Part shown: in pieces, positions 1-64,000 of the stretch | How positions within the stretch are numbered: the stretch's first letter is position 1 | Layout: each line of letters begins with the position of its first letter | Assembly: GCF_009600885.1 (NCBI RefSeq) | Contig: NZ_VCLA01000201.1 | Location: 1-64,000 of the forward strand | Length of the DNA stretch: 64,000 nucleotides | Source: Streptomyces jumonjinensis | GTDB lineage: Bacteria > Actinomycetota > Actinomycetes > Streptomycetales > Streptomycetaceae | Direction of reading: 5' to 3' | Position numbers and translations under genes: made by a program | Notes under the pieces: generated by a model | What the model was told of the DNA's origin: nothing | The model's input: the letters and a program-made list of their open reading frames with translations, nothing else | Database searches by the model: none

Positions 1-1842
1 GGGCGGCGGCCCTCCCGTACCGGCGGCTAGGGCGGAGCCCCGGCCCTCCCTCGCCGGGGCGATCCTCCGGACGCGCACCGGCGTGGCGGGAGGGGAGGGG
101 GCGGTGCCGGTCGTGCCCGTACGAGCCCGCGCGGGGTCCACCGCGCGCTGGACGGCCCTGGGCTCCGGCGCGGACGCGGCGGAAGGAGCGGGGGCCGTGA
201 AGGAGCGCACCGGCAGTTCGGACGGCGCGTTCAGGGGCGTCGTCGCCGGTGCCGGCTCGGCCGGTGTGGAGGGCGGGGGCACGGCGGGCGCACCGGCCGA
301 CGCCGGGTCCTGCCGGGGGCCCGTGGTCCCCGGCAGGACCCGACCACGGTCACCGAGCAGCGGAGCGTCGTCGCGGAGCCGGGCGGTCGGCGGCAGCGAG
401 GGGAGGGCGGCGCCGATCCCGCCGCGGGTACGCGCCCGTGAGCCGGACCCGTCCGCCGGTTGCGGGGACCGAGGGGGGCGGGGGTGGCTCGACGGCTCCG
501 GCCCACCCGTGGGGTGCGACCGTTCCGGCGTGGGCGCCGATGCCCTTCCCGGGGCAGGGGCAGGAGCGGGGGCCGGTGACGGGGCAGGCGCGGGAGCCGG
601 TGACGACTGGATCGGCAGGGGAGACCGGGCCTGCGGAGACGGTTGCTGACGCGCCGAGGGCTTCGCCGGCTCCGGCGGGAATGCCGTGGCCGCCGAGTCC
701 GGCGTCTGCCGCCCCAGCACGGGCATGCCCGCTTCCCCTCGCTCTGCCGGGCCGGAGGGCACGGCCATGCCCTGCGCCGCCGGGCCGGAGGGCACGGCCC
801 CGGCGGGCAGCTCGCGCAGAGGTCTGCCCAGGGCGGGGCGCACCGTCGTGGGGGCGGGACCGTCAGCGGCGCGGTGCGGCGGCGGTGCAACGTCCGGCGG
901 GTCGGCCGGAGTCGACCCGCCGGGGCCGCCGCCCGGCCGGTCGGGCGCGGTCGGCCGCACGGTGGTCGTGGTGCCGGAAGCGGCCGGTTCGGAGGGTGCG
1001 GATGGTGCGGATGGCGGAATCCCGGCGATGTGCCGCAGCTTCATCGCCGGACGCCGGGCCACGGTCAGGGGCGGGGCGCTCCGCCTCGGACGTACGGCGG
1101 CGGGCCGGGCCCGCTGGACCGAAGCCGAAGCCGAGGCCGGAGCTGAAACCGACGACGAAGCCGGTCCGGTGTCCACGGGACGCCACGGCGCGGGCGTGGC
1201 GGCCGGGTCCGGACTCTCGGCAGCCGTCGTGTCCTTCGCCGGATCCGCCCCCGCCGTGGCCGGTGGAACGGCATCGCGACCGGTCGGCGGCCGAGGCCGC
1301 CGCCCAGGCGCCCCGCTCGGCCGCCGGCCGATCGCGGGGACCGGCTTCCCGCCGGTCGTATGAGTCGCATGAGTCGTATGACCCGCCGGGTCCGCCCCGG
1401 GCTCCGCTTCCCCGTCCGCACCGGTCCAGGCGGCGCGCAGCAGCAGCGGTCCACCGGAGGAAACGGAACGCGGGCCGCCCGGACGGGCGACGCCGTGGAT
1501 GAGGCCCACCGGTGCGGACGGCAGTACGGCATGGCCGAGTTCGCCCCCGAACGAGGGGTTCTGCCACGCGGCGAGGCCGGACCTGAACCGCAGTCCGTCG
1601 CTCACCCCGATCGAGGACCGGGCGACGATCGGCGCCGGCGGCGCGACCCGCCGCCAGCCGCCGTCCCAGTCGTCGTGCCAGCCGCCGTCCCGGCCGCCGC
1701 TCCGCCCGGCTTCCGGCGCCGGACCGCGCCCGGCGTCCGCCCCGGCTCCGGCCACGCCCCCGTCCCCATCCCCGGCCACGTCCTGGGAGGGTGCCCCGGC
1801 CCGCAGCCGGTCCCCTCGGCGGAACCAGTCCGCGAATCCCAC
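1..1842 (-). CDS. Large Pro/Ala-rich CIS-associated protein, C-terminus beyond window
   Basis: No stop codon interrupts this minus-strand frame from a GTG at 1842 (4 bases after the preceding gene's stop) to the window edge, giving at least 614 codons. The first 120 residues are the ordered part. They begin VGFADWFRRGDRL and include a Trp/Gly patch near residues 54-66 and a stretch near 85-115 (FRSGLAAWQNPSFGG, then LGHAVLPSAPVG). The rest is low-complexity Pro/Ala/Gly sequence with spaced short motifs such as LGRPLRELP, RLRDDAPLLGD and RRPAMKLRHIAG. I do not recognise a catalytic domain. Its place in the injection-system operon suggests a structural, tether or cargo-related role (inference). 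The alternative GTG at 1850 is in another frame that gives only shadow sequence. Confidence 0.7.
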   Translation of the reverse strand, partial: MGFADWFRRGDRLRAGAPSQDVAGDGDGGVAGAGADAGRGPAPEAGRSGGRDGGWHDDWDGGWRRVAPPAPIVARSSIGVSDGLRFRSGLAAWQNPSFGGELGHAVLPSAPVGLIHGVARPGGPRSVSSGGPLLLRAAWTGADGEAEPGADPAGHTTHATHTTGGKPVPAIGRRPSGAPGRRPRPPTGRDAVPPATAGADPAKDTTAAESPDPAATPAPWRPVDTGPASSSVSAPASASASVQRARPAAVRPRRSAPPLTVARRPAMKLRHIAGIPPSAPSAPSEPAASGTTTTVRPTAPDRPGGGPGGSTPADPPDVAPPPHRAADGPAPTTVRPALGRPLRELPAGAVPSGPAAQGMAVPSGPAERGEAGMPVLGRQTPDSAATAFPPEPAKPSARQQPSPQARSPLPIQSSPAPAPAPSPAPAPAPAPGRASAPTPERSHPTGGPEPSSHPRPPRSPQPADGSGSRARTRGGIGAALPSLPPTARLRDDAPLLGDRGRVLPGTTGPRQDPASAGAPAVPPPSTPAEPAPATTPLNAPSELPVRSFTAPAPSAASAPEPRAVQRAVDPARARTGTTGTAPSPPATPVRVRRIAPAREGRGSALAAGTGGPPP

Positions 1843-1846
1843 TCGA

Positions 1847-2005
1847 TCACCCGCCTTCGTTGACGCGGGTGTTGATCCGCGCAATCTCCCGCACCCACTG
1901 CTGACGCTCGCCGTGGGTGAGGTCGAGGATGTCCTCGCGCTGCCAGTGGAAGTGGTAGGCGATGTACGCGATCTCCTCCCGCAGCCGGGGAAGCGCGTAC
2001 GTCAC
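1847..2005 (-). CDS. Small CIS protein, DUF6760-like
   Basis: A 52-residue protein that starts at a GTG overlapping the upstream stop (GTGA). It contains LPRLREEIAYIAYHFHW and then QREDILDLTHGERQQWV, a compact helical Trp/His/Glu-rich signature. From memory this matches the DUF6760 peptides found between tail genes of actinobacterial contractile injection systems. The longer in-frame start at 2056 would overlap the upstream gene by about 55 bases and adds unlikely sequence, so I chose 2005. The role is unknown; translational coupling to the tail gene implies a part in tail or baseplate assembly. Confidence 0.75.
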   Translation of the reverse strand: MTYALPRLREEIAYIAYHFHWQREDILDLTHGERQQWVREIARINTRVNEGG

Positions 2006-2496
2006 GATTCCCCCAGGCGCCCACCCGAGAGATCCACCTCGAACGATCCATGGCACAGCGGACAGGTCACCGCGGCGTGCGTATGGCCCTCGCTGTTGAT
2101 CCGGCGGTAGAAGTCCTGGAGAAACGCCACATCCGTGGCGTACATCCGCTCGACGACCCCGGCGTGCACATCGGTGACCTCACCGAGCCGGGTGATCACC
2201 TGGCTCAGCAGCACCACGCTCAGATACGCCGGGTTCTCCTTCACCCGCAGATCGATCTGCGGGCGGAGCTCGTCCCGTGCCGTCGCGAGCCGCATCGAGC
2301 CGTGCCGGTGCACCCGGCCGTCGTCGTCGACGTAGCCGCGCGGGAGCTCGAACGCGAACTCCGTACGCAGCTCCTGCCCGTCCCGCTCCCGGGCCCCGGG
2401 CGGCGCGGGAGTCTCCGCGCGTGCGGCGGGCGGGGCGGGCGCGAGATCGTCCCGGAGGTCGTCGAGCCCGCCGGACGTAACGGTCCTGCGCCTCAT
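2002..2496 (-). CDS. CIS tail assembly protein with CxxC motif
   Basis: A 164-residue protein whose ATG overlaps the tube gene stop (ATGA), so the two are probably translationally coupled. The first ~45 residues are Pro/Ala-rich and disordered. The body has FAFELPRGYVDDDGRVHRHG, then a helical part (LGEVTDVHAGVVERM, FLQDFYRRIN), and it ends with CPLCHGSF, a Cys-x2-Cys pair that could bind zinc. Its position directly after the tube suggests the tail-assembly or tape-measure-chaperone type protein of phage-like operons. That assignment rests on position and general character, not a recognised catalytic motif. Confidence 0.7.
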   Translation of the reverse strand: MRRRTVTSGGLDDLRDDLAPAPPAARAETPAPPGARERDGQELRTEFAFELPRGYVDDDGRVHRHGSMRLATARDELRPQIDLRVKENPAYLSVVLLSQVITRLGEVTDVHAGVVERMYATDVAFLQDFYRRINSEGHTHAAVTCPLCHGSFEVDLSGGRLGES

Positions 2497-2933
2497 TCGA
2501 CGACGATCTCCTCGAAGGTGATGGTCACCGTCTCGGTGGCGGCGCTGGACTCGCCGGCCTTCAGCGAGGGGCCCTCCCATTTACTGGCCCACCCCTGCAT
2601 CAGCTGGATGCGCCGGACCGTCGCGCCCGTCGAGTCCTTGATCTCGATGGTCAGGTTCTGGCGCGCGGTGTCGACGGCCCCGTTGTTGAGCGTCTCCTTG
2701 ATCCAGTTGGTGAACTCGCTGCTCTGGTCGAGTCCGCGGGTGATCGTCACCTCGCCCGCCTGGCGTGCGCCGGGCTGCTTGCGGATGATCTGCTTGCCCT
2801 CGGCGGTCACCTGACGGACCTCGACGACTTCCTCCTCGACGGTCATGCCGCTGACCTCTTGGATCGACTCGACGAGATAGCCGCCGAGCTGCACGCCGAA
2901 GACGTGGGTGGAAAGAGCGTCGCCCTCTGCCAT
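2493..2933 (-). CDS. CIS inner tube protein (T4 gp19/Hcp-like)
   Basis: A 146-residue protein of the phage tail-tube family, the hexameric ring subunit that stacks to form the inner tube driven out on sheath contraction. Family features are the N-terminal FGVQLGGYLVESIQEVSGM strand region, the EVVEVRQVTAEGKQI segment, the ITRGLDQSSEFTNWI loop and the C-terminal ETVTITFEEIVVE strand. The length is typical for the family. An AGGTGA ribosome site lies about 12 bases before the ATG. It sits 38 bases after the sheath gene, the usual sheath-tube order, and is expected to be the most abundant CIS component with the sheath. Confidence 0.92.
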   Translation of the reverse strand: MAEGDALSTHVFGVQLGGYLVESIQEVSGMTVEEEVVEVRQVTAEGKQIIRKQPGARQAGEVTITRGLDQSSEFTNWIKETLNNGAVDTARQNLTIEIKDSTGATVRRIQLMQGWASKWEGPSLKAGESSAATETVTITFEEIVVE

Positions 2934-2971
2934 GACTCTGTGTCACCTATTCGTTCGCGGACCCTGCCGGG

Positions 2972-4507
2972 TCACTCGTTGACGAGGCTGGTGCTGTCGG
3001 AGAACTGTGCGAGGCGGAAGACCACGAACTCCGCGGGCTTCACCGGCGCCACGCCGATCTCGCACACGACCTGGCCGAGGTCGATCGACTCCGGCGGATT
3101 GTTGTCGCGGTCGCACTTGACGTAGAACGCCTCTTCGGCCGTGCGGCCGAAGAGAGCGCCCCGGCGCCACTCCTCGGTGAGAAAGGCGATGACGTTGCGC
3201 CGGATGCTCGACCACAGGCGGTCGTCGTTCGGCTCGAACACCACCCATTGGGTGCCCAGGAGGATCGACTCCTCCAGATAGTTGAAGAGACGGCGTACGT
3301 TGAGATAGCGCCAGGCCGGGTCGGAGGAGAGCGTGCGCGCGCCCCAGATCCGGATGCCGCGCCCGGGGAAGGCGCGTACGCAGTTGACGCCGATCGGGTT
3401 GAGCAGGTCCTGTTCGCCCTTGCTGAGGCGGATCTCCAGATCCACCGCGCCGCGGATGACCTCGTTGGCGGGGGCCTTGTGCACACCGCGCTCGCTGTCG
3501 CTGCGCGCCCAGACGCCGGCGACATGGCCGCTCGGCGGCACCAGGGTGTTGCGGCCGGTCGCCGGGTCGAAGACCTTGAGCCACGGGTAGTACACGGTGG
3601 CGTAGCGCGAGTCGAATCCGGCGTCGTCGTTGCGCCAGGCGCGGACGCGCTGGGCGTTCATGCCGGGCGGGGCGTCCAGGACGGCGACCCGGTCGCCCAT
3701 CTGCTCGCAGTGCGAGATCACCGCCAGCTGGACGGTCTTGACGCCCTCGGCGTCGATGTCCCCGCGCTGGTAGGCGCTCATCAGGTCCGGTACGGCGACC
3801 ATGGTGACCTCGTCGATCGCTTCGAGGCCCGCGAACCCGGTGCGGGCCGAGGCGTCGCCGACGTACTCGGACGGGTCGATCCGTGCCACGCCGGCCCCGG
3901 GGCCGGCGGCGGGGGGCGCGAGGGAGAGGGTCTGCTTCTCGGGGCGGCTCTGGGCCGCCCCGGGCTGCTCGGTGACCTCGATGAGCTTGGACTCGCGGGT
4001 CTGGGTGACCAGATAGCCCTTGACGTTCTTGCGGCTGGAGACGTCGTAGGTCTCCACCGTCTTGCCGGCCCGCCGCACCAGCAGCCGGAAGCGGTCCTCC
4101 GGAGGGTTGTCGCCCTCGGCGTCGGCGACCTCCACGGAGAGGTCTCCCCCGGCGCCGGGCCGTGCGGAGACGAGGAACCCTCCGATGGCGACGGGCGGGA
4201 CCGCTTCGGGCTCGGCTCCCCGCGCCGAGTCCGAGTCCTGCGCGGGGCCGCCGATGCGCACGATGTAGGCCGCGCCGCCGCCGTTGGCGAAGTAGCCGTA
4301 GACCGCGGCCGTCAGATAGGTGTCGGCGGTGAAGGCGCCGAAGGTCTGGACGTACTGATCCCAGTTGGTCACCAGCGTCGGCTGGTGGAAGGGGCCGGTC
4401 TCCGCGAAGCCGACGAAGGCCGCGACCGCGGTGCCGACTCCCTCGATGGGCCGCGCTCCGGACTGCACCTCTTCCACGTATACACCGGGGGTGAGGTACG
4501 ACGGCAT
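2972..4507 (-). CDS. CIS contractile tail sheath protein
   Basis: A 511-residue sheath subunit. It starts MPSYLTPGVYVEEV, the classic sheath N-terminus. The C-terminal half has the strongly conserved run GVNCVRAFPGRGIRIWGAR, then YLNVRRLFNYLEESI and WVVFEPNDDRLW, which form the interlocking domain around the tube. A GGAG ribosome site precedes the ATG. The middle (about residues 120-220) is Pro/Ala-rich and variable. It is the first minus-strand gene after the 4508-5127 gap, so the tail operon promoter should lie there. In Streptomyces such systems act inside the producing cell and are linked to cell death and development (known for related loci). Confidence 0.95.
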   Translation of the reverse strand: MPSYLTPGVYVEEVQSGARPIEGVGTAVAAFVGFAETGPFHQPTLVTNWDQYVQTFGAFTADTYLTAAVYGYFANGGGAAYIVRIGGPAQDSDSARGAEPEAVPPVAIGGFLVSARPGAGGDLSVEVADAEGDNPPEDRFRLLVRRAGKTVETYDVSSRKNVKGYLVTQTRESKLIEVTEQPGAAQSRPEKQTLSLAPPAAGPGAGVARIDPSEYVGDASARTGFAGLEAIDEVTMVAVPDLMSAYQRGDIDAEGVKTVQLAVISHCEQMGDRVAVLDAPPGMNAQRVRAWRNDDAGFDSRYATVYYPWLKVFDPATGRNTLVPPSGHVAGVWARSDSERGVHKAPANEVIRGAVDLEIRLSKGEQDLLNPIGVNCVRAFPGRGIRIWGARTLSSDPAWRYLNVRRLFNYLEESILLGTQWVVFEPNDDRLWSSIRRNVIAFLTEEWRRGALFGRTAEEAFYVKCDRDNNPPESIDLGQVVCEIGVAPVKPAEFVVFRLAQFSDSTSLVNE

Positions 4508-4942
4508 GCTCGCTCCTTCGGGTGGTCATCCGTTCGGCGCTCAGTCTTGCCCGGCGGCCGTGGCGGGCAGTAGGCCGCAAGGTCCTGGACCCGGGGCAAG
4601 GTCACTGCCTTTCCGGGCACCCGCGTGACGGCGATTCCTGCCCTCGCGGACCGGCGCGTGGACCGGCACCCGGACCGGCGCGTGGACCTGTGCCCGGACC
4701 TGCTTATGTCCGGCTCCGGCCGATGCCCGTGCGCGCGTCTCCCCTGCCCCGGGAATCCCGGACATCGCACGTCGCGCCCGCGACGGTTGGGCAATAAATG
4801 CCAAGACATCGAGAATCAGCCAGAATTTACCGCGTATTACGAGCCGTCAGGGGAGGTCTCAGTGGCTGAAACGGACCCTTGGCCGCCCACCCGGGCCCGC
4901 GACCGTACACCCTCCACCCCGCCGTCCGGAGTGACGGGGAAT

Positions 4943-4962
4943 TTAAAGGTATAGACCTTTAA
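4943..4962. promoter_or_regulatory. Inverted repeat, candidate operator of CIS operon
   Basis: Perfect 8-bp arms TTAAAGGT and ACCTTTAA are separated by ATAG. The site lies in the AT-rich part of the gap, about 440 bases upstream of the sheath ATG. A dimeric regulator binding here is plausible, but no partner can be named from the sequence. Confidence 0.45.
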
Positions 4963-5036
4963 TGTTGATAAGAGAAGGAATCCGCCAACGATCGGCAAGA
5001 CGGGTTTCCCCCGGCCGGGTTTTCTGCTGTTCTCAT

Positions 5037-5050
5037 CCCCCCTAGGGGGG
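5037..5050. terminator. Perfect palindrome CCCCCCTAGGGGGG
   Basis: A 14-bp perfect palindrome 78 bases beyond the stop of the membrane protein gene that ends at 5128 on the minus strand. It could act as a terminator stem, although it has no loop and no T tract, or as a protein site. Confidence 0.35.
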
Positions 5051-5127
5051 AGGCCCCCTGGAGGGAGGCGGGAGGCCCGGCGCTGTTGTCTCTTCGGTCG
5101 TCTCCGCAGTCGTCTCTGCGGCTGTCT

Positions 5128-6504
5128 CTACGGTGCGACATCGCTCAGTACGCCGCTGACGTTGAGCACCTGGTGGCATTCGGAAGCCTGCGTCCCGGTC
5201 GCTGGAGTGCCAGGTTTCGCGCAGGTCACGGCGGCGGTGACCGTGGCGTTCGCCGGAATCTGGATGGGGGTGACCCAGTGGTAGTCCTGATTGCGAAAGG
5301 TCTCCAGAGCGATGGTGGTGATCTTCCGCTCTCCGAAGGAGATGGTCAGCACCCCTTCGTCGCCCTGGAAGTTCGCCACCACGATGTCCGTGACGCGGAA
5401 CACCTTCCCCTCCGGGACCCGGTACGTTCCCTCCTTCTCGTCCCCGGTCCCGGTCTGCACATCGATCGTCGCCGAGCTCTGCTCGGCTTCCCCGGCGCCC
5501 GTGCCCGTGCCCGTGCTGGAACCGCCCGGAGCACCGCCCGTCTCACCGCCCGGAGCGGAGCCTCCAGGCGGGGCCGACTCCCCCGGAGCGGTCCCCTGTC
5601 CTTGGCTCTGGCCCTGGTTCTGGCCCTGCCCGCCGGACGGGGCGTCCGTGCCGCCCGGCGTCGCCCCGTCCTGCTGCCGGGCGCGGGCCGTCTCCTCCTG
5701 CGCGGCCTGGGTCGCCGCCTGCTTCGCGGTGCTCCGCACCGCGGGCCGGACCAGCGCGAACCACACGAGCAGCAGCGCGAGCAGCGCGGCCAGGACGATC
5801 AGCAGCCACCTCGGCAGCAACGGCAGTTGCGCGAACTCGCCCGGCAGCGCCTCGGCCCGGCCGGGCGGCTCTCCTCCGGCGTCTCCCTCGGCGCTCTCCG
5901 CGGCGCTCTCCGCGGCCTCGACCTCGAACGGCCAGGCGACCGGCTCGCCGAACCAGATCGGCCGCTGGGCCCGTACCCGCAGTCGCGCCTCGGCGGACTC
6001 GCCCGGCTCCAGCCGCCATCGGCCCGGAGTGAAGGTCAGCCGCAGTTCCTCCCCGGCCTGTGTGCCGGTGAGGGCGACGTCGACCGCGGTGTTCCCCTTG
6101 TTCTGTACCGCGGTCCGGAAACGGGCGCCCAGCCAGCCGCGGCGCCGGCCCGGGTCCAGCTCCGCCCGGAGCTCGTGAAAGGGCTCGATGACCACCGTCG
6201 CCTCGGGGACCACCACCGACTCGGGGTGCTCCGCGGGCAGCACCCGGACGCCCAGGGGCGTCTCGCCCGCCCGGACCTCGTGGGACCGGGGCGGCGCGAG
6301 CGTCACGGTCACGGCCTCGGAGGTGCCCGGATAGAGGGACACCCGCGCCGGCTCGACGGTGCTCCACGCGGCGCAGTCGCCGACCACTTCGAGCGTGTAC
6401 GCCTCGACGATGTCGCCGTCATTGCGCACGGTGAGGGTCATCGTCGCTTCGGCGCCGGGCGACACCGTCACCGTGGGCCTGTCGAGTTCGGCAGATGCAG
6501 TCAC
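5128..6504 (-). CDS. One-pass membrane protein with Ig-like repeats, CIS-linked
   Basis: A 458-residue protein with no signal peptide. About 200 N-terminal residues form beta-rich Ig/NEW1-like segments (TVSPGAEATMTLTVRNDGD, then FRTAVQNKGNTAVDVALTG), as in COG1470-type 'hydrolytic' proteins. A strong membrane helix follows (LLIVLAALLALLLVWFALV, about 238-256), then a Gln/Gly/Pro-rich linker and a C-terminal beta domain (about 355-458). The topology suggests that the Ig part is cytoplasmic and the C-terminal domain external. Related genes often accompany Streptomyces injection-system loci, so it may attach the particle to the membrane. That role is inference. Confidence 0.7.
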   Translation of the reverse strand: MTASAELDRPTVTVSPGAEATMTLTVRNDGDIVEAYTLEVVGDCAAWSTVEPARVSLYPGTSEAVTVTLAPPRSHEVRAGETPLGVRVLPAEHPESVVVPEATVVIEPFHELRAELDPGRRRGWLGARFRTAVQNKGNTAVDVALTGTQAGEELRLTFTPGRWRLEPGESAEARLRVRAQRPIWFGEPVAWPFEVEAAESAAESAEGDAGGEPPGRAEALPGEFAQLPLLPRWLLIVLAALLALLLVWFALVRPAVRSTAKQAATQAAQEETARARQQDGATPGGTDAPSGGQGQNQGQSQGQGTAPGESAPPGGSAPGGETGGAPGGSSTGTGTGAGEAEQSSATIDVQTGTGDEKEGTYRVPEGKVFRVTDIVVANFQGDEGVLTISFGERKITTIALETFRNQDYHWVTPIQIPANATVTAAVTCAKPGTPATGTQASECHQVLNVSGVLSDVAP

Positions 6505-6706
6505 GATGCGACGTTAAGCCGCCCCCGCCGACCGGCAGCAGAGACGCGAGGGCAACGAGCGGGCAGGGGTGGTGCCCCGGCGGCACACCGGCACGGCGTC
6601 CCCGCGCTCCCTCCCCGGGCCCGGGCCCCCTGCCTGAGGCCGGTGCGGTCGAGAGCGTCGACAGACATACCACGCGGAAGCACCTGAGAAAGACGGGCAC
6701 GGAACG

Positions 6707-7432
6707 ATGACGACGACGGACATGAACAACAGGACGGCGGAGCGCGGCCGGTACCGCGGGCCCGCCGTATCGGATCGCTCCGCCGAGGGCGGCGACCAGA
6801 GGACTTCCGGCGGGAGAGTCTCCGTAGCGGTGTACGCGGAGGACCTGATCCTGCAGACCGGCACGGTCCACCAGCTGCGTACGCGGCCCGAGATAGAACT
6901 GCTCGCGGAGTCCGAGGCCGACCGGGCCCAAGTCTCGTTAGTGGTCGTGGACATGATGGACGAGCCCACCGTCCGGCTGCTGCACCGCCTCCAGCGCAAC
7001 ACCGCGACCCGCACCGGGCTCGTCGTCGGTCTCTTCGAATCGGGCGCGCTCCAGACGATGATCGAATGCGGCGTCGCCGCCGTGCTGCGGCGCGGGGAGG
7101 CCGACCCGGACCGTCTCGTCCACCTGGTGACGGCGATGGCGAACGGTGAGGGCGTGCTCCCGGGCGATCTGCTCGGAAAGCTCCTCGACCATGTCAGCAG
7201 CCTCCAGCGCACGGTCCTCGACCCCCGGGGGCTCTCGCTCTCCACCCTCACGGCGCGGGAGGCGGAGATGATCAGGCTGGTGTCGGAGGGCTTCGACACC
7301 GCGGAGATCGCCGAGCGGACCTCGTACTCCGAACGGACCGTCAAGAACGTGCTGCACGAGGTGTCGACACGGCTCGAACTGCGCAACCGGGCCCATGCCG
7401 TCGGGTACGCCATGCGGCACGGGCTCATCTGA
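6707..7432 (+). CDS. LuxR-family regulator with TTA codon (CIS regulator)
   Basis: A 241-residue response-regulator-like protein. Residues ~35-130 resemble a degenerate receiver (VSVAVYAEDLILQTGTVHQL, LVVVDMMDEPTVRLL). The C-terminal ~65 residues are a LuxR helix-turn-helix (LSTLTAREAEMIRLVSEGF, IAERTSYSERTVKNVLHEV). Acidic receiver residues are poorly conserved, so phosphorylation is doubtful. Codon 78 (6938-6940) is TTA, which makes translation dependent on the bldA tRNA and ties expression to development. It is divergent from the membrane protein and points toward the propeller/DUF4255/AAA genes. A LuxR-type gene in this position is typical of Streptomyces CIS loci. Confidence 0.85.
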   Translation: MTTTDMNNRTAERGRYRGPAVSDRSAEGGDQRTSGGRVSVAVYAEDLILQTGTVHQLRTRPEIELLAESEADRAQVSLVVVDMMDEPTVRLLHRLQRNTATRTGLVVGLFESGALQTMIECGVAAVLRRGEADPDRLVHLVTAMANGEGVLPGDLLGKLLDHVSSLQRTVLDPRGLSLSTLTAREAEMIRLVSEGFDTAEIAERTSYSERTVKNVLHEVSTRLELRNRAHAVGYAMRHGLI

Positions 7433-7581
7433 CGCCCTGCCGCTCCAACGCTCCGGGGGGAGGGACCGCCGCAAAGGGCAGCGGCTCCTTCCCCCGCTCC
7501 GGGTGCTCCGGGCCTGTTCTCTGCTCCGAGCGAGCACGATGCTTGTGGTGGAGAGTCGTCGATCTGACTGTGAGGTGGGCC

Positions 7582-10500
7582 GTGACCGGCACCGCTGGCC
7601 CGTCGATCCACACCCGGCTGGGCCGACTGACGGGCGCCGTGGTGCTGTTGGCGCCGCTGCTGGCGGTGGGCCCCGCGTCCGCCCCGCAGGGCACGCCGGG
7701 GCTCGCCGCAGCGGCGGCGGACGACACCCTGGCGGAGGCCGGACGCATCGGCTTCGCCGGCACCGAACACCGCAGCCTCGGCCGGGTCGCCGACCCGCAG
7801 ACCAGCGACCCGCTGTTCGGCCCCGGACCGGCCCACTACGACCAGGATCCCTCCGCACGCGGCGAGACGCTGGTCTTCACCAGCCGGCGCGACTCCGCGC
7901 GACCGCAGGTGTACGTACGCGACGCGGACGGGGCGGTGCGCAAGCTCACCACCGGCCGGGACGCCGCACACCCCGAACTCTCCCCGGACGGGGAGACCGT
8001 GGTGTTCGACTCCGCGGAGCCGGACCCGGGACCAGGACCGGGCGACGCGGCCCAGCGCGATCTGTGGACGGTCGGGGTCGACGGCTCCGGCCTGCGACGG
8101 CTGACGGAGACCGCCGACGACGAGACCTCCCCGACCTACTCCCCGGACGGCTCCCGGATCGCGTACTCCGGCGACGGCGGCCCCGTGCTGGGCCGGCAGA
8201 TATACGAGCGGGCCGTGTCCGGCGGCCAGGCGACCCGGATCAGCGACGGCCCGCCCGGCGACGCCACCGAGCCGGCGTGGAACCCGGTGGACGACGACTC
8301 CCACCGCGCGCTCGTCGCGTACACCCTCGAAACGGACGACGGGACCGGACCCCGGCTCCGGGTGACCGAGGGCCTCGGAACCGACCGTCCCCTGCTGGCC
8401 GGGGACCAGGCCGGCTGGGCCACCCGCTCGGCCGGCTGGCTGCCGGACGGGAACGACCTGGTCTTCCTCAGCCCCGATCCGGACTGCGACTGCGACCACG
8501 TCCACCGGGCGACCGCCTTCGCCGGCGCCGCACCGCAGCAGGTGCTCGGCGAGGACCGCGCGGTCGAGTCGCCCGTCTGGCTCGGCTCCATGGGCTCCGG
8601 GGCCGTCGTCGTGGCGCGGACGAGCGCCTCGGCGGCGAACGTGGTGACGCTCCAGGACGTCAGAGCGGACGGCTCGGACCCCCGCGACCTCGGACTCACC
8701 CTGCTGCGCGAGGACCCGGCCGCCTATACGAACACCGACCCCGCCGTCGATCCGCTGTTCAACCCGGCCGAGGGCTACGACCCGTGGACCGAGCGGCAGA
8801 ACTACACGCCGGACGGCAGACGTGTCGTCGTGACCCGCTTCGAGGACTTGGACGCCGGGCGCGTCGAGCGCATCTGGCTGACCGACGCCGACGGCTCGAA
8901 CGCGGCGCCGATGCCGCTCGCCGGACGCGGCCCCCGCGACTGGGACACCGACCCCACCTTCTCACCGGACGGCACCAAGCTGGCGTTCACCAGGACCTCG
9001 CCCGGCGGGGTCGGCGGGGCCGCGGGGCCGAGCCGCATCGTCATCGCGGAGGTCGCCACCGGGGCGGTCATCGGCGAGATCGTCCCGCCGGACGGGGAGC
9101 AGACGGGCGGCGACGCGCAGCCGACCTGGTCGTCGGACGGCACCACCCTCGCCTTCACCCGCAATCAGGTGATCGACGGCGCCGGCGGCTTCAAACACGT
9201 CTGGACCGTGCCGGTGAACGCGCTCGACCAGCAGCGGAACCTCAGCGTCACCGTCTGCCCCGATGGCTGCGGGGTGATCGACGACAGCCCCGCCTTCTCC
9301 CCCGACGGCGGCACGCTCGCCATGAACCGCAAGGACGGCGGCGGCGTGGTCAACGAGCGCGCCGGAATCGTGGTGACCTCGCTGACCGGCGGCGACTGCC
9401 GGGTCGTGCTGCCGTCCGTCCAGCGGGACGACCCCGACGCCTGCCGCAAGGCCATTCCCGACACCTCGCAGACCGGCCCCTTCCAGCCCCGCGACGCGGC
9501 CTGGTCGCCGGACGCGGAACAACTGGTGCTGAGCTCGCGCAGAGCGGTCGCGCCGAACTCCCCGGAGCAGCTGTCCGTGCTCGACCTCGCCTCCGGCGAG
9601 CTGACGCCGCTGGGCGACGGACTCCCCGGACGGCAGAAGGAGCCCGCCTTCCAGCAGTCGGTCGATCTGTCGCTGACCGCGCCGCCGACCGGACCCACGG
9701 TGGAGGTCGGCTCCTCCGTGTCGGTGACGGTCACCGTCACCAACCAGGGCCCCGCGCCCTCGCCCGGCACCACGTTCACCGTCGACGCCCCGGCCGGAGT
9801 GCACTTGGAGGAGCTCACCACCACGGCCGGGAGCTGCGCCGCCGGGTCACCCCAGTGCGCCCTGGGCGTACTCCGGCCCGGGGCCGGTGCGCAGATCACG
9901 GCCCGGCTGACCGGAGTGACGACGGGGGACCAGCGGATCGGCTGGTCGGTCGCCGGAGCCGTACTCGATCCGAACCCCACGGACAACGCCGCCGGGACGA
10001 TCCTCCCGGTCCAGGACACGCCCCCCACGCCGTCGCCTTCGCCTACTCCGTCGCCTACGTCTACGCCTTCGCCTTCCCCTTCGGAGCCCACGCCTTCGGA
10101 GTCCACGTCACGTCCGCCTTCTCCCTCGCCTTCGGAGTCCACGTCGCCTGAGCCGCCCGAACCCGAGGCGGGGCCCGCCGTCACGGTGCGGGCGCAGCCC
10201 AGCCCCGGCTTCGTCGGCGGCCGGGTGGTGGTGACGTACACCGTGCGCAACGGCGAGAACGCGCTCGCCACCGGTCTGCGGCTGAGGCTCGGACTGCCCT
10301 CGCGGATCCCCGCGGGTTCGCTCCCGGCGGGCTGCGCCGCCGGGGTGTGCGCGCTGTCCGACCTGGCGCCGGGGGCCTCCACGGTCGTCCGCGTCGTACT
10401 GTCGCCGGACCGGGCGCTGAGGACCTCCGTCACCGCGAGGCTGACCACGACCGGTACCGACGCCGACGCCGGCGACAACGTCTCCCGAATCCCGCTGCGC

Positions 10501-10809
10501 ATCCTCCAGCCCCGTATCGTCGCGGTGCCCGCCGTCGGCGAACCGGGGTTCGTCACCTCCGTACGGGGCAGGGACTTCCCGCCCGGAGCGCCGGTGAAGC
10601 TCACCTGGAAGCCCGGGATCACGGCGACCGCGCCGGCCGCCGTCCCACGCGGCGACCGTACGTTCATCGCGCAGCTGCTGATCCTGGTGAAAGACCAGAC
10701 GGGGCCGCGCACGATCACCGCCGAGGGACCGGGGTTCACCCCGGTCACCACACCCTTCCTGGTGGTCGGCGGCACCATCGTCCCGCCGGACGAGACGGGG
10801 CGCCGGTGA
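7582..10809 (+). CDS. Secreted PD40 beta-propeller protein with DUF11-like domains
   Basis: A 1075-residue protein. I chose the GTG at 7582 because GAGGTG lies 4 bases upstream; the TTG at 7543 has no such site. An N-terminal signal or anchor helix (LTGAVVLLAPLLAVGP) is followed by a TolB/PD40 propeller with repeats such as YSPDGSRIAYS, FSPDGTKLAFT, WSSDGTTLAFT and WSPDAEQLVLS. Next come a CARDB/DUF11-like Ig domain (about 700-800), a Pro/Ser/Thr linker and a second Ig-like domain with an IPT-like tail. It probably binds protein or carbohydrate at the cell surface. It overlaps the next gene by 4 bases, so it is part of the CIS operon. Confidence 0.8.
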   Translation: MTGTAGPSIHTRLGRLTGAVVLLAPLLAVGPASAPQGTPGLAAAAADDTLAEAGRIGFAGTEHRSLGRVADPQTSDPLFGPGPAHYDQDPSARGETLVFTSRRDSARPQVYVRDADGAVRKLTTGRDAAHPELSPDGETVVFDSAEPDPGPGPGDAAQRDLWTVGVDGSGLRRLTETADDETSPTYSPDGSRIAYSGDGGPVLGRQIYERAVSGGQATRISDGPPGDATEPAWNPVDDDSHRALVAYTLETDDGTGPRLRVTEGLGTDRPLLAGDQAGWATRSAGWLPDGNDLVFLSPDPDCDCDHVHRATAFAGAAPQQVLGEDRAVESPVWLGSMGSGAVVVARTSASAANVVTLQDVRADGSDPRDLGLTLLREDPAAYTNTDPAVDPLFNPAEGYDPWTERQNYTPDGRRVVVTRFEDLDAGRVERIWLTDADGSNAAPMPLAGRGPRDWDTDPTFSPDGTKLAFTRTSPGGVGGAAGPSRIVIAEVATGAVIGEIVPPDGEQTGGDAQPTWSSDGTTLAFTRNQVIDGAGGFKHVWTVPVNALDQQRNLSVTVCPDGCGVIDDSPAFSPDGGTLAMNRKDGGGVVNERAGIVVTSLTGGDCRVVLPSVQRDDPDACRKAIPDTSQTGPFQPRDAAWSPDAEQLVLSSRRAVAPNSPEQLSVLDLASGELTPLGDGLPGRQKEPAFQQSVDLSLTAPPTGPTVEVGSSVSVTVTVTNQGPAPSPGTTFTVDAPAGVHLEELTTTAGSCAAGSPQCALGVLRPGAGAQITARLTGVTTGDQRIGWSVAGAVLDPNPTDNAAGTILPVQDTPPTPSPSPTPSPTSTPSPSPSEPTPSESTSRPPSPSPSESTSPEPPEPEAGPAVTVRAQPSPGFVGGRVVVTYTVRNGENALATGLRLRLGLPSRIPAGSLPAGCAAGVCALSDLAPGASTVVRVVLSPDRALRTSVTARLTTTGTDADAGDNVSRIPLRILQPRIVAVPAVGEPGFVTSVRGRDFPPGAPVKLTWKPGITATAPAAVPRGDRTFIAQLLILVKDQTGPRTITAEGPGFTPVTTPFLVVGGTIVPPDETGRR

Positions 10810-11606
10810 TCCACGAAGTGGACGAGGGGCTACGGCTGCTGATGGTCGAGGCCGGCCTCCAGGAGAGCGGCGTCGAGCTGGTCTTCGACGCGCCGACGAA
10901 GGACTGGGCCGCCCGGCGCAACGCCCCCACGATCAGCGTCTTCCTCCACGGCATCCGTGAGGACACCGACCGCCGCCGTACCGGCACGGCCGAGGAGTAC
11001 GACGACCGGGGAATCGTCATCGGCCGGCGGACCCAGCCGCGCTGGTTCGAGCTGACCTATCTGGTCACCGCCTGGACCAACCGCCCGCAGGACGAGCACC
11101 GGCTGCTCTCCGAGGTGTTGCGCTGCCTCGTACGGTCCGACGTGCTGCCCGTCCGTATGCGCACGGGCAGCCTCGCCGAGCTCGGGCTGACGGTGGAGAT
11201 CGAGGCGGCGGGCCGGAGCGCCGACGGGCCGTCCGCCTCGGATCTGTGGTCCGCGCTCGGCGGTGAGCTCAAGGCCGGGATCGACCTGCGCGTATGGGCG
11301 CCGCTGGCCGGTGAGCGAACTCCCGTGGGCCCGCCGGTCACCGAAGGGCTGGTGGTGCGGGCCGCGCCCGCACCGGGCGGCGACGGGGCAGCACCGGGGC
11401 GACGGCTGCGCTACCACGGGGCGTCCGATCCCGAGGCGTCCGACCTCGGAGCGTCCGATCCCGGAGCGTCAGACCCCGGGGCATCCGATTCCGGGGTATC
11501 CGACCCCAGCGCGTCCGACCTCGGCGGGCATGGCTTCGCACCGGAACGTGAACGGCGGTCGCCGCCCGGCCGGCGCAGGCGCGGGGGCGGGGGCACGGCT
11601 CGATGA
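10806..11606 (+). CDS. DUF4255 CIS tail-terminator-like protein
   Basis: A 266-residue protein that starts at a GTG overlapping the previous stop. Residues 1-185 are a DUF4255 domain (VIHEVDEGLRLLMVEAGL, VFDAPTKDWAARRNAPTIS, RWFELTYLVTAWT), the family that caps the tube and sheath in PVC/Afp-like particles. The last ~60 residues are unusual: a run of five-residue ASDPG-type repeats and then an Arg/Gly-rich tail. It overlaps the AAA gene by 4 bases (ATGA). The core assignment is firm; the repeat tail looks lineage-specific and probably disordered. Confidence 0.85.
   Translation: MIHEVDEGLRLLMVEAGLQESGVELVFDAPTKDWAARRNAPTISVFLHGIREDTDRRRTGTAEEYDDRGIVIGRRTQPRWFELTYLVTAWTNRPQDEHRLLSEVLRCLVRSDVLPVRMRTGSLAELGLTVEIEAAGRSADGPSASDLWSALGGELKAGIDLRVWAPLAGERTPVGPPVTEGLVVRAAPAPGGDGAAPGRRLRYHGASDPEASDLGASDPGASDPGASDSGVSDPSASDLGGHGFAPERERRSPPGRRRRGGGGTAR
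11420..11525 (+). repeat. 15-bp coding tandem repeat (ASDPG units)
   Basis: About seven units of a 15-bp element related to GCGTCCGATCCCGGA encode Ala/Val-Ser-Asp-Pro/Leu/Ser-Gly/Glu/Ser pentapeptides in the DUF4255 C-terminus. Copy number could vary between strains. Confidence 0.8.
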
Positions 11607-13864
11607 CCATGACACCGGATGCCCGCGCCGTCCATGAACCGTCGGCCGTTCGTGAACCGTCCGACCCGGAGGCTATCCGTGAACCGTCCGACCCGGAGGC
11701 CGTACGTGAGCCGTCCGACCCGGAGGCCGTACGTGAACCGTCCGACCCGGAGGCCGTACGTGAGCCGTCCGGCCCCCAAGCGGCGGGCGTCGAGGACCTC
11801 TGGCAGCGGCTCGCCCATGTCGAGCAGCGGGTCAGACACGCCGTGGCGGCCCGGCACGCCGTCGACCCGGAACCGGACGATCCGTACCGGGGGCAGTACC
11901 TCACCCCCGAGGCGGTGGAGCGGATCGTCGCGTCCCGCGACGCGTTCGCGCCCGTACCGGCGTACGGCTCCGGGCCCGCGCCGCACTCCCCGCCCGGGAG
12001 CCGGATCGGGCGGCTCGCCGAGGACTTCGGCCTGGCGCCGCTCGATGTCGAGCTGCTGCTGATCGCGCTGGCCCCCGATGTCGACATCCGGTTCGAGCGG
12101 CTCTACGGCTACCTCAACGACGATCTCACCCGGCGCAGACCCGCCATCGGCCTGGCACTCGAACTCTGCGGACTGCCCGCCGCGAGCTCCGGCCGCTTCC
12201 GGTTCTCGCCGTCCGCCCCGCTCGTCGCGGGCGGGCTGCTGGAGATCCTGGAAGCCGACCGTCCGCTGCTCTCGCGGGTGCTGCGGGCGCCGGACCGGAT
12301 CACCGCGCATCTGCTCGGCGACGACGAGACCGACGGGAGGCTGCACGGCCTCGTCCGGGCGGCCTGGCCCGGGGCGGAGCCCGGCACGGGACCGGAGGCC
12401 CGGCGGGTCGCGGCGGCGCTGGGCACGGGCAGCGGACTGGTGTATCTGCTCGACCGGGGCGGCGACCCCGGCGGGCTGGCGGTCGAGGCGCTGCTCGCCG
12501 CCGGGCGCCGTCCGCTGGTGGTCGACGCCCCGGCGCTCGCCGCCGCTCCCGGACCGGCGGAGCTCGTACGGGCGCTGGCGGCCGAGGCCCGGCTGAGCCG
12601 CGGCGGGATCGTCCTCGGGCCGGTCGAGGCGCTCGCCCCGGAGCGGCCCGAGGGGGCCCGGCTGCTCCGGGGCCTCTGCGCGGCGGTCAGCGGCGCTCCC
12701 CTGATCGTGTACGGGAAGAAGAACTGGGACCCCCTGTGGACCGGGGAGAGCCCGGTTCCGGTCCGCGTCCCGCCCCCCGGCCCCGCGGACACGGCGCGGC
12801 GGTGGCGCCGGGCGCTCGCCGAGGCCGGCGCGTCCGCCGGGCTGCCCGCCGGTCCCCCGCCGGACGACGACGGACTCATCGAGGCCACCGCCTCCTACCG
12901 GCTCGACTCGGAGCAGCTGCGCAAGGCCGCCGCCGTCGCCTCCCGGCTGGCCGTCCTGGCGGAGCGTCCGGTGGACGTGCGGGACCTGCGCACGGCGGTA
13001 CGGGCGCAGAACGGCGCGGGGCTCGAACGGCTCGCCCGCCGCATCGAGCCCGCGGTCGGCTGGGACGATCTGGTGCTTCCTTCCGCGACCCGTCGCCAGC
13101 TGTCCGAGCTCGCCCTGCGCGCACGCCACCGCGACCAGGTGCTCGGGCAGTGGCGGATGCGGCCGGGCGGCGGCCGGGGGCGGGGGGTCATCGCCTTGTT
13201 CGCCGGTGAGTCCGGCACCGGCAAGACCATGTCCGCCGAGGTGGTGGCGGCGGAGCTCGGCATGGAGCTCTATGTGGTGGATCTGTCGTCCGTGGTGGAC
13301 AAGTACATCGGCGAGACCGAGAAGAATCTCGAAAGGATCTTCGTCGAGGCATCCGATGTCAACGGCATCCTGCTGTTCGACGAGGCGGACGCGATCTTCG
13401 GGAAGCGCTCGGAGGTCAAGGACGCGCACGACCGCCACGCCAATGTGGAGTCGGCCTATCTGCTCCAGCGGATGGAGTCCTTCGACGGGATCGCGGTGCT
13501 CACCACCAATCTGCGGGCCCATCTCGACGAGGCTTTCACCCGCCGTCTCGATGTGATCGCGGAGTTCCCCATGCCGGACGCCGGGCAGCGGCTGGCCCTG
13601 TGGGAACGCTGCCTCGGGGAGGCGATACCCCGTGACGCGGAGCTCGATCTGGAATTCTGCGCGGGACGCTTCGAGCTGGCGGGAGGATCGATCCGCGCCT
13701 GCGCGGTGACCGCCGCCTATCTGGTGGCGGAATCGGGGACGCCGCTCGGTATGGAGCAGATCGTCTCGGCCGTGCTCCAGGAGTACCGCAAACTCGGCCG
13801 GCTGGTCCTGGAGAGCGAGTTCGGCCCGTGGCTGGAGCGTGCGCGGGGGCGCGGCGAGGGGTAG
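11603..13864 (+). CDS. CIS AAA+ ATPase
   Basis: A 753-residue ATPase of the type found in nearly all extracellular and cytoplasmic contractile injection systems. Residues 12-57 are a tandem repeat of EPSDPEAVR. A winged/helical N-domain (about 60-180) and a degenerate first ATPase-like domain follow. The active AAA+ domain has Walker A GESGTGKT (535-542), Walker B ILLFDEADAIFG (Asp593, Glu594) and an arginine-rich sensor region (LDEAFTRRLDVIAEFPMPD). The family is required for particle assembly or stability in some systems. The repeat-bearing N-terminus is unusual and may be a docking tail. Confidence 0.92.
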   Translation: MTMTPDARAVHEPSAVREPSDPEAIREPSDPEAVREPSDPEAVREPSDPEAVREPSGPQAAGVEDLWQRLAHVEQRVRHAVAARHAVDPEPDDPYRGQYLTPEAVERIVASRDAFAPVPAYGSGPAPHSPPGSRIGRLAEDFGLAPLDVELLLIALAPDVDIRFERLYGYLNDDLTRRRPAIGLALELCGLPAASSGRFRFSPSAPLVAGGLLEILEADRPLLSRVLRAPDRITAHLLGDDETDGRLHGLVRAAWPGAEPGTGPEARRVAAALGTGSGLVYLLDRGGDPGGLAVEALLAAGRRPLVVDAPALAAAPGPAELVRALAAEARLSRGGIVLGPVEALAPERPEGARLLRGLCAAVSGAPLIVYGKKNWDPLWTGESPVPVRVPPPGPADTARRWRRALAEAGASAGLPAGPPPDDDGLIEATASYRLDSEQLRKAAAVASRLAVLAERPVDVRDLRTAVRAQNGAGLERLARRIEPAVGWDDLVLPSATRRQLSELALRARHRDQVLGQWRMRPGGGRGRGVIALFAGESGTGKTMSAEVVAAELGMELYVVDLSSVVDKYIGETEKNLERIFVEASDVNGILLFDEADAIFGKRSEVKDAHDRHANVESAYLLQRMESFDGIAVLTTNLRAHLDEAFTRRLDVIAEFPMPDAGQRLALWERCLGEAIPRDAELDLEFCAGRFELAGGSIRACAVTAAYLVAESGTPLGMEQIVSAVLQEYRKLGRLVLESEFGPWLERARGRGEG
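11639..11775 (+). repeat. 27-bp coding tandem repeat at ATPase N-terminus
   Basis: Roughly five near-identical 27-bp units encode EPSDPEAVR. The nucleotide units are almost identical, which points to recent expansion or homogenisation. Confidence 0.85.
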
Positions 13865-13887
13865 GCCGTGTCCGATGGATCGCGCCG

Positions 13888-13989
13888 GGGCTCGCGTGCC
13901 TTGACGATACTGTTCCCGACCGGGCTCGCGTGCCCTGGCCGCGCTGCTCCCGACCGGGCTCGCGTGCCCTGGCCGCGCTGCTCCCAGGC
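13888..13989. repeat. Three 34-bp tandem units between ATPase and DUF4157 genes
   Basis: Units at 13888-13921, 13922-13955 and 13956-13989 each begin GGGCTCGCGTGCC. The last two are nearly identical; the first has diverged in the middle. The 13865-14197 gap otherwise holds no credible gene. An upstream extension of the DUF4157 frame runs through it but has poor codon character. Confidence 0.8.
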
Positions 13990-14197
13990 GCCCCCCTCCA
14001 GGCCGGTGCTGCGGGTCCGGGGCGGATGTGTGCGTCCCGGAGGGCTGGGGGCGCTGCCTTACGGGGCAACTCCCGCTGCCCGCACGGCTCTTCCTTCCAC
14101 CGGGTGCGCCGCTAGGCTCGTACGGGTGAGCCCGCGGGGTGAGCGGCGTCCGGTCCGACCGTCGTCGCCCCGGTCGCGGCGGAAGGGGCCGGCAGCG

Positions 14198-14824
14198 GTG
14201 TACGCACATGAACGGCCGGCGAAGGCGGTGCGCCCAGGACCTTCGGCGCGGGCGGCCGGACGTGCCGGGTCGGCGTCCCGGCCCGGCCCCGGCCCGCTGA
14301 CGCCCGCACGGCTGATGGAGCTCCAGCGTGCCCTCGGCAACACCGCCGTGGCGCGCATGGTCGAAGAGGAGGCCGGGCACAGCGCGGCCGGACCGGAGCA
14401 CCGGCAGCCCGTACAGCGCGCCACGGCCCACACGGTGCTCCGCTCGCCGGGCCGGCCGCTGGACGACGGCGTCCGTGCCGAGATGGAGACCCGCCTCGGC
14501 TCCGACTTCTCCGATGTCCGCGTCCACGACGACAGCGCGGCCCGTGCCTCCGCCGTGGAGGTGGGGGCCCGCGCCTACACCTCGGGCAACCATGTCGTGA
14601 TCGGTCCGGGCGGGGCCGACCCGCACACCCTGGCCCATGAGCTCACCCATGTCATCCAGCAGCGCGAGGGGCCCGTGGCCGGCACTGACCACGGCGACGG
14701 CCTCAAGCTCTCGGATCCGTCGGACCGCTTCGAACGCGAGGCGGAGGCCAACGCGAGGCGAGCCATGGCCGCTCGGCCGCAGAGCGCGAGCGCGGACGCC
14801 CGCTCCGGCTCCCGGACGATCTGA
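14198..14824 (+). CDS. DUF4157 putative metallopeptidase, CIS-associated
   Basis: A 208-residue protein. I chose the GTG at 14198 because GGAAGG lies 11 bases upstream. It has the conserved lead-in LMELQRALGNTAVARM, then a DUF4157 domain (LGSDFSDVRVHDDSAARA, ARAYTSGNHVVIGPG) with the zinc-peptidase motif HELTH at 147-151. DUF4157 proteins are hallmark neighbours and often cargo or toxin leaders of eCIS loci. This copy ends soon after the domain, so it carries no separate toxin domain. It may process other proteins or be a stand-alone effector. The function is inferred from family and context. Confidence 0.85.
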   Translation: MYAHERPAKAVRPGPSARAAGRAGSASRPGPGPLTPARLMELQRALGNTAVARMVEEEAGHSAAGPEHRQPVQRATAHTVLRSPGRPLDDGVRAEMETRLGSDFSDVRVHDDSAARASAVEVGARAYTSGNHVVIGPGGADPHTLAHELTHVIQQREGPVAGTDHGDGLKLSDPSDRFEREAEANARRAMAARPQSASADARSGSRTI

Positions 14825-14828
14825 CGCC

Positions 14829-14855
14829 GGGCCGACGCCGAGCCGGCGTCGGCCC
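14829..14855 (+). terminator. Hairpin terminator after DUF4157
   Basis: Perfect 12-bp arms (GGGCCGACGCCG / CGGCGTCGGCCC) around an AGC loop start 4 bases after the stop codon. There is no T tract, as is usual for Streptomyces hairpin terminators. Confidence 0.8.
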
Positions 14856-14957
14856 GTAAGGGGCGACCCCGCGAGCCCATACAGGCCCGGGTTCCGGCTG
14901 CTCGGGAGTGCTCAGCACCGGCGACCACGGGCGACGGCCCACGCTCCCGGCCCAGCG

Positions 14958-15009
14958 CGTACCAACAGCACGTACCAACAGCACGTACCAACAGCACGTA
15001 CCAACAGCA
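14958..15009. repeat. Four exact 13-bp tandem repeats
   Basis: CGTACCAACAGCA occurs four times in perfect tandem in the 14825-15328 gap between the CIS terminator and the next cluster. The rest of this gap shows no gene. The stretch 15183-15245 is AT-rich and probably carries the promoter of the following genes. Confidence 0.85.
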
Positions 15010-15328
15010 CGGCCGGAACGGAGCACACCGCTCCACGAGTTCCCGGCACACCGCACCCCGGCCCCTGCCGCCCTCGTACGGCCGCATGCCGCCGCACCGG
15101 TCCAAGGGGCCGGATTCCGCCGGGCCCCGATGCTCACCGCCCGTCAGAAGACGCCCGCCCGGCGGTCGGAAAACCCGGCACTTGACTGAATCTACTCAAT
15201 CCCGTTGTCATTCCTCGACAAAGAAAATGATCGTCTCCTACGTTTAGCGCTCGCCGGTCCTGGCGGCCACTCCCGCGACGGAGCCCCATGGCCCGAGTGC
15301 ATACGGTCGATTCCCTACGGAGGCACTT

Positions 15329-16033
15329 ATGACCGACCTCTTGACCCCGTTGGCCAGACCCCGGGACCGTGTCTCCCCGGCACGGCGGAGGGGGATGCCG
15401 GCGGCCTCCGACCGACCGTTCTATGTCCTGCTCGGCCCGGACGGCGCGGGGAAGTCCTCGGTCCTGACGGAAGTCGGGAACCGGCTGCCCGGCTGGCGCA
15501 TGCTCTCCACGGACGACGACTTCGCCCACTCCGGGCACCCTCTCATCAGCAGACTGCGGCGCGATGTGGTCCAGGACGTCCTGCCGGGCCTCGGCACCCA
15601 CTACTCCGCCGACTTCCTCGCCTGCCTCCTCCAGACCGCCGTGGTCCACCTCCGGGACCAGTTGGAGCGCCAGCCCGGCGAACTGCCGCTGCTGATGGAC
15701 TCGTACTACTACAAGATTCTCGCGAAATGCCGGCTGGCCGGAATACCGACGAACCCCATGTACGCCTGGTGGCGTTCCTTCCCGCAGCCCCGCGCGGTGC
15801 TCTATCTCGATGTCTCGCCCGCCTCGGCGTGGCGGCGCTCGGGGAACGGGGCCCGGCTCAATCCGCTGGAGTACTTCGGCGAGCGCCCCGAGTGGCCGGG
15901 GTTCGAGAGCTACCAGAAGAGCCTGCGCGAACTGATGCTGGAAGAGGTACGGGAACTGCCGGTGACCGTCATCGGCGAGCAGAGCTGTGTGAACCGGACC
16001 GCCGACGCCGTGACGGAGGTGCTCGCAGCATGA
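15329..16033 (+). CDS. P-loop kinase-like protein
   Basis: A 234-residue soluble protein of the thymidylate-kinase/AAA P-loop kinase type. Walker A is GPDGAGKSS near residues 38-46, a substrate-site DDDF lies near 65, and a DSYYYK motif near 125 resembles the kinase DRY-like region. WWRSFPQPRAVLYLDVSP matches the strand before the LID. The substrate is unknown. It is the first gene of a compact cluster, overlaps the GH3-type gene by 4 bases, and may phosphorylate a pathway intermediate or the small molecule made there. The assignment as a kinase is reasonable; the pathway is inference. Confidence 0.7.
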   Translation: MTDLLTPLARPRDRVSPARRRGMPAASDRPFYVLLGPDGAGKSSVLTEVGNRLPGWRMLSTDDDFAHSGHPLISRLRRDVVQDVLPGLGTHYSADFLACLLQTAVVHLRDQLERQPGELPLLMDSYYYKILAKCRLAGIPTNPMYAWWRSFPQPRAVLYLDVSPASAWRRSGNGARLNPLEYFGERPEWPGFESYQKSLRELMLEEVRELPVTVIGEQSCVNRTADAVTEVLAA

Positions 16034-17772
16034 CCGCTGACACCGATCCCACCAGCGCCGATCCCACCGGCACCGGGAGCACCGGCACCGGTGCCGCCGG
16101 CGGCTGGGGCTCCCCCGGCCACGCCGACCGCTACCGACGGCGGGTCTGCGCCGAGCGTGACCGGCTTGCCGTCGCCCTCGGGAGCATGCGCGCCCACCAG
16201 CACGACGTCCTCACCGATCTGCTCTCCTTCAACGCGGATACCGCATTCGGCCGGGAGCACGGCTTCGCGCGGATCCGCGACATCGACGACTTCCGCCGGG
16301 CCCTCCCCGTACAGGACTACGCCGCCCACGCGCCGCTGATCGAGCGGACGGCGGCCGGGGAGCCGAACCTCCTCTCCGCCGACCGGCCCGTGGTCTACTT
16401 CACCAGCAGCGGCAGCACCGGCGACCGGAAGAAGGTCCCGGTCACCCCGCGGTTCATGCGCACCACTTTCTTCCCCTTCTACTACGCGGCCTGGGCGCCC
16501 CTCGTGGAGAACTTCCCCGACATCGCGCACCGTCCCGACGCCGTCCTCAACCTCAAGCACGACCCGATCGCCCAGCCGCCCACCACAGCCGACGGCCGCC
16601 CCCATGTCGGGGCCAGCCAGGTCGACTTCGGCGCGAAGTTCGGCGAGCCGCTCTCGGCCGAACCGGGCACCGCCGCCCCCTGGGGCGCCCTCCCCGTGGG
16701 CGTCGCCCCCGACGACCACCTGGAGAAGATGTATCTGCGGCTGCGGCTCGCCGTGCAGAGCGACATCCGCTGCCTCATCGGCATCAACCCGGCGATGATC
16801 GCGGCCGTCCCCTACCAGCTCGCCCTCTGGTGGGAGCGGATCGTCCGGGAGGTGCGCGACGGCACCCTCGGCGGCGTCCCGTACGGCGCCCCCGACCCGG
16901 CCCGCGCGGCCGAACTGGAACGGCTCGCCGCGTACTTCGGCACGGTCTCGCCCGCGTATGTGTGGCCCCGCGTGCGGGCGCTCTTCGGCTGGACCACGGG
17001 CGTCGCCTCGCTCTATCTGCCCGCGCTGCGCGAGCAGTTCGGGTCCGGCGTGACGGCGCTGCCCGCGCCGGTCGCGGCCTCGGAGGGGCCGGTGGGGGTA
17101 CCGCTGGACCGGCACGGCTCGGCGGGCAGCCTCGTCGTCACGGCCTCGGCGTACGAGTTCGCCGACGCGGAGGCCGATCTCGCGCCCGACTCCGCGACCC
17201 TGCTGCCGCACGAGCTGGAGGCAGGGCGCGAGTATCACGTGATCTTCAGCCATGTCGGCGGGCTGTACCGGTACGCCGTCGGCGATGTCGTCCGCGTCCT
17301 GGACATGCCGGGCGGGGTGCCCCGCGTCGAGTACGCGGGCCGCGCGGGCCGGTCCGACGCCGCCGGGGAGCGGCTGCGCGAGTCGCAGGTGATCCGCGCG
17401 CTGCGCGCCGCGCTGACGGCCACCGGTCTCAGCCTGGTCAACGTCGCCTGCCGGACCGAACAGGCCCCCGGCGGGCGTGAGGCGCCGCGCTATGTCTTCG
17501 CGATCGCCCCGCGGAACGCCTGGCGGCCGGAGGAGACCGAGCGCTTCGCGGCGCTGCTGGACCGGGCGCTGGAGCGGGAGTCCGCGGAATACCGCGGGGT
17601 GCGGGCGCGGGGGGCGCTGTCCGCGCCGGCGGTCCGGCTGCTGGACCCGGAGGCGTTCTTCCGGGACTGGCACACGGCCGTGGGGAGCGGGATCCGCCCC
17701 ACGCAGGTGAAGGACCGGCTGTTCCGGCAGGATGATGCGTTGTGGAAGCGGCTGACCGACGGGTCCGGCTGA
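16030..17772 (+). CDS. GH3-family acyl-adenylate/amido synthetase
   Basis: A 580-residue member of the GH3 family, named for plant auxin/jasmonate-amino-acid conjugating enzymes. It has the ATP/AMP loop FTSSGSTGDRKKVP (about 118-131), the central LFGWTTGVASLYLPAL and VAASEGPVGVP segments, and the hinge motif HVGGLYRYAVGDVVRVLDM. Family members adenylate a carboxylic acid and transfer it to an amine. The first ~35 residues are a Thr/Gly-rich tail. In this cluster it is the best candidate for the bond-forming enzyme. Bacterial GH3 proteins are little studied, so the substrates cannot be named. Confidence 0.88.
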   Translation: MTADTDPTSADPTGTGSTGTGAAGGWGSPGHADRYRRRVCAERDRLAVALGSMRAHQHDVLTDLLSFNADTAFGREHGFARIRDIDDFRRALPVQDYAAHAPLIERTAAGEPNLLSADRPVVYFTSSGSTGDRKKVPVTPRFMRTTFFPFYYAAWAPLVENFPDIAHRPDAVLNLKHDPIAQPPTTADGRPHVGASQVDFGAKFGEPLSAEPGTAAPWGALPVGVAPDDHLEKMYLRLRLAVQSDIRCLIGINPAMIAAVPYQLALWWERIVREVRDGTLGGVPYGAPDPARAAELERLAAYFGTVSPAYVWPRVRALFGWTTGVASLYLPALREQFGSGVTALPAPVAASEGPVGVPLDRHGSAGSLVVTASAYEFADAEADLAPDSATLLPHELEAGREYHVIFSHVGGLYRYAVGDVVRVLDMPGGVPRVEYAGRAGRSDAAGERLRESQVIRALRAALTATGLSLVNVACRTEQAPGGREAPRYVFAIAPRNAWRPEETERFAALLDRALERESAEYRGVRARGALSAPAVRLLDPEAFFRDWHTAVGSGIRPTQVKDRLFRQDDALWKRLTDGSG

Positions 17773-17830
17773 CGCCCCGACTCCCCCGGTCCGGGCCTCC
17801 TGGGGCTCGCGGTACGGGTTTGTACGGGCG

Positions 17831-17852
17831 GTACGGGCGGGCGTGCCCGTAC
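17831..17852. terminator. Inverted repeat in gap after GH3 gene
   Basis: Arms GTACGGGC and GCCCGTAC (8 bp, perfect) enclose a 6-base loop, 59 bases after the stop. Further direct copies of GTACGGG precede it. The remaining gap to 18222 shows no gene. This may be a terminator or a regulator-binding cluster. Confidence 0.45.
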
Positions 17853-18222
17853 AACCCGTACAGCCGCCGTGCACGGCCGCATGGGTGCACAGGAGCACGG
17901 GTGCGATCCACCCCGTACGACCTGCCCGGAACCCGTCCGGGACCACGCGGCCGACGGGTCCCGGACCGGCCGTCCGCCCGACCGCTTCCGTCATCGGGCG
18001 TCCCGGACCGGTGCACCCTCGAACCCGCCGTACGGCCAGGGGAGACCGACCCTGCCGAGGCCGCCCGACCGCAACCGGACCGCCCCGACATCGGCCACCG
18101 GGGCTTCCGGGGCCGCCCCGGGAGCCCCCGCCGACACCCCGTCACCCCGACACCCCCGTCCCCGAAGCCCGCAGCGCACGCGGCGCCCCCACCCCACCCC
18201 CATCCGACCCGAGGAGACCGAC

Positions 18223-19080
18223 ATGATCGACCTGAGCTGCCCGGTGGAGCGGACCGCTCTGCTCACCGCCGCCCTGCGGGCCGCCGAGACCCGGCGCGAG
18301 GACCGCATCTACACGGACCCCTACGCCGCACGGCTGGCCGGCGACGCGGGCCCTGAACTGCTCGCCGAGGTACGGGCCGCCACCTTCCCGGCCGGCCGGC
18401 GGCGCACCGTCCCCGACACCCCCGACTTCAACGCCATCCGCACCCGGTTCTTCGACGACTTCCTCCACGACGCCGCCCGCGAGCCGGGGATGACCCAGAT
18501 CGTGATCGCCCCCGCCGGCATGGACTCCCGCGCCTACCGCATGGAGTGGCCCGGCCACATCCGCTTCTTCGAGATCGACCGCACGGATGTGGTGGAGTTC
18601 AAGGCCGAACGGCTGCACGGCGTCACCCCCCGGGTCGCCCACCGCACCGTCGCCGTCGATCTCACCGACGCCGACTGGGAGACGCGGCTGACCGACGCGG
18701 GCTACGACCCGGAGCTGCCGTCCACCTGGCTGCTCGAAGGGCTGCTCTACTACCTGCCGGAGGGGGACGCCCGCCGTCTGCTGGAGCGGGTGGCCGCCAT
18801 CGCCGCGCCCGGCAGCCGGATCGCCGCCGACCTGGTCAACTCGGCGGCCCTGACCCTGCCCAGCATGCGCGAGCTGCTGGAGGTCTTCGCCGGCTGGGGC
18901 TGTCCCTGGCAGTTCGGCAGCGACGAGCCCGAGGCCCTGTTCGAGCGGTGCGGCTTCGCTGTGGAGGCCGTCCAGCCCGGTGAGCCCGGCGCGGACTTCG
19001 GCCGCTGGCCGGACCCGGTGCCGGACCGCTCCGTCGAGGGCGTCCGCCGGGTCTTCTTCGTCCACGGACACCGCCGATGA
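18223..19080 (+). CDS. SAM-dependent methyltransferase (LCMT/TIGR00027 type)
   Basis: A 285-residue class I methyltransferase related to leucine carboxyl methyltransferases (COG3315). The SAM-binding motif is VIAPAGMDSRAYRM, a variant of the usual G-A-G-x-D-T-R-A-Y-R. It is followed by FFEIDRTDVVEFK, the DLTDADWETRL strand and the WLLEGLLYYLPEGDARRLL active-site helix. The ATG at 18223 follows GAGGAGA at a good distance. Such enzymes often O-methylate carboxyl or hydroxyl groups of natural products, which would fit the neighbouring GH3 enzyme. Confidence 0.88.
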   Translation: MIDLSCPVERTALLTAALRAAETRREDRIYTDPYAARLAGDAGPELLAEVRAATFPAGRRRTVPDTPDFNAIRTRFFDDFLHDAAREPGMTQIVIAPAGMDSRAYRMEWPGHIRFFEIDRTDVVEFKAERLHGVTPRVAHRTVAVDLTDADWETRLTDAGYDPELPSTWLLEGLLYYLPEGDARRLLERVAAIAAPGSRIAADLVNSAALTLPSMRELLEVFAGWGCPWQFGSDEPEALFERCGFAVEAVQPGEPGADFGRWPDPVPDRSVEGVRRVFFVHGHRR

Positions 19081-19162
19081 CCGCGCCCGCCGCCGGCCCG
19101 GCCCGGCTTCCCCGTCCGGACGCCGCGGGGCCCACCGCCGGTGGAGCACCCGTGATGGGAAC

Positions 19163-20305
19163 ATGACCGGCCCAGCACGGCCCCGGGTCCTGCTGGCGCC
19201 GGTCACCGTCACCCCGTCGAAGCCGCTGACCCCCAGCCATCTCAAGGGCCTGCTCTGGGCCGATGTGATGTACCGGGCCACGGCGCCGCTCGCCGAGGTG
19301 ACCTACCGCTACAGCCATACGACGTACCATCCGACCGAACAGACCCTGGGCTTCTGGGAGTTCCTCGACCGCACCCACGGCGACATCGACTACTCCGGTC
19401 TGTCGGAGACGGAGATCGGCGAGTTGTACGTGGCCTACCGCGGCGAGGGCGCGACCGCCACCGCCGGGGACATGCGGCCCTACGCCGACGCCGTGGAGCG
19501 GACCGGCTTCGTCCACCCGGCCAGCGCGCTCGTACTGCGGCTGTGGGCCGGACACTACGAGAGGCTGGGGCTGTACGATCCGGGGCTGCTGACCCACCAG
19601 CCCCCCGGCTACGGCCTGGAGGAGATGGTGTCCGACCTGGTCGCGGCCGGTCTCGGCCTGGACCAGCGGAGGCTGGGCGGCCCGGTCTATCTCGACGCGA
19701 CCCGGTTCGGGCTGCCGCTGAGGCAGATCATCACCGCCGAGGGCCGCCCCAACTATCTCGCCTGCGCCCTGCGCGAACTGCTCCCCCTGGCACCCCGGTA
19801 CGACGAGATCGTGGTGCTGTACGACCGGGAGCTCGACCCCGACTACCAGCTGCTGGAACGGGTGCTCGCCCAGCGGGGCCCCACCGTGCGCCGCGTCCCC
19901 ATCGGCCGGGTGCCGATCGAGGGGCGGATCACCTCGGCCCGGCACGGGGGCTGGCACGGCCACACCGTCGACGCCCTGCTGCGGACGCTGGGCGACCACT
20001 GCTCCCCCGAGGCGCTCCGGCTCGGCGTGCGGCTGTACTTCATCGCCGGCCTCGGCCCAGGACAGCGGGAGTCCTTCCGACACGAGCTGCTGCGCCGCAG
20101 CATCGCGCGGGCCGGGCAACTGCTGGAACGGGCCGGGAACCAGCCCGACGAGCCGGCGGTACGGCGGACGCCTTCGCAGCTGACCCGCCTCCTGGAGCCG
20201 CACCGGCGCGACCATCTCCACATCGATCCGTACCGGCTCACCTCCTCCCTGCTCAAACGGGGCCGGACCCCCTCGCGCCCACTGCTCTCCGAGGTGTTCC
20301 TATGA
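19163..20305 (+). CDS. Unrecognised conserved-looking enzyme-like protein
   Basis: A 380-residue cytoplasmic protein with normal Streptomyces codon use and a good ATG at 19163. I do not recognise the family. It begins with VTVTPSKPLTPSHLKGLLW and DVMYRAT. It contains YSHTTYHPTEQTLGFWEFLD, GGWHGHTVDALLRTLGDH and RLGVRLYFIAGLGPGQRESF, which look like conserved enzyme segments rich in His, Tyr and Arg. It has no signal peptide or membrane helix. It overlaps the next gene by 4 bases and follows the methyltransferase closely, so it is very probably part of the same small-molecule cluster. Confidence 0.8.
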   Translation: MTGPARPRVLLAPVTVTPSKPLTPSHLKGLLWADVMYRATAPLAEVTYRYSHTTYHPTEQTLGFWEFLDRTHGDIDYSGLSETEIGELYVAYRGEGATATAGDMRPYADAVERTGFVHPASALVLRLWAGHYERLGLYDPGLLTHQPPGYGLEEMVSDLVAAGLGLDQRRLGGPVYLDATRFGLPLRQIITAEGRPNYLACALRELLPLAPRYDEIVVLYDRELDPDYQLLERVLAQRGPTVRRVPIGRVPIEGRITSARHGGWHGHTVDALLRTLGDHCSPEALRLGVRLYFIAGLGPGQRESFRHELLRRSIARAGQLLERAGNQPDEPAVRRTPSQLTRLLEPHRRDHLHIDPYRLTSSLLKRGRTPSRPLLSEVFL

Positions 20306-21111
20306 CGCTCAGCCCCACGTTCCTGCTCTCCGTCGCCGCCGGCCGGCTGCGGACCACCCGCCCCGACCTCGCGGCGGACCTGGACCTGACCAGCCTTGAG
20401 GGCCTGCGCGGGGCACAGGCCGTCCTCGCGGACCGGGAGGCGGCCGAGCACGGCGACCGGACGGTCGTCGTCGCCGTCGTCGGCGACTTCGACCTGCCCC
20501 GATGGGTGGTCGACACCTGCCGGTTCGCCCTCGCCGTACCCGCCGAACGGGCCGGAGCATGGCGGCACGCCTTCACCCGTACCGTCTATCTGGCGGGCCG
20601 GCCGGACAGTCTGCGGAAACGATTCACCTTTGACCATGTCGCCGAGGACGGCTCGATCGCCTGGTCCGGTCCCGCCCCTGAGGCGGACACGGAGAGCCTG
20701 CGGCGGCTGCTCAAGACCTTCAGCGGCGGCCGGGAACTGGCCGCGTGGGCTCCGGTCACCGTCACCGTGCCCGGGGCTGGGCCGCCGCCCGGGGCCACGG
20801 GACGCATGGAGGGCGAACCGCACGGGGCCGGAACCCGCCAACCCGTCGCCCGGGATCTGTACATCGCCACGGCGCGGGTCACCGTGGCCGACGCCCTCGT
20901 TCAGGTGAACCACCTGCTCGTGGAGTCCGCCATGGACGGGACGGTGAGACCGGGCGACCGGCTGACCCTGCGCTCGGTCCCCCGTCTCACGGGCCTGTCC
21001 GTGCCGCTCGCCGCCCTGCGCGTGGACACCGACCCGCACCGCCCCGGCGAGCTGCGAGCCTACGCCGGCCTGACCGAAGCGACCGAGGACAGCTCCGGCC
21101 TCCCGGGCTGA
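20302..21111 (+). CDS. Unknown-function protein, possibly DUF6182
   Basis: A 269-residue soluble protein coupled to the previous gene (ATGA). Visible features are RTVVVAVVGDFDLPRWVVDTC, the FTRTVYLAGRPDSLRKRFTF segment and AEDGSIAWSGPAPEADTESL. A C-terminal portion (DALVQVNHLLVESAMDGTVRP, RLTGLSVPLAALRVDTD) looks like a dehydratase or hot-dog-like tail. From memory it resembles the DUF6182 group of Streptomyces proteins, but I am not sure. It is the last gene of the cluster; a strand switch follows. Confidence 0.75.
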   Translation: MTLSPTFLLSVAAGRLRTTRPDLAADLDLTSLEGLRGAQAVLADREAAEHGDRTVVVAVVGDFDLPRWVVDTCRFALAVPAERAGAWRHAFTRTVYLAGRPDSLRKRFTFDHVAEDGSIAWSGPAPEADTESLRRLLKTFSGGRELAAWAPVTVTVPGAGPPPGATGRMEGEPHGAGTRQPVARDLYIATARVTVADALVQVNHLLVESAMDGTVRPGDRLTLRSVPRLTGLSVPLAALRVDTDPHRPGELRAYAGLTEATEDSSGLPG

Positions 21112-21159
21112 TGGCAGTAACGGCCGGAACACGGATTCCAAAGTGCCGACGAGGCACCG

Positions 21160-21395
21160 TCATGGGCGACGGGCCGCCGGGTCTTCCCGGCGGCCCGTCG
21201 CTTCCATGAGGGTGCGCGCCGTCCACGGAGGCTGCGGAAGCGCCCGGAAGAAGGGGCCGTCGGGCGCGAAATTCCGCGAATGGATGGCCGTTTCCTCGCC
21301 CTGGAGATACGCGAGCATCCATGCGTTGAACGTCATCGCGTACTCGGTGGACACGCACTCGTCCCGCTCGATGACAGCGACGCCCCAGTCATCCG
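21160..21395 (-). pseudogene. C-terminal gene remnant, possibly SMI1/KNR4 (SUKH)-like
   Basis: In the gap 21112-21446 one minus-strand frame encodes natural-looking sequence (WGVAVIERDECVSTEYAMTF, then NAWMLAYLQGEE and FAPDGPFFRALPQPPW). Further upstream the same frame is only a shadow of the Lrp gene. The base composition is lower in GC than the neighbours. It looks like the truncated end of a lost gene. The SUKH-like suggestion is weak. Confidence 0.4.
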
Positions 21396-21446
21396 AGCCC
21401 TTCCGGGGGCTTCGTGGTCTCTGTCGCCGGCCGGTGCCATCAGGGC

Positions 21447-22478
21447 TTACAGCAGCGTCGGCGCATGGAACGCGCCGAGGCCGGAGGACAGGTCCCGGTC
21501 GACCCAGTAGCGGCGCGGTTCGACGAGCATGACGTCGACGCTGACCGCGAGGATGCCGGGGATCTCGGCCAGCTCGCTGTCGATGAAGAGCGCCAGGGCG
21601 GAGCGGTCGGCGACCAGGCCGGTGGCGAGGACGGACATGTCGCTGGCGACATGGGCGACGAGCCGGGTCTGGGGGAGCTGGTCGATGCGGCGCATGACGT
21701 CGGGGGTCTCGCCCGGGGCCACGCGCAGGCGGAGCATGAAGGGGGTCTGGAAGCCGAGCCACTCCGACACGATCTCCAGGCGCGGTCTGACCCATCCCTC
21801 GTCGAGGACCCGGCGGACGACGCGGTGTGCGGTGGAAGTGGCCAGGCCGGTGGTCCGGGCGATGCTCGCGGCGGATGCGCGACTGTCCTGGATCAGCTCG
21901 GCGACGACGGTGCGTTCGGCCTCGCTGAGTGGTTTGGCGGGAGGTGTCGCGGTCGCGGTGGCGGTGCCCCCGGGCCGGGCGCCGGTGAGCTTCAGCAGAT
22001 CGTCGCGTTCGGTGCCGGTGAGGAACTGAGGGTCCCAGGTGATGCCCCGGCGCAGGGTGCTGAGGGCGGGCAGGGCGTTGACACGGCGTACACCCGGGAC
22101 GGAGAACATCCGGTCGATCGCCTTGCTGGTAGCCGCCTCGGAAGGGGCGTGGACCACGACGTAGAGAGGGTAGTCGCCGGAGATCTGCGCCAGCAGTTGG
22201 AGGTGCGGCAGGTCACGGAGCCGCTGGAGGACGGCCAGCGGAGTCTCCCCGGTGATGTCCAGGAAGACGTGAACCGGCATCGCCGTGGAGTGCATGCCCC
22301 AGTCGGCCTGCCCGATCACGCGGACCATCCGCGCCTCGCGCAGCCGGTCGTAACGGCGTTTGAGCGTGCTGGCATCGGCGGCCAGGATCCCGCCGATGTC
22401 GTCCCAGGTGCCCCGGGGTGCCAGATGCAGCGCGCCGATGAGGCGCCGGTCGAGCTCGTCGAGGAGAGGGCGGGTCAT
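21447..22478 (-). CDS. Lrp/AsnC regulator with two tandem modules
   Basis: A 343-residue protein with two consecutive AsnC/Lrp modules, about twice the usual length. The first has an HTH near residues 5-55 (LDELDRRLIGALHLAPRGTW, ADASTLKRRYDRLREA) and a RAM-like domain to ~150. The second HTH is near 180-235 (LSEAERTVVAELIQD, IARTTGLATSTAHRVVRRVL), with a second RAM-like domain to the end. It is divergent from the AbgT gene with a 115-base shared promoter region, so it most likely controls the transporter/peptidase pair in response to an amino-acid-type ligand. Confidence 0.9.
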   Translation of the reverse strand: MTRPLLDELDRRLIGALHLAPRGTWDDIGGILAADASTLKRRYDRLREARMVRVIGQADWGMHSTAMPVHVFLDITGETPLAVLQRLRDLPHLQLLAQISGDYPLYVVVHAPSEAATSKAIDRMFSVPGVRRVNALPALSTLRRGITWDPQFLTGTERDDLLKLTGARPGGTATATATPPAKPLSEAERTVVAELIQDSRASAASIARTTGLATSTAHRVVRRVLDEGWVRPRLEIVSEWLGFQTPFMLRLRVAPGETPDVMRRIDQLPQTRLVAHVASDMSVLATGLVADRSALALFIDSELAEIPGILAVSVDVMLVEPRRYWVDRDLSSGLGAFHAPTLL

Positions 22479-22553
22479 GGCGTCCTACCTTAGCCTGCCG
22501 GTTAATCCCACCGTTACCTCCAAAGGCTAGAGAATCTCTCACCTAAGTGTCAT

Positions 22554-22567
22554 TGTTCGCAGGAACA
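22554..22567. promoter_or_regulatory. Inverted repeat in Lrp/AbgT divergent promoter
   Basis: TGTTC and GAACA flank GCAG, 27 bases upstream of the AbgT start. This is a candidate operator for the divergent Lrp-type regulator. Confidence 0.45.
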
Positions 22568-22593
22568 TCCTTCACGTCCCCGAAGAGGTACCG

Positions 22594-24147
22594 ATGAGCA
22601 CCACCTCCGTCCAGCCTCCGCCGGCCGAGCCGCAATCGAGAGTGCTGCGCACCGCGTTCCGGGGTTTCGCGGCGATCGAGAGGGTCGGCAACCGACTCCC
22701 CCACCCGTTCTGGCTGTTCTGGATGCTGGCGGGGGTCGTCGCCGTCCTCAGCGCCGTGCTGGCGGCGGCCGACGTGAGCGCCGTGCACCCCGGCACGAAC
22801 GAGACCATCACGGTGGAGAACCTGCTCAGCCAGGGCGGTCTCACCATGGCCATCGAGGGGGCCGTCGACAACTTCGCGGCCTTCCCGCCGCTGGCCACCA
22901 TCCTCACCGTGATGTTCGGCATCGTCGTCGCCGAGAAGAGCGGACTCTTCTCCGCCCTGCTGCGCCGCATGGTCGCGCGGGTGCCGGGCAAGTACCTCAC
23001 CTTCGCCCTGTCGCTGACAGCGATGGTCAGCCATGTCGCGGGCGACGCCGCCTACTTCACCCTCGTCCCGATCGGCGCGCTGATCTTCCGTGCGGCGGGC
23101 CGAAGCCCGGTCCTCGGCTGCATCGTGGCCTATGTCTCGATCTCCGCCGGGTACAACGCATCCCCGTCCCTCACCACCACCGACGTCCTGCTCTCGGGCA
23201 TCTCCACCGCCGCCGCCCAGACCATCGACGCGGATTACGTCGTCACCCCGGTGGGCAACTACTTCTTCGGAATCGGCTCGTCGGTCCTGGTGGCCCTGGT
23301 GATCACCCTCGTCGTCGACAAGGTCATCGCCCGGCGCTCGGACCTTGAGCCCGACGAGCCGACGGCCGAGCCGAACGCCACGGAGCTGGAGGCGATCGAG
23401 GTCACCGCGGAGCAGAGCCGCGCGCTGCGCGTGACCGGGCTGGTCGCCATCGGCTTCCTCGCGTTCCTGGTGGCGGCCATGACCCCCGCGTCGTCACCGC
23501 TGCGCGGCGAGGGCGGCGGCATCGTCAACTCCCCGGTGATCGGCGGGATGGCGCTCGTCCTGGGCCTGTTCTTCGCCGTGCTCGGTACGGTCTACGGGCG
23601 GATGACCGGCAGCTTCTCGGCCGCCCGCGACATCATCGCGGCGATGGTCGACGGCACCCGGTCGATGGCGCCGATCCTCGTCCTGTTCTTCGCGATCTCC
23701 CAGTTCCTCGCCTACTTCAAGTGGACCAACATCGGCGACATCCTCGCCGTCAAGGGCGCCGAGACGCTGCGCGCCCTGGACATGCAGGGCTGGACCGTGC
23801 TGGTCGGCATCGCCGTACTGATCACGATCATGAACCTCGTCATCACCAGCGGCTCCGCGCTCTGGGCGCTGGCCGCGCCGGTGCTCGTGCCCATGCTGAT
23901 GCTCATCGGCATCTAGCCCGAGACCACCCAGGCCGTCTACCGCGTCGCCGACTCCGTCACCAATTGCGTCACCCCGATGAGTCCGTACTTCGTGATGGCC
24001 CTGGGCTTCATCCAGCAGTACCGCAAGTCCGCCGGGATCGGCACCCTGGCCTCCTTCACCATCCCGATCGCCGCCGTCGTCTGGGTCGCCTGGATGGCGT
24101 TCTTCGTGGCCTGGTACCTGCTCGGCATCCCCTTCGGCGTCAGCTGA
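22594..24147 (+). pseudogene. abgT: AbgT-family transporter interrupted by in-frame TAG
   Basis: A predicted p-aminobenzoyl-glutamate importer or drug exporter of the AbgT family with 11-13 hydrophobic segments. It reads normally to codon 440, then has TAG at 23914-23916. The same frame continues without shift for another 76 codons to a TGA at 24147. The continuation (PETTQAVYRVADSVTNCVTP, then SPYFVMALGFIQQY) is the conserved family C-terminus. The full 516-codon length matches the family. A serine codon (TCG to TAG) fits the conserved Ser-Pro-Glu here. The truncated 440-residue product lacks the last transmembrane helices. A sequencing error, a real nonsense mutation or readthrough are all possible. 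Confidence 0.88.
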
Positions 24148-24197
24148 CCCGCCCTTCCGCCGGAAGCCTCCCCTGACCTCGTACGAGAAAGCAGATC

Positions 24198-25394
24198 ATG
24201 ACCGCATCGCCCGCAGCCGTCCTCACCGCCCGCGCCCAAGAGGTGTCATCGGAGATCGTCGCCGACATCCTGCGGCTCGTCCGCCACGAGACCAACAGCT
24301 ACGATCTGCCCGGTCTCGCAGGGGGCCTGGACCTTCTGCGCGAGCTGACCGTCCACCGGCTCGGCCGGCCCGACCGCGAACAGCGTCATCCCGGCGGCGA
24401 GTGCGGCGACACCCTCACGCTGACCTACACCGGCGCCGGCGCCGGGCACGTCGCGCTCATCGGCCACTACGACACCGTATGGCCGGCCGGCGCCCTCGCA
24501 GGATGGGAGCAGCCGACGACGCCCGACGACGGCCGGGTCAAGCTCAGCGGGCCGGGTGTCTTCGATATGAAGGCGGGTCTGATCCAGGGCATTTGGGCCC
24601 TGAAGCTGGCCCGGGAGAGCGGCGCTCCCCTGCCCACGGTCACCTTCCTCTTCAACGGCGATGAGGAGATCGGCTCCCTGTCCTCACGGCCGGTGATCGA
24701 GGAGGTCGCGCAGCAGGTCGATGCCACGCTGGTGCTGGAGCCGACCGCCCACGGCGCGGTCAAGACCGCCCGCAAGGGTTCCGGGATCTTCCAGGTCACG
24801 GCCATCGGCGTCGAGGCGCACGCCGGGCTCGCGCCTCAGGACGGGGCGAGCGCGATCACCGCGCTCTCCGAGTTCGTGATCGCCGCCGCCGCTGTCGCCG
24901 CCCCCGACCAGGGCACCACGATCAACACCGGGCTCATCACGGGCGGCTCCGCCACCAACGTCGTCGCCGGTCAGGCCACCGCCAGCATCGACATCCGGAT
25001 CAGCAGCGAGGCCGAACAGGTCCGTGTCGACAGAGAAATGGACGCCATCAGGGTCAGTGACCCCCGCGTCCGCATCGAGATCGACCACGCCTGGAACCGG
25101 CCGCCGATGACCCTCGGCGCCGCCTCCGCCCCCCTGCTCGACCTCGCCCGCGAGGTCGCCCGCGAGCAGGGCCGCCCCGGCCTGCCCGACGCCGCCGTCG
25201 GCGGCGCCAGCGACGCCAACTTCGTCGCCGCCCTCGGTCTGCCCGTACTGTGCGGCATGGGCGCGGTCGGCGACGGCGCCCACGCTCAGGGCGAGTTCAT
25301 CTACCCCGACACCGTACCGGCCCAGACCGCCCTGGTCGCGGGCCTGCTGGGACGACTGGCAGCACCGCTGCGAGGCTCGGCCACGGCGTCCTGA
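24198..25394 (+). CDS. M20 metallopeptidase (glutamate carboxypeptidase-like)
   Basis: A 398-residue zinc peptidase of the CPG2/AbgB-like M20 family. Metal and catalytic residues are present: LIGHYDTVWP (His, catalytic Asp), GVFDMKAG (bridging Asp), FNGDEEIGS (Glu-Glu), LVLEPTAHG (Glu) and a C-terminal GDGAHAQGE (His). The dimerisation domain lies near 185-300. It is encoded 50 bases after the AbgT gene. The pair suggests uptake and hydrolysis of p-aminobenzoyl-glutamate or other N-acyl-glutamates for folate salvage. If the transporter is dead, this enzyme may be orphaned. Confidence 0.9.
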   Translation: MTASPAAVLTARAQEVSSEIVADILRLVRHETNSYDLPGLAGGLDLLRELTVHRLGRPDREQRHPGGECGDTLTLTYTGAGAGHVALIGHYDTVWPAGALAGWEQPTTPDDGRVKLSGPGVFDMKAGLIQGIWALKLARESGAPLPTVTFLFNGDEEIGSLSSRPVIEEVAQQVDATLVLEPTAHGAVKTARKGSGIFQVTAIGVEAHAGLAPQDGASAITALSEFVIAAAAVAAPDQGTTINTGLITGGSATNVVAGQATASIDIRISSEAEQVRVDREMDAIRVSDPRVRIEIDHAWNRPPMTLGAASAPLLDLAREVAREQGRPGLPDAAVGGASDANFVAALGLPVLCGMGAVGDGAHAQGEFIYPDTVPAQTALVAGLLGRLAAPLRGSATAS

Positions 25395-25575
25395 CACACG
25401 ACACGGCAGCGCGCCGGCCGTGGACCGCGTATCCGTGGTTCCTCGGCCCTCCCCCGCAGCCGGGCTCCGCTCCCGCTGGTGGCCATCGCGGCCATCGCGG
25501 AAGGGCGGTCACACGCGGCGACCAGGTGGGATGCCCCGAGGGACCCACCCCGCCCGAACCGATCCTGTTCGGCGT

Positions 25576-26196
25576 TCACGACGAGTCGCGCTGGAGAAGT
25601 CGCTCCATGGCGGCGACGTCTTCGGCGAAGGCGTCGTGCGGCTGACGGGGGCCGCAGCCTTGGACGAGGCGGGCGTAGTCGGCTGCCGCGCGGCTGATGC
25701 GGTCGGCCAGAGCCGCGCCGCTCTCGTGGGAGCCGAAGTCGTCGGTGGCGGCGTAGACGCCTCGGGGCGACACGATGGCGTGCAGGTAGGAGAACATCGG
25801 CCGCAGAGCGTGTTCGAGAACGAGGGAGTGCCGTTCGGTGCCGCCGGACGCCCCGATGAGCACGGGCATGTCCGAGAGGGTGTCTTCCGGCAGTACGTCG
25901 AAGAACGCTTTGAACAACCCGCTGAAGGAGGCGTTGAAAGCAGGGGTGACCGCGATGACGCCGTCGGCCTCGGCAACCGTGCCGAACGCCTCCTCCAGGG
26001 GCGCCGTAGGGAAACCGCTCAGCATCGCGTCGATGATCGCGTGTCCCAGCGGGCGCAGTTCGACGAACGAGGACTCGACCGTGCTGCCGGCGAGGGTGAG
26101 TTCTGTGCGCACCGATGTCCCGAGCCGGTCGGCCAGCAGGCGCGTCGAGGACGGTTCGCGCAGTCCGGCGGTGATGATCACTATCTTGGTGGCCAT
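25576..26196 (-). CDS. NADPH-dependent FMN reductase (CE1759 type)
   Basis: A 206-residue flavodoxin-fold reductase. The N-terminal phosphate-binding stretch is VIITAGLREPSSTRLLAD. The FMN-site loop is VTPAFNASFSGLFKAFFDVL, and PVLIGASGGTERHSLVLEH completes the fold. It lies 15 bases after the luciferase-like monooxygenase on the same strand. The pair matches the two-component LLM_duo/CE1759-CE1758 arrangement, in which this enzyme supplies reduced FMN to the oxygenase. The substrate is unknown. Confidence 0.88.
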   Translation of the reverse strand: MATKIVIITAGLREPSSTRLLADRLGTSVRTELTLAGSTVESSFVELRPLGHAIIDAMLSGFPTAPLEEAFGTVAEADGVIAVTPAFNASFSGLFKAFFDVLPEDTLSDMPVLIGASGGTERHSLVLEHALRPMFSYLHAIVSPRGVYAATDDFGSHESGAALADRISRAAADYARLVQGCGPRQPHDAFAEDVAAMERLLQRDSS

Positions 26197-26211
26197 CTCA
26201 TCGCGCTCCTC

Positions 26212-27342
26212 TCAGCTCCCCGGCGTCTGCGGGGTCTGCGGCGTCTGCGGCCCGGTTCCCGCGTCGCGCGCCCGGAGCAACGACTGATGCGTGGGGGCGT
26301 CGGGGGCGTCGGGGGACCTGCCGACGGCGAACTCCTTGCGGAGCACCGGCACGACCTCTCCGCCCAGGAGATCCAGTTGTTCCAGCACCGTCTTGAGGGG
26401 CAGTCCGGCGTGGTCGACGAGGAAGAGCTGGCGCTGGTAGTCGCCCGCGTAGTCGCGGAAGCCGAGGGTTTTGTCGATCACCTGCTGGGGAGATCCGACC
26501 GTCAGGGGCGTGAGCGAGGTGAACTCTTCCAGCGACGGCCCGTGCCCGTACACGGGCCCGTTGTCGAAGTAAGGGCGGAACTCCCTGACCGCGTCCTGGC
26601 TGTTGGGGCGGATGAAGACGTGCCCGCCGAGGCCGACGACAGCGGCCTCCGGCGTACCGTGCCCGTAGTGCTCGAAGCGCTTCCGGTAGAGCTCGATCAT
26701 CGTGCGGGTGTGGGAAGCGGGCCAGAAGATGTGGTTGGCGAAGTACCCGTCCCCGTAGTAGGCCGCCAGCTCCGCGATCTCAGGGGTGCGGATGGAGCCG
26801 TGCCACACGAAGGGCGGAATGCCGTCCAGGGGGCGGGGGGCCAGGGTGAAACTCTGCAGCGGGGTACGGAGCTTGCCCTCCCAGTCGACCACCTCCTCGC
26901 GCCACAAGCGGCGCAGCAGCCCGTAGTGCTCGACGGTCAGGGGGATCGCCTGGCGGATGTCCTGGCCGAACCAGGGGTACACCGGCCCGGTGTTCCCCCT
27001 CCCCAGCATCACATCGGTCCGTCCGTCGGCCAGGTGCTGCAGCACACTGAAGTCCTCGGCTATCTTGACGGGGTCATTCGTGGTGATCAGCGTGGTCGAC
27101 GTCGACAGGATGATCCTCTCGGTCACCGCGGCGATGTAGCCGAGCAGCGTCGTCGGCGAGGACGGGACGAAAGGCGGGTTGTGGTGCTCGCCCGTGGCGA
27201 AGACGTCCAGTCCTACCTCCTCCGCCTTCCTCGCGATGGCCACGGTGGCCCGGATGCGCTCCGCCTCGGTCGGCGCACGGTCCGTGGTCGGGTCGGGGGT
27301 CACATCACCCACGGTGAAGATGCCGAACTGCATCCCGGTCAT
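26212..27342 (-). CDS. LLM-class flavin-dependent monooxygenase (CE1758 type)
   Basis: A 376-residue bacterial-luciferase-like TIM barrel. It starts MTGMQFGIFTVGDV. Conserved parts are GLDVFATGEHHNPPFVPSSP (flavin/substrate site), LSTSTTLITTNDPVKIAEDF and the glycine-rich VMLGRGNTGPVYPWFGQD. I chose the ATG at 27342 over an upstream in-frame start at 27405, whose extra residues look non-coding. It is co-transcribed with the FMN reductase and probably oxidises a small organic or sulfur compound. There is a Thr/Pro/Gln-rich C-terminal tail. Confidence 0.88.
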   Translation of the reverse strand: MTGMQFGIFTVGDVTPDPTTDRAPTEAERIRATVAIARKAEEVGLDVFATGEHHNPPFVPSSPTTLLGYIAAVTERIILSTSTTLITTNDPVKIAEDFSVLQHLADGRTDVMLGRGNTGPVYPWFGQDIRQAIPLTVEHYGLLRRLWREEVVDWEGKLRTPLQSFTLAPRPLDGIPPFVWHGSIRTPEIAELAAYYGDGYFANHIFWPASHTRTMIELYRKRFEHYGHGTPEAAVVGLGGHVFIRPNSQDAVREFRPYFDNGPVYGHGPSLEEFTSLTPLTVGSPQQVIDKTLGFRDYAGDYQRQLFLVDHAGLPLKTVLEQLDLLGGEVVPVLRKEFAVGRSPDAPDAPTHQSLLRARDAGTGPQTPQTPQTPGS

Positions 27343-27430
27343 AGCGCTGCCACTCTCCCTACCTGTGTGACGCACGCACCTGTCTGCCGTTCCCGTCCCT
27401 CCCATGAGGCGGGCGCTGTCACTCCTCTAT

Positions 27431-27520
27431 GTACGGCGTTCGGCGCACTGCACCCGGGACGTACGGCGTTCGGCGCACTGCACCCGGTACGTACGGTGTT
27501 CGGCGCACTGCACCCGGCCG
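27431..27520. repeat. Three 30-bp tandem repeats
   Basis: Units at 27431-27460, 27461-27490 and 27491-27520 each begin GTACGG(C/T)GTTCGGCGCACTG. They lie upstream of the monooxygenase operon in a gene-poor stretch. They are directly adjacent, with no spacers. Confidence 0.85.
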
Positions 27521-27574
27521 ATCTCGGGGATACGGCAACACGCACCTCACCAGCCTCACGGCACCCCTAAGTGT

Positions 27575-27660
27575 TCCCCCTGCGGGTCGGAGTCGAACCG
27601 CTATCCCGCAGATGCGAGCAAAAGGTGAGGTAATGGTCAAAGAGGGGCAACCTCTTCCGC
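27575..27660. other. AT-richer segment with two hairpins
   Basis: Two stems occur close together: TGCGGG/CCCGCA (27581-27586 and 27605-27610) and AAGAGG/CCTCTT (27640-27645 and 27651-27656). The minus strand of the first contains GGTTCGACTCC, which looks like a tRNA T-loop, but no matching acceptor or anticodon arm is present. It may be a tRNA-end attachment-site remnant or a small structured RNA. Confidence 0.3.
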
Positions 27661-28686
27661 GAACCGGCCGCGCGCGCCGCCCGGCGTGCGGGGGGGGGAG
27701 TCACATGGGCGGAGGTCCCCACTCGGAGGCCCTACCGTGATCCCCCGGCGTGACGCGTTCGGGATCGGCGAGCACCCGGCGGGCGACAGCTCTCAGCCCA
27801 GGAAACTCAGCCGGACCTGGCGGCGGCGTTGTCCTTGTTGGCGTCCGCCAGCCTCCGTTAGTACAACCTCCACCGTACTCACCAGCCAGGCCGCACCGAG
27901 CAGCAGTTCCTTACGGAACCGATGTGGTTGTTCGGCAGGTTGTGTGCAGTCGATGACCCAGTGGTGGTGACGCTGTCTCCGTTGAGGATGCCGCCGACAC
28001 TGTCGGCGTCCGAGTGGCTCGGCGCCTTCACCAGCAACACCCCGGTCCACCTGATCACCCCCACCACACACCCGGCCCGCCGACCCGGCCCCGTCGCCCG
28101 GTACAAGGACTACCTCCCCGAGCGCAACCGGGCCGCCTCCCGCATCACCCCGGTCAAGGGTGGCCGGTCGGGGCATGACCCCGGTCGGTCGCTCCCCGGC
28201 GGGACGCGCGGGCCGGAGGAGGTTCCGCGAAGCCCGTCGAAGCGGGAATGCCCGACGTGAGCCCCGCCCGAACCCGATCGTGGTGCGCGGTCCCTCCGGC
28301 CGGGTGCCGCAGGGCCGTCGCACCGCGGTCACGCCGCCGGTTCCGCCCCCACACCCACCGGCGGCATACGACGCCCCGGTGACCGGATTCCCCCGGACAC
28401 CGGGGCGTCATCCGTTCAGCCGTGCCGACGGGCATCGGACGCGTCGGACCGAACGACCGGGTCGCCGCAACTGTGAGCCCGGCAGAATCAGCGCGGTCGG
28501 GATCATTTCCGCACGCCAGCTCATCCCACACGCATGGCATGTAACGGACATCACTCTGCGGGGAACGCATACGACGTCACGGGGGAGGGGACCCCCTGAA
28601 AGACCGTCATCAACCGGATCCGCCGCCCGGGACCGGCGCACGCGCCCCGCCGACGTGGATCCGCCCGCCCCGAAGGGTTTCTTCTC
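27661..28686. other. Gene-poor stretch before lectin gene
   Basis: About 1 kb with only short open frames on both strands. One plus-strand frame (27922-28260) has semi-natural sequence (LSASEWLGAFTSNTPVHLI) but no recognisable family. It is probably a decayed gene. The last ~100 bases should hold the promoter of the secreted protein at 28687. Confidence 0.4.
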
Positions 28687-29226
28687 ATGGCCAAGGTGTC
28701 CCGCAAGGTTCTCTTACCCGCGCTGCTCTCGCTGGCGGCCTTCGCGCTGCCCTCGCCCGCCACGGCCGCCACGGTCGCCACGGCCGACGCCGCACCGTCC
28801 GGCGCGGTCGCCACCGCCGACGCCGTACCATCCGGCGCGGCCGCCCCGCTCGTCGGCAACCAGTGTCTGGCCACGAGCTACCCCTCCTTCTACGCGGCCA
28901 GCGTGAAATCGTGCAACGGGTCCTCGTCCGAACAGCGCTGGACCGTCAGCGGCGAGCTGATCCGGATGGCCGCCCACCCCGGCATGTGCCTGTCCACCAA
29001 CTACCCGTCCTTCTACGCGGTCAGTGTCGACGGGTGCAACGCCTCCTCCGCGAAGCAGCGCTGGACCTTCGACGGCGAACTGATCCGGATGGCCGCCCAC
29101 CCCGGCATGTGCCTGTCCACCGGCTACCCCTCGTTCCTCGCGGCCAGCGTGTCCGGATGCAACGCGTCCTCGTCGCAGCAGCGCTGGACCGGACTGGGCG
29201 AGCTGATCAGCCTGACCGCGTACTGA
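28687..29226 (+). CDS. Secreted three-repeat lectin-like protein with TTA codon
   Basis: A 179-residue secreted protein. The signal peptide covers about residues 1-28 (KVLLPALLSLAAFALPSPA, ending ATAA). After an Ala-rich spacer come three tandem ~41-residue repeats (about 57-98, 99-139, 140-179). Each has a CL(A/S)T-x-YPSF start, a second Cys in CN(G/A)SS, QRWT and GELI. The three-fold QRW pattern resembles ricin-B beta-trefoils, so one trefoil made of three near-identical units is likely. Codon 10 (28714-28716) is TTA, implying bldA-dependent, developmentally timed expression. The ligand is unknown. Confidence 0.85.
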   Translation: MAKVSRKVLLPALLSLAAFALPSPATAATVATADAAPSGAVATADAVPSGAAAPLVGNQCLATSYPSFYAASVKSCNGSSSEQRWTVSGELIRMAAHPGMCLSTNYPSFYAVSVDGCNASSAKQRWTFDGELIRMAAHPGMCLSTGYPSFLAASVSGCNASSSQQRWTGLGELISLTAY

Positions 29227-29334
29227 CCCTGCCCCCGCCGGCACCGGGACGGGCACCGGGCCGGCACTCCGGGGCCTTCCTGGCGCCCTCGGCCGGCGCC
29301 TGCCGGGTGCGGAGACACCGCGCACCCCATCGGG

Positions 29335-29556
29335 TTGGCACGCGGCGTCCGAAGCTCACGGGTCAATGAGCAGTGGCACGGGCAGGATTTGTCGGACGAG
29401 GACAGTCTCATCCTCCATGAGGAGGAAAGCTACTGGGCTTTCGTCATCCACTACGGGGGGAATGTGCCGGACTGGAGCCCGGGGGCGGATCGCACCGCGT
29501 GGGTTCCCAAGTCCCCGCCGTCCGCCGATTCGGGTTTCTGGACCGTACTGGCCTGA
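29335..29556 (+). CDS. Possible small orphan protein or gene fragment
   Basis: A 73-codon frame of lower GC than its surroundings. It contains acidic sequence SDEDSLILHEEESYWAFVIH and then a Trp/Pro-rich end (PDWSPGADRTAWVPKSP, SGFWTVLA). The start is unclear (TTG, no good ribosome site), so it may be the end of a truncated gene. No family is recognised. The 29557-29636 stretch contains a T6 run and nothing else recognisable. Confidence 0.3.
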   Translation: MARGVRSSRVNEQWHGQDLSDEDSLILHEEESYWAFVIHYGGNVPDWSPGADRTAWVPKSPPSADSGFWTVLA

Positions 29557-29636
29557 TACGCGGGGAGGAAGCCGTCAATTTTTTGGAGTCGGTGCATGGC
29601 GGTTTCCAGCCTCGATCGTGTACAAGGGTCCGCGGC

Positions 29637-30365
29637 TTACTGACGGGCCCTTTCTGCCCGCTCAGAGGGGGGATTTCTCCTTGTGGGCAGGCGGACGGCC
29701 CAGCTGTCGTGCCGGGTGGGCACCGGGTTCCACGGCTCTGGCAGGTCCTTTTTCCCTGGTCGGAGGGTAGGAACTGGTCCGGCCTCCGTTGTCTCGTGCT
29801 GCTCCGTCCAAAGGTCTCCGCGCTCCCCTTGCGCTCCCCTGCTCATGCCCTCCCGGCACCTGGGTGCCGGGCGCTCCGCAGCACCAGCCCTTCGAGGCGT
29901 TTGTCGTGGCCCTACAGCAGTTCCCGCCCCCCCCGGGGGCCCTGGGGCAGCCGGTGGCGCCCAGGGGTCGGGCGGGGCCAGGATCGTGCAGATGTCGCCT
30001 TCGGTGCAGGTGGCCGGGTCGGTGGCGGCGGCGCGGCGGGCGAGGGTGTGCAGGGCGTCGCGGGTCTTGGCCAGTTCGGCGAGGCGGCGTTCGATGTCGG
30101 CGAGGTGCTGGTCGATCAGTGTGGTGACGTGGTCGCAGGGGGCCTGACCGCTGTCGCGCAGGGCGAGGACGGAGCGGATCTCCGCGAGGGTGAGGCCGGC
30201 GCCCTGGGCGTCCCGGATGAAGGCGAGCCGGGCAGTGGTCCGCTCGGGGTAGTCGCGGTATCCGCCGGGCGTGCGGGGTGGGGCCGGGAGCAGGCCCGCC
30301 TGTTCGTAGAAGCGGATGGTCTTGGTGGTCAGCCCGCTGGCTGTGGCGAGGTCGCCGATGCGCAT
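29637..30365 (-). CDS. merR: MerR-family metal regulator with run-on C-terminus
   Basis: Residues 1-130 are a normal MerR protein: winged HTH (IGDLATASGLTTKTIRFYEQ, GLLPAPPRTPGGYRDYP), a dimer helix, and metal-type cysteines Cys77, Cys120 and Cys126 in an APCDH...ATCTEGDICTI pattern like that of mercury/lead/cadmium sensors. The remaining ~110 residues are Pro/Arg-rich and look like translated non-coding DNA. A C8-G5 homopolymer near 29930 may mark a frameshift that removed the original stop. It is divergent from the MerB gene and shares its promoter. Confidence 0.8.
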   Translation of the reverse strand: MRIGDLATASGLTTKTIRFYEQAGLLPAPPRTPGGYRDYPERTTARLAFIRDAQGAGLTLAEIRSVLALRDSGQAPCDHVTTLIDQHLADIERRLAELAKTRDALHTLARRAAATDPATCTEGDICTILAPPDPWAPPAAPGPPGGAGTAVGPRQTPRRAGAAERPAPRCREGMSRGAQGERGDLWTEQHETTEAGPVPTLRPGKKDLPEPWNPVPTRHDSWAVRLPTRRNPPSERAERARQ

Positions 30366-30381
30366 GTCCCCAGGCTACGCC

Positions 30382-30411
30382 TTGACCTTCCAGCGCACTG
30401 GAAGGTCTAGC
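30382..30411 (+). promoter_or_regulatory. MerR-type promoter/operator for merB
   Basis: A -35 TTGACC (30382-30387) and a -10-like TCTAGC (30406-30411) are 18 bases apart, or 19 if read as CTAGCG. The spacer holds a perfect dyad, ACCTTCCAG-CGCA-CTGGAAGGT (30385-30406). A dyad inside an over-long spacer is the signature of MerR-activated promoters. It lies 41 bases upstream of the merB start. Confidence 0.85.
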
Positions 30412-30451
30412 GTTCGGGGCGAAGGTCGGATGAGCTGGAAGGACGGGCAGG

Positions 30452-31432
30452 ATGCGGATCACGGTGCTGACGGTTCCGGGGTGCCCGAACGCCCCGCTGG
30501 CAATGGAGCGGGTCGCCGCCGCGCTGGCGGGCCGGGCGGCGCGAGTGGAGCTGGTGGAGGTGCACGACCAGGCGCAGGCTGTCGAGCGGGGTATGAACGG
30601 CTCGCCGACGATCCTGCTGGACGGGGTGGACCCGTTCGCGCCCGAGGGTGCGGTGCCGAGTGTGTCGTGCCGCCTGTTCCGGGACGCGGACGGCACGGTG
30701 TCCGGGGCGCCGAGTGTGGCCGCGCTGCGTGAGGTGCTCGGCGGCGGCTCCGAGAGCGGGTCCGATGCCGTACCGGTTGACTGCTGCACGGCGGACGATC
30801 CGCTCGACGTGGTCGGACGGGCCGGTCGGGGGCGTCGCGCGCCTGCCGTGCGGGGCTTGCGGGCGGTGCACCAGGCGGTGCTGCGGCACTTCGCCGCCAC
30901 CGGCGCCGCACCCGGGCCGGAGGTGCTGGAGCCGGTCGCCGCGCAGGCTGGGCGTACGGCCGGGGAGGTGCTGGCCGAGCTGGCCGCCGAGGACTTCCTG
31001 ACCCTGGACGAGGCCGGGCGGGTCCGTGCGGCCTACCCGTTCTCGGCCGTGCCCACCCGTCACCGGGTGCGGATCGCCGACGGGGTGGAGGTGTGGTCGA
31101 TGTGCGCGATCGACGCGCTCGGCATCCCCGCCATGCTGGACGCGGACGCGGTGATCTCCTCCACCGACCCCATGACCGGCGAGCCGGTCACCGTCACCAT
31201 CCGCGACGGGAAGACGGTGTGGGAGCCGCAGGAAGCGGTGGTGTTCGTCGGGCAGCGGCCCGGCGGCGGGCCTGCGGCCACAGCCTGCTGCGACGCGCTG
31301 AACTTCTTCACCAGCGATGCCACCGCCCGCTCCTGGACCGCCGGGCACCCGGGCATCCCGGGCCTGATTTTGGGCCAGGCGCAGGCCGGGCAGATCGCGG
31401 CGCAGACCTTCGGCCCGCTGCTCGCCCCCTGA
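30452..31432 (+). CDS. merB: Organomercurial lyase (MerB) with N-terminal thioredoxin-like domain
   Basis: A 326-residue protein. Residues 1-95 look like a thioredoxin/glutaredoxin-fold domain (LTVPGCPNAPLAMERV, SPTILLDGVDPF) with a single Cys instead of CxxC. Residues ~130-326 are MerB, which cleaves carbon-mercury bonds. The catalytic set is present: Cys218 and Asp221 in WSMCAIDALG, and the Cys279-Cys280 pair in ATACCDALNFF, equivalent to Cys96, Asp99 and Cys159 of the classical enzyme. No MerA reductase is seen in the window. The fused front domain may deliver the substrate or receive Hg(II). Confidence 0.88.
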   Translation: MRITVLTVPGCPNAPLAMERVAAALAGRAARVELVEVHDQAQAVERGMNGSPTILLDGVDPFAPEGAVPSVSCRLFRDADGTVSGAPSVAALREVLGGGSESGSDAVPVDCCTADDPLDVVGRAGRGRRAPAVRGLRAVHQAVLRHFAATGAAPGPEVLEPVAAQAGRTAGEVLAELAAEDFLTLDEAGRVRAAYPFSAVPTRHRVRIADGVEVWSMCAIDALGIPAMLDADAVISSTDPMTGEPVTVTIRDGKTVWEPQEAVVFVGQRPGGGPAATACCDALNFFTSDATARSWTAGHPGIPGLILGQAQAGQIAAQTFGPLLAP

Positions 31433-31461
31433 TCCCCTGATCCCCTGATCCCCTGATCCCC
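31430..31461. repeat. Four 8-bp tandem repeats starting at merB stop codon
   Basis: TGATCCCC is repeated four times exactly, and the first TGA is the merB stop. Slippage here would not change MerB but would alter the spacing to the next gene. Confidence 0.85.
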
Positions 31462-31506
31462 TGCGGGTCAGACCCGGGGCTCGACGCCGAGTTCGCGGGC
31501 CTGCCC

Positions 31507-32600
31507 GTGACCGCCGCCGAACTCACCACCCAGGCCGCGCCGAACGCAGCGGGCGGAGAGTCTGTCGTCCGGAAGCTCTCCACCCTCGACCGGTATCTCG
31601 CGGTGTGGATCCTGCTCGCCATGGGCGTCGGCCTCGGTCTGGGGCGGCTGATCCCCGGGCTGAACGACGCGCTGGCGAAGGTGGAGATCGGCGGTATCTC
31701 CCTGCCGATCGCGCTCGGCCTGCTGATGATGATGTACCCGGTGCTGGCGAAGGTCCGCTATGACCGGCTGGACGCGGTCACCGGCGACCGCCGGCTGATG
31801 TTCTCCTCGCTGGTGGTCAACTGGGTCGTCGGCCCGGCGGTGATGTTCGCGCTGGCGTGGATCTCCTTCCGGATCTGCCCGAGTACCGCACCGGGCTGAT
31901 CATCGTCGGCCTCGCGCGCTGTATCGCCATGGTCATCATCTGGAACGACCTCGCCTGCGGCGACCGCGAGGCCGCCGCCGTCCTCGTCGCCCTGAACTCC
32001 GTCTTCCAGATGATCGCCTTCGGGCTCCTGGGCTGGTTCTACCTCGATCTGCTACCCGGCTGGCTCGGCCTCGGCGACGGCGAACGGCTCTCCATCTCCA
32101 TGTGGGAGATCGCCCTGAACGTGGTGATCTTCCTCGGTGTCCCCCTGGCCACCGGGTTCCTGACCCGCCGGTTCGGCGAGCGGAAGATGGGCCGCGAGGT
32201 GTACGAGTCGCGGTTCCTTCCGAGGATCGGGCCGTGGGCGCTGTACGGGCTGCTGTTCACGATCGTGATCCTCTTCGCGCTCCAGGGGAAGACGATCACC
32301 TCCCAGCCGTGGGACGTCGTCCGGATCGCGCTGCCGCTGCTGGTGTACTTCGCGGTGATGTTCTTCGGCGCCTTCGCCCTCGGCAAGGCGCTGGGGATGG
32401 CGTACGACCGCACCACCACGCTCGCGTTCACCGCGGCGGGCAACAACGTCGAGCCGGCCATCGCGGTCGCCATCGCCACCTTCGGCGTCACCTCCGGCCA
32501 GGCCCTCTCCGGTGTCGTCGGCCCCCTCATCGAGGTCCCGGTCCTGATCGGCCTGGTCTACGTCGCGCTGGCCTGGCGGCGGAAGTTCACCCGGGCCTGA
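31507..32600 (+). pseudogene. acr3: ACR3-family arsenite exporter, frameshifted
   Basis: Two overlapping frames together make one ACR3 protein (about 365 residues, ten membrane helices). The first (31507-31899) covers helices 1-4 (LGLLMMMYPVLAKVRYDRL, then SLVVNWVVGPAVMFALAW). The second (from 31857) continues with LPDLPEYRTGLIIVGLARCI, which contains the conserved ACR3 cysteine, and MVIIWNDLACGD, through to the C-terminus. The switch is at about 31861-31866, where one T seems missing (ATCTCCTTCC for ATCTTCCTTCC). It is either a real inactivating deletion or a sequence error. The intact protein would export As(III). Confidence 0.85.
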
Positions 32601-32614
32601 GTCCGACATGCCCG

Positions 32615-32941
32615 GCCCCGGCCAGCTGCTCAAAGGCTTCGCGCTCGGGCAGCTCGGGGAGGTCGCCCTCGTGGCTGTTGGGGGTTGGGGTTGCGGATGC
32701 CGGCGTAGCAGCCTTCGGCGAACGCCATGGCCTCGCGGTGGACGCTGCGGAAGGTGTCACCTCCGCCGTCGGGCATCAGCCGGAGCCTCACCTCGCCCTG
32801 CTTGGCCGCCAGCGAGAAGGCGTTCTTGCTGCGCTCGTCGCTGATCCCGGTACGCCAGCTGGGTACGACCCAGGCGAGGATCTGCTCCACCACGTATGCC
32901 TGCTCAACGATCTCCGACTCTGCGGCCCGATTGGAGAGCAA
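32615..32941 (-). pseudogene. Remnant of a TIGR02391 (Ymh-type) protein
   Basis: The minus strand carries the end of a TIGR02391-type protein: GISDERSKNAFSLAAKQGEV, then EAMAFAEGCYAGIRNPN. In another frame just past an apparent duplication of AACCCC the natural C-terminus follows (NSHEGDLPELPEREAFEQLA). No start or N-terminal domain is visible. It is therefore an N-terminally truncated and frameshifted relic. Members of this family occur around phage-defence and mobile regions. The rest of 32601-33065 shows no other gene. Confidence 0.65.
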
Positions 32942-33065
32942 AGCGCCCAGGCGACATCGACGCTCATCGCTCCATCGTTCCGGCCACCACCGACAGCCCC
33001 GATGCCGGAGGGCGTCAGGCAGCGTCTCGTACCCACTCCGAACGGTCGCTGTTCGAGCTTCGGGG

Positions 33066-33443
33066 TCAGGCTGCGGCCGAGGCGCTGGCCAGGATCCTGC
33101 CCATGGCGGCGAGGACGGACGGCTCGACGCGGTAGTAGACCCAGGTGCCGCGCCGCTCGGAGGTCAGCAGCCCGGCTTCCTTGAGCTTCTTCAAGTGGTG
33201 GGAGACGGTGGGCTGGGAGACGCCGACGTCGGAGATGTCGCACACGCACGCCTCCCCGCCCTCATGGGAGGCCACGGCCGAGAAGAGCCGGAGCCGGACC
33301 GGGTCACCGAGCGCCTTGAACATCCGGGCGGCGACCTCGGCCTCGCCGGCGGTCATGGGGCGCTCGGTCAGCGGCGGGCAGCACGGCGCGACACCGCTCT
33401 GCTCGGCGGTCTCGATCAGCGGCAGCGCCTTCACGTTCGACAT
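33066..33443 (-). CDS. arsR: ArsR-family arsenic-responsive repressor
   Basis: A 125-residue winged-helix repressor. I chose the ATG at 33443 (MSNVKALPL), which overlaps a strong dyad. The core has MFKALGDPVRLRLFSAV, then the metal-site ACVCDISDVGVSQPTVSHHL (Cys pair in the ACVCD position as in ArsR) and GTWVYYRVEP. An additional CC near residue 21 could take part in As(III) binding. It likely represses the flavoprotein and exporter genes around it from boxes at 33436-33467 and 34141-34170. Confidence 0.9.
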   Translation of the reverse strand: MSNVKALPLIETAEQSGVAPCCPPLTERPMTAGEAEVAARMFKALGDPVRLRLFSAVASHEGGEACVCDISDVGVSQPTVSHHLKKLKEAGLLTSERRGTWVYYRVEPSVLAAMGRILASASAAA

Positions 33444-33467
33444 ACGCCTATGTTGACACATGTCGAA
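33436..33467. promoter_or_regulatory. ArsR box overlapping arsR start
   Basis: Perfect 8-bp arms TTCGACAT and ATGTCGAA flank a core containing CTATGTTGAC (33448-33457). The same 10-base core recurs at 34152-34161 before the flavoprotein gene, so both are probably bound by ArsR. Confidence 0.65.
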
Positions 33468-33508
33468 TCAAGGGGCGAGGGTCACGTCGACACCGGGGTC
33501 CGCCCAGG

Positions 33509-34126
33509 TCAGCGCCGCCCGAGCAGGGCGGCCAGGCGGCGGGCGGTCCGGGCGGCGTCGCGGCCGGCGCCGCGCAGGGAGTTCGAGGTGAGGCTGCGCT
33601 GCCACTCCAGCCCGGTGAACGCGAGGCCGGGGTGGGCGAGGGCGCGGCCTATGCGGTGGCGCGGCAGCCCGGCCCGGTCGAGGGCGCCGTCGAGGCGGGC
33701 GAGGTAGGGCAGGTCGGGGCGGTGGGGACGGCCGAAGGAGCCGGAGGCGGCGACGACGGCCCGCGCCGTCAGCCGCTCTCCGCCCTCCGTCTCCATCTCG
33801 AAGCCGTCACCGGTCCGGCGTACGGCGCGGACCCGGCATCCGGTGCGCAGGTCCGCGTCCAGGCGTGCGGCGTAGGCGGTGAGGTAGGCGACGACCTCGT
33901 CGCGGTGCGGATAGCGGTCCGGGTCTCCGGGGAAGGGCAGGCCGGGCAGGGCGCTGTAGCGGGCAGGTGAGAAGAGGGTGAGGCCGTCGTAGTAGCGCGG
34001 CCATGATCCCGCCGGCCGGTCGGACGCCTCCAGCACCACCGGCTCCAGTCCCTGCCGGACCAGGGCGCGGGCGGATGCCAGCCCGGCCTGCCCGCCCCCG
34101 ATCACCACCACGTCGACGCGCTCCAC
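33509..34126 (-). pseudogene. ArsO-like flavin monooxygenase with internal deletion
   Basis: Residues 1-135 are a normal FAD-binding domain (VVVIGGGQAGLASARAL, DGLTLFSPARYSALPG, VVAASGSFGRPHRP). After ~140 the sequence jumps straight to the conserved C-terminal end (GLAFTGLEWQRSLTSNSLRG). The family is normally ~350 residues; about 140 residues including the NADPH-binding GxGxxG are missing, but the frame is preserved. The product is 205 residues and is almost certainly inactive as a monooxygenase. It lies between the two ArsR boxes, which suggests that it was once an arsR-controlled gene. Confidence 0.8.
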
Positions 34127-34140
34127 AACCAGCCCTCAAT

Positions 34141-34170
34141 TCGATAAATGTCTATGTTGACGCTCATCGA
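34141..34170. promoter_or_regulatory. Second ArsR box, upstream of flavoprotein/MFS operon
   Basis: TCGAT (34141-34145) and ATCGA (34166-34170) flank the same CTATGTTGAC core seen before arsR. The position suits control of the plus-strand operon starting at 34232 and of the minus-strand gene at 34126. Confidence 0.6.
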
Positions 34171-34231
34171 AGCAGATGCCATGCTGGCGGCGCAAGCCAT
34201 CGACAGACGTCGAAACAAGCAGGGAGTCACC

Positions 34232-35632
34232 GTGCCAGCGTCGTCCACCGCCGCACTGCCCGTCGTCGTGATCGGGGCCGGCCCCGCCGGACTGGCCGCC
34301 GCCGCCCACCTCACCGCCCGGGGCATCGAGTCCCTGGTCCTCGAAGCGGGCCCGACCGCCGCCAGTGCGGTGCGCGGCTGGTCGCACGTCCGGCTGTTCT
34401 CCACCTGGGGCGAGGTCATCGACCCCGCCGCCGAGAAGCTCCTCGCCCCCACCGGCTGGACCGCCCCCGACCCGGCCACCTGTCCCACCGGCGGCGACTG
34501 GGCGGAGCGGTACCTTCAGCCGCTGGCCGACGCCCTCGGGGACACGGTTCGCTACGGGGCACGGGTCACCGGGGTCTCACGGGCCGGGCGGGACCGGATC
34601 GTGGACGCCGACCGCGAGGCCCAGCCCTTCGTCGTCCACGTCGAGCACTCGGACGGACGGGAGGAGCGGCTGTCCGCCCGCGCGGTCATCGACGCCTCCG
34701 GCACCTGGTCCACCCCGTCCCCGGCCGGCGGCAGCGGCCTGCCCGCCCTCGGCGAGAAGAGCGCCGCCGACCGTATCGCCTACCGCGTCCCCGACCTGAC
34801 CGACCCGGCCGTCCGCGCCCGGTACGCCGGGAGGCGCACCGCCGTCATCGGCACGGGCGCCTCCGCGTTCACCGCGCTCGCCTCCCTCGCCGGCCTCGCG
34901 AAGGCCACGGACGGCAACGGTACGAAGGCGGTGTGGGCCCTGCGCCGGGGCATCTCCGGCTCCACCTTCGGCGGCGGCTCCGCCGACCAGCTCCCCGCCC
35001 GGGGCGCCCTGGGCCTGGCGGCGAAGGCCGCCGTCGAGGAGGGTCACGCGGACGCGGTCACCGGCTTCCGTACGGAGACGATCGAGCGGGACGGCGACCA
35101 GGTCGTCCTCGTGGCCGAGGACGGCCGCCGGCTCGACCCGGTGGACGAGGTCATCGTCCTGACCGGCTTCCGCCCCGACCTGTCCTTCCTCTCCGAGGTC
35201 CGCCTCGGCCTGGACGAGCGTCTCCAGGCACCGGTCGAGCTGGCGCCGCTGATCGACCCCAACCAGCACTCCTGCGGCACCGTCCACCCCCACGGCCACA
35301 ACGAACTCTCCCACCCGGAGCGGGACTTCTACCTTGTCGGCATGAAGTCCTACGGCCGCGCGCCCACCTTCCTCGCCATGACCGGCTACGAGCAGGTCCG
35401 CTCGGTAGCCGCCGCCCTCGCGGGCGACCTCGCCTCGGCCGACCAGGTCGAACTCACCCTCCCCGAGACCGGCGTCTGCGGCGGCTCCGGCCTCTTCGAC
35501 ACCCCCACCCCCGACACCGAGGCGGACGGCGGATGCTGCGGCACGCCCGAACCCCAGCTCGTCACGCTCACCCCGGCGGCCACCGCACCGGCCGCGAGCT
35601 GCGGCACCACAGCCGGCGGCTGCGGCTCGTGA
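34232..35632 (+). CDS. FAD/NAD(P)-binding oxidoreductase with Cys-rich tail
   Basis: A 466-residue flavoprotein of arsenic islands. I chose the GTG at 34232 because AGGGAG lies 5 bases upstream. The FAD motif is VVVIGAGPAGLAAAAHLTA. The second dinucleotide motif is TAVIGTGASAFTALASLAG (about 203). The C-terminal flavin contact is PERDFYLVGMKSYGRAPTF. The last ~60 residues carry cysteines (GVCGGSG, GGCCGTPE, SCGTTAGGCGS) that could bind As(III) or another soft metal. It starts an operon with the MFS gene. Its exact reaction is unknown; thioredoxin-reductase-like or monooxygenase activity is likely. Confidence 0.85.
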   Translation: MPASSTAALPVVVIGAGPAGLAAAAHLTARGIESLVLEAGPTAASAVRGWSHVRLFSTWGEVIDPAAEKLLAPTGWTAPDPATCPTGGDWAERYLQPLADALGDTVRYGARVTGVSRAGRDRIVDADREAQPFVVHVEHSDGREERLSARAVIDASGTWSTPSPAGGSGLPALGEKSAADRIAYRVPDLTDPAVRARYAGRRTAVIGTGASAFTALASLAGLAKATDGNGTKAVWALRRGISGSTFGGGSADQLPARGALGLAAKAAVEEGHADAVTGFRTETIERDGDQVVLVAEDGRRLDPVDEVIVLTGFRPDLSFLSEVRLGLDERLQAPVELAPLIDPNQHSCGTVHPHGHNELSHPERDFYLVGMKSYGRAPTFLAMTGYEQVRSVAAALAGDLASADQVELTLPETGVCGGSGLFDTPTPDTEADGGCCGTPEPQLVTLTPAATAPAASCGTTAGGCGS

Positions 35633-35658
35633 CCCTCGACACCCACGAAAGCAGGGCC

Positions 35659-36882
35659 GTGACCGGTACGAAGGACCGGTCACGGCCCCGTGCCGTACTC
35701 CCCGCCCTGTGCGTCACCCAGATCACGTCCTGGGGCATCGTCTACTACGCGTTCTTCGTCCTCAACCCCGAGATCACCGCCCGGACCGGCTGGTCCACCG
35801 GCGCGACCACCGCCGCGTTCTCCCTCGGGCTCATCGTCTCCGGCCTCGCCGGGATACCCGTCGGCCGCATCCTCGACCACCGGGGCCCGCGCGCCGTCAT
35901 GACCCTCGGTTCCGTCCTCGGCGCGCTGAGTCTGGTCACCATCGCGACCAGCCCGAACCTGACCGTGTTCTTCGCGGGATGGGCCCTCGCCGGGCTCTCC
36001 ATGGCCGCCACCTTCTACCAGCCCGCGTTCGCCGCCCTCACCCGCTGGTGGGCCTCCGACCACATCCGCGCCCTGACGATCGTCACGCTCGCGGGCGGAC
36101 TCGCCTCCACGGTGTTCGCGCCTTTGACGGCCGTGCTCGCCGAGCACCTGACCTGGCGTCAGAGCTATCTCGTCCTCGCCGCCGTCCTCGCAGCGATCAC
36201 CATCCCGGCCCATGCCCTGGCCCTGCGCGCCCCCTGGCCACCCGCGCCGCCGGCCCCCGCACACGCGGCGGACAGAGCCGAGGCGGTGACCCGCAGCCGC
36301 CCCTTCTGGGTCCTCGCGGCCGTGTTCACCCTGTCCGCGTTCGCCCTGTACGCCGGCGTGGTCGCCCTCGTCCCCCTCCTGCTGGAACGCGGCTACACCA
36401 CCAGCCAGGCAGCCTGGGCGCTCGGCCTCGGCGGCGCCGGACAGACCCTCGGCCGCATGCTCTACGCACCCCTCGCCCACCGCACCGGACCCGCCGCCCG
36501 CACGGCCGTCCTGATTCTCCTCGGCGGTGTGACCACCGCCGCCCTGGCCCTCACCCCAGGCCCCTACGCCCTCATCCTCACCCTCTCCGTCCTCGCGGGA
36601 ACCGTCCGCGGCAACTTCACCCTCCTCCAGGCGACCGCCGTCACCGACCGCTGGGGCACCACCCATTACGGCCGTCTCTCCGGACTCCTCTCGGCCCCCG
36701 CCATGACCGCCTCCGCCCTCGCCCCCTTCGCCGGGGCGGCCCTCGCCGCGCCCCTCGGCGGCTACCACCACCTCTTCGGCATCCTCGCCGCCGTCTCCCT
36801 CCTCGCCGCGCTCGGCATCCCATGGGCATCACCGGCCAACCCGAAGGCGGCCGTAAGACAGCTACCTGGCAGCGGCACCTGA
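35659..36882 (+). CDS. MFS transporter in arsenic island
   Basis: A ~407-residue, 12-helix major facilitator. I prefer the GTG at 35659, preceded by GCAGGG. A GTG at 35629 overlapping the previous stop is possible, but its upstream region lacks a good ribosome site. The protein starts with LPALCVTQITSWGIVYYAFF and has the MFS loop motif GIPVGRILDHRGPRAVM between helices 2 and 3. It belongs to the group of MFS pumps repeatedly next to flavoproteins in actinobacterial ars clusters. It may export an organoarsenical or the flavoprotein's product (inference). Confidence 0.85.
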   Translation: MTGTKDRSRPRAVLPALCVTQITSWGIVYYAFFVLNPEITARTGWSTGATTAAFSLGLIVSGLAGIPVGRILDHRGPRAVMTLGSVLGALSLVTIATSPNLTVFFAGWALAGLSMAATFYQPAFAALTRWWASDHIRALTIVTLAGGLASTVFAPLTAVLAEHLTWRQSYLVLAAVLAAITIPAHALALRAPWPPAPPAPAHAADRAEAVTRSRPFWVLAAVFTLSAFALYAGVVALVPLLLERGYTTSQAAWALGLGGAGQTLGRMLYAPLAHRTGPAARTAVLILLGGVTTAALALTPGPYALILTLSVLAGTVRGNFTLLQATAVTDRWGTTHYGRLSGLLSAPAMTASALAPFAGAALAAPLGGYHHLFGILAAVSLLAALGIPWASPANPKAAVRQLPGSGT

Positions 36883-36976
36883 CGTGCCGGTGGGCTGGGG
36901 GTTCGTGTGAGTGGCCTGGAGGCGTTCAGGGTGCAGGACGAGCGTGCGGTGGAGATGGCGGCGGCCCCACCGGTCT

Positions 36977-37645
36977 TCAGGCGGGGCGTTTGGCCATGAT
37001 GACCAGGCCCGGCCCGCTCTGCTCATCCGCGGGGAGCCGGAGTTCGGCGACCGGGCGCAGCCCAGCCTGCTCGATCAGGTCCACGAGCTGTTCCGGCCGC
37101 CATTTGTGCGTGGTCCAACGGACGGGCACTCCTCCGTATGCCTCGGTGCGCACCGCGTCTTCGTCGCCGACGTGTGTTGCGGTGATGAAGTGGCCGCCTG
37201 GCTTCAGGGCGCGCGCGAACAGGGCGAGAACCTGAGGAACGATGTCGCGGGGGAGGTTGAACAGCGACCACCACCCGAGCACGCCGCCGAGGGACGCTTC
37301 TCCAAGGTCGAGGTCGGTGGCGGAGGCGACGCTGAAGCGGCATTGCGGATGAAGACGGCGCGCGTTCTCGATCATGCGGGGTGAGAGATCGACTCCGGAC
37401 ACGTCGAGTCCGCGTTCGGCGAGGTAGGCGGTCACCGTTCCGGGTCCGCAGCCGACGTCGAGGACAGGCCCGAGCCCGCTCACGGTGTCAGCGAAGGCGT
37501 CGATTGACGCCTTGAGCCATGGGTGGCTACGGATGTCACCGACTCCCGTCGTCACCACCATGTGGGCGTAGTTGTCAGCCACCCGGTCATAGGACTCACG
37601 GACCACGTCGAGATCTGCTGGGCGGTCAATATGGTGTGCGCGCAT
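36977..37645 (-). CDS. Class I SAM methyltransferase
   Basis: A 222-residue methyltransferase_11/25-type enzyme starting MRAHHIDRPADLDVVRESYD. SAM motif I is PVLDVGCGPGTVTAYLAE and the acidic motif II is VSGVDLSPRMIENARRL. The C-terminal strand pair (FITATHVGDEDAVRTEAYGG, WTTHKWRPEQLVDLIEQAG) is typical. It lacks the four conserved cysteines of ArsM, so arsenite methylation is not supported despite the location. The small-molecule substrate is unknown. Confidence 0.85.
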   Translation of the reverse strand: MRAHHIDRPADLDVVRESYDRVADNYAHMVVTTGVGDIRSHPWLKASIDAFADTVSGLGPVLDVGCGPGTVTAYLAERGLDVSGVDLSPRMIENARRLHPQCRFSVASATDLDLGEASLGGVLGWWSLFNLPRDIVPQVLALFARALKPGGHFITATHVGDEDAVRTEAYGGVPVRWTTHKWRPEQLVDLIEQAGLRPVAELRLPADEQSGPGLVIMAKRPA

Positions 37646-37773
37646 CAGCCAACAGTAGGACGGCGGTCTTGATGCTGGTGGGCCAATAGGAGTAGGCGGT
37701 CTTGAACACGGTGGCGCCCCGGAACGCGGGCAGCCGGCCCTTGCGGCCCAGCGGCGAAGTCGGCGTGGCTCTG

Positions 37774-37811
37774 GGTTTCGGCTTCGGCTTCGGCTTCGGC
37801 TTCGGCTTCGG
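37774..37811. repeat. GGCTTC hexanucleotide repeat
   Basis: About six tandem GGCTTC units lie in the non-coding stretch 37646-37943. Read on the minus strand they would give Glu-Ala repeats, but no gene supports that. The last 30 bases before 37944 probably hold the ribosome site of the membrane protein. Confidence 0.75.
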
Positions 37812-37943
37812 GGTACGCGTACGCCTTGTGCCCTGCGTACGGGTGACCCTCCACCGGCCGGCCCGCCACCGGCTTGCACCCGGTGCGTGCTGCCGTAGCG
37901 TGCGGCTGTTCCCCTGCCCGTCACGGCCGAAGGCAGCCCCGTT

Positions 37944-38348
37944 GTGGATGCGTCCGGACTCCTGCCGATCACCGCGGTCTTCTTGCTGGTCACCGTGGAA
38001 TTCGGGGGCCACGCACTGCTGCAGTTCATCACCACCCGGCACGGCACGCTCACACCGCTGCGTGAGCGGTTCTTCCGCGCCGGTCACGCCCACGCCGGTG
38101 TGCTGCTGATTCTGTCGCTGGTCTACTTCCTCTATCTGCCGCGCGCCCGCTTCTCCTCCGGTGCCGAGTGGGTCTTCGGCATCCTCCTGCTGGCCGGGGT
38201 GCTCGCCCAGTCCGGCGGGTTCTTCCTGCACCTGGCCCTCGGCTCCGAGGGGCGGTCCTCCCTGGGCACGCATCTCACGCGAACCGGTGCCGTCCTCATC
38301 GCCGCAGCACTCGTCGCCCTGGGGATCGGCCTGATTCAGAACCTTTGA
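37944..38348 (+). CDS. Small four-helix membrane protein
   Basis: A 134-residue integral membrane protein with four predicted helices: LLPITAVFLLVTVEFGGHAL, AHAGVLLILSLVYFLYL, WVFGILLLAGVLAQSGGFFL and AVLIAAALVALGIGLI. It has a His-rich segment (FITTRHG, FRAGHAHAG) that could bind a metal. I do not recognise a precise family; similar small membrane proteins are widespread in Streptomyces. It starts at GTG with GAAGGCAG upstream. It ends 256 bases before the ABC operon, so it is probably a separate unit. Confidence 0.75.
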   Translation: MDASGLLPITAVFLLVTVEFGGHALLQFITTRHGTLTPLRERFFRAGHAHAGVLLILSLVYFLYLPRARFSSGAEWVFGILLLAGVLAQSGGFFLHLALGSEGRSSLGTHLTRTGAVLIAAALVALGIGLIQNL

Positions 38349-38527
38349 CCGGTCTGGGCAAGGGGCATGGCCAGGAGCGGGACCGCGACCGCTCCCCAAC
38401 CGGAACCTCTCGCGCTCCGACGGACAGCTCATGACTCATCGGAACAGCGCGAGCACCGTCCTGCACTACGGCGAGGACGGCGCCCTGACCGGTCCGGCGC
38501 CGACGAGAGCGGTGTCGGGCACCCGCC

Positions 38528-38545
38528 ATCAGCCGATCGGCTGAT
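38528..38545. promoter_or_regulatory. 18-bp perfect palindrome before ABC operon
   Basis: ATCAGCCGATCGGCTGAT, 59 bases upstream of the ABC ATPase start. This is a likely operator, or a terminator for the previous gene. The remaining bases of the 38349-38604 gap show no gene. Confidence 0.55.
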
Positions 38546-38604
38546 GCTCCTTCGAGCGCGATGGGCGATGTCCGCCCTCGGCCTGCCACGGCACGCTCGT
38601 CCAC

Positions 38605-39503
<899 letters not shown>

Positions 39504-39507
<4 letters not shown>

Positions 39508-40280
39508 CCACCCTCACCCGCGGCCGGACGACGGCCGTCAAGGGCAGCGCCGTCGCCGTCCTCAAGGCCGAGGCCCGCCTGATCCTGCGTGAGCCCGCCT
39601 CCCTCTTCTGGGTGCTGGCCTTCCCCGCGATCCTGCTGGGCATCCTGGGCGCCATCCCGTCCAACCGGGAGCACGACGCCGATCTGGGCGGCCTGCGCGT
39701 CGTGGATCTCTATGTCCCTGTCGCGCTCCTGCTCGCTGTGATCATGGCCGGCCTCCAGGCCATGCCGCCCGTCCTCACCGGCTACCGCGAGCGCGGCATC
39801 CTGCGCCGCATGTCCAGCACCCCCGTGCGGCCCGGCTCTCTCATCGGCGCGCAGATTGCGCTGCACGGCGCCGCCATCGCGGTCTCCGCGCTGCTCGCCC
39901 TCGCCGTGGGCCGGATCGTGTTCGACGTGGCCCTGCCCCGCCAGCTCTTCGGATACCTGGTGGCGCTCGCTCTCGTCACACTGGCCGCCCTGGCGCTCGG
40001 CGCCACCATCTCCGCCGTCTGCCGCACCACCAAGATCACCCAGGCAGTAGGCTCGGCAGTGTTCTTCCCGGCGATGTTCGCCTCCGGTGTCTGGCTGCCG
40101 GTCGCGACCATGCCCGACGTCCTCCAGCGCATCGTGACCCTCACCCCGCTGGGCGCCGCCGCACAGGCCCTCGACGAGGCCGCTGCGGGAGAATGGCCGG
40201 GCTGGACACACCTGGGGGTCACGGCGCTGTGGGCGGTCCTGCTGATGGCCGCGGCCCGCCGCTGGTTCAAGTGGGAGTAG
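39504..40280 (+). CDS. ABC-2 exporter permease
   Basis: A 258-residue permease with six membrane helices (for example LYVPVALLLAVIMAGLQAM, AVSALLALAVGRIVF, LVTLAALALGATISAV and the last near 240). The YRERGILRRMSSTPVRPGSL stretch is the usual coupling segment of DrrB/NatB-type proteins. It pairs with the preceding ATPase. The C-terminus touches the histidine kinase gene. The substrate is not predictable. Confidence 0.9.
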
Positions 40281-40288
40281 CTCAAACC

Positions 40289-41572
40289 ATGACGATGACG
40301 GTCGAGGAGCGCTGGGCGCAGTTCTTCCGGTACGGCCCGTACGCCCTGCTGGGCCTCGCCACGCTGCTCGCGGCCGTGTCCGCCTCCCTGGTGATGACCC
40401 GGCAGGAGATGTACGCCGCGGGAGCCCTGCTCCTCGCCGCGCTGGTCCTTGAGGCATGGTGGTCCCGGGCCGTGCCTCGGCTGCTGGCGGCGGACGCGGC
40501 CGAGCACGCGGCCGGCGCCGACCCGGGGGCCGGCGCCCCGGTGCTGCCCGAGGGGACCATCGCAGGTCGCGTCCACTTCACGCTGCGCACCACCCTCGCC
40601 TTCGCCCTCACCTGGCTCAACCCCTTCTTCGCGATCTACGCGTGCCTCGGCTGCTTCGACGCCGGGCACCTGCTGCCGCCGCGCGCCGCCCGGGTCGGGC
40701 GCATGGTGACGGCTGTCGCCCTGGCGGGCTCCCAGTCCGGCGGCCTGCCGCCCACCTCGCTGACGCAATGGATCGCCTTCGGCGCGCTGTTCGCCTTCAA
40801 CGCTACGCTCGCCATCAGCCTCGACCACCTCGGCGTCAAGGAGGCCGAGAAGACCAAGGAGCGCGCCGAGACCATCGCCGCCCTGGAGAAGGCCCTCGCC
40901 GAGAACGCCGCCCTGCACACCCAGCTCGTCCTCCAGGCGAGGGAGGCCGGCGTCGCCGACGAGCGTCGCCGCCTCGCCGCCGAGATCCACGACACCATCG
41001 CCCAGGGCCTGACCGGCGTCATCGCCCAGCTCCAGGTGGTCTCCTCCACCGCCGATCCGGCCCTGGCCCGCGAGCACTTGGACCGCGCCCAGGCGCTGGC
41101 CCGCCGCTCCCTGGGCGAGGCCAGGCGCTCCGTACAGAACCTCGCTCCCGCCGCCCTGGAGCACGACACGCTCCCGGAGGCGCTGAAGAAGACCGTCAGC
41201 GAGTGGTCCGAGCGCACCGGCGTCACGGCCCGGCTCACCGTCACCGGCACCGAGGAGCCGCTGCACGACGAGGTCGCCGCCACCCTCCTGCGGATCGCCC
41301 AGGAGGCCCTTGCCAACACCGGCGGCCACGCCCGCGCCGCCCGCGCGGGCGTCACCCTCTCCTACATGGGCGATGAGGTCACCCTGGACATACGCGATGA
41401 CGGCTGCGGCTTCGACCCCCTCGCCGCGGTGCCGCGCACCGGCAGCGGCGGCTTCGGCCTCGACGGGATGCGCGCCCGCGCCGAACGCATCGCCGGAGCC
41501 GTCGCCGTCGAGTCGGAACCCGGTCAGGGCACCGCGATCAGCGCCCGCGTACCGTTGGTGCGCCATGGCTGA
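40289..41572 (+). CDS. NarL-type sensor histidine kinase
   Basis: A 427-residue membrane kinase. Hydrophobic helices lie in the first ~180 residues (YALLGLATLLAAVSASLVM, GALLLAALVLEAW, LAFALTWLNPFFAIYACLG, AFGALFAFNATLAI). A coiled coil follows, then the dimerisation/phosphoacceptor helix with His in RRRLAAEIHDTIAQGLTGVI. A HATPase domain has ALANTGGHARAA and DIRDDGCGFDP. There is little extracellular sequence, as in intramembrane-sensing kinases linked to ABC exporters. I chose the ATG at 40289; a GTG at 40271 is possible. It overlaps the response regulator. Confidence 0.9.
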   Translation: MTMTVEERWAQFFRYGPYALLGLATLLAAVSASLVMTRQEMYAAGALLLAALVLEAWWSRAVPRLLAADAAEHAAGADPGAGAPVLPEGTIAGRVHFTLRTTLAFALTWLNPFFAIYACLGCFDAGHLLPPRAARVGRMVTAVALAGSQSGGLPPTSLTQWIAFGALFAFNATLAISLDHLGVKEAEKTKERAETIAALEKALAENAALHTQLVLQAREAGVADERRRLAAEIHDTIAQGLTGVIAQLQVVSSTADPALAREHLDRAQALARRSLGEARRSVQNLAPAALEHDTLPEALKKTVSEWSERTGVTARLTVTGTEEPLHDEVAATLLRIAQEALANTGGHARAARAGVTLSYMGDEVTLDIRDDGCGFDPLAAVPRTGSGGFGLDGMRARAERIAGAVAVESEPGQGTAISARVPLVRHG

Positions 41573-42206
41573 CCGGACCATCACCCTGCTGATCGTCGAC
41601 GACCACCCCGTCGTCCGGGACGGCCTGCGCGGCATGTTCGCCTCCGATCCCGGCTTCGACGTCCTCGGCGAGGCCGCAGGCGGCGTCGAGGGGGTAGAAC
41701 TCGCCCTGCGCCTGGACCCGGACGTCGTCCTGATGGACCTGCGCATGCCCGCCGGCAGCGGCGTCGAGGCGATCGCCGAACTCACCCGGCGCGGCGCCCG
41801 CGCCAAGGTCCTCGTCCTCACCACGTACGACACGGACTCCGACACGATCCCGGCGATCGAGGCGGGCGCCACCGGCTACCTTCTCAAGGACGCGCCCCGC
41901 AACGAGCTGTTCACAGCAGTCCGCGCAGCCGCCGAGGGGCGCACCGTGCTGTCGCCCGCCGTCGCATCCCGCCTCGTCGGCGCCGTCAGGAAGCCCGCCG
42001 CCCTCGCGGCCAAGGTGCTCTCGGCTCGCGAGCGCGAGGTGCTCGAACTGGTGGCCAAGGGCACCTCGAACCGCGAGATCGCCCGGGAGCTCTTCATCAG
42101 CGAGGCGACGGTCAAGACCCATCTGACCCATCTGTACGGCAAGTTGGGGGTCAAGGACCGGGCGGCAGCGGTGGCGGCGGCGTACGACCGCGGCATTCTG
42201 GGGTGA
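41565..42206 (+). CDS. NarL/FixJ-type response regulator
   Basis: A 213-residue regulator. The receiver has LLIVDDHPVVRDGLRGMF (acidic pair), phosphoacceptor Asp in DVVLMDLRMP, Thr in VLVLTTYDTD and Lys in GYLLKDAPRNE. The LuxR HTH includes LSAREREVLELVAKGTSN and LFISEATVKTHLTHLYGKL. It is the last gene of the ABC/kinase operon and probably activates the exporter, perhaps through the palindrome at 38528. Confidence 0.93.
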   Translation: MADRTITLLIVDDHPVVRDGLRGMFASDPGFDVLGEAAGGVEGVELALRLDPDVVLMDLRMPAGSGVEAIAELTRRGARAKVLVLTTYDTDSDTIPAIEAGATGYLLKDAPRNELFTAVRAAAEGRTVLSPAVASRLVGAVRKPAALAAKVLSAREREVLELVAKGTSNREIARELFISEATVKTHLTHLYGKLGVKDRAAAVAAAYDRGILG

Positions 42207-42413
42207 GCCTCGGGCGTCCCGGCCCCGGGGGCGGGGGCGGGCCGGGCCCACCAGCCCGGAGGACCTGGACCGGCTCGCGCCCCCGGCCCCCGGGATCCCG
42301 TCGCGCCGGCCCGGGCCAGAGCGCCTGGAGACGGCGGGAGACCGGCCGGCGTTCTCCGGCCCGAGGGCCGGGGAGCGCACCGGTCTCCCGCCGACTCGGC
42401 GGCCCGGGGCGGC

Positions 42414-43046
42414 TCACCAGTGGATGAGGACGGCTCCCGTGCTGCCCGCGGTGCTGGGGGATCCGGCGGGGCCGGCCCGGCCGTCAAGGCCGTCCGATGG
42501 CGTGCCGCCGTCGCTGCCCGCACCGCTGTTGCCGCCGTAGCCACCGCCGGCGCCGTTGCCGCCCGTCCCGTAGGCGTAGGGGCCGGCCCCGGTCGGTGCA
42601 CCGCCCTCGCCTCCGGTGCCGGGCTCGCCGCCGAACCTGCCGCCGCCCCCGTACCCGGGACTGGGCAACGGGCCGCCGATCGCCGCATTGCCGTTTCTGC
42701 CGCGCTGCCCGTCGGCGCCGTCCTGACCCGCGCCTCCCGCCGTACCGTTGACGATCCGGCTGCCGCTCCCAGGGCACTGGGAGGTGAGGAGAGAGCGCGC
42801 GCTCGGGAAGATGCTGCCGCCACGGCCTCCGGCCCCGCCCGGCCCGCCGTCCCCGACCGGTTCGAGGAGGCCTCCGGCACCGTCGCCTCCGATGCCCGTG
42901 AGGGCTACCGCTCGGATGACAACGGCGCACCCGGCAACGTGTTCTGTGCCCACGACCTCCACCTCGCCGTCAACGCCCGCGCCCTCGGCGGCCCCGAAGT
43001 CCCCTTCGTCACCACCGCCATGCACCTCGACCCCGCTGGATCCCAT
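42414..43046 (-). CDS. Glycine-rich ORF, possibly partial
   Basis: A 210-codon frame. The C-terminal ~140 residues are Gly/Ala/Asn-rich with short repeats (GGPGGAGGRGG, GQDGADGQRGRNGNAAIGG), resembling actinobacterial collagen-like or PE-PGRS-like surface proteins. It ends in the hydrophobic GAVLIHW. The first ~70 residues look less natural and there is no signal peptide, so the front may be missing. Part of the plus strand over 42900-43050 is also open, so strand choice there is uncertain. The 42207-42413 stretch is simple GC-rich sequence. Confidence 0.45.
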   Translation of the reverse strand: MGSSGVEVHGGGDEGDFGAAEGAGVDGEVEVVGTEHVAGCAVVIRAVALTGIGGDGAGGLLEPVGDGGPGGAGGRGGSIFPSARSLLTSQCPGSGSRIVNGTAGGAGQDGADGQRGRNGNAAIGGPLPSPGYGGGGRFGGEPGTGGEGGAPTGAGPYAYGTGGNGAGGGYGGNSGAGSDGGTPSDGLDGRAGPAGSPSTAGSTGAVLIHW

Positions 43047-43300
43047 GGCTGGAGACGACGAAGGTGTTGTCCGCGTCGTTGAGATCGCTGATGAGAATGA
43101 ACAGGGCGTCCTCGGGCAGTCGTCGGCGTGGTCGGCGTGGTCGCCGTTCTCACTGGCGGCACAGTAGCCCGTTACTGCGGTTGCTCAACGTGCGGCCTTG
43201 CAGGCGAAGGTGTGCCAGGCCGCACGTCGGGTCGGGGGTGACAGGTTCCGGGAGGCCGATGGTGAGTCGCCGTGATGCGGCTGTGGAGGTCCTCCGAGGG

Positions 43301-43678
43301 TTATCGGGTCCTGAAGCGGCGGAAGAGGTTTCGGGCCACGTACACCCCCGGGCCGCCGAAGCCGACGATGTCGACGCGTCCGTCACCGGTGATGTCGGCG
43401 AGGAAACGGGGGTGGCGGTCGACCCGCCAGCCGCCTGCGTCCTCGCTGTACCCGAACCCGCGGCACACCAGCTGGGCCTGCTCGAACTGGCCGCCGCCGC
43501 GGCTGTGGGACACCCAGACGCCCTCGTTGCCGAAGCCGACGATGTCCGGGATGCCGTCGCCGGTGGTGTCGGCGAGGAAGCGTAGGCGCTTTTCGCTCGC
43601 CCAGCCCTGGGCGAGCCCGAAGTCGTTCAGGACGAGCTTCGAGGGCTCGGCGATCGGCGCGAGCCAACGGCTCGCCAT
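43301..43678 (-). pseudogene. FG-GAP/VCBS repeat protein fragment
   Basis: A 125-codon frame with two clear FG-GAP-like repeats: LRFLADTTGDGIPDIVGFGN and PRFLADITGDGRVDIVGFGG, each holding the Ca-binding DxTGDGxxD pattern, separated by the DFG/RGFG-type strand. Full-length family proteins are secreted propellers of 400 or more residues. This piece has no signal peptide and is bounded by transposase debris, so it is a truncated relic. Confidence 0.7.
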
Positions 43679-43685
43679 GGCACGT

Positions 43686-43835
43686 CATCATTGAGCGTCG
43701 CCGGTACGGCAAGCCGCTGGAGAACCACGATTGCGCAGGTAGGCGCGGTTCGCGCGGGAGGAGTACGCCTTGTCGCCCCACACCCGCAGCGGGCGGGCCC
43801 TCGGCCGGCCGCCACCGCTCGGCACGGCACACGAG
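43686..43835 (-). mobile_element. IS5/IS4-type transposase remnant
   Basis: The minus strand encodes PLRVWGDKAYSSRANRAYLR, the conserved block before the catalytic Glu region of IS5-family (DDE) transposases. There is no intact start, end or flanking inverted repeat. It lies between the FG-GAP relic and the PadR locus and probably caused the local truncations. Confidence 0.7.
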
Positions 43836-43936
43836 GGAGGTGCACGCAGGAGTGAAGCTCACCTGGCCCAGACCATCGCTTCACGGATTGCAGAGTCCGG
43901 TCCGCGTCCGCCGATCGCTGACATCCTCCACTACTC

Positions 43937-43977
43937 GGTGGTACCGTATAGTGGTACTCGGTAGCACGCAGTACCGA
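43937..43977. promoter_or_regulatory. PadR-type operator cluster
   Basis: Repeated GTAC-centred words occur here: GGTGGTACCG, AGTGGTACTCGGTA and CAGTACCG. One dyad is CGGTA-N8-TACCG and another is GGTACCGTATAGTGGTAC. It is immediately upstream of padR (ribosome site GAGGAGG), consistent with autorepression. Confidence 0.6.
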
Positions 43978-43998
43978 TAGAACCGAGGAGGACTCGCG

Positions 43999-44325
43999 AT
44001 GGACGACCTGACGGAGATGCTGAAGGGCACGCTCGAAGGATGCGTGCTCGAAATCATCGGCAGCGAAGAAACCTACGGGTACGCCATCACCCGTCAGCTG
44101 AACGAGCTCGGCTTCGCCGACGTCATCGAGGGGACGGTGTACACCATCTTGCTGCGACTGGAGAGGAAAGGACTCGTCCAGGTGACGAAACGACCATCCG
44201 GGGTCGGTCCGCCGCGCAAGTTCTACGCGCTCAACGACGCCGGACGCGAGGAACTCGCGAAGTTCTGGACGAAATGGCAGTACGTGTCATCACGCATCAA
44301 CAGGCTCAAGGAGGGCGGGAGATGA
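43999..44325 (+). CDS. PadR-family transcriptional regulator
   Basis: A 108-residue PadR winged helix: MLKGTLEGCVLEIIGSEETY, GYAITRQLNELGFADVIEGT and VYTILLRLERKGLVQVTKRP, ending with FYALNDAGREELAKFW. This is the short PadR subfamily 2. It overlaps the first DUF1048 gene (ATGA). PadR plus DUF1048 proteins plus a DrrAB exporter is a recurring Firmicute/Actinobacteria locus for drug-inducible efflux, with repression relieved by the exported compound. Confidence 0.92.
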   Translation: MDDLTEMLKGTLEGCVLEIIGSEETYGYAITRQLNELGFADVIEGTVYTILLRLERKGLVQVTKRPSGVGPPRKFYALNDAGREELAKFWTKWQYVSSRINRLKEGGR

Positions 44326-44678
44326 ACTTCTGGGAGACCATCACAGGCAGTGATCTCACCAGGGAATGGAACGCTTTCGAAGCCCGGGCCGCGGCCTTGC
44401 CAGATGAATACCGGGCGGCGTGGGAACAGATCAAGGGCCACCTCTTTCCCCATGGGGGCTTCACCGGTCGCAACCTGATGCCGATCCTCGACGCAGCCCT
44501 GGGGCTGCTCGAAGAGACAGCGGCGGACGGGCAGAGCGTCCACGAGGTGCTCGGCGACGACATCCGGGGCTTCTGCACGGCGCTGGCCGGTGGCGAGGGG
44601 GCTCGAACCTATCGCGACCAGTGGCGCGAGCAATTGAACAGGAACGTCGCAAGGAAATTGAGCCGGCTGGGAGGCTGA
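44322..44678 (+). CDS. DUF1048 family protein
   Basis: A 118-residue helical protein coupled to padR. It shows the DUF1048 pattern: a charged N-terminus, ALPDEYRAAWEQIKGHLFP and a C-terminal GDDIRGFCTALAGGEGARTY followed by RDQWREQLNR. It has no membrane helix. The biochemical role of DUF1048 is not established; the proteins nearly always neighbour PadR regulators and may be partners or modulators of them. Confidence 0.88.
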   Translation: MNFWETITGSDLTREWNAFEARAAALPDEYRAAWEQIKGHLFPHGGFTGRNLMPILDAALGLLEETAADGQSVHEVLGDDIRGFCTALAGGEGARTYRDQWREQLNRNVARKLSRLGG

Positions 44679-44679
44679 C

Positions 44680-45006
44680 GTGAGCATCCAGGACATCATC
44701 GAGGGTAAGAAGCAGTGGCGGGCGCACATGGCCCGGGTCAAGGCGCTCCCGCCGGACTACCGGATCGTCTACAAGGAGATTCAGAAGTACCTGTTCAAGG
44801 TCGGGCCGATCGACCTGCCTGAGGGGCCCCTGCTCCCCGGGATCGTCGACTTCTTCGAGGAGGGCGTCGCCGCGGGCAAGGGGGTCCTGGAACTCATCGG
44901 CAAGGACGTCGCCGCGTTCTGCGACGACCTGGTCAAGGACTCGCGCACCTATGCGGACGTCTATCAGGAGTCCATCAGCGGGGAACCCGGCACGGCCGAG
45001 AAGTAA
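44680..45006 (+). CDS. Second DUF1048 family protein
   Basis: A 108-residue paralogue of the preceding gene, starting at a GTG one base after its stop codon. The core is RVKALPPDYRIVYKEIQKYL and VGPIDLPEGPLLPGIVDFFE, with LIGKDVAAFCDDLVKDSRTY at the C-terminus. The two copies have diverged substantially, so the duplication is old. It ends the padR transcription unit or continues to the exporter 312 bases later. Confidence 0.88.
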   Translation: MSIQDIIEGKKQWRAHMARVKALPPDYRIVYKEIQKYLFKVGPIDLPEGPLLPGIVDFFEEGVAAGKGVLELIGKDVAAFCDDLVKDSRTYADVYQESISGEPGTAEK

Positions 45007-45318
45007 CACCCGTCGCCCCATAGCAGTGAGCGTAGCCCGCACGCGCGGTTCGTTCGCCTTGGCGCAGCGCGAACAGGCGCGTGGCCGACGGCAACCAGAA
45101 GCCGCCGCAGATCCTGTCCACCGAGGTGGTCGAGCAGGCCGGCGAGACCTGGCTCACCCCCTGCCAACGCCCCCGGCAAGGGGGTCTCCGGCGGCGGGCC
45201 GCTCGACACTGTTCCCCAGGACGACGCGACTGACGCGTAGTCACGGACAGTCACTCAATCCGAGTTCCGAAACAGCTTCCACTCCCCCTGTGTCTTCAGC
45301 CTCCGAAAGGAAGTCGCC
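45007..45318 (+). other. Gap between DUF1048 and exporter genes
   Basis: No gene is supported. A short plus-strand stretch around 45085-45165 has natural-looking codons (NQKPPQILSTEVVEQAGETW) but no start or end and may be a relic. The last 20 bases hold a GAAAGGA ribosome site for the exporter ATPase. Confidence 0.4.
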
Positions 45319-46320
45319 ATGCCTTCATTTGTCATGCCCACATCCAATCAGGGTGACGGTCACCCGTCGCCGACCGCCGTCTCCGCCGTCGGGCTACGCA
45401 AGTCATACGGCGACAAGACCGTCCTCGACGGCATCGATCTGCACATCCCGGCCGGGTCCGTGTTCGCGCTGCTCGGCCCGAACGGCGCCGGCAAGACCAC
45501 CGCCGTGAAGATCCTCTCCACCCTCATCACCGCCGACGCCGGCGACCTGCACGTCGGCGGGCACGACCTGGCCGCCGACCCACAGGCCGCGCGGGCCGCG
45601 ATCGGTGTCACCGGGCAGTTCTCCGCCGTCGACGGCCTGATCACCGGCGAGGAGAACATGCTCCTCATGGCGGACCTGCACCACCTGTCCAAGAGCGAGG
45701 GCCGGCGGGTCGGCGTCGAACTCCTGGAGCGCTTCGACCTGGTGGAGGCCGCGAAGAAGCCCGCCTCGACCTACTCCGGCGGCATGAAGCGCCGCCTGGA
45801 CATCGCCATGACGCTGGTCGGCAGCCCGCGGATCATCTTCCTCGACGAGCCGACCACCGGACTCGACCCGCGCTCCCGCCACACCATGTGGGGCATCATC
45901 CGCGGCCTCGTCTCCGACGGCGTGACCGTCTTCCTCACCACCCAGTACCTGGAGGAGGCCGACGAACTCGCCGACCGCATAGCCGTGTTGAACGACGGCA
46001 AGATCGCCGCCGAGGGCACCGCCGAGGAGCTCAAGCGGCTCGTCCCGGGCGGGCACATCCGGCTCCGCTTCACCGACCCGGTCGCGTACCAGTCCGCCGC
46101 TGACGCCCTGCGCGAGGTCACCCGGGACGACGAGGCACTGTCGCTGTCCATCCCCAGCGACGGCAGTCAGCGCGAACTGCGCTCCATTCTCGACTGGCTC
46201 GACTCCGCCGGCATCGAGGCGGACGAACTGACCGTCCATACCCCCGACCTCGACGACGTGTTCTTCGCCCTGACCGGCCCAGCCAACGTCCCCAACCAGC
46301 CCAAGGAGTCCCTCCGATGA
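45319..46320 (+). CDS. DrrA-type ABC exporter ATPase
   Basis: A 333-residue daunorubicin-resistance-type ATPase. Walker A is GPNGAGKTTAVK, the Q-loop is TGQFSAVDGLITGEEN, the signature is TYSGGMKRRLDIAMTL, Walker B is IIFLDEPTTGLDPR and the switch is FLTTQYLEEADELAD. A DrrA C-terminal domain follows (ELTVHTPDLDDVFFALTG). The Gln-Tyr at the H-loop position (TTQYLEE, not the usual TH) is the normal DrrA variant. It overlaps the permease gene by 4 bases. Confidence 0.93.
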   Translation: MPSFVMPTSNQGDGHPSPTAVSAVGLRKSYGDKTVLDGIDLHIPAGSVFALLGPNGAGKTTAVKILSTLITADAGDLHVGGHDLAADPQAARAAIGVTGQFSAVDGLITGEENMLLMADLHHLSKSEGRRVGVELLERFDLVEAAKKPASTYSGGMKRRLDIAMTLVGSPRIIFLDEPTTGLDPRSRHTMWGIIRGLVSDGVTVFLTTQYLEEADELADRIAVLNDGKIAAEGTAEELKRLVPGGHIRLRFTDPVAYQSAADALREVTRDDEALSLSIPSDGSQRELRSILDWLDSAGIEADELTVHTPDLDDVFFALTGPANVPNQPKESLR

Positions 46321-47108
46321 GCTCCCTCTCTCTCGCTGTACGCGACTCGAACACGATGCTGCGCCGCAACCTCCTGCACGCATGGCGCTACCCGTCCGGG
46401 ACCCTGAACCTGCTGCTCACGCCGATCATGATGCTGCTGCTCTTCGTCTACATCTTCGGCGACGTGATGAGCGCCGGCATCGGTGGCGGCGGCGCGGACC
46501 GCTCCGACTACATCGCCTATATCGTCCCCGGCCTGCTGCTGATGACCGTCGGCAGCACCGTGATCGGGGCCGCGGTGTCCGTCTGCGTGGACATGACCCA
46601 GGGCCTCACCGCCCGCTTCCGCACCATGGCGAGCCACCGAGGCTCTCTGCTCGTCGGGCATGTCGTCGGCGGCGTGCTGCAGTGCGTGATGAGCGTGGTC
46701 CTCGTCGGCGCCGTCGGGGTGGCGATGGGCTTCCGGTCCACGGACGCCACGGCACTGGAGTGGATCACGGCGTTCGGGCTGATCACGCTGTTCGCCCTGG
46801 CACTCACCTGGATCGCGGTCGGGATGGGCGCGGCCAGTCCGAACCCCGAGGCGGCCGGCAATATGGCCATGCCACTGATCCTCCTGCCGCTCATCTCCAG
46901 CGCATTCATCCCGGCCGATACGATGCCGGCCTGGTTCCAGCCGATCGCCGAGTACCAGCCCTTCACCCCCGCCATCGAAACCCTCCGCGGCCTCCTCCTC
47001 GGCACCGAAATCGGCAACAACGGCTGGATCGCGATCGCCTGGTGCGTCGGCCTGATCGCGCTCGGCTACCGCTGGTCGACGGCGCAGTTCAACCGCGACC
47101 CGAAGTGA
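46317..47108 (+). CDS. DrrB-type ABC exporter permease
   Basis: A 263-residue ABC-2 permease. The N-terminal MLRRNLLHAWRYPSGTLNLL leads into six helices (for example PIMMLLLFVYIFGDVM, LLLMTVGSTVIGAAVSVCV and ALTWIAVGMGAASP). The ABC-2 signature region is around LILLPLISSAFIPADTMPAW and FQPIAEYQPFTPAIETLRGL. It partners the preceding ATPase and should export a hydrophobic drug-like substrate. Confidence 0.92.
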   Translation: MSSLSLAVRDSNTMLRRNLLHAWRYPSGTLNLLLTPIMMLLLFVYIFGDVMSAGIGGGGADRSDYIAYIVPGLLLMTVGSTVIGAAVSVCVDMTQGLTARFRTMASHRGSLLVGHVVGGVLQCVMSVVLVGAVGVAMGFRSTDATALEWITAFGLITLFALALTWIAVGMGAASPNPEAAGNMAMPLILLPLISSAFIPADTMPAWFQPIAEYQPFTPAIETLRGLLLGTEIGNNGWIAIAWCVGLIALGYRWSTAQFNRDPK

Positions 47109-47196
47109 CCGAGACGAACGCGCCGGCCGCGCTGACCACCTCCCGCAACTCATCCCGCCCCGTCCACGTGCAGATCTGCACCCGTATGCCCGGCCG

Positions 47197-47952
47197 GTGG
47201 CGGGGCTGATCGCCACAGCCCTTGGCGGGCCGGCTCCGGCCCGATCCCGCCACACCGCACTGATCCGCACTGATCCACACCGAATCGCAGTCGACCAGCT
47301 GCGGCGAGGGAACGCTGGAACGGTGCTGGGACCGGCAGGGCGGAGAAGTCGTAGGGGGCGATCCGCCCCTGCCGGTTTGTGGCCCCACTCCTCGGAAGGA
47401 CAACGCAGCAGCCTGCTGGCTCAGGCTCGTACTCGCTGCCCAGAGCTTAGGGAGTACGCTGTTCGCGCGACTGCGGAGCTGTTGAGCGATGCCCTGGTCA
47501 AGGCCAAAGATCGGATCGAAGACCTGCTGCCCCTGATCGAGCGGTCAGAAGTCCTCGACGAGGCCATCACGCTCTATCTGGACCATTGCATGGCGCAGGC
47601 GGACTGGACGTCTGACATCGCCAGGAGAGCTATCGCGGCTTCAAGTGCTTCTGAAGAGATCTGGGATCACGTGCTGGCCTTCATGAACGAGGACCAGAGC
47701 AGCGCGACCCGCGCGGCCGATCTCGTGGGCGCGCTCATGGAGAAGTTCCCGAACACTCTGCCAGGTGACGCCGTGGGTCTTCTGACGCCTGTGCTGAGAG
47801 ACGCTGGCCCCGAGCTGGCTGAGGCATTGGGACACGCTTTGCGCCCCTCTCGCAAGTCAGTGAACAAGCTCCGACGGGCAATGAGCGGTTTCAGTAGCCC
47901 CCCTGCTCAGCGGGCGCGAAACGCTGCCTTCAAGGAGGGTGCCGGCCTCTGA
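47197..47952 (+). pseudogene. Helical-repeat protein fragment
   Basis: Only codons from about 47400 onward look like a protein. They are lower in GC and encode regular helices (LREYAVRATAELLSDALVKA, DEAITLYLDHCMAQADW, DVVGALMEK-like repeats) similar to HEAT/ARM or helical immunity proteins. The first ~70 codons are Arg/Pro-rich and read like non-coding DNA, and no start with a ribosome site is seen. It is probably the C-terminal part of a disrupted gene. No family is recognised. The gap 47109-47196 holds nothing clear. Confidence 0.4.
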
Positions 47953-48012
47953 GACACCCACTCCTCTGGGGCAGGTGTCGCCGCGAAAGCGGTGGCCGTG
48001 GACTGCATGGCC

Positions 48013-48142
48013 GTGCGGTCCACGCCCACCGCCGTGACGAGTGCCCAGCCAATTCAGCAGCCGTAGCCAAGGAAGTGGATGCGCCGACCATGGCGAAATT
48101 TCGGCCTCGCACACGGCGAACAGGCAGTTGTCTCAGTTGCTA
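48013..48142. repeat. Diverged direct repeat, copy 1
   Basis: This ~110-130 bp segment is repeated imperfectly at 48297-48425. Shared blocks include GTCCACGCCCACC-like, CCAGCCAAT, GTAGCCAAGG and CGGCCTCGCAC. The copies are about 284 bases apart. Neither has an open frame with a recognised product, so they look like relics of a duplicated gene end. Confidence 0.7.
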
Positions 48143-48296
48143 ATCCTCGACTCCGCCAAACTCTGCTAGGCCAACCTTCACCATAGTCGAGCGGTTCTGA
48201 GCACGTGAAAGACCTCCCCCGCCCCCGTGCCGACTGCCGTACCACTCAGAAACACAGTCGTCCGGCTCAGCCCTTCTCCACCATGGCCAAGCCAAC

Positions 48297-48425
48297 GGCG
48301 ATCCACGCCCACGAGCGTGACGAGCACCCAGCCAATCCAGTCACTGTAGCCAAGGGAGCGGATGCGCCAGCCATAGTGAATTCTCGGCCTCGCACGCGGC
48401 GAACGGGTCAGTTGTCCCGCCATCG
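48297..48425. repeat. Diverged direct repeat, copy 2
   Basis: Second copy of the 48013 segment. Between the copies (48143-48296) no gene is supported. The minus strand of copy 2 gives partly natural sequence (GWRIRSLGYSDWIGWVLV) without a recognisable family. Confidence 0.7.
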
Positions 48426-48592
48426 ACGTCATGCTCTGCGCCACCGCCCTCGCTCAGCCCGGCCGCGTCACTGTCCTGACCTCCGACATCGATGACATCA
48501 CCATGCTCACCACCGACCATCCGCGCGTGACCGCCGAGAAGGTCCGACTCGCGCCGCTGCACGCATACGCCTCACGCGTGAGCCGGCGTTGA
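48419..48592 (+). pseudogene. VapC-type PIN-domain toxin remnant
   Basis: The frame contains AIDVMLCATALAQPGRVTVL, then TSDIDDITMLTTDHPRVTAE and ends at 48592. This is the C-terminal third of a PIN-domain ribonuclease (the D-x-x-x-A-A-T-A helix and the LTSD(P/I)DD metal motif). The N-terminal two-thirds and an antitoxin gene are absent, so it is a relic of a type II toxin-antitoxin pair. Confidence 0.6.
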
Positions 48593-48689
48593 GCTCCTCG
48601 CAGGCCGCCGTCCTCTTCGCCCCCACGCTCGTCGGCACTATCCACGGCCAGCGGGCCGTCCACGCATGACCCGGACCGGCGGCGAGTCG

Positions 48690-49349
48690 TCACCTCCGCC
48701 GTGGCGTTCCGCCTCCGAGCAGGGTGGGCAGGGAGGCTGTCACGGTCTCGGGGCCGGCCGGCAGCGCGGTGGCGGCGGGGGTGCGCAGGCCGTCCAGCAG
48801 GAAGGCGATATGACGGCGCCAGGCGTCGGGTGCTGTCGCGGCGGTGGTGCGGGTCAGCTGGGAGTTGAGCCAGAACACCACGAATACGTCGTCGGCGGTG
48901 AGGTCGGGGCGCAGTGAGCCGTCGGCCTGGGCCTCGGCGAGGAGCCGGGTGCCGTAGACCACCGACTCCGCGCAGATCGCGGTCAGTTCGGCGGCGCCCT
49001 GGTAGGAGCGGGCGATGATGTCGTTGAGTGCGGTGTCGGCGGCCTGGAGCGCGCACATCTCCTCGATGTAGGCGGCGAACCGCGACCAGGGAGTGGGCTG
49101 TGCTCCCGCGCGCCGCATGGCTTCGCCGAGCTTGGCCTCGGCGAGCTGGGGCACCACCGCGTCGATCAGTTCCTGCCGGCCGCCGAAACGGTTGTAGAGC
49201 GTCCCGATGCTGACCCCCGCGCGCTGGGCGACCTCCTCCAGCGGCGCGCTCAGACCTTGCTCCCGGAACACCTCGGCGGCGGCGGCCTTGAGTTTCTCCA
49301 GGTTGCGGCGGGCGTCCGCGCGCAGGGCGGGGGCGGGGCGGTCCGGCAT
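48690..49349 (-). CDS. TetR-family regulator
   Basis: A 219-residue TetR repressor. The N-terminal HTH is LRADARRNLEKLKAAAAEVF, EEVAQRAGVSIGTLYNRFGG and RQELIDAVV. The C-terminal ligand domain is of the common SbtR-like type (DDVFVVFWLNSQL). It is divergent from the dehydrogenase gene, and the 99-base intergenic region holds TTGAGG dyads, so it very likely represses that gene and itself. The last ~20 residues are Pro/Thr/Arg-rich. Confidence 0.92.
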   Translation of the reverse strand: MPDRPAPALRADARRNLEKLKAAAAEVFREQGLSAPLEEVAQRAGVSIGTLYNRFGGRQELIDAVVPQLAEAKLGEAMRRAGAQPTPWSRFAAYIEEMCALQAADTALNDIIARSYQGAAELTAICAESVVYGTRLLAEAQADGSLRPDLTADDVFVVFWLNSQLTRTTAATAPDAWRRHIAFLLDGLRTPAATALPAGPETVTASLPTLLGGGTPRRR

Positions 49350-49406
49350 GACACCTCCATTAACTTGACGACACCTCTCAGGTTAGCGGTACGGTGGAAT
49401 CACAAC

Positions 49407-49423
49407 TTGAGGTACCGCCTCAA
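49407..49423. promoter_or_regulatory. TetR operator dyad
   Basis: TTGAGG and CCTCAA flank TACCG, between the divergent tetR and dehydrogenase genes. A related half-site pair (TTGACG and CTCAGG) occurs 30-45 bases to the left, closer to tetR. Confidence 0.65.
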
Positions 49424-49448
49424 TCTATGGTGGACGGAGGGCGGAGTC

Positions 49449-50156
49449 ATGCGCAGAACCGTGGCCGTGTTCGGTGCGGGGAGTGGAACGGGGGCCTCGG
49501 TCGCCCGTCGCTTCGGCCGCGAGGGACACCGGGTGGCGCTCGTCGCCCGCCGCCGCGACCCGCTCGACAAGCTGGTCGCCCGGCTGGCGGCCGACGGCGT
49601 CGAAGCGGCGGCATTCCCGGCGGACCTGCGGCACACGGAGCGCATCCCGGCGCTCGTCTCGGCCATCGAAGCCCGCTTCGGGCACATCGACGTGGCCGTG
49701 TACGCGCCGTTCGTCCCCGCGACCCTGATCCCCGCCGCCGCTGTGGACGCGGCCGTCCTGCGCGCATGGCTCGACCTCTACCTGCTCAGCCCCGTCGCAC
49801 TCGCGCACACGCTGCTGCCGGGCATGCTGGAGCGTGGCGACGGCGCCCTCCTGTTCGGCTACGGATCCTCCGTGGTCACCCCCGCGGCCGGCCTGTCCGG
49901 CCCCGTACCCGTCCTCGCCGCACTCCGCAACTACCTCCATACGCTCCACGGCGAAGTCGCGGACCGCGGAGTCCACGTCGGCGGCCTGGCCGTCCGTGCG
50001 GTGATCGAACGCAGCGAAGGCCACCGGGCCCTGCGCTCGGGCGACATGAGCCTCGCCATCGACCTGCCCACGGTCGACCCGGACGAGCTGGCCGACCTCG
50101 TCTGGAACCTCGTCACCCAGCGGGACCGGATCGAAGTCGTCCACCCGGCCCCCTGA
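49449..50156 (+). CDS. Short-chain dehydrogenase/reductase
   Basis: A 235-residue Rossmann-fold protein. The cofactor motif AVFGAGSGTGASVARRFGRE is a G-x3-G-x-G variant. Arg residues after strand 2 (VALVARRRDPLDKL) suggest NADP(H). DIDVAVYAPF replaces the usual NNAG. The catalytic YxxxK is not evident (FGYGSSVVTP and ALRNYLHTLHGEVADRG stand at that position), so it may be a degenerate or atypical SDR. It is divergent from and probably controlled by the TetR regulator, and precedes a CocE hydrolase. Confidence 0.85.
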   Translation: MRRTVAVFGAGSGTGASVARRFGREGHRVALVARRRDPLDKLVARLAADGVEAAAFPADLRHTERIPALVSAIEARFGHIDVAVYAPFVPATLIPAAAVDAAVLRAWLDLYLLSPVALAHTLLPGMLERGDGALLFGYGSSVVTPAAGLSGPVPVLAALRNYLHTLHGEVADRGVHVGGLAVRAVIERSEGHRALRSGDMSLAIDLPTVDPDELADLVWNLVTQRDRIEVVHPAP

Positions 50157-50199
50157 CACCCCACCGCAGCCCCGCCACCCGACCTCGAAGGACTGCGTC

Positions 50200-51951
50200 A
50201 TGACGTACCGCGTCACCGTCGGCACACCCGTATCCGTGCGCGACGGCACACAGCTCGCCACCGACATCTGGCGCCCGGAGACCGACACCCCCGTACCGGC
50301 GCTGCTGGTCCGCAACCCCTACGGCAGACACCAACTCGCCAACTACGGCTTCACCTCGCCGAACATCTTCCGGCTGGTGGAGGCGGGATACGCGGTGGTG
50401 CTCCAGGAGTGCCGGGGCACCTTCGGCTCGGAGGGTCACTACACACCTCATATCCACGAGGGCGCCGACGGCGCGGACACGGTGGCCTGGCTCGCCCGGC
50501 AGGAGTGGTGCGACGGCACTGTCGGCACCTGGGGCGTCTCCTACCTGGGGATGACGCAGTGGCAGACCGCCGCGACCGGCGTTCCCGGCCTCAAGGCCAT
50601 CGCACCGTCGATCGCCTCGGCGGATCTGTACCGCGCCCCGTACTACTCACCGGGCGGCGCCCTCTCCCTCGACACCGTCCTGATGTTCGCCACGATCATG
50701 AGCGCGAACGACGCCCTGCGGGACCTCGCCTGCGGCACGGGCGATCCGGCCGAACCCGCCGCAATCGGATCGGCGTTCGACGACCTCACCGCCCAAGCCT
50801 CCATCACCCCGCCGACCGCCCATCCCGCACTGGCCGCGCGCATACCGTGGATCTTCGGCCAGGCGATGGGACACCCCGGCCGGGATGAGACCTGGCGGGA
50901 GCTGTCCGCCCTGGACAAGGCCGGATCGATCACCGTCCCCGCCCTGAACATCGGCGGCTGGTACGACCCCTTCGCCGGTGAGACCCTCCGGGCGTACACG
51001 GAGATGAAGCGCCACGGCGGCTCACCCGAGGCCCGCACCGGACAACGGCTGATCATGGGGCCATGGACCCACTCCTCCACCACCGGGGTCTTCCCCGACC
51101 GGAGCTTCGGCTTCACGGCGTCAGCCGACGCGGCGGACATGACCGGCGCGCATCTCGCATTCTTCGACCGCTGGCTCCGGGGCCGGGACGACCCGCTGGA
51201 CCGCCCGGCACCGGTCCGGATCTTCGTCATGGGCACGGACCGATGGCGCGACGAGGAGGACTGGCCCCTGCCCGACACCCGGTACGCCCCCTACCATCTG
51301 GACGGCCCGGGGCCCGCCAACACCTCTTCCGGGACCGGCACGCTGACCGTGAAAGCCCCTGAGGACGACTGCACCGACACCTACCTCTACGACCCCCGCA
51401 GACCGGTCCCGACCCTGGGCGGCTCGCTCATGCGGCCCACCGGCTCCGCCGGGCCCGTGGACCAGCGCCCCGTCGAGAGCCGGGACGATGTCCTCTGCTT
51501 CACCAGCGCCACCCTGGACACCCCGGTGGAGGTGACCGGACCGGTGTCGGCGACCCTCTTCGTCTCCTCCTCGGCACCCGACACGGACTTCACCGTGAAA
51601 CTGGTCGACGTCCATCCCGACGGCCGGGCGATCAACCTCTGCGACGGCATCCAGCGCATGCGCTACCGCGACTCGCTCGACACCCCCGAGCCGATGGAAC
51701 CGGGCACCGTCTACGAGATCACCGTGGACCTGATCGCCACGGCGAACGTGTTCCTGCCGGGCCACCGCATCCTGGTCGAAATCTCCAGCAGCAACTTCCC
51801 CCGCTACGACCGCAACTCCAACACCGGAGGCGTCATCGCCACGGAGCACGACACACAGATGTCCACCGCCGTGAACAGAATCCACCGCGGGCCGGGACAC
51901 CCCAGCAGAATCACCCTTCCCGTCATCACCCGCGAGACCCCGGTCCGGTGA
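50200..51951 (+). CDS. CocE/NonD-family alpha/beta hydrolase
   Basis: A 583-residue serine hydrolase of the X-Pro-dipeptidyl-peptidase/cocaine-esterase type. The N-terminal catalytic domain has LVRNPYGRHQLANYG and the nucleophile elbow GTWGVSYLGMTQWQ (Ser in G-x-S-x-x-G form). It is followed by a cap and the acid/His region (NIGGWYDPFAGETL, IMGPWTHSS). The C-terminal jelly roll starts near 400 (VEVTGPVSATLFVSSSAPDT, HRILVEISSSNFPRYDRN). It probably hydrolyses acyl esters or amides. It lies in an operon with the SDR. Confidence 0.92.
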   Translation: MTYRVTVGTPVSVRDGTQLATDIWRPETDTPVPALLVRNPYGRHQLANYGFTSPNIFRLVEAGYAVVLQECRGTFGSEGHYTPHIHEGADGADTVAWLARQEWCDGTVGTWGVSYLGMTQWQTAATGVPGLKAIAPSIASADLYRAPYYSPGGALSLDTVLMFATIMSANDALRDLACGTGDPAEPAAIGSAFDDLTAQASITPPTAHPALAARIPWIFGQAMGHPGRDETWRELSALDKAGSITVPALNIGGWYDPFAGETLRAYTEMKRHGGSPEARTGQRLIMGPWTHSSTTGVFPDRSFGFTASADAADMTGAHLAFFDRWLRGRDDPLDRPAPVRIFVMGTDRWRDEEDWPLPDTRYAPYHLDGPGPANTSSGTGTLTVKAPEDDCTDTYLYDPRRPVPTLGGSLMRPTGSAGPVDQRPVESRDDVLCFTSATLDTPVEVTGPVSATLFVSSSAPDTDFTVKLVDVHPDGRAINLCDGIQRMRYRDSLDTPEPMEPGTVYEITVDLIATANVFLPGHRILVEISSSNFPRYDRNSNTGGVIATEHDTQMSTAVNRIHRGPGHPSRITLPVITRETPVR

Positions 51952-52113
51952 AGCCCCACCATCAAGACGGCCGCCGGAGCTCGCCGCCCGTGCTCAGCGC
52001 GCGCGCACCGGCCGAAACCCGGTCACCCGGCATGTCCCCGCTCCACAGCCGGTGATGTCGCCGATCCAGTCCCGTACGCGAGCATTCGGCAGCTCACCAT
52101 GGAGGAGATGAGA

Positions 52114-52839
52114 ATGGCGACGTATGTTCTGGTCCACGGGTCATGGCACGACGGATCCGCCTGGCGGGCTGTCGTGTCGCGCCTGGAGCAACTCGGCCAC
52201 GCCGCCCATGCCCCTACCTTGGCGGGCCACGGCAAAGGCGTCGGCAGGGCAGTGGATCACAACGATTGCGTCCGGTCCGCGGTCGACTTCATCGTGGACC
52301 GGGATCTCACAGAAATCGTCCTGGTCGGCCACAGCTTCGCCGGCACGGTCATCGCCCGGGTCGCGGAGGAGATCCCGGAACGCCTGCGCCGACTGGTCTT
52401 CTGGAACGCGTTCGTTCCCGAGCCGGGCAGCAGCCTGCTCGACGAATGCCCACCGCACTACCGCGAGATGTTCCACGAGCTCGCCGCCGCGTCCGACGAC
52501 AACACCATCACCCTGCCGTTCCCCGTCTGGCGCGACGCCTTCATCCAGGACGCCACCCCTGAGACAGCGCGAGCAACCTACCAACAGCTCTCCCCCGAGC
52601 CGTTCCAGCCGTTCGTCGACAGACTGGACCTCAGGCGGTTCTACGAATCAACGCTTCCGAAGAGCTATCTGAACTGCACCGAGGACCTCGCCCTGCCGCC
52701 GGGGGAATGGGGCTGGCACCCGCGTATGTCCAGCCGACTCGGCACGTACCGGCTGGTCGAGATGGTCGGCAGCCACGAGGTGATCTTCACCGACCCCAGG
52801 AGGCTGGCCGACGAGATCGCCACTGCCGGCAGGGACTGA
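52114..52839 (+). CDS. Alpha/beta hydrolase (esterase/lactonase-like)
   Basis: A 241-residue hydrolase. The ATG at 52114 is preferred because GGAGG lies 8 bases upstream; the upstream ATGs at 52099 and 52108 overlap that site. The oxyanion loop is YVLVHGSWHDGSAW, the nucleophile elbow is IVLVGHSFAGTVIAR (Ser in GHSFAG), and the catalytic His is in EMVGSHEVIFTDPRRLADEI. It belongs to the pyrethroid-hydrolase/methyl-esterase-like group. The substrate is unknown. It follows the CocE gene but is separated by 162 bases. Confidence 0.9.
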   Translation: MATYVLVHGSWHDGSAWRAVVSRLEQLGHAAHAPTLAGHGKGVGRAVDHNDCVRSAVDFIVDRDLTEIVLVGHSFAGTVIARVAEEIPERLRRLVFWNAFVPEPGSSLLDECPPHYREMFHELAAASDDNTITLPFPVWRDAFIQDATPETARATYQQLSPEPFQPFVDRLDLRRFYESTLPKSYLNCTEDLALPPGEWGWHPRMSSRLGTYRLVEMVGSHEVIFTDPRRLADEIATAGRD

Positions 52840-53081
52840 GGAAGATCGCGCCCCGGAGGCGGACCGATCACCCGCCCCTCCGCTGCCAGAAAGATCCCGC
52901 GCTCCCGCCCGTCGCACCGGACCCGGTCACCCAGCGACAGGCAGCGGGCGGTGCACCCTCCACAGCGCCCGCAATGGAGGCGCGGGGTCAGGTCCCGCAG
53001 GGGGCAGGTGGCTTGCCCGAGCCGGCGGTGCGGTGTTCAGGCGCCCGCGCCGCTGTCATGGAGGCGGGGCTCGTGGGCGGG

Positions 53082-54122
53082 TCAGTGCATCAGCAGCAGC
53101 CGCGTGTTCGGCACGAGTTTGCGGTTCACGCTGGTGCTCTGCACGAAGATGGTGAAGTCGTCGTTGTGGTCCGGCTTGATACGGACCTCCACATCCGGCA
53201 GGCCGAGCAGGGCTCGGGCCTCGGGCCCCGTGTACACCCGGTCCGTCTTCTTCTCCAGCACCGCGATCTGCTTCCGCGCCTGGATCTTCTCCGTCTTGCT
53301 CAGCTGGTAGAAGGCACCACCGGTACGGTAGGCGTGCCCGGATTCGACGACCCAGTTCCGGATCGCCGTGTCACGGTCCACCAGGATCAGCACAAACGCC
53401 GACGGGTCCACCGGGGTGAGGCCGGCCGCCTGGATGGTGTCCTTGTTGACCGCCTCCGTACCCGTGGAGAACACCGCCCGCGATCCCCGGATGCCCTTGG
53501 TACGGCCCACCATGAATTTCTCCGTGGCCTGCCGGATGACCTGCCCGGCCTCCTCCAGCCCCTGTGTGGTCGTCGCGTCCCAGACGGCTATGTTGTCCTT
53601 CGGGAAACCGCACTGCATCGCCTCGCGCTTGCCCACTTGGTCCGGCACCAGGACGGCCAGCGTCCAGTTGTCGTTCTGCGTCTCGATCATCCCCGTCACC
53701 GCCTGGACCAGCTCCTGCGGATTCCTGCTGGGGGCATCCGGGCAGCGATGACTCGCGTTCTCCTGCCCGTCGGTGAGCACGAACGTCAGGAAGCTGTGGT
53801 CGCCGTACAGCTGGGCCGTCTGCGCCAGCTCCCGCTGCGACTTCAGTGCCGCCGCCAGCAGGGCCGTCATACCACCTGCCCGGTACAGCTGCTTCAGCGA
53901 CGGCATCCGCAGCACGTCCTTGTCGTAGATGACGCACTCCACTGTGTCGGCGAAGACGTACACCGTGACACGGGTCTCCTGGTCCAGTTCCCTCGACCGG
54001 CGCGCGAGATATGCGATCTGCTGGTCGGCGACTTCGACGACCTTGCGGCTCAGGTGCGACATCGACGAACTGGCATCCAGCACAAGAGCGACGTGGTTGA
54101 TGTAGTTCTGGCTTCCGGACAC
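53082..54122 (-). CDS. vWA-domain protein (TerF/TerY-like)
   Basis: A 346-residue cytoplasmic protein starting at GTG with GGGGAG upstream. Residues 1-200 form a von Willebrand A domain with an intact MIDAS: DASSSM, a Thr in GGMTALLAAL and an Asp in FVLTDGQEN. The C-terminal ~140 residues are a separate alpha/beta domain (DRVYTGPEARALLGLPDVEV and a final NRKLVPNTRLLLMH). Such metal-binding adaptors accompany PP2C phosphatases and kinases in TerY-P-like systems. A PP2C gene occurs 8 kb away here, so a link is possible but not shown. Confidence 0.88.
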   Translation of the reverse strand: MSGSQNYINHVALVLDASSSMSHLSRKVVEVADQQIAYLARRSRELDQETRVTVYVFADTVECVIYDKDVLRMPSLKQLYRAGGMTALLAAALKSQRELAQTAQLYGDHSFLTFVLTDGQENASHRCPDAPSRNPQELVQAVTGMIETQNDNWTLAVLVPDQVGKREAMQCGFPKDNIAVWDATTTQGLEEAGQVIRQATEKFMVGRTKGIRGSRAVFSTGTEAVNKDTIQAAGLTPVDPSAFVLILVDRDTAIRNWVVESGHAYRTGGAFYQLSKTEKIQARKQIAVLEKKTDRVYTGPEARALLGLPDVEVRIKPDHNDDFTIFVQSTSVNRKLVPNTRLLLMH

Positions 54123-55087
54123 GGACAGCTCCCCCTCGTGACGAGTCGATGCTCCTTACCGTCTCACCCACCACTGACAATCGATTCCGGCTCCTGGCCC
54201 GGACAGCGAGCCCACCCGCTCCGGGCCCCGGCACTACCGACCGGCATCCCGCTGACACCAACCGGAACCGGCGGTGCTCGGGACGAGGGCACGGGTCTCG
54301 TCGTCGGCGACCACGAGATCCCGGCCAGGGCAACTGTCCTCCACCCCTTCTGGACCGTCCGTATTTCCGCCTCGCCATGGTCGAGGCCACCCTGACCCTC
54401 GCTGTCCGCTCAAGCGGTTCCGGTTCCGGCTCGTCCCCGGACACGAGGTCGTCCCGGTCGAAACGCTGCGAGGGCCCGGTACCGCGAACACGACGGGGCG
54501 GACGGCGCTGGCGTGGCGGGCCTGTTCGGGCAGGGCGAGCACCGTGAGAAGGCGATGGTGGGCGGGGGCATGCAGGATGCCAGGGACCGGAGCCGGGCAC
54601 TGTTCGCCGCAGGTGAAGCGCCGGGCGGCGCAGTACGTGATCCCGCCCTTGGCGCCCAGGGTGTCGAGCGCCCGCCCCGCCCAGCGTCGGGAAAGGGTGG
54701 CGGAGGCTTTGCCCTCCACCGCGCCGAGCCGCATTGTGCCGAAGGCGGAAGGCCGTTCCTCCTGCGGATCTGCGCCGTCGTCCAGAGGCGATCCGCACGT
54801 AATTCCGCGAGCGCCGCACCCAACGGAGTCGGACGCCTTCACGGAGTCGGACGCCCTCCCGGTGGATGGCCGCGTACCGGCCCGGCTCTCATGAGGCTCC
54901 GGGGCGCCGGTGGACTTCGGAGCCTCCGCGTCTGCACACCGCCGACCGTACGGCTGGGCTCAGCCGGAACGGACCCGCCGGATCGGCAGGATCGCGCTGG
55001 TCACCCTGGGCGAGGGGGCTTCCCCTCCTGTGAAGGCAGTCCTCACCCCTGGAGCGGCACCGCTGAAGAAGCTCAGTGAGGCCAGGA
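54123..55087. other. 965-base gap without a supported gene
   Basis: Both strands hold several overlapping open frames, but none shows recognisable or consistently natural sequence. A short repeat of CACGGAGTCGGACGCC-type words lies at about 54821-54862. This is likely decayed DNA. The part just after 54122 should contain the vWA gene promoter. Confidence 0.5.
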
Positions 55088-56341
55088 CTACGAAGCCCCC
55101 GCCCCGTGCTTCCGGGGATCGCTGCGTGGCGGCATCGCCTCTCGGGCGAGCGGGTTTACGGCATCGAGGCGGCCCGTGTCATGGTCAATGTGGAAGACGA
55201 AGGCCCTGGCCTGGTCGGCGAAGGCCGCGGCGGGACGGCTCAGCCAGCCGTTTGTGATGAGGATCAGCCGCTTGGGATGCTCCGTGCCGGCTGCCGCGGC
55301 TACGCCGTTCAACCGCTCCACCTCCGGCTTCGACAGAGTCTTGGACTCCCGGTCGCGCCAGACGACGTGGTAGGTGTCGGACTGGACGAGTGCGTCGCCG
55401 TCGCCCGCTTTGAGGTCGCTGAAGCCGAGGAGGGGCAGCTGGGCGAGGACGGCTTCCTCAAGGTCGAAGCCGAACGGTGTCGGTGGGGTGTAGAGCCCGA
55501 TCGGCGCGAGCTGGATGTCTTGGGTCCAGGTGTCCGGCCCACCGGCGATCAGTTCGGCGATCTGCTTGATGTCAGCCTGGGGGCTGAGCATTCCTGGCGT
55601 GGGACGACTTCGGCCCCAGAGGGCGAGGTTGAGATCGACGCGCCCCCACGCGCTCAGATCCGGGAGGTACCGGTCGAGCAGCCAGCCGAGGTGTGGTGTG
55701 ACCGAGGCGTGGACGACGACACCTCCCGGACTCTCTGCTTCGACCAGGTTCCCCTGGGCGCTCTCGACGATGTCCAGTTCCGGTGCGTAACCCGAACCGT
55801 AGGCGAACCACCTGTTCCCGGCCACCACACGGCGCACCGTGATGCCGTGTTCGACCAGTAGGTCGGCCAGCTCCGTCACCTCCGACCGCTCACTCTCGTC
55901 CCAGCGCCAGGGGGAAGCCACGGGCACTCCCGCGAGACGAGCGGTGGCCTGGGCGGCCAGGGCTTCGATCAGCACCTCGCGAGGGGTGCCGGGCGCCCAG
56001 ACGGACGGGAGGCCATCCGGTTCCGGGCCGGTAAGGGTCCAGGTTTCGGCGTGTCCCAGCCGGCAGATGGCCAAGACGATTCCGCTCTCGCCGGACATCC
56101 TGACCTTTACGTACAGCAGAGGCCCGGCGGAGTTGAAGAAGACCCGATGGGCCAGTTCGGGGTGGCGTTCGCGGAGCTCTTGTTCAAGGCCCGAGAAATA
56201 CAACCACTTGCCGTGCGCGGCGAGGGTGTCACCGGTCGGGAACGGGCTACGGGGCGTCGCTGGGTACGGAAAGACCGGAAGCGCATGTATGGGTGCAATC
56301 GTAACAAACGGGACGTACGGAACCGGAGACGGGCAGCTCAC
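55088..56341 (-). CDS. Mrr-type restriction-endonuclease-like protein
   Basis: A 417-residue soluble protein. The N-terminal ~270 residues are an unrecognised domain (KWLYFSGLEQELRERHPELA, LYVKVRMSGESGIVLAICRL). The last ~110 resemble the Mrr/PD-(D/E)xK restriction fold: LLGFSDLKAGDGDALVQS (metal-Asp region), then YHVVWRDRESKTLSKPEVER where the E/Q-x-K strand is expected, and LILITNGWLSRPAAAFADQA and AFVFHIDHDTGRL. The catalytic lysine position seems replaced by Arg, so cleavage is uncertain. The exact start (GTG at 56341) is doubtful. Its location next to a Pycsar-like effector suggests defence. Confidence 0.65.
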   Translation of the reverse strand: MSCPSPVPYVPFVTIAPIHALPVFPYPATPRSPFPTGDTLAAHGKWLYFSGLEQELRERHPELAHRVFFNSAGPLLYVKVRMSGESGIVLAICRLGHAETWTLTGPEPDGLPSVWAPGTPREVLIEALAAQATARLAGVPVASPWRWDESERSEVTELADLLVEHGITVRRVVAGNRWFAYGSGYAPELDIVESAQGNLVEAESPGGVVVHASVTPHLGWLLDRYLPDLSAWGRVDLNLALWGRSRPTPGMLSPQADIKQIAELIAGGPDTWTQDIQLAPIGLYTPPTPFGFDLEEAVLAQLPLLGFSDLKAGDGDALVQSDTYHVVWRDRESKTLSKPEVERLNGVAAAAGTEHPKRLILITNGWLSRPAAAFADQARAFVFHIDHDTGRLDAVNPLAREAMPPRSDPRKHGAGAS

Positions 56342-56408
56342 CCGACTCGGCGACCCAGGCCCACTCAGCGACCCGGGCCCACTCGGCGACTCAGGCCCGC
56401 CGCGTGGG

Positions 56409-56955
56409 TCAGACCGACAGCCAGACCGCCGGGGAGATCAGCCCGAGCCCCGAGCAGGCGCAGATGAGCGAGCACTTGACCAGAACCAGCTTGCGCCAGG
56501 TGATGTGCGACATCGTCACCAGCTGGCCGCCCAGGACCTCCAGGACATCCGTGTCCCGCAGCATCGTGACGACCTGCTCCGACGGCATCGTGCGCAGCGT
56601 CCCGAAGTAGACGAAGTTCTCCGTCGCTGCCGGGTCCCCGGGCTCCGGCCAGCTGCGCGGGAACAGCGCCGCCGCCAGGAAGACGCCCAGCAGGACGAGC
56701 ACCATGCCCGACGCCATGAGCACGGCGGTCAGAACGGTCCCGTCCGGCCCCGTGCCACGACGGGACGAGATCAGCGCCATGTCCCCCCGCCAGGACCGCG
56801 AGTTCCACACTCAGGGCCGTCGACGCCTTCGTATCCGCCCGGCCGGTCCACTCCGCCAGTGAGGCGTGGATGCGCCAGGCCGTCGTGACCGCCACCGGCT
56901 CCACGACTTCCTGACCCGGCGGTGGGTGCGCGCCGGGGGTGGAGGTACCGGTCAT
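56409..56955 (-). pseudogene. Pycsar-type membrane effector (DUF5706), frameshifted
   Basis: The frame from the ATG at 56955 covers HASLAEWTGRADTKASTALS, the DUF5706 signature R-x-D-x-K-A-S, and the start of helix 1 (LAVLAG). At a run of six G (plus strand C6, 56783-56788) the natural sequence moves to another frame: MALISSRRGTGPD, a strong membrane helix (VLMASGMVLVLLGVFLAAAL), the NFVYFGTLRTMPSEQVVTML motif and a second helix before the stop at 56409. Five G would restore one 181-residue protein. PycTM effectors permeabilise the inner membrane when they sense cCMP or cUMP. Either inactivated, phase-variable or a sequencing error. Confidence 0.85.
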
Positions 56956-57177
56956 AAAGCATCCCCCTCGATTCACGAAGCGTTCCGTCACCGACGACGG
57001 AGGCCCGGCGTCCGGCCGGACACCGCCGGCGTTCCGATGGTGTCCGCGGATGGACCCGAGGCTGTAGGTCAAATGCCTCTCAACGGCCCACTTCTCCCTC
57101 TACAGTTGGCCGCCTTGGGCTCCCCGTCGGGCATGCTTCCGTCGACCGGGTGCCGACCGGTGACAGGAGGGGGTCCT

Positions 57178-57891
57178 GTGCGCGACGAGGTACGGCGGCC
57201 GCCGGATTCCGGGGTTTCCGGCCTGACCGGGCCGCAGGTGTTCAGCCCCGGCCAGCTCGCCCTTCTGCAGGGGGCGGGCGTCCCGCAGACATGGCGGCGC
57301 GGTGACACGCTCCTGCGCCAGGGGGAGACGGCCGACCGCGCCATCCTGCTGACCGGCGGCATGGTGAAGATCGTTTCCGAGTCCGTGGGCGGGTACACCA
57401 GCCTGCTGGCCTTCCGGGGGCCCGGCGAGCTGGTGGGCGAACTGGCCTGCATCGACGGTGGCGTGCGCTCCGCTTCCGTCGTCGCCCTCCAGGACGGGTG
57501 CGGGACGGCCATGGCGGGCGGCAGATTCACCGCGCTGCTCCGCGCCAACGGCGACCTCGGTCTCGCGGTGCTCCGGAGCATCAGCACCCGGCTGCGCCAC
57601 GCGGACGTCCAGCGCAAGGCGCTGGGCGCGGAGCCCGCCGCTGTCCGGGTCGCCCGGCTGCTGGTCGAACTCGCCGACCGGTACGGCACCAAAACTCCGA
57701 ACTGGGCGCCGTCGGCCCGTTCGGTGCGCATCACCCAGCACGAACTCTCGGGTGCCGTCGGCACATCGCGGGAGTCCGTCGTCCGCACCCTCCGCAAGCT
57801 CCAGTCCGAGGAACTGGTCGCGACCCGCAGAGGCTCCATCGTGGTGCTCGACCCCGCCGGGCTCGCCGCCTGGGAACCGGACCGGCCATGA
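57178..57891 (+). CDS. Crp/Fnr-family cNMP-binding regulator
   Basis: A 237-residue regulator. I chose the GTG at 57178 because GGAGGGGG lies just upstream; in-frame ATGs further up lack a site. A cNMP-binding barrel (about 40-150) contains FRGPGELVGELACIDGGVRS then ASVVAL; the Gly-Glu-Leu and Arg-Ser-Ala of the phosphate-binding cassette are present, so nucleotide binding is plausible. The C-terminal winged HTH is ITQHELSGAVGTSRESVVRT with LQSEELVATRRGSIVVLDP. It is divergent from the Pycsar-like effector and 150 bases upstream of a cyclase, which suggests that it reads the cyclase product. Confidence 0.92.
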   Translation: MRDEVRRPPDSGVSGLTGPQVFSPGQLALLQGAGVPQTWRRGDTLLRQGETADRAILLTGGMVKIVSESVGGYTSLLAFRGPGELVGELACIDGGVRSASVVALQDGCGTAMAGGRFTALLRANGDLGLAVLRSISTRLRHADVQRKALGAEPAAVRVARLLVELADRYGTKTPNWAPSARSVRITQHELSGAVGTSRESVVRTLRKLQSEELVATRRGSIVVLDPAGLAAWEPDRP

Positions 57892-58041
57892 GCCGGGCAA
57901 GGCGTTCCCGCCTTCTGCGTCATTTGCGGCGGAAGGAGCGGCGGCACGTCGGCTTATCTGGAAGCGGCGGCCGCCGGAGCCACACGGGGGAAGGGTCCGG
58001 CGACCGCCATCCGTCGCAGAACGAGGAAGGTACGTCCAGCC

Positions 58042-58911
58042 ATGGGCATCAAGCCGCGTTATCACCTGATCGTGGTGCTCGACATCGAACGGTTCGGCAG
58101 CCGGACCGACCCGCTCCAGCAGTGGCTCAGGGAACGGCTTTACGCGATCGTCGACGAGGCGCTGCGGGAGGCCGGGATCGACCCCACCGACCTGGAGGCC
58201 ATCGGTGACCGGGGCGACGGCTGCTTCCTGCTGATCAGGCCCACCGTCTCCAAACTGGATCTGACCACGCGCTTTGTCGACGCCCTCCAGGCCAGTCTCC
58301 GCGGCCACGCCCAGCGCGGCAACGAGCGGTCCGCCCTGCGGGTCCGCGTCGCCCTGCACGCCGGCGACGTGGCCCAGGACGGCCGCGGCTGGGTGGGCGA
58401 GGCGCTCAACACCGCGTGCCGGCTGGTGGACCTCGACGCGCTGCGCACCACGCTCGCCGCCGCCGACCGCTCCGGGCTCGCGCTCGCTGTCTCCTCCGAC
58501 TGGCACTCCGCCGTCGTCCACCACGACTACCCCGAGCTTCCCGCCGCTGGATTCCGTGAAGTGCCCTTCGAGGCCAAGGAGATCCGCTCGCACGCCTGGC
58601 TGTATGTCCCCGGCTACGACGAACCACCCGGTCCCGGCGCCCCCACCGCCGCTCCCCGGAACCCGGCGGGGCCCGCGCGGGCCGCCACCGGGAGCGCCCC
58701 CGCGCCCGCCCGGCCGTCCGGCGGCAACCACGGGCCCTTCGCCGGTGCCGTCTTCCACAACCCGCAGCGGGTGTACGGCGGCGACCACTACGAGGGAGTC
58801 ACCCCCGCCGAGGTCCGGCCGGGCCATGACGGAACGAGCTACGACGGGACGAGCCACGACGGGACGAGCGATGGCAGGACGAGCGATGGCAGGACGGGGG
58901 CCGGCGCATGA
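58042..58911 (+). CDS. Class III nucleotidyl cyclase with C-terminal linker module
   Basis: A 289-residue cytoplasmic protein. Residues 1-195 are a class III cyclase fold: metal Asp14 in VVLDIERFG, metal Asp59 in AIGDRGDGCFLLI, and transition-state residues Asn123 and Arg127 in GEALNTACRLVD. Substrate-selecting residues cannot be assigned with certainty, so cAMP, cGMP, cCMP or cUMP are all open. A Pro/Ala linker leads to a short module with RVYGGDH (244-250) and a terminal DGTS-repeat. The RVYGGDH module recurs in the next protein. Neighbouring Crp and DUF5706 genes support a cyclic-nucleotide signal. Confidence 0.88.
   Translation: MGIKPRYHLIVVLDIERFGSRTDPLQQWLRERLYAIVDEALREAGIDPTDLEAIGDRGDGCFLLIRPTVSKLDLTTRFVDALQASLRGHAQRGNERSALRVRVALHAGDVAQDGRGWVGEALNTACRLVDLDALRTTLAAADRSGLALAVSSDWHSAVVHHDYPELPAAGFREVPFEAKEIRSHAWLYVPGYDEPPGPGAPTAAPRNPAGPARAATGSAPAPARPSGGNHGPFAGAVFHNPQRVYGGDHYEGVTPAEVRPGHDGTSYDGTSHDGTSDGRTSDGRTGAGA
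58826..58899 (+). repeat. Tandem GACGGGACGAGC-type coding repeat
   Basis: About five related 12-15-bp units at the 3' end of the cyclase gene encode HDGTSYDGTS then DGRTSDGRT. The tail is probably flexible and copy number could vary. Confidence 0.75.
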
Positions 58912-61130
58912 GCGAGGGGCCCACGCGGGGACACCACCAGAACGGCTCCGGGGCCCCCCGCCCCGCTCCGGAGGAAGAGGCCGCCGCTCCCGGCCCGCCC
59001 GGCCCGCCGGAGCGCTCGGAGCAGCCGGAGCTCGGCATCGAGGACATCCTCCGGGCCCTGTCCGCCCGTACCGCCCAGCCCGGAACCACGGACGAACGGC
59101 TCGACGCCGAACGGGACGCGCGCTCCTCCTTCTCCCGCTTCGCGCAGTCCCGGATCAGCGGCGAGCGGGTCTACGGCGGCGACCACATCGAGGTCGTCCT
59201 CGGCCAGGGCTCCCGCTCCGTCCGCGCCTACCAGCTGCCGGCCCAGGACATCGACCTCGCGTTGTCGGCCTTCCTGCCCCCGGCGAACTATCCGTCGATC
59301 CTGAGGGCCGCCGAGTCCCTGCGGGTCGTGCTGGTCAGCGGCGCTCCGGGACACGGCAAGTACGCGGTGGCCCAGCGGCTCCTGCTCGACCTCCACCACA
59401 CCACGCTCCAGTGCCTGGAACCGGGCGCCGACCTGGGCCTGCTCGAAGAGAAGTCGCTGCATCCCGGCCACGGCTATCTGCTCCAGGACCGCGCCCCCGG
59501 CGGCGCTGCCGGCGCCCTGTCCGGCTTCGAGCTCCAGCGCCTCAACACCGTGATGCGCGCCAAGGGCTGCCGGCTGATCGTGACCCTGAGCGACGGCCTC
59601 GGCCCCGGGGACCCGGAGCTGGACCGGCAGACCTTCGCCGTGCAGGGACCCCCCGCGCCGCGGGACGTCTTCGCGAAGCACCTCCGGTGGTGGCTGGGAC
59701 CGGGCCGGGCCGGGCGCGCGGACGAGCTCCTCGGCGCTCCGGAGACCGCAGTTCTCCACACCGAGCCGAGCGGCGCGGACACACCGCTCGGCCGGGTCGC
59801 CGAGAACGCCCGGCTGCTCTCCCGGTCGTCCGGGACGCCCGCCGAAGCGGTGCGCGAGGTCGGGGATCAGGCGTCGCTGCGGGACACCCAGGAGTTCGAG
59901 AAGTGGTTCAACGGCCTCGCCGACCCCCAGACACAGTGCCTGGCCCTCGCCACGGCGGTCTTCGGAGGCGAGGCGTACGAGACGGTCGCCGCGCTGGCCG
60001 GCTCCCTCGTCCGCTGTCTCCAGCCCCCACCCACCGCCGCGCACCCGGACCGGCCGCGCCACCAGGCCTTCACCGCCACCCGGGCGGCACGCCTCCGCCA
60101 GGTGAGCGCCACACTCGTCAGCGAGAGCGTCGCCTCCCGGCACGGCGGTGCGCCCGCCAGGGTCGTACGGTTCCTCGACCCCTCGATGGCGAGCCGGGTC
60201 CTGCGGACCGTGTGGGACGAGTACGACGACCTGCGGCACGAACTGCCCGGCTGGCTCAAGAAGTGCGCGGGCCACGAACTGGCCACCGTCCGGACCAGGG
60301 CGGCCGTCGCGGTCGGCTTCCTCGCCGGGCTCTCCTTCGACAGCCTCCGTACGGGAGTGCTCCAGCCCTGGGCGGGAAGCCCGCTGGCGGTCCAGCGCGA
60401 AGCGGCCGCGACGGCCCTGGTCATGGCGGCCGAGAACCCCGAACTCGCCCAGCCCGTCGGCGATCTGGTGCACGCCTGGGCCGACGGCACCGCCCCCTTC
60501 CGGGCCACCTCGGCCCGCGCGTGGAGCGTACTGCGCCGGCCCGGCGAACAGCACGACGAAGCCGTCGCGCTGCTCCATACGCTCGCCGACACGGACCGGG
60601 CCGAGGTCATGGAGGCCGTCTGCCTCGGTGTCACCGACTCCCTCGCGGGCTCGGACCACGCCGAGACCCGGGATGTCCTGGACCTCCTCCGGCAGTGGGT
60701 GTCCACCCGTAACCCCCGGCGGCGGGCCGTCGGCCAGCTGGCCTTCCTCTTCTCGGCGGCCGACCTGCTGGAGGACGCGCCCGCCGCGGCCGGGAACGCC
60801 ACCCGCCGCCGGTGGCCCAGGCTCCTGGCGCTGGCGGCCCACGATCCCGTACGGCAGCGGGACGTCGCCCGTCTCTGGGACGCCGTCCTCCATTCCCGGG
60901 AGTCCTACACCGCGGCCTGTCAGGTGCTCACCGAGTGGGCGCGCGCGGTGGACGCGGACCCGTCCGGTCGCCGCGCACTGGCCCGCCTGCTCCACGCCTC
61001 CGCCTCGACCCCCCTCGGCCGGCGCATCGTGCTCCGTCACGTCGCGACCTGGCACGACACCGACAGCCGCGCGACCCGTACCGCGGCACACATCCTGAGT
61101 CACTTCGAAAGCGAAGGCACCGCACGATGA
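58908..61130 (+). CDS. HEAT-like NTPase-type protein with altered P-loop
   Basis: A 740-residue protein coupled to the cyclase (ATGA). A Pro-rich front of ~75 residues is followed by RVYGGDH (87-93), shared with the cyclase. A STAND/AAA-like core has GAPGHGKY (145-152) where Walker A would be, with Tyr in place of Ser/Thr, and a LIVTLSDG strand near 230. From ~430 on the protein is helical, HEAT-like (TVRTRAAVAVGFLAGLSFDS, AVQREAAATALVMAAENPEL, TDRAEVMEAVCLGVTDSLAG). It may be a sensor or scaffold rather than an active ATPase. Overlaps the SPFH-like gene by 4 bases. Confidence 0.75.
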   Translation: MSEGPTRGHHQNGSGAPRPAPEEEAAAPGPPGPPERSEQPELGIEDILRALSARTAQPGTTDERLDAERDARSSFSRFAQSRISGERVYGGDHIEVVLGQGSRSVRAYQLPAQDIDLALSAFLPPANYPSILRAAESLRVVLVSGAPGHGKYAVAQRLLLDLHHTTLQCLEPGADLGLLEEKSLHPGHGYLLQDRAPGGAAGALSGFELQRLNTVMRAKGCRLIVTLSDGLGPGDPELDRQTFAVQGPPAPRDVFAKHLRWWLGPGRAGRADELLGAPETAVLHTEPSGADTPLGRVAENARLLSRSSGTPAEAVREVGDQASLRDTQEFEKWFNGLADPQTQCLALATAVFGGEAYETVAALAGSLVRCLQPPPTAAHPDRPRHQAFTATRAARLRQVSATLVSESVASRHGGAPARVVRFLDPSMASRVLRTVWDEYDDLRHELPGWLKKCAGHELATVRTRAAVAVGFLAGLSFDSLRTGVLQPWAGSPLAVQREAAATALVMAAENPELAQPVGDLVHAWADGTAPFRATSARAWSVLRRPGEQHDEAVALLHTLADTDRAEVMEAVCLGVTDSLAGSDHAETRDVLDLLRQWVSTRNPRRRAVGQLAFLFSAADLLEDAPAAAGNATRRRWPRLLALAAHDPVRQRDVARLWDAVLHSRESYTAACQVLTEWARAVDADPSGRRALARLLHASASTPLGRRIVLRHVATWHDTDSRATRTAAHILSHFESEGTAR

Positions 61131-62242
61131 ACACACCGGATCACACCCAGTTGGTCACCGGTCCCGAGCCCGCCGGCCTGGTGAAGCGGGGTGAGACGCC
61201 GCACCCCGGAAAGGCCCTGGTGTTCTCCCTCAACAACGGCGAAGCCGTGACGGTGGACCGGAAGCCCTCCCTCCTGGAGGCGGCGCGCTTCCACTACCGC
61301 TACGAGGTGGACATCACCGACCACCACACGAACTGGTCGGACCCGCTCCCCAGCCGGACCACGGGGTTCGCCTTCCGCGCCGAGATCAGCACCGCATGGC
61401 GGGTCACCTCTCCCGACGCGGTGGTCAGGCGCAGCATCACCACGCTGACGATGGCCGAGGCGCTGGTGCGCGGTGCCCTGAGCGAGCTGCTCCGCCCGCA
61501 CACACGCTCGTACGACATCGAGGACGTGGGCCGTGCGGAGGACTCGGTCAACCGTACCCTCGGCAGCCGTGAGCATGTCCTCGACTCAGGTCTGACGATC
61601 TTCGCCTCCATGGTCAGGCTGAGCCTGGACGAGACCGCCGAGGCCTACCTGCGCAACCACCGCGACCTGGCGTGGCAGAAGCAGCAGGCCCAGCTCGCCC
61701 ACGGGGTGAGCATGGTCAGGGCCGAGGGGGCGGAGGAGCTGACCTCGCTCGCCGAGGAGCACGAGGCACGGCGGGTGCGGGAGCGGACGGCGGCCCTGCA
61801 GGCGGCTCAGCGGGGCGAGGGAGGGCTGTTGATGCATCTGATCGCCCAGGACCCCAGCCAGCTCCGCAGCATCCTTCAGGAGATCGCCACCCGGCAGGAC
61901 ATGGCGCTGGACCGGAAGCAGGCGCTGCTGCGCGACTTCAAGGACGAGCTGCACCCCGCCGAGCACGCGGAGTGGGTCCAGCGGTTCATGGGCGAGTCCC
62001 TCCCCTACGCCGGCCCGGTGCTGGACGGCGGGTCCGCCCACACCGGTCACCGGCCCCCCATCCCCCCGCCGCCGCAGCACGGTCACGACGGGGGCTCGCG
62101 GCCGGAGCCCGTCACGGGGACCGTCGTTCCGGCGCCGGAGGAGCAGCCGGGGAGCGGCGTCGTCAGCTGGAAGCCGGTCGGCCGCAACCGTACGCGCGCG
62201 AACGGGTCGGGGCGTCAGGACCGGGAGGACGACAGGGGATGA
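61127..62242 (+). CDS. SPFH/Band-7-like protein
   Basis: A 371-residue protein. Residues ~20-180 match an SPFH-type beta/helix core (GEAVTVDRKPSLLEAARFHY, GFAFRAEISTAWRVTSPDAV, TLTMAEALVRGALSELLRPH). A long charged helix follows, likely coiled coil (TSLAEEHEARRVRERTAAL), and a Pro-rich tail. There is no N-terminal membrane anchor, unlike most stomatins, so assembly may occur on the cytoplasmic face through partners. SPFH proteins form membrane-associated rings. It is translationally coupled to the NTPase and PP2C genes. Confidence 0.75.
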   Translation: MNTPDHTQLVTGPEPAGLVKRGETPHPGKALVFSLNNGEAVTVDRKPSLLEAARFHYRYEVDITDHHTNWSDPLPSRTTGFAFRAEISTAWRVTSPDAVVRRSITTLTMAEALVRGALSELLRPHTRSYDIEDVGRAEDSVNRTLGSREHVLDSGLTIFASMVRLSLDETAEAYLRNHRDLAWQKQQAQLAHGVSMVRAEGAEELTSLAEEHEARRVRERTAALQAAQRGEGGLLMHLIAQDPSQLRSILQEIATRQDMALDRKQALLRDFKDELHPAEHAEWVQRFMGESLPYAGPVLDGGSAHTGHRPPIPPPPQHGHDGGSRPEPVTGTVVPAPEEQPGSGVVSWKPVGRNRTRANGSGRQDREDDRG

Positions 62243-63930
62243 GGCAGCGGCCCTTCGACTACGACTCCGGCTCCGAGTACGAGCCCGAGTACGGCGCCGG
62301 CACCGGCCGGGACTCAGGCACCGGCCGGGGTTCCGCCCCGGGCCGGGGTTCCGACCGCGGCCCGGGTGCGGGCACCGGCCATTCCTCCCTCCACGGCCCC
62401 CCGCCGGGCCACCGTCCCCGCCCCCCGGCGCCCGGACAGGACCACGGGGGCGGAGTTCCCTGGACCACGGCCAGGGACGGAACCGCCCCCGACGTCCCCG
62501 TGCAGGGACGGCGACGGCGAGGTCTCCGGTGGAGGCGGGTACGCCCGGCCGGCCGGCCGGGTCCCTCGGCGCACCGCGCCACGGCTCCGCCCCCGCGGCG
62601 GCACACCGACGGAGCACGCGCGGCTCGCCGGCGTCGCGCCGAAGTCGTCGGCTGGACGACCGCGACCGTTCTGACCTTTACGGGAGTGCTGATGGCAGGA
62701 CCGATCGGTGCGGTGGTGGGCCTGGGTGTGGCAGCCACCGGGTACCTGGTGAAAGAGGTCGTGAAGGCTCTCACCTCCCGGAGGCAGGACGAGCACGCGG
62801 CGGCGAGCCCCGCCCCCGAGCAGGGGGCTGCGGCAGGCCTTTCCCCCACCCGGCCTGTGCCCCCCACCCGGCCTGTGCCCCCCTCCCGGTCTGAGCCCCC
62901 CGACCGGTCGCCGCAGGCCGCCGACGCCTCACCCGGGACACCCGGGACCCCGCCCGCCGCCGCCCCTCCCACGACGAGTACCGCGCGGGGGAGAACGGGT
63001 CTGCCGCAGCCCCTCCCCGTACCCGTCGAACGGAATCCCGCCCCGCCGGGGCCGGTTCCCGCGTGCCCCCCTCCTCCGGTGCTCCACCGCGCGTCCGAGC
63101 TCACCGCGATGCCGTGGCGGCTGCCGGCCCACCCGGCGCCACCCGGCATGGCCGCCGACGCCGCGCGGGTGGGCGACCTGGAGGTCCGGGCGGCCTCCGT
63201 GGTGGGGACCGGGCACCGGACCGACGAACAGCGCGCCGCCCCCCGGCAGGACGCCTACCGGCTGGGCCAGGACTCCGCCTCGCGGCACCTCGTCGTCGCG
63301 GTCGCGGACGGCATGTCCGACAGTCCCCACTCCGACACAGCGGCGGCGGTCGCCACGCTCGCCCTGGTCAACGCGGTCCGCACCCAGCTGGACAAGGACG
63401 TGCCCCTGCACCGCCTCGACCACACCTCCGCCTTCCTGGAGGCGGCCGGCCAGGTCCACGCCGTCGCCCGGCAGCGGAACTGGCCCGCCGACAGCGTGCG
63501 TACGGTGGCGGCCGTGGCGGTCGTCCCCACGTCCCCGGCGCCCGGGGGCGGCCGCGATGTGTGGGTCGCCGGACTGGGCGACACGACCGCCTGGGTACGC
63601 CGCTCCCTGAGCTGGTCGCGGGAGCTGGGCGAGAAGCAGCAGGGCCTCGACGCCGGACGGCTGGACGCCTATCTGCCGTACACCCCCCAGGCCGCCCAGG
63701 GCCGCCCCCTCCACCTGGAGCCCGGAGAGACCCTCGCCCTCATGACCGACGGCATGGGAGACGTACTCACCGAACTCCCGGCGGCGCAGGAGCTGTTCCA
63801 CCGCCAATGGGCCGCTCCGGTGGCGCCGCTCGATCTGCTCCTGCACCTCTGCTACGACTCCCACCAGCGCAACGACGACCGCACGGCGGTTGTCGTGTGG
63901 CCCCCGTCCCCTGAAGGAGGACGTCGATGA
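62239..63930 (+). CDS. PP2C-type phosphatase with membrane segment
   Basis: A 563-residue protein. The first ~130 residues are Gly/Arg/Pro-rich. Hydrophobic helices follow (GWTTATVLTFTGVLMAGPIG, AVVGLGVAATGYLV, about 135-170). A Pro-rich linker leads to a PP2C domain from ~320. Its metal motifs are AVADGMSDS, VAGLGDTTAW, ALMTDGMGDV and RNDDRTAVVV. It should dephosphorylate Ser/Thr on proteins of the same locus. PP2C phosphatases usually face a kinase, which may be the next gene. Coupled by ATGA on both sides. Confidence 0.88.
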   Translation: MRQRPFDYDSGSEYEPEYGAGTGRDSGTGRGSAPGRGSDRGPGAGTGHSSLHGPPPGHRPRPPAPGQDHGGGVPWTTARDGTAPDVPVQGRRRRGLRWRRVRPAGRPGPSAHRATAPPPRRHTDGARAARRRRAEVVGWTTATVLTFTGVLMAGPIGAVVGLGVAATGYLVKEVVKALTSRRQDEHAAASPAPEQGAAAGLSPTRPVPPTRPVPPSRSEPPDRSPQAADASPGTPGTPPAAAPPTTSTARGRTGLPQPLPVPVERNPAPPGPVPACPPPPVLHRASELTAMPWRLPAHPAPPGMAADAARVGDLEVRAASVVGTGHRTDEQRAAPRQDAYRLGQDSASRHLVVAVADGMSDSPHSDTAAAVATLALVNAVRTQLDKDVPLHRLDHTSAFLEAAGQVHAVARQRNWPADSVRTVAAVAVVPTSPAPGGGRDVWVAGLGDTTAWVRRSLSWSRELGEKQQGLDAGRLDAYLPYTPQAAQGRPLHLEPGETLALMTDGMGDVLTELPAAQELFHRQWAAPVAPLDLLLHLCYDSHQRNDDRTAVVVWPPSPEGGRR

Positions 63931-64000
63931 GAACGTGGTCGGACAGCCCCTTCGCCACCGTGACCGAGGTCTCCTCGGTCACGGCCGCCGGGGAACGCCT
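63927..64000 (+). CDS. Start of next gene in the operon, cut by window edge
   Basis: An ATG at 63927 overlaps the PP2C stop and has GAAGGAGG 6 bases upstream, the best ribosome site in the region. Only 24 codons are visible (MRTWSDSPFATVTEVSSVTA and a few more), too few to identify. By analogy with PP2C partners a protein kinase is possible, but this is unproven. Confidence 0.7.
   Translation, partial: MRTWSDSPFATVTEVSSVTAAGER

Follow-up and report, generated by a model that had tools for sequence, protein, structure and literature searches.

A five-gene set of Streptomyces jumonjinensis combining a GH3-family ligase with a protein of predicted aminoacyl-tRNA synthetase fold

The first 64,000 nt of contig NZ_VCLA01000201.1 of Streptomyces jumonjinensis, which we call the window, carry five closely spaced genes that an earlier note, made from the sequence alone, read as a compact cryptic biosynthetic cluster based on a GH3 adenylating enzyme. 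The locus raises two questions: whether the five genes belong together, with the GH3 enzyme as their center, and what a set of this kind may make.

The five genes and their families

The genes analyzed are as follows.

15329..16033, + strand: P-loop kinase with a distant likeness to thymidylate kinase (Walker A GPDGAGKS; family alignment)
16030..17772, + strand: GH3-family acyl-acid amido synthetase, an adenylating ligase (Pfam domains, PDB relatives, motifs)
18223..19080, + strand: SAM methyltransferase of the LCM / TIGR00027 family, carboxyl-methyltransferase type (profiles, PDB relatives)
19163..20305, + strand: the 19163 protein, of an unnamed family, with a predicted class I aminoacyl-tRNA synthetase (aaRS) fold nearest to ArgRS
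20302..21111, + strand: DUF6182 protein, or 20302 protein (Pfam), whose residues 53-143 weakly resemble Pth2 in a predicted model

The compact arrangement on one strand described earlier was confirmed: all five frames are open and intact on the + strand, and 4-base ATGA overlaps join the first pair (kinase and GH3) and the last pair (19163 protein and DUF6182). GGAGG is present just 5' of the kinase ATG at 15329. The 450-nt gap between the GH3 and methyltransferase genes is the longest among 26 such gaps measured across loci, and because of this gap we are unsure that the five genes form a single transcript; a pattern scan of 14800-21450 found neither a sigma-70-like promoter nor a terminator, a result which decides nothing on this point. 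Gene starts in the locus set came from a simple caller that trimmed the window kinase to 15395 and the GH3 gene to 16186, and these trimmed forms were used in the 33-locus family clustering, the trees, the dN/dS and motif scan, and the kinase alignment.

The kinase lies below the Pfam and NCBIfam cut-offs (Thymidylate_kin, E 0.0032; TIGR00041, E 0.00077), scoring 19.2 bits against the 83.25 that TIGR00041 demands of a dTMP kinase, and its best PDB profile match is a thymidylate kinase (E 0.027). We set aside a defense role of the set, taking PADLOC's one match for the five proteins (Csx16 to the kinase, E 0.0072) as chance. The assignment of a GH3 adenylating enzyme held well, since the N-terminal, middle and C-terminal GH3 domains all exceed the Pfam cut-off (E 2.7e-41, 2.1e-13 and 4.3e-10). 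A PDB search with an E limit of 1 yielded 20 sequences, the first ten of which are plant GH3 enzymes (top E 1.1e-15). The stretches SSGSTGDRK, AASEG and YRYAVGD, which we take to be the nucleotide-binding motifs of GH3 enzymes, are intact in the window, and patterns of these types were matched in 24, 27 and 25 of 27 loci, respectively; judged from its domains and motifs, the protein is a member of the acyl-acid amido synthetase family. The SAM methyltransferase was likewise correctly recognized, exceeding the cut-off of LCM / TIGR00027 and having ML2640 and Rv0731c as PDB relatives.

The remaining two proteins had been called unrecognized. This description stands for the 19163 protein as far as Pfam and NCBIfam are concerned, in which no match was found, but the protein is recognizable through its predicted fold; the 20302 protein belongs to a named Pfam family, DUF6182 (E 1.5e-98), which has no named function.

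Co-conservation and the split between two loci

Using the 19163 protein as a query we found 32 further loci, which together with the window make a set of 33, each containing this protein by construction. DUF6182 is present in 31 of them, the LCM methyltransferase in 31, and the kinase and GH3 in 27 each, some contigs being short. At 19 of the 33 loci there are nine genes in one order: kinase, GH3, methyltransferase, FAD epoxidase-like protein, 19163 protein, DUF6182, LysR-domain protein (without the DNA-binding part), alpha/beta hydrolase and methyltransferase. S. spongiae (L033) is a carrier of a nine-gene set. The five window genes stand without the other four at 5/33 loci, and five-gene forms recur in L036 (Wenjunlia vitaminophila), L051, L055 and L059. 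The five window genes are the core of this travelling nine-gene set. Of 249 genomes of the family, 17 have the 19163 protein, and these 17 are also the ones with DUF6182; at 19 places in these genomes DUF6182 lies nearby at 18, the kinase at 16 and the window-type GH3 at 16. The co-occurrence search proposed for the 19163 and 20302 proteins has thus found the five genes together elsewhere, where the earlier note had named a lack of co-conservation as the ground for giving up its reading.

What did not survive is the choice of center. Two divergent loci (in G009 and G117) keep the 19163 protein, DUF6182 and the kinase and have no match to the window GH3 at E 0.001, and for this reason "GH3-based" names the wrong center. 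The steady core of the cassette is the pair of 19163 protein and DUF6182 rather than GH3: the two are together at 18 of the 19 places. Their genes overlap by 4 bases in 22 of 30 gaps measured. The earlier interpretation is retained in part: what stands is a compact gene set that includes a GH3 ligase, is co-conserved and looks biosynthetic.

The neighbors of divergent loci include HMG-CoA reductase (L071) and polyprenyl synthetase (L074), and more weakly a marginal terpene-synthase match (L073) and a sub-threshold UbiA match (L070). An isoprenoid reading fits an epoxidized alkene, but neighbors differ from locus to locus and it stays a hint. We also considered an isonitrile function, on the basis of a DIT1_PvcA gene beside one distant 19163 relative (G023:C11, 34% identity, L021/L072), and dropped it because this relative has lost the K-P and the H of the TPSH stretch described below, has no adjoining DUF6182, and is the only such place.

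The same nine-ORF block has been published once: the rubiginone cluster of Streptomyces sp. CB02414 carries it as rubM2-rubP4, an insertion left without explanation (PMC8487521). Compared by annotation, order and size, it shares the nine gene kinds and the order of the window's relatives, read in reverse, with similar sizes (methyltransferase 288, hydrolase 260, "Lys regulator" 212, hypothetical 254 and 373, oxidoreductase 488, methyltransferase 291, GH3 567, hypothetical 209), whereas only five of the nine are in place in the window. That paper suggests insertion by transfer, assigns no function or step, and lists the proteins of 19163 and DUF6182 type as hypothetical. It also records a matching nine-gene stretch in S. 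hundungensis (DWB77_01891-01899) that antiSMASH did not recognize, in agreement with the expectation that cluster finders would miss such a set (PMC8487521).

The four genes missing from the window are on contig C202 of the same genome, in a second copy of the cassette; the FAD and LysR-domain genes were found by searches of the own genome, and the hydrolase and second methyltransferase were read beside them. Exactly the kinase, GH3, 19163 protein and DUF6182 are lost or truncated in this copy, so the cassette is split between two loci. In the GH3 tree the window is nested among nine-gene relatives as the sister of L034 (98/89), a locus having the four genes that the window lost, and the methyltransferase of the second copy groups with L040/L041. 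No relics of the four genes were found in intergenic stretches near the window copy among the best 25 matches, which look like composition noise because composition correction was off. Since the tailoring half lies in the second, decayed copy, the two loci may work together; such cooperation is not required, as several genomes have the five-gene form and lack the other four.

Predicted structures of the steady pair

The model of the 19163 protein (pLDDT 90.1, pTM 0.90) matched ArgRS in Foldseek at E 4.9e-11, the best 20 matches all being ArgRS entries, and gave a VIA Z of 23.1 over 354 residues against ArgRS. A class I aaRS fold, nearest to ArgRS, is thus predicted with high confidence; by this prediction the protein is related to the tRNA-charging enzymes and has been repurposed. 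With positions assigned by eye, TPSH (residues 23-26) replaces the canonical HIGH where that motif would be expected, at the beginning of the first helix, and the KMSKS region reads SARHGGW (residues 258-264); both being non-canonical, synthetase activity may be lost. Profile-profile comparison with ArgRS by hhalign failed to detect the relationship (probability 0.1, or 3.6 with a more diverse set), and no aaRS was among the PDB profile-search matches.

A class I synthetase fold working outside translation has a precedent in MshC, the cysteine ligase of mycothiol synthesis and a class I aaRS paralogue. The predicted 19163 fold matches MshC at Z 20.7; MshC is CysRS-derived, whereas the 19163 model is nearest to ArgRS and has TPSH for HIGH. 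SbzA and AcmF are similar in being synthetase-like enzymes within Streptomyces biosynthetic clusters, but they are IleRS-like and AlaRS-like, respectively, according to a review of aaRS-like natural-product enzymes, in which the words arginyl and peptidyl-tRNA hydrolase are absent (PMC12945691).

For DUF6182 (model pLDDT 90.4), the best VIA comparison with Pth2 gave Z 8.0 over 91 residues (53-143) at rmsd 2.3, a Z that a common arrangement may give. Foldseek gave no match at E 0.001 (best E 0.25), hhalign against Streptomyces PF01981 proteins was not significant, and PDB profile searches returned no Pth2; the model weakly suggests a domain resembling this peptidyl-tRNA hydrolase. The predicted aaRS-like fold of the 19163 protein, together with the possible Pth2-like domain of DUF6182, is what is new here. 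Searches of a mostly open-access literature found no paper on DUF6182 and, among the titles listed, no further report of the cassette.

Proposed function and alternative readings

We consider, with a probability of about 0.5, that the five genes form the heart of a small specialized-metabolite cassette, in which amide bonds are made by aaRS-like and GH3 adenylating enzymes and no PKS or NRPS takes part. From the families we infer that GH3 would convert a carboxylic acid to its adenylate and join it to an amine. The 19163 protein would activate an amino-acid-like acid on its class I synthetase fold and hand it over, whether straight to an amine, the route taken by the CysRS relative MshC, or by way of tRNA, and DUF6182, nearly always found with it, would be its partner in transfer or hydrolysis. 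Phosphorylation of a substrate or pathway intermediate may fall to the kinase, and methylation of a carboxylate to the LCM-type enzyme. In fuller versions the flavin epoxidase, hydrolase, second methyltransferase and LysR-domain protein would tailor an alkene-bearing product; among solved structures, the flavin epoxidases MonCI and LasC are most closely related to the FAD gene, which is absent from the window and present on C202 (FAD family against MonCI, E 2.4e-29, nearly the whole profile covered). A bolder form, which we regard as unlikely, is that an ArgRS-derived activator and a Pth2-derived transferase make a new kind of two-component aminoacyl-transfer machine, delivering an amino acid to a small molecule acylated by GH3 as well, and that in this genome the pathway depends on two cassette copies, each acquired separately and each reduced where the other is not.

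A tentative alternative, for which we see only a minor chance, is that the product is a lipid or signal containing an amino acid, with GH3 joining a fatty acid and an amino acid as OlsH does and the rest modifying the lipid. OlsH, a GH3-family enzyme of ATP-dependent amide formation that makes N-acyl ornithine (PMC12493201), is the only NCBIfam match of note for the window GH3 (NF052613, E 1.6e-20), and fatty-acyl genes (AfsA, ketosynthases, ACP) adjoin divergent loci. The match of 73.1 bits is far below the curated cut-off of 620 for lyso-ornithine lipid synthetases, however; the cassette is patchy (17/249), and one GH3 leaves the aaRS-like protein and DUF6182 unexplained. The window GH3 also has different neighbors from OlsH.

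Improbable, in our judgment, is a role of the 19163 protein and DUF6182 in protecting translation, the former as a decoy that resembles a synthetase and the latter as a likeness of peptidyl-tRNA hydrolase, so that the producer resists a product of its own that poisons tRNA charging. Both predicted models resemble tRNA enzymes, and SbzA is described as a cluster-borne synthetase copy conferring self-resistance (PMC12945691); but a resistance copy is expected to remain a working synthetase, while the 19163 protein has no profile similarity to a working ArgRS, and the pair is found with differing neighbors. It is just as doubtful that the window copy has lost its function and is decaying: the loss of four genes still present in the sister locus, and the truncated genes on C202, would suit such decay, but the five frames are intact, their dN/dS against L034 and L035 is 0.20-0.44, and five-gene forms recur at the loci given above. 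An extracellular contractile injection system lies directly upstream: its eCIS_core protein ends ~500 bases short of the kinase, and sheath, tube, Pvc16 and AAA genes follow farther out. That the five genes serve this system is hardly credible, for a gene family outside the nine is found at 6 of the 33 clustered loci at most and the cassette neighborhood is thus not conserved.

Should the 19163 protein prove to activate amino acids, as the amide-forming reading proposes, the repurposed synthetases of natural-product chemistry would include an ArgRS-like branch, and its pairing with DUF6182 would offer a means of searching for clusters that lack PKS and NRPS genes. A block previously left as an unexplained insertion now gets a testable biochemical idea, and S. 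jumonjinensis, with its two-locus split, may be a case of one pathway shared out between two copies gained by horizontal transfer.

The five genes and the nine-gene unit

An earlier note had described five open reading frames on a single strand, the first and the last pair of genes each overlapping by 4 bases; both the positions and the overlaps proved correct when the frames were checked:

15329-16033, + strand, divergent P-loop kinase
16030-17772, + strand, GH3 enzyme
18223-19080, + strand, LCM methyltransferase
19163-20305, + strand, the 19163 protein
20302-21111, + strand, DUF6182 protein

Family searches supported the GH3 enzyme with three domains over cut-off and the methyltransferase with an LCM/TIGR00027 match, while the kinase was closest to thymidylate kinase, under every cut-off. 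Of the two proteins called unrecognised, the 19163 protein indeed gave no match in these searches; the last is a DUF6182 member. Against two relatives the five genes have dN/dS of 0.20-0.44, and therefore all are under purifying selection. The remark that bacterial GH3 enzymes are rarely studied was overstated, as the accessible text on OlsH, which makes N-acyl ornithine, indicates (PMC12493201).

Upstream, extracellular contractile injection system genes (2493-14824: T4 gp19-like tube, sheath, Pvc16_N, AAA ATPase with a winged-helix domain, eCIS_core protein) end about 500 bases before the kinase. Other genes of the window encode an AbgT-family transporter beside an M20 peptidase (22594-25394), preceded on the other strand by a protein with two Lrp/AsnC-type halves, a small protein with a ricin-type beta-trefoil lectin domain (28687-29226) and a MerB alkylmercury lyase (30452-31432).

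A scan of genome contigs that used the 19163 protein as query yielded 32 loci; with the window added, the genes of all 33 were clustered into families. Nine families are each present at 24 or more of the 33 loci, the next commonest at 6, and the genes flanking the nine vary between loci. The order is kinase, GH3, LCM methyltransferase, FAD enzyme, 19163 protein, DUF6182, a protein of about 212 aa with a LysR substrate-binding domain, alpha/beta hydrolase and second methyltransferase. The five genes are thus found together at other loci, as part of a nine-gene unit: 19 loci have the full nine in that order, five have the five genes alone (the window, L036, L051, L055, L059), and nine are cut by a contig end, rearranged or otherwise incomplete (L038, L041, L042, L043, L047, L050, L052, L060, L063); L047 lacks a kinase or GH3 just upstream, though 7 kb of sequence is present there.

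By annotation, gene order and size, this unit is the same block as nine ORFs, rubM2 to rubP4 (8.8 kb), that lie among the rubiginone genes of Streptomyces sp. CB02414, and the cassette itself is therefore not new. According to the accessible text of that report, the organisation is identical to S. hundungensis DWB77_01891-01899, where antiSMASH found no cluster, and its authors proposed insertion by horizontal transfer, that text giving no function (PMC8487521).

Predicted folds of the 19163 and DUF6182 proteins

The AlphaFold2 model of the 19163 protein, built with 33 sequences, has pLDDT 90.1 and pTM 0.90. Foldseek returned 57 PDB matches with E no higher than 0.001, and the best 20 of them are all arginyl-tRNA synthetase (ArgRS) entries (top E 4.9e-11), one being a chain of the ArgRS-GlnRS-AIMP1 complex. 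By VIA-align the model fits N. gonorrhoeae ArgRS with Z 23.1 (354 residues, rmsd 4.3), CysRS with Z 21.4 and MshC with Z 20.7. The match starts near residue 111 of the N. gonorrhoeae enzyme and extends to its C-terminal end, so the ArgRS N-terminal domain is missing. Inspection of the model by eye places the nearly invariant K20-P-L-T-P-S-H26 at the start of the first helix (24-40), the HIGH position; its K-x-x-T-x-S-H spacing is that of K-x-x-H-x-G-H in the aligned ArgRS sequences, S258-A-R260-H-G262-G-W264 lies at the position of K-T-R-E-G-E, and Ala replaces the conserved Asp of Y-A-A-T-D-L. We take this Asp to contact the arginine side chain, and its replacement would make arginine an unlikely substrate. 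Sequence-profile comparison with ArgRS did not pick up this relation (hhalign probability 0.1; with a more diverse set, probability 3.6, E 0.012, 40 columns). In our judgement a synthetase fold is highly probable.

For the DUF6182 model (pLDDT 90.4), Foldseek gave nothing at E 0.001, the best match being Bit1 (E 0.25). Among 944 re-aligned chains the best was the AF2095 peptidyl-tRNA hydrolase (91 residues, rmsd 2.3), at Z 8.0, where Z 8 is the stated level of common arrangements. The six best entries were AF2095, Bit1, the S. solfataricus peptidyl-tRNA hydrolase and three structural-genomics entries, presumably Pth2 proteins; the next had Z 2.9. Comparison with Streptomyces PF01981 proteins by hhalign was not significant, and the modelled likeness to Pth2 is suggestive only. 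That the pair has a tRNA-related role is, in our judgement, rather unlikely.

Our literature search found neither the synthetase-like reading nor a paper naming DUF6182, and the accessible part of a 2026 review of aminoacyl-tRNA-dependent enzymes contains neither 'arginyl' nor 'peptidyl-tRNA hydrolase' (PMC12945691).

Distribution and the second copy

In a sample of 249 genomes of the family, the 19163 protein and DUF6182 are confined to one and the same set of 17. DUF6182 lies within about 1.5 kb at 18 of the 19 places with a 19163 protein, the exception being a divergent copy (34% identity) with a degenerate TPSH stretch; the kinase is near at 16 of 19, as is this GH3, and two genomes (G009, G117) have the 19163 protein, DUF6182 and kinase with no match to this GH3. 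The LysR-domain protein is a less telling marker: it has matches in 172 of the 249 genomes, most of them weak, as ordinary LysR proteins, and close ones (at least 45% identity), among the matches listed, in 8 genomes, all with the 19163 protein. The 19163 protein was found in 2 of 396 phylum-wide genomes, both from the window's genus, at one Streptosporangium locus among the 32, and on 1 of 72,556 plasmid records, so the pair belongs mostly to the Streptomycetaceae.

Genome G169 has the cassette twice on a chromosome-sized contig (C1, 71510-72619 and 8710660-8711769), with equal scores, in opposite orientation and near both ends, as expected of terminal inverted repeats. L157 (G100:C1 766001-786000) has at 9677-11256 a second kinase and LCM methyltransferase pair without other core genes, adjoining, by eye, apparent ketosynthase III, reductase and acyl-AMP-ligase genes and ABC transporters. 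L072 (G023:C11 209001-229000) has at 7299-10308 a degenerate 19163-protein relative beside a DIT1_PvcA isonitrile-synthase-like gene and a probable dioxygenase.

The window's own genome has a second, reciprocally reduced copy (L067, contig C202, about 14457-19996). It keeps open frames for the methyltransferase (77% identical to the window's), FAD enzyme (58% to that of L032), LysR-domain protein, hydrolase and second methyltransferase, with dN/dS of 0.23-0.57, followed by a P450-like gene recognised by eye. The kinase, GH3 and DUF6182 remnants match only residues 152-234, 16-133 and 230-259, and a search with the 19163 protein found none there. Each copy thus keeps what the other lost, the first methyltransferase remaining in both. 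With four losses per copy placed at random among nine genes, the probability that none coincide is 5 in 126; the evidence is no more than mild, because gene loss goes in blocks. In the GH3 tree the window is nested among nine-gene relatives as sister of L034 (98/89); the absence of the four genes is therefore a loss and not a gain still to come. The two copies differ in origin, since the C202 methyltransferase clusters with L040/L041 (91/87). In the genomes of the five-gene loci L036 and L051 (taken to be G008 and G041), the LysR-domain protein has matches of the LysR type only, all weak. Cooperation of the window and C202 loci is possible, though we would put it somewhat below even odds.

Possible chemistry

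A profile search with the FAD family matched the flavin epoxidases MonCI (E 2.4e-29) and LasC/Lsd18 (2.5e-21) over nearly full length, so an alkene is the probable target of oxidation in the nine-gene form. Divergent loci adjoin HMG-CoA reductase, polyprenyl synthetase, terpene-synthase-like, ketosynthase and AfsA genes, and these neighbours hint at isoprenoid or fatty-acyl substrates, fixing none. The earlier interpretation of a GH3-based biosynthetic cluster stands in part: the most likely reading, with a probability of about 0.5, is that the five genes form a small specialised-metabolite cassette, which would have two adenylating ligases and not the GH3 enzyme alone.
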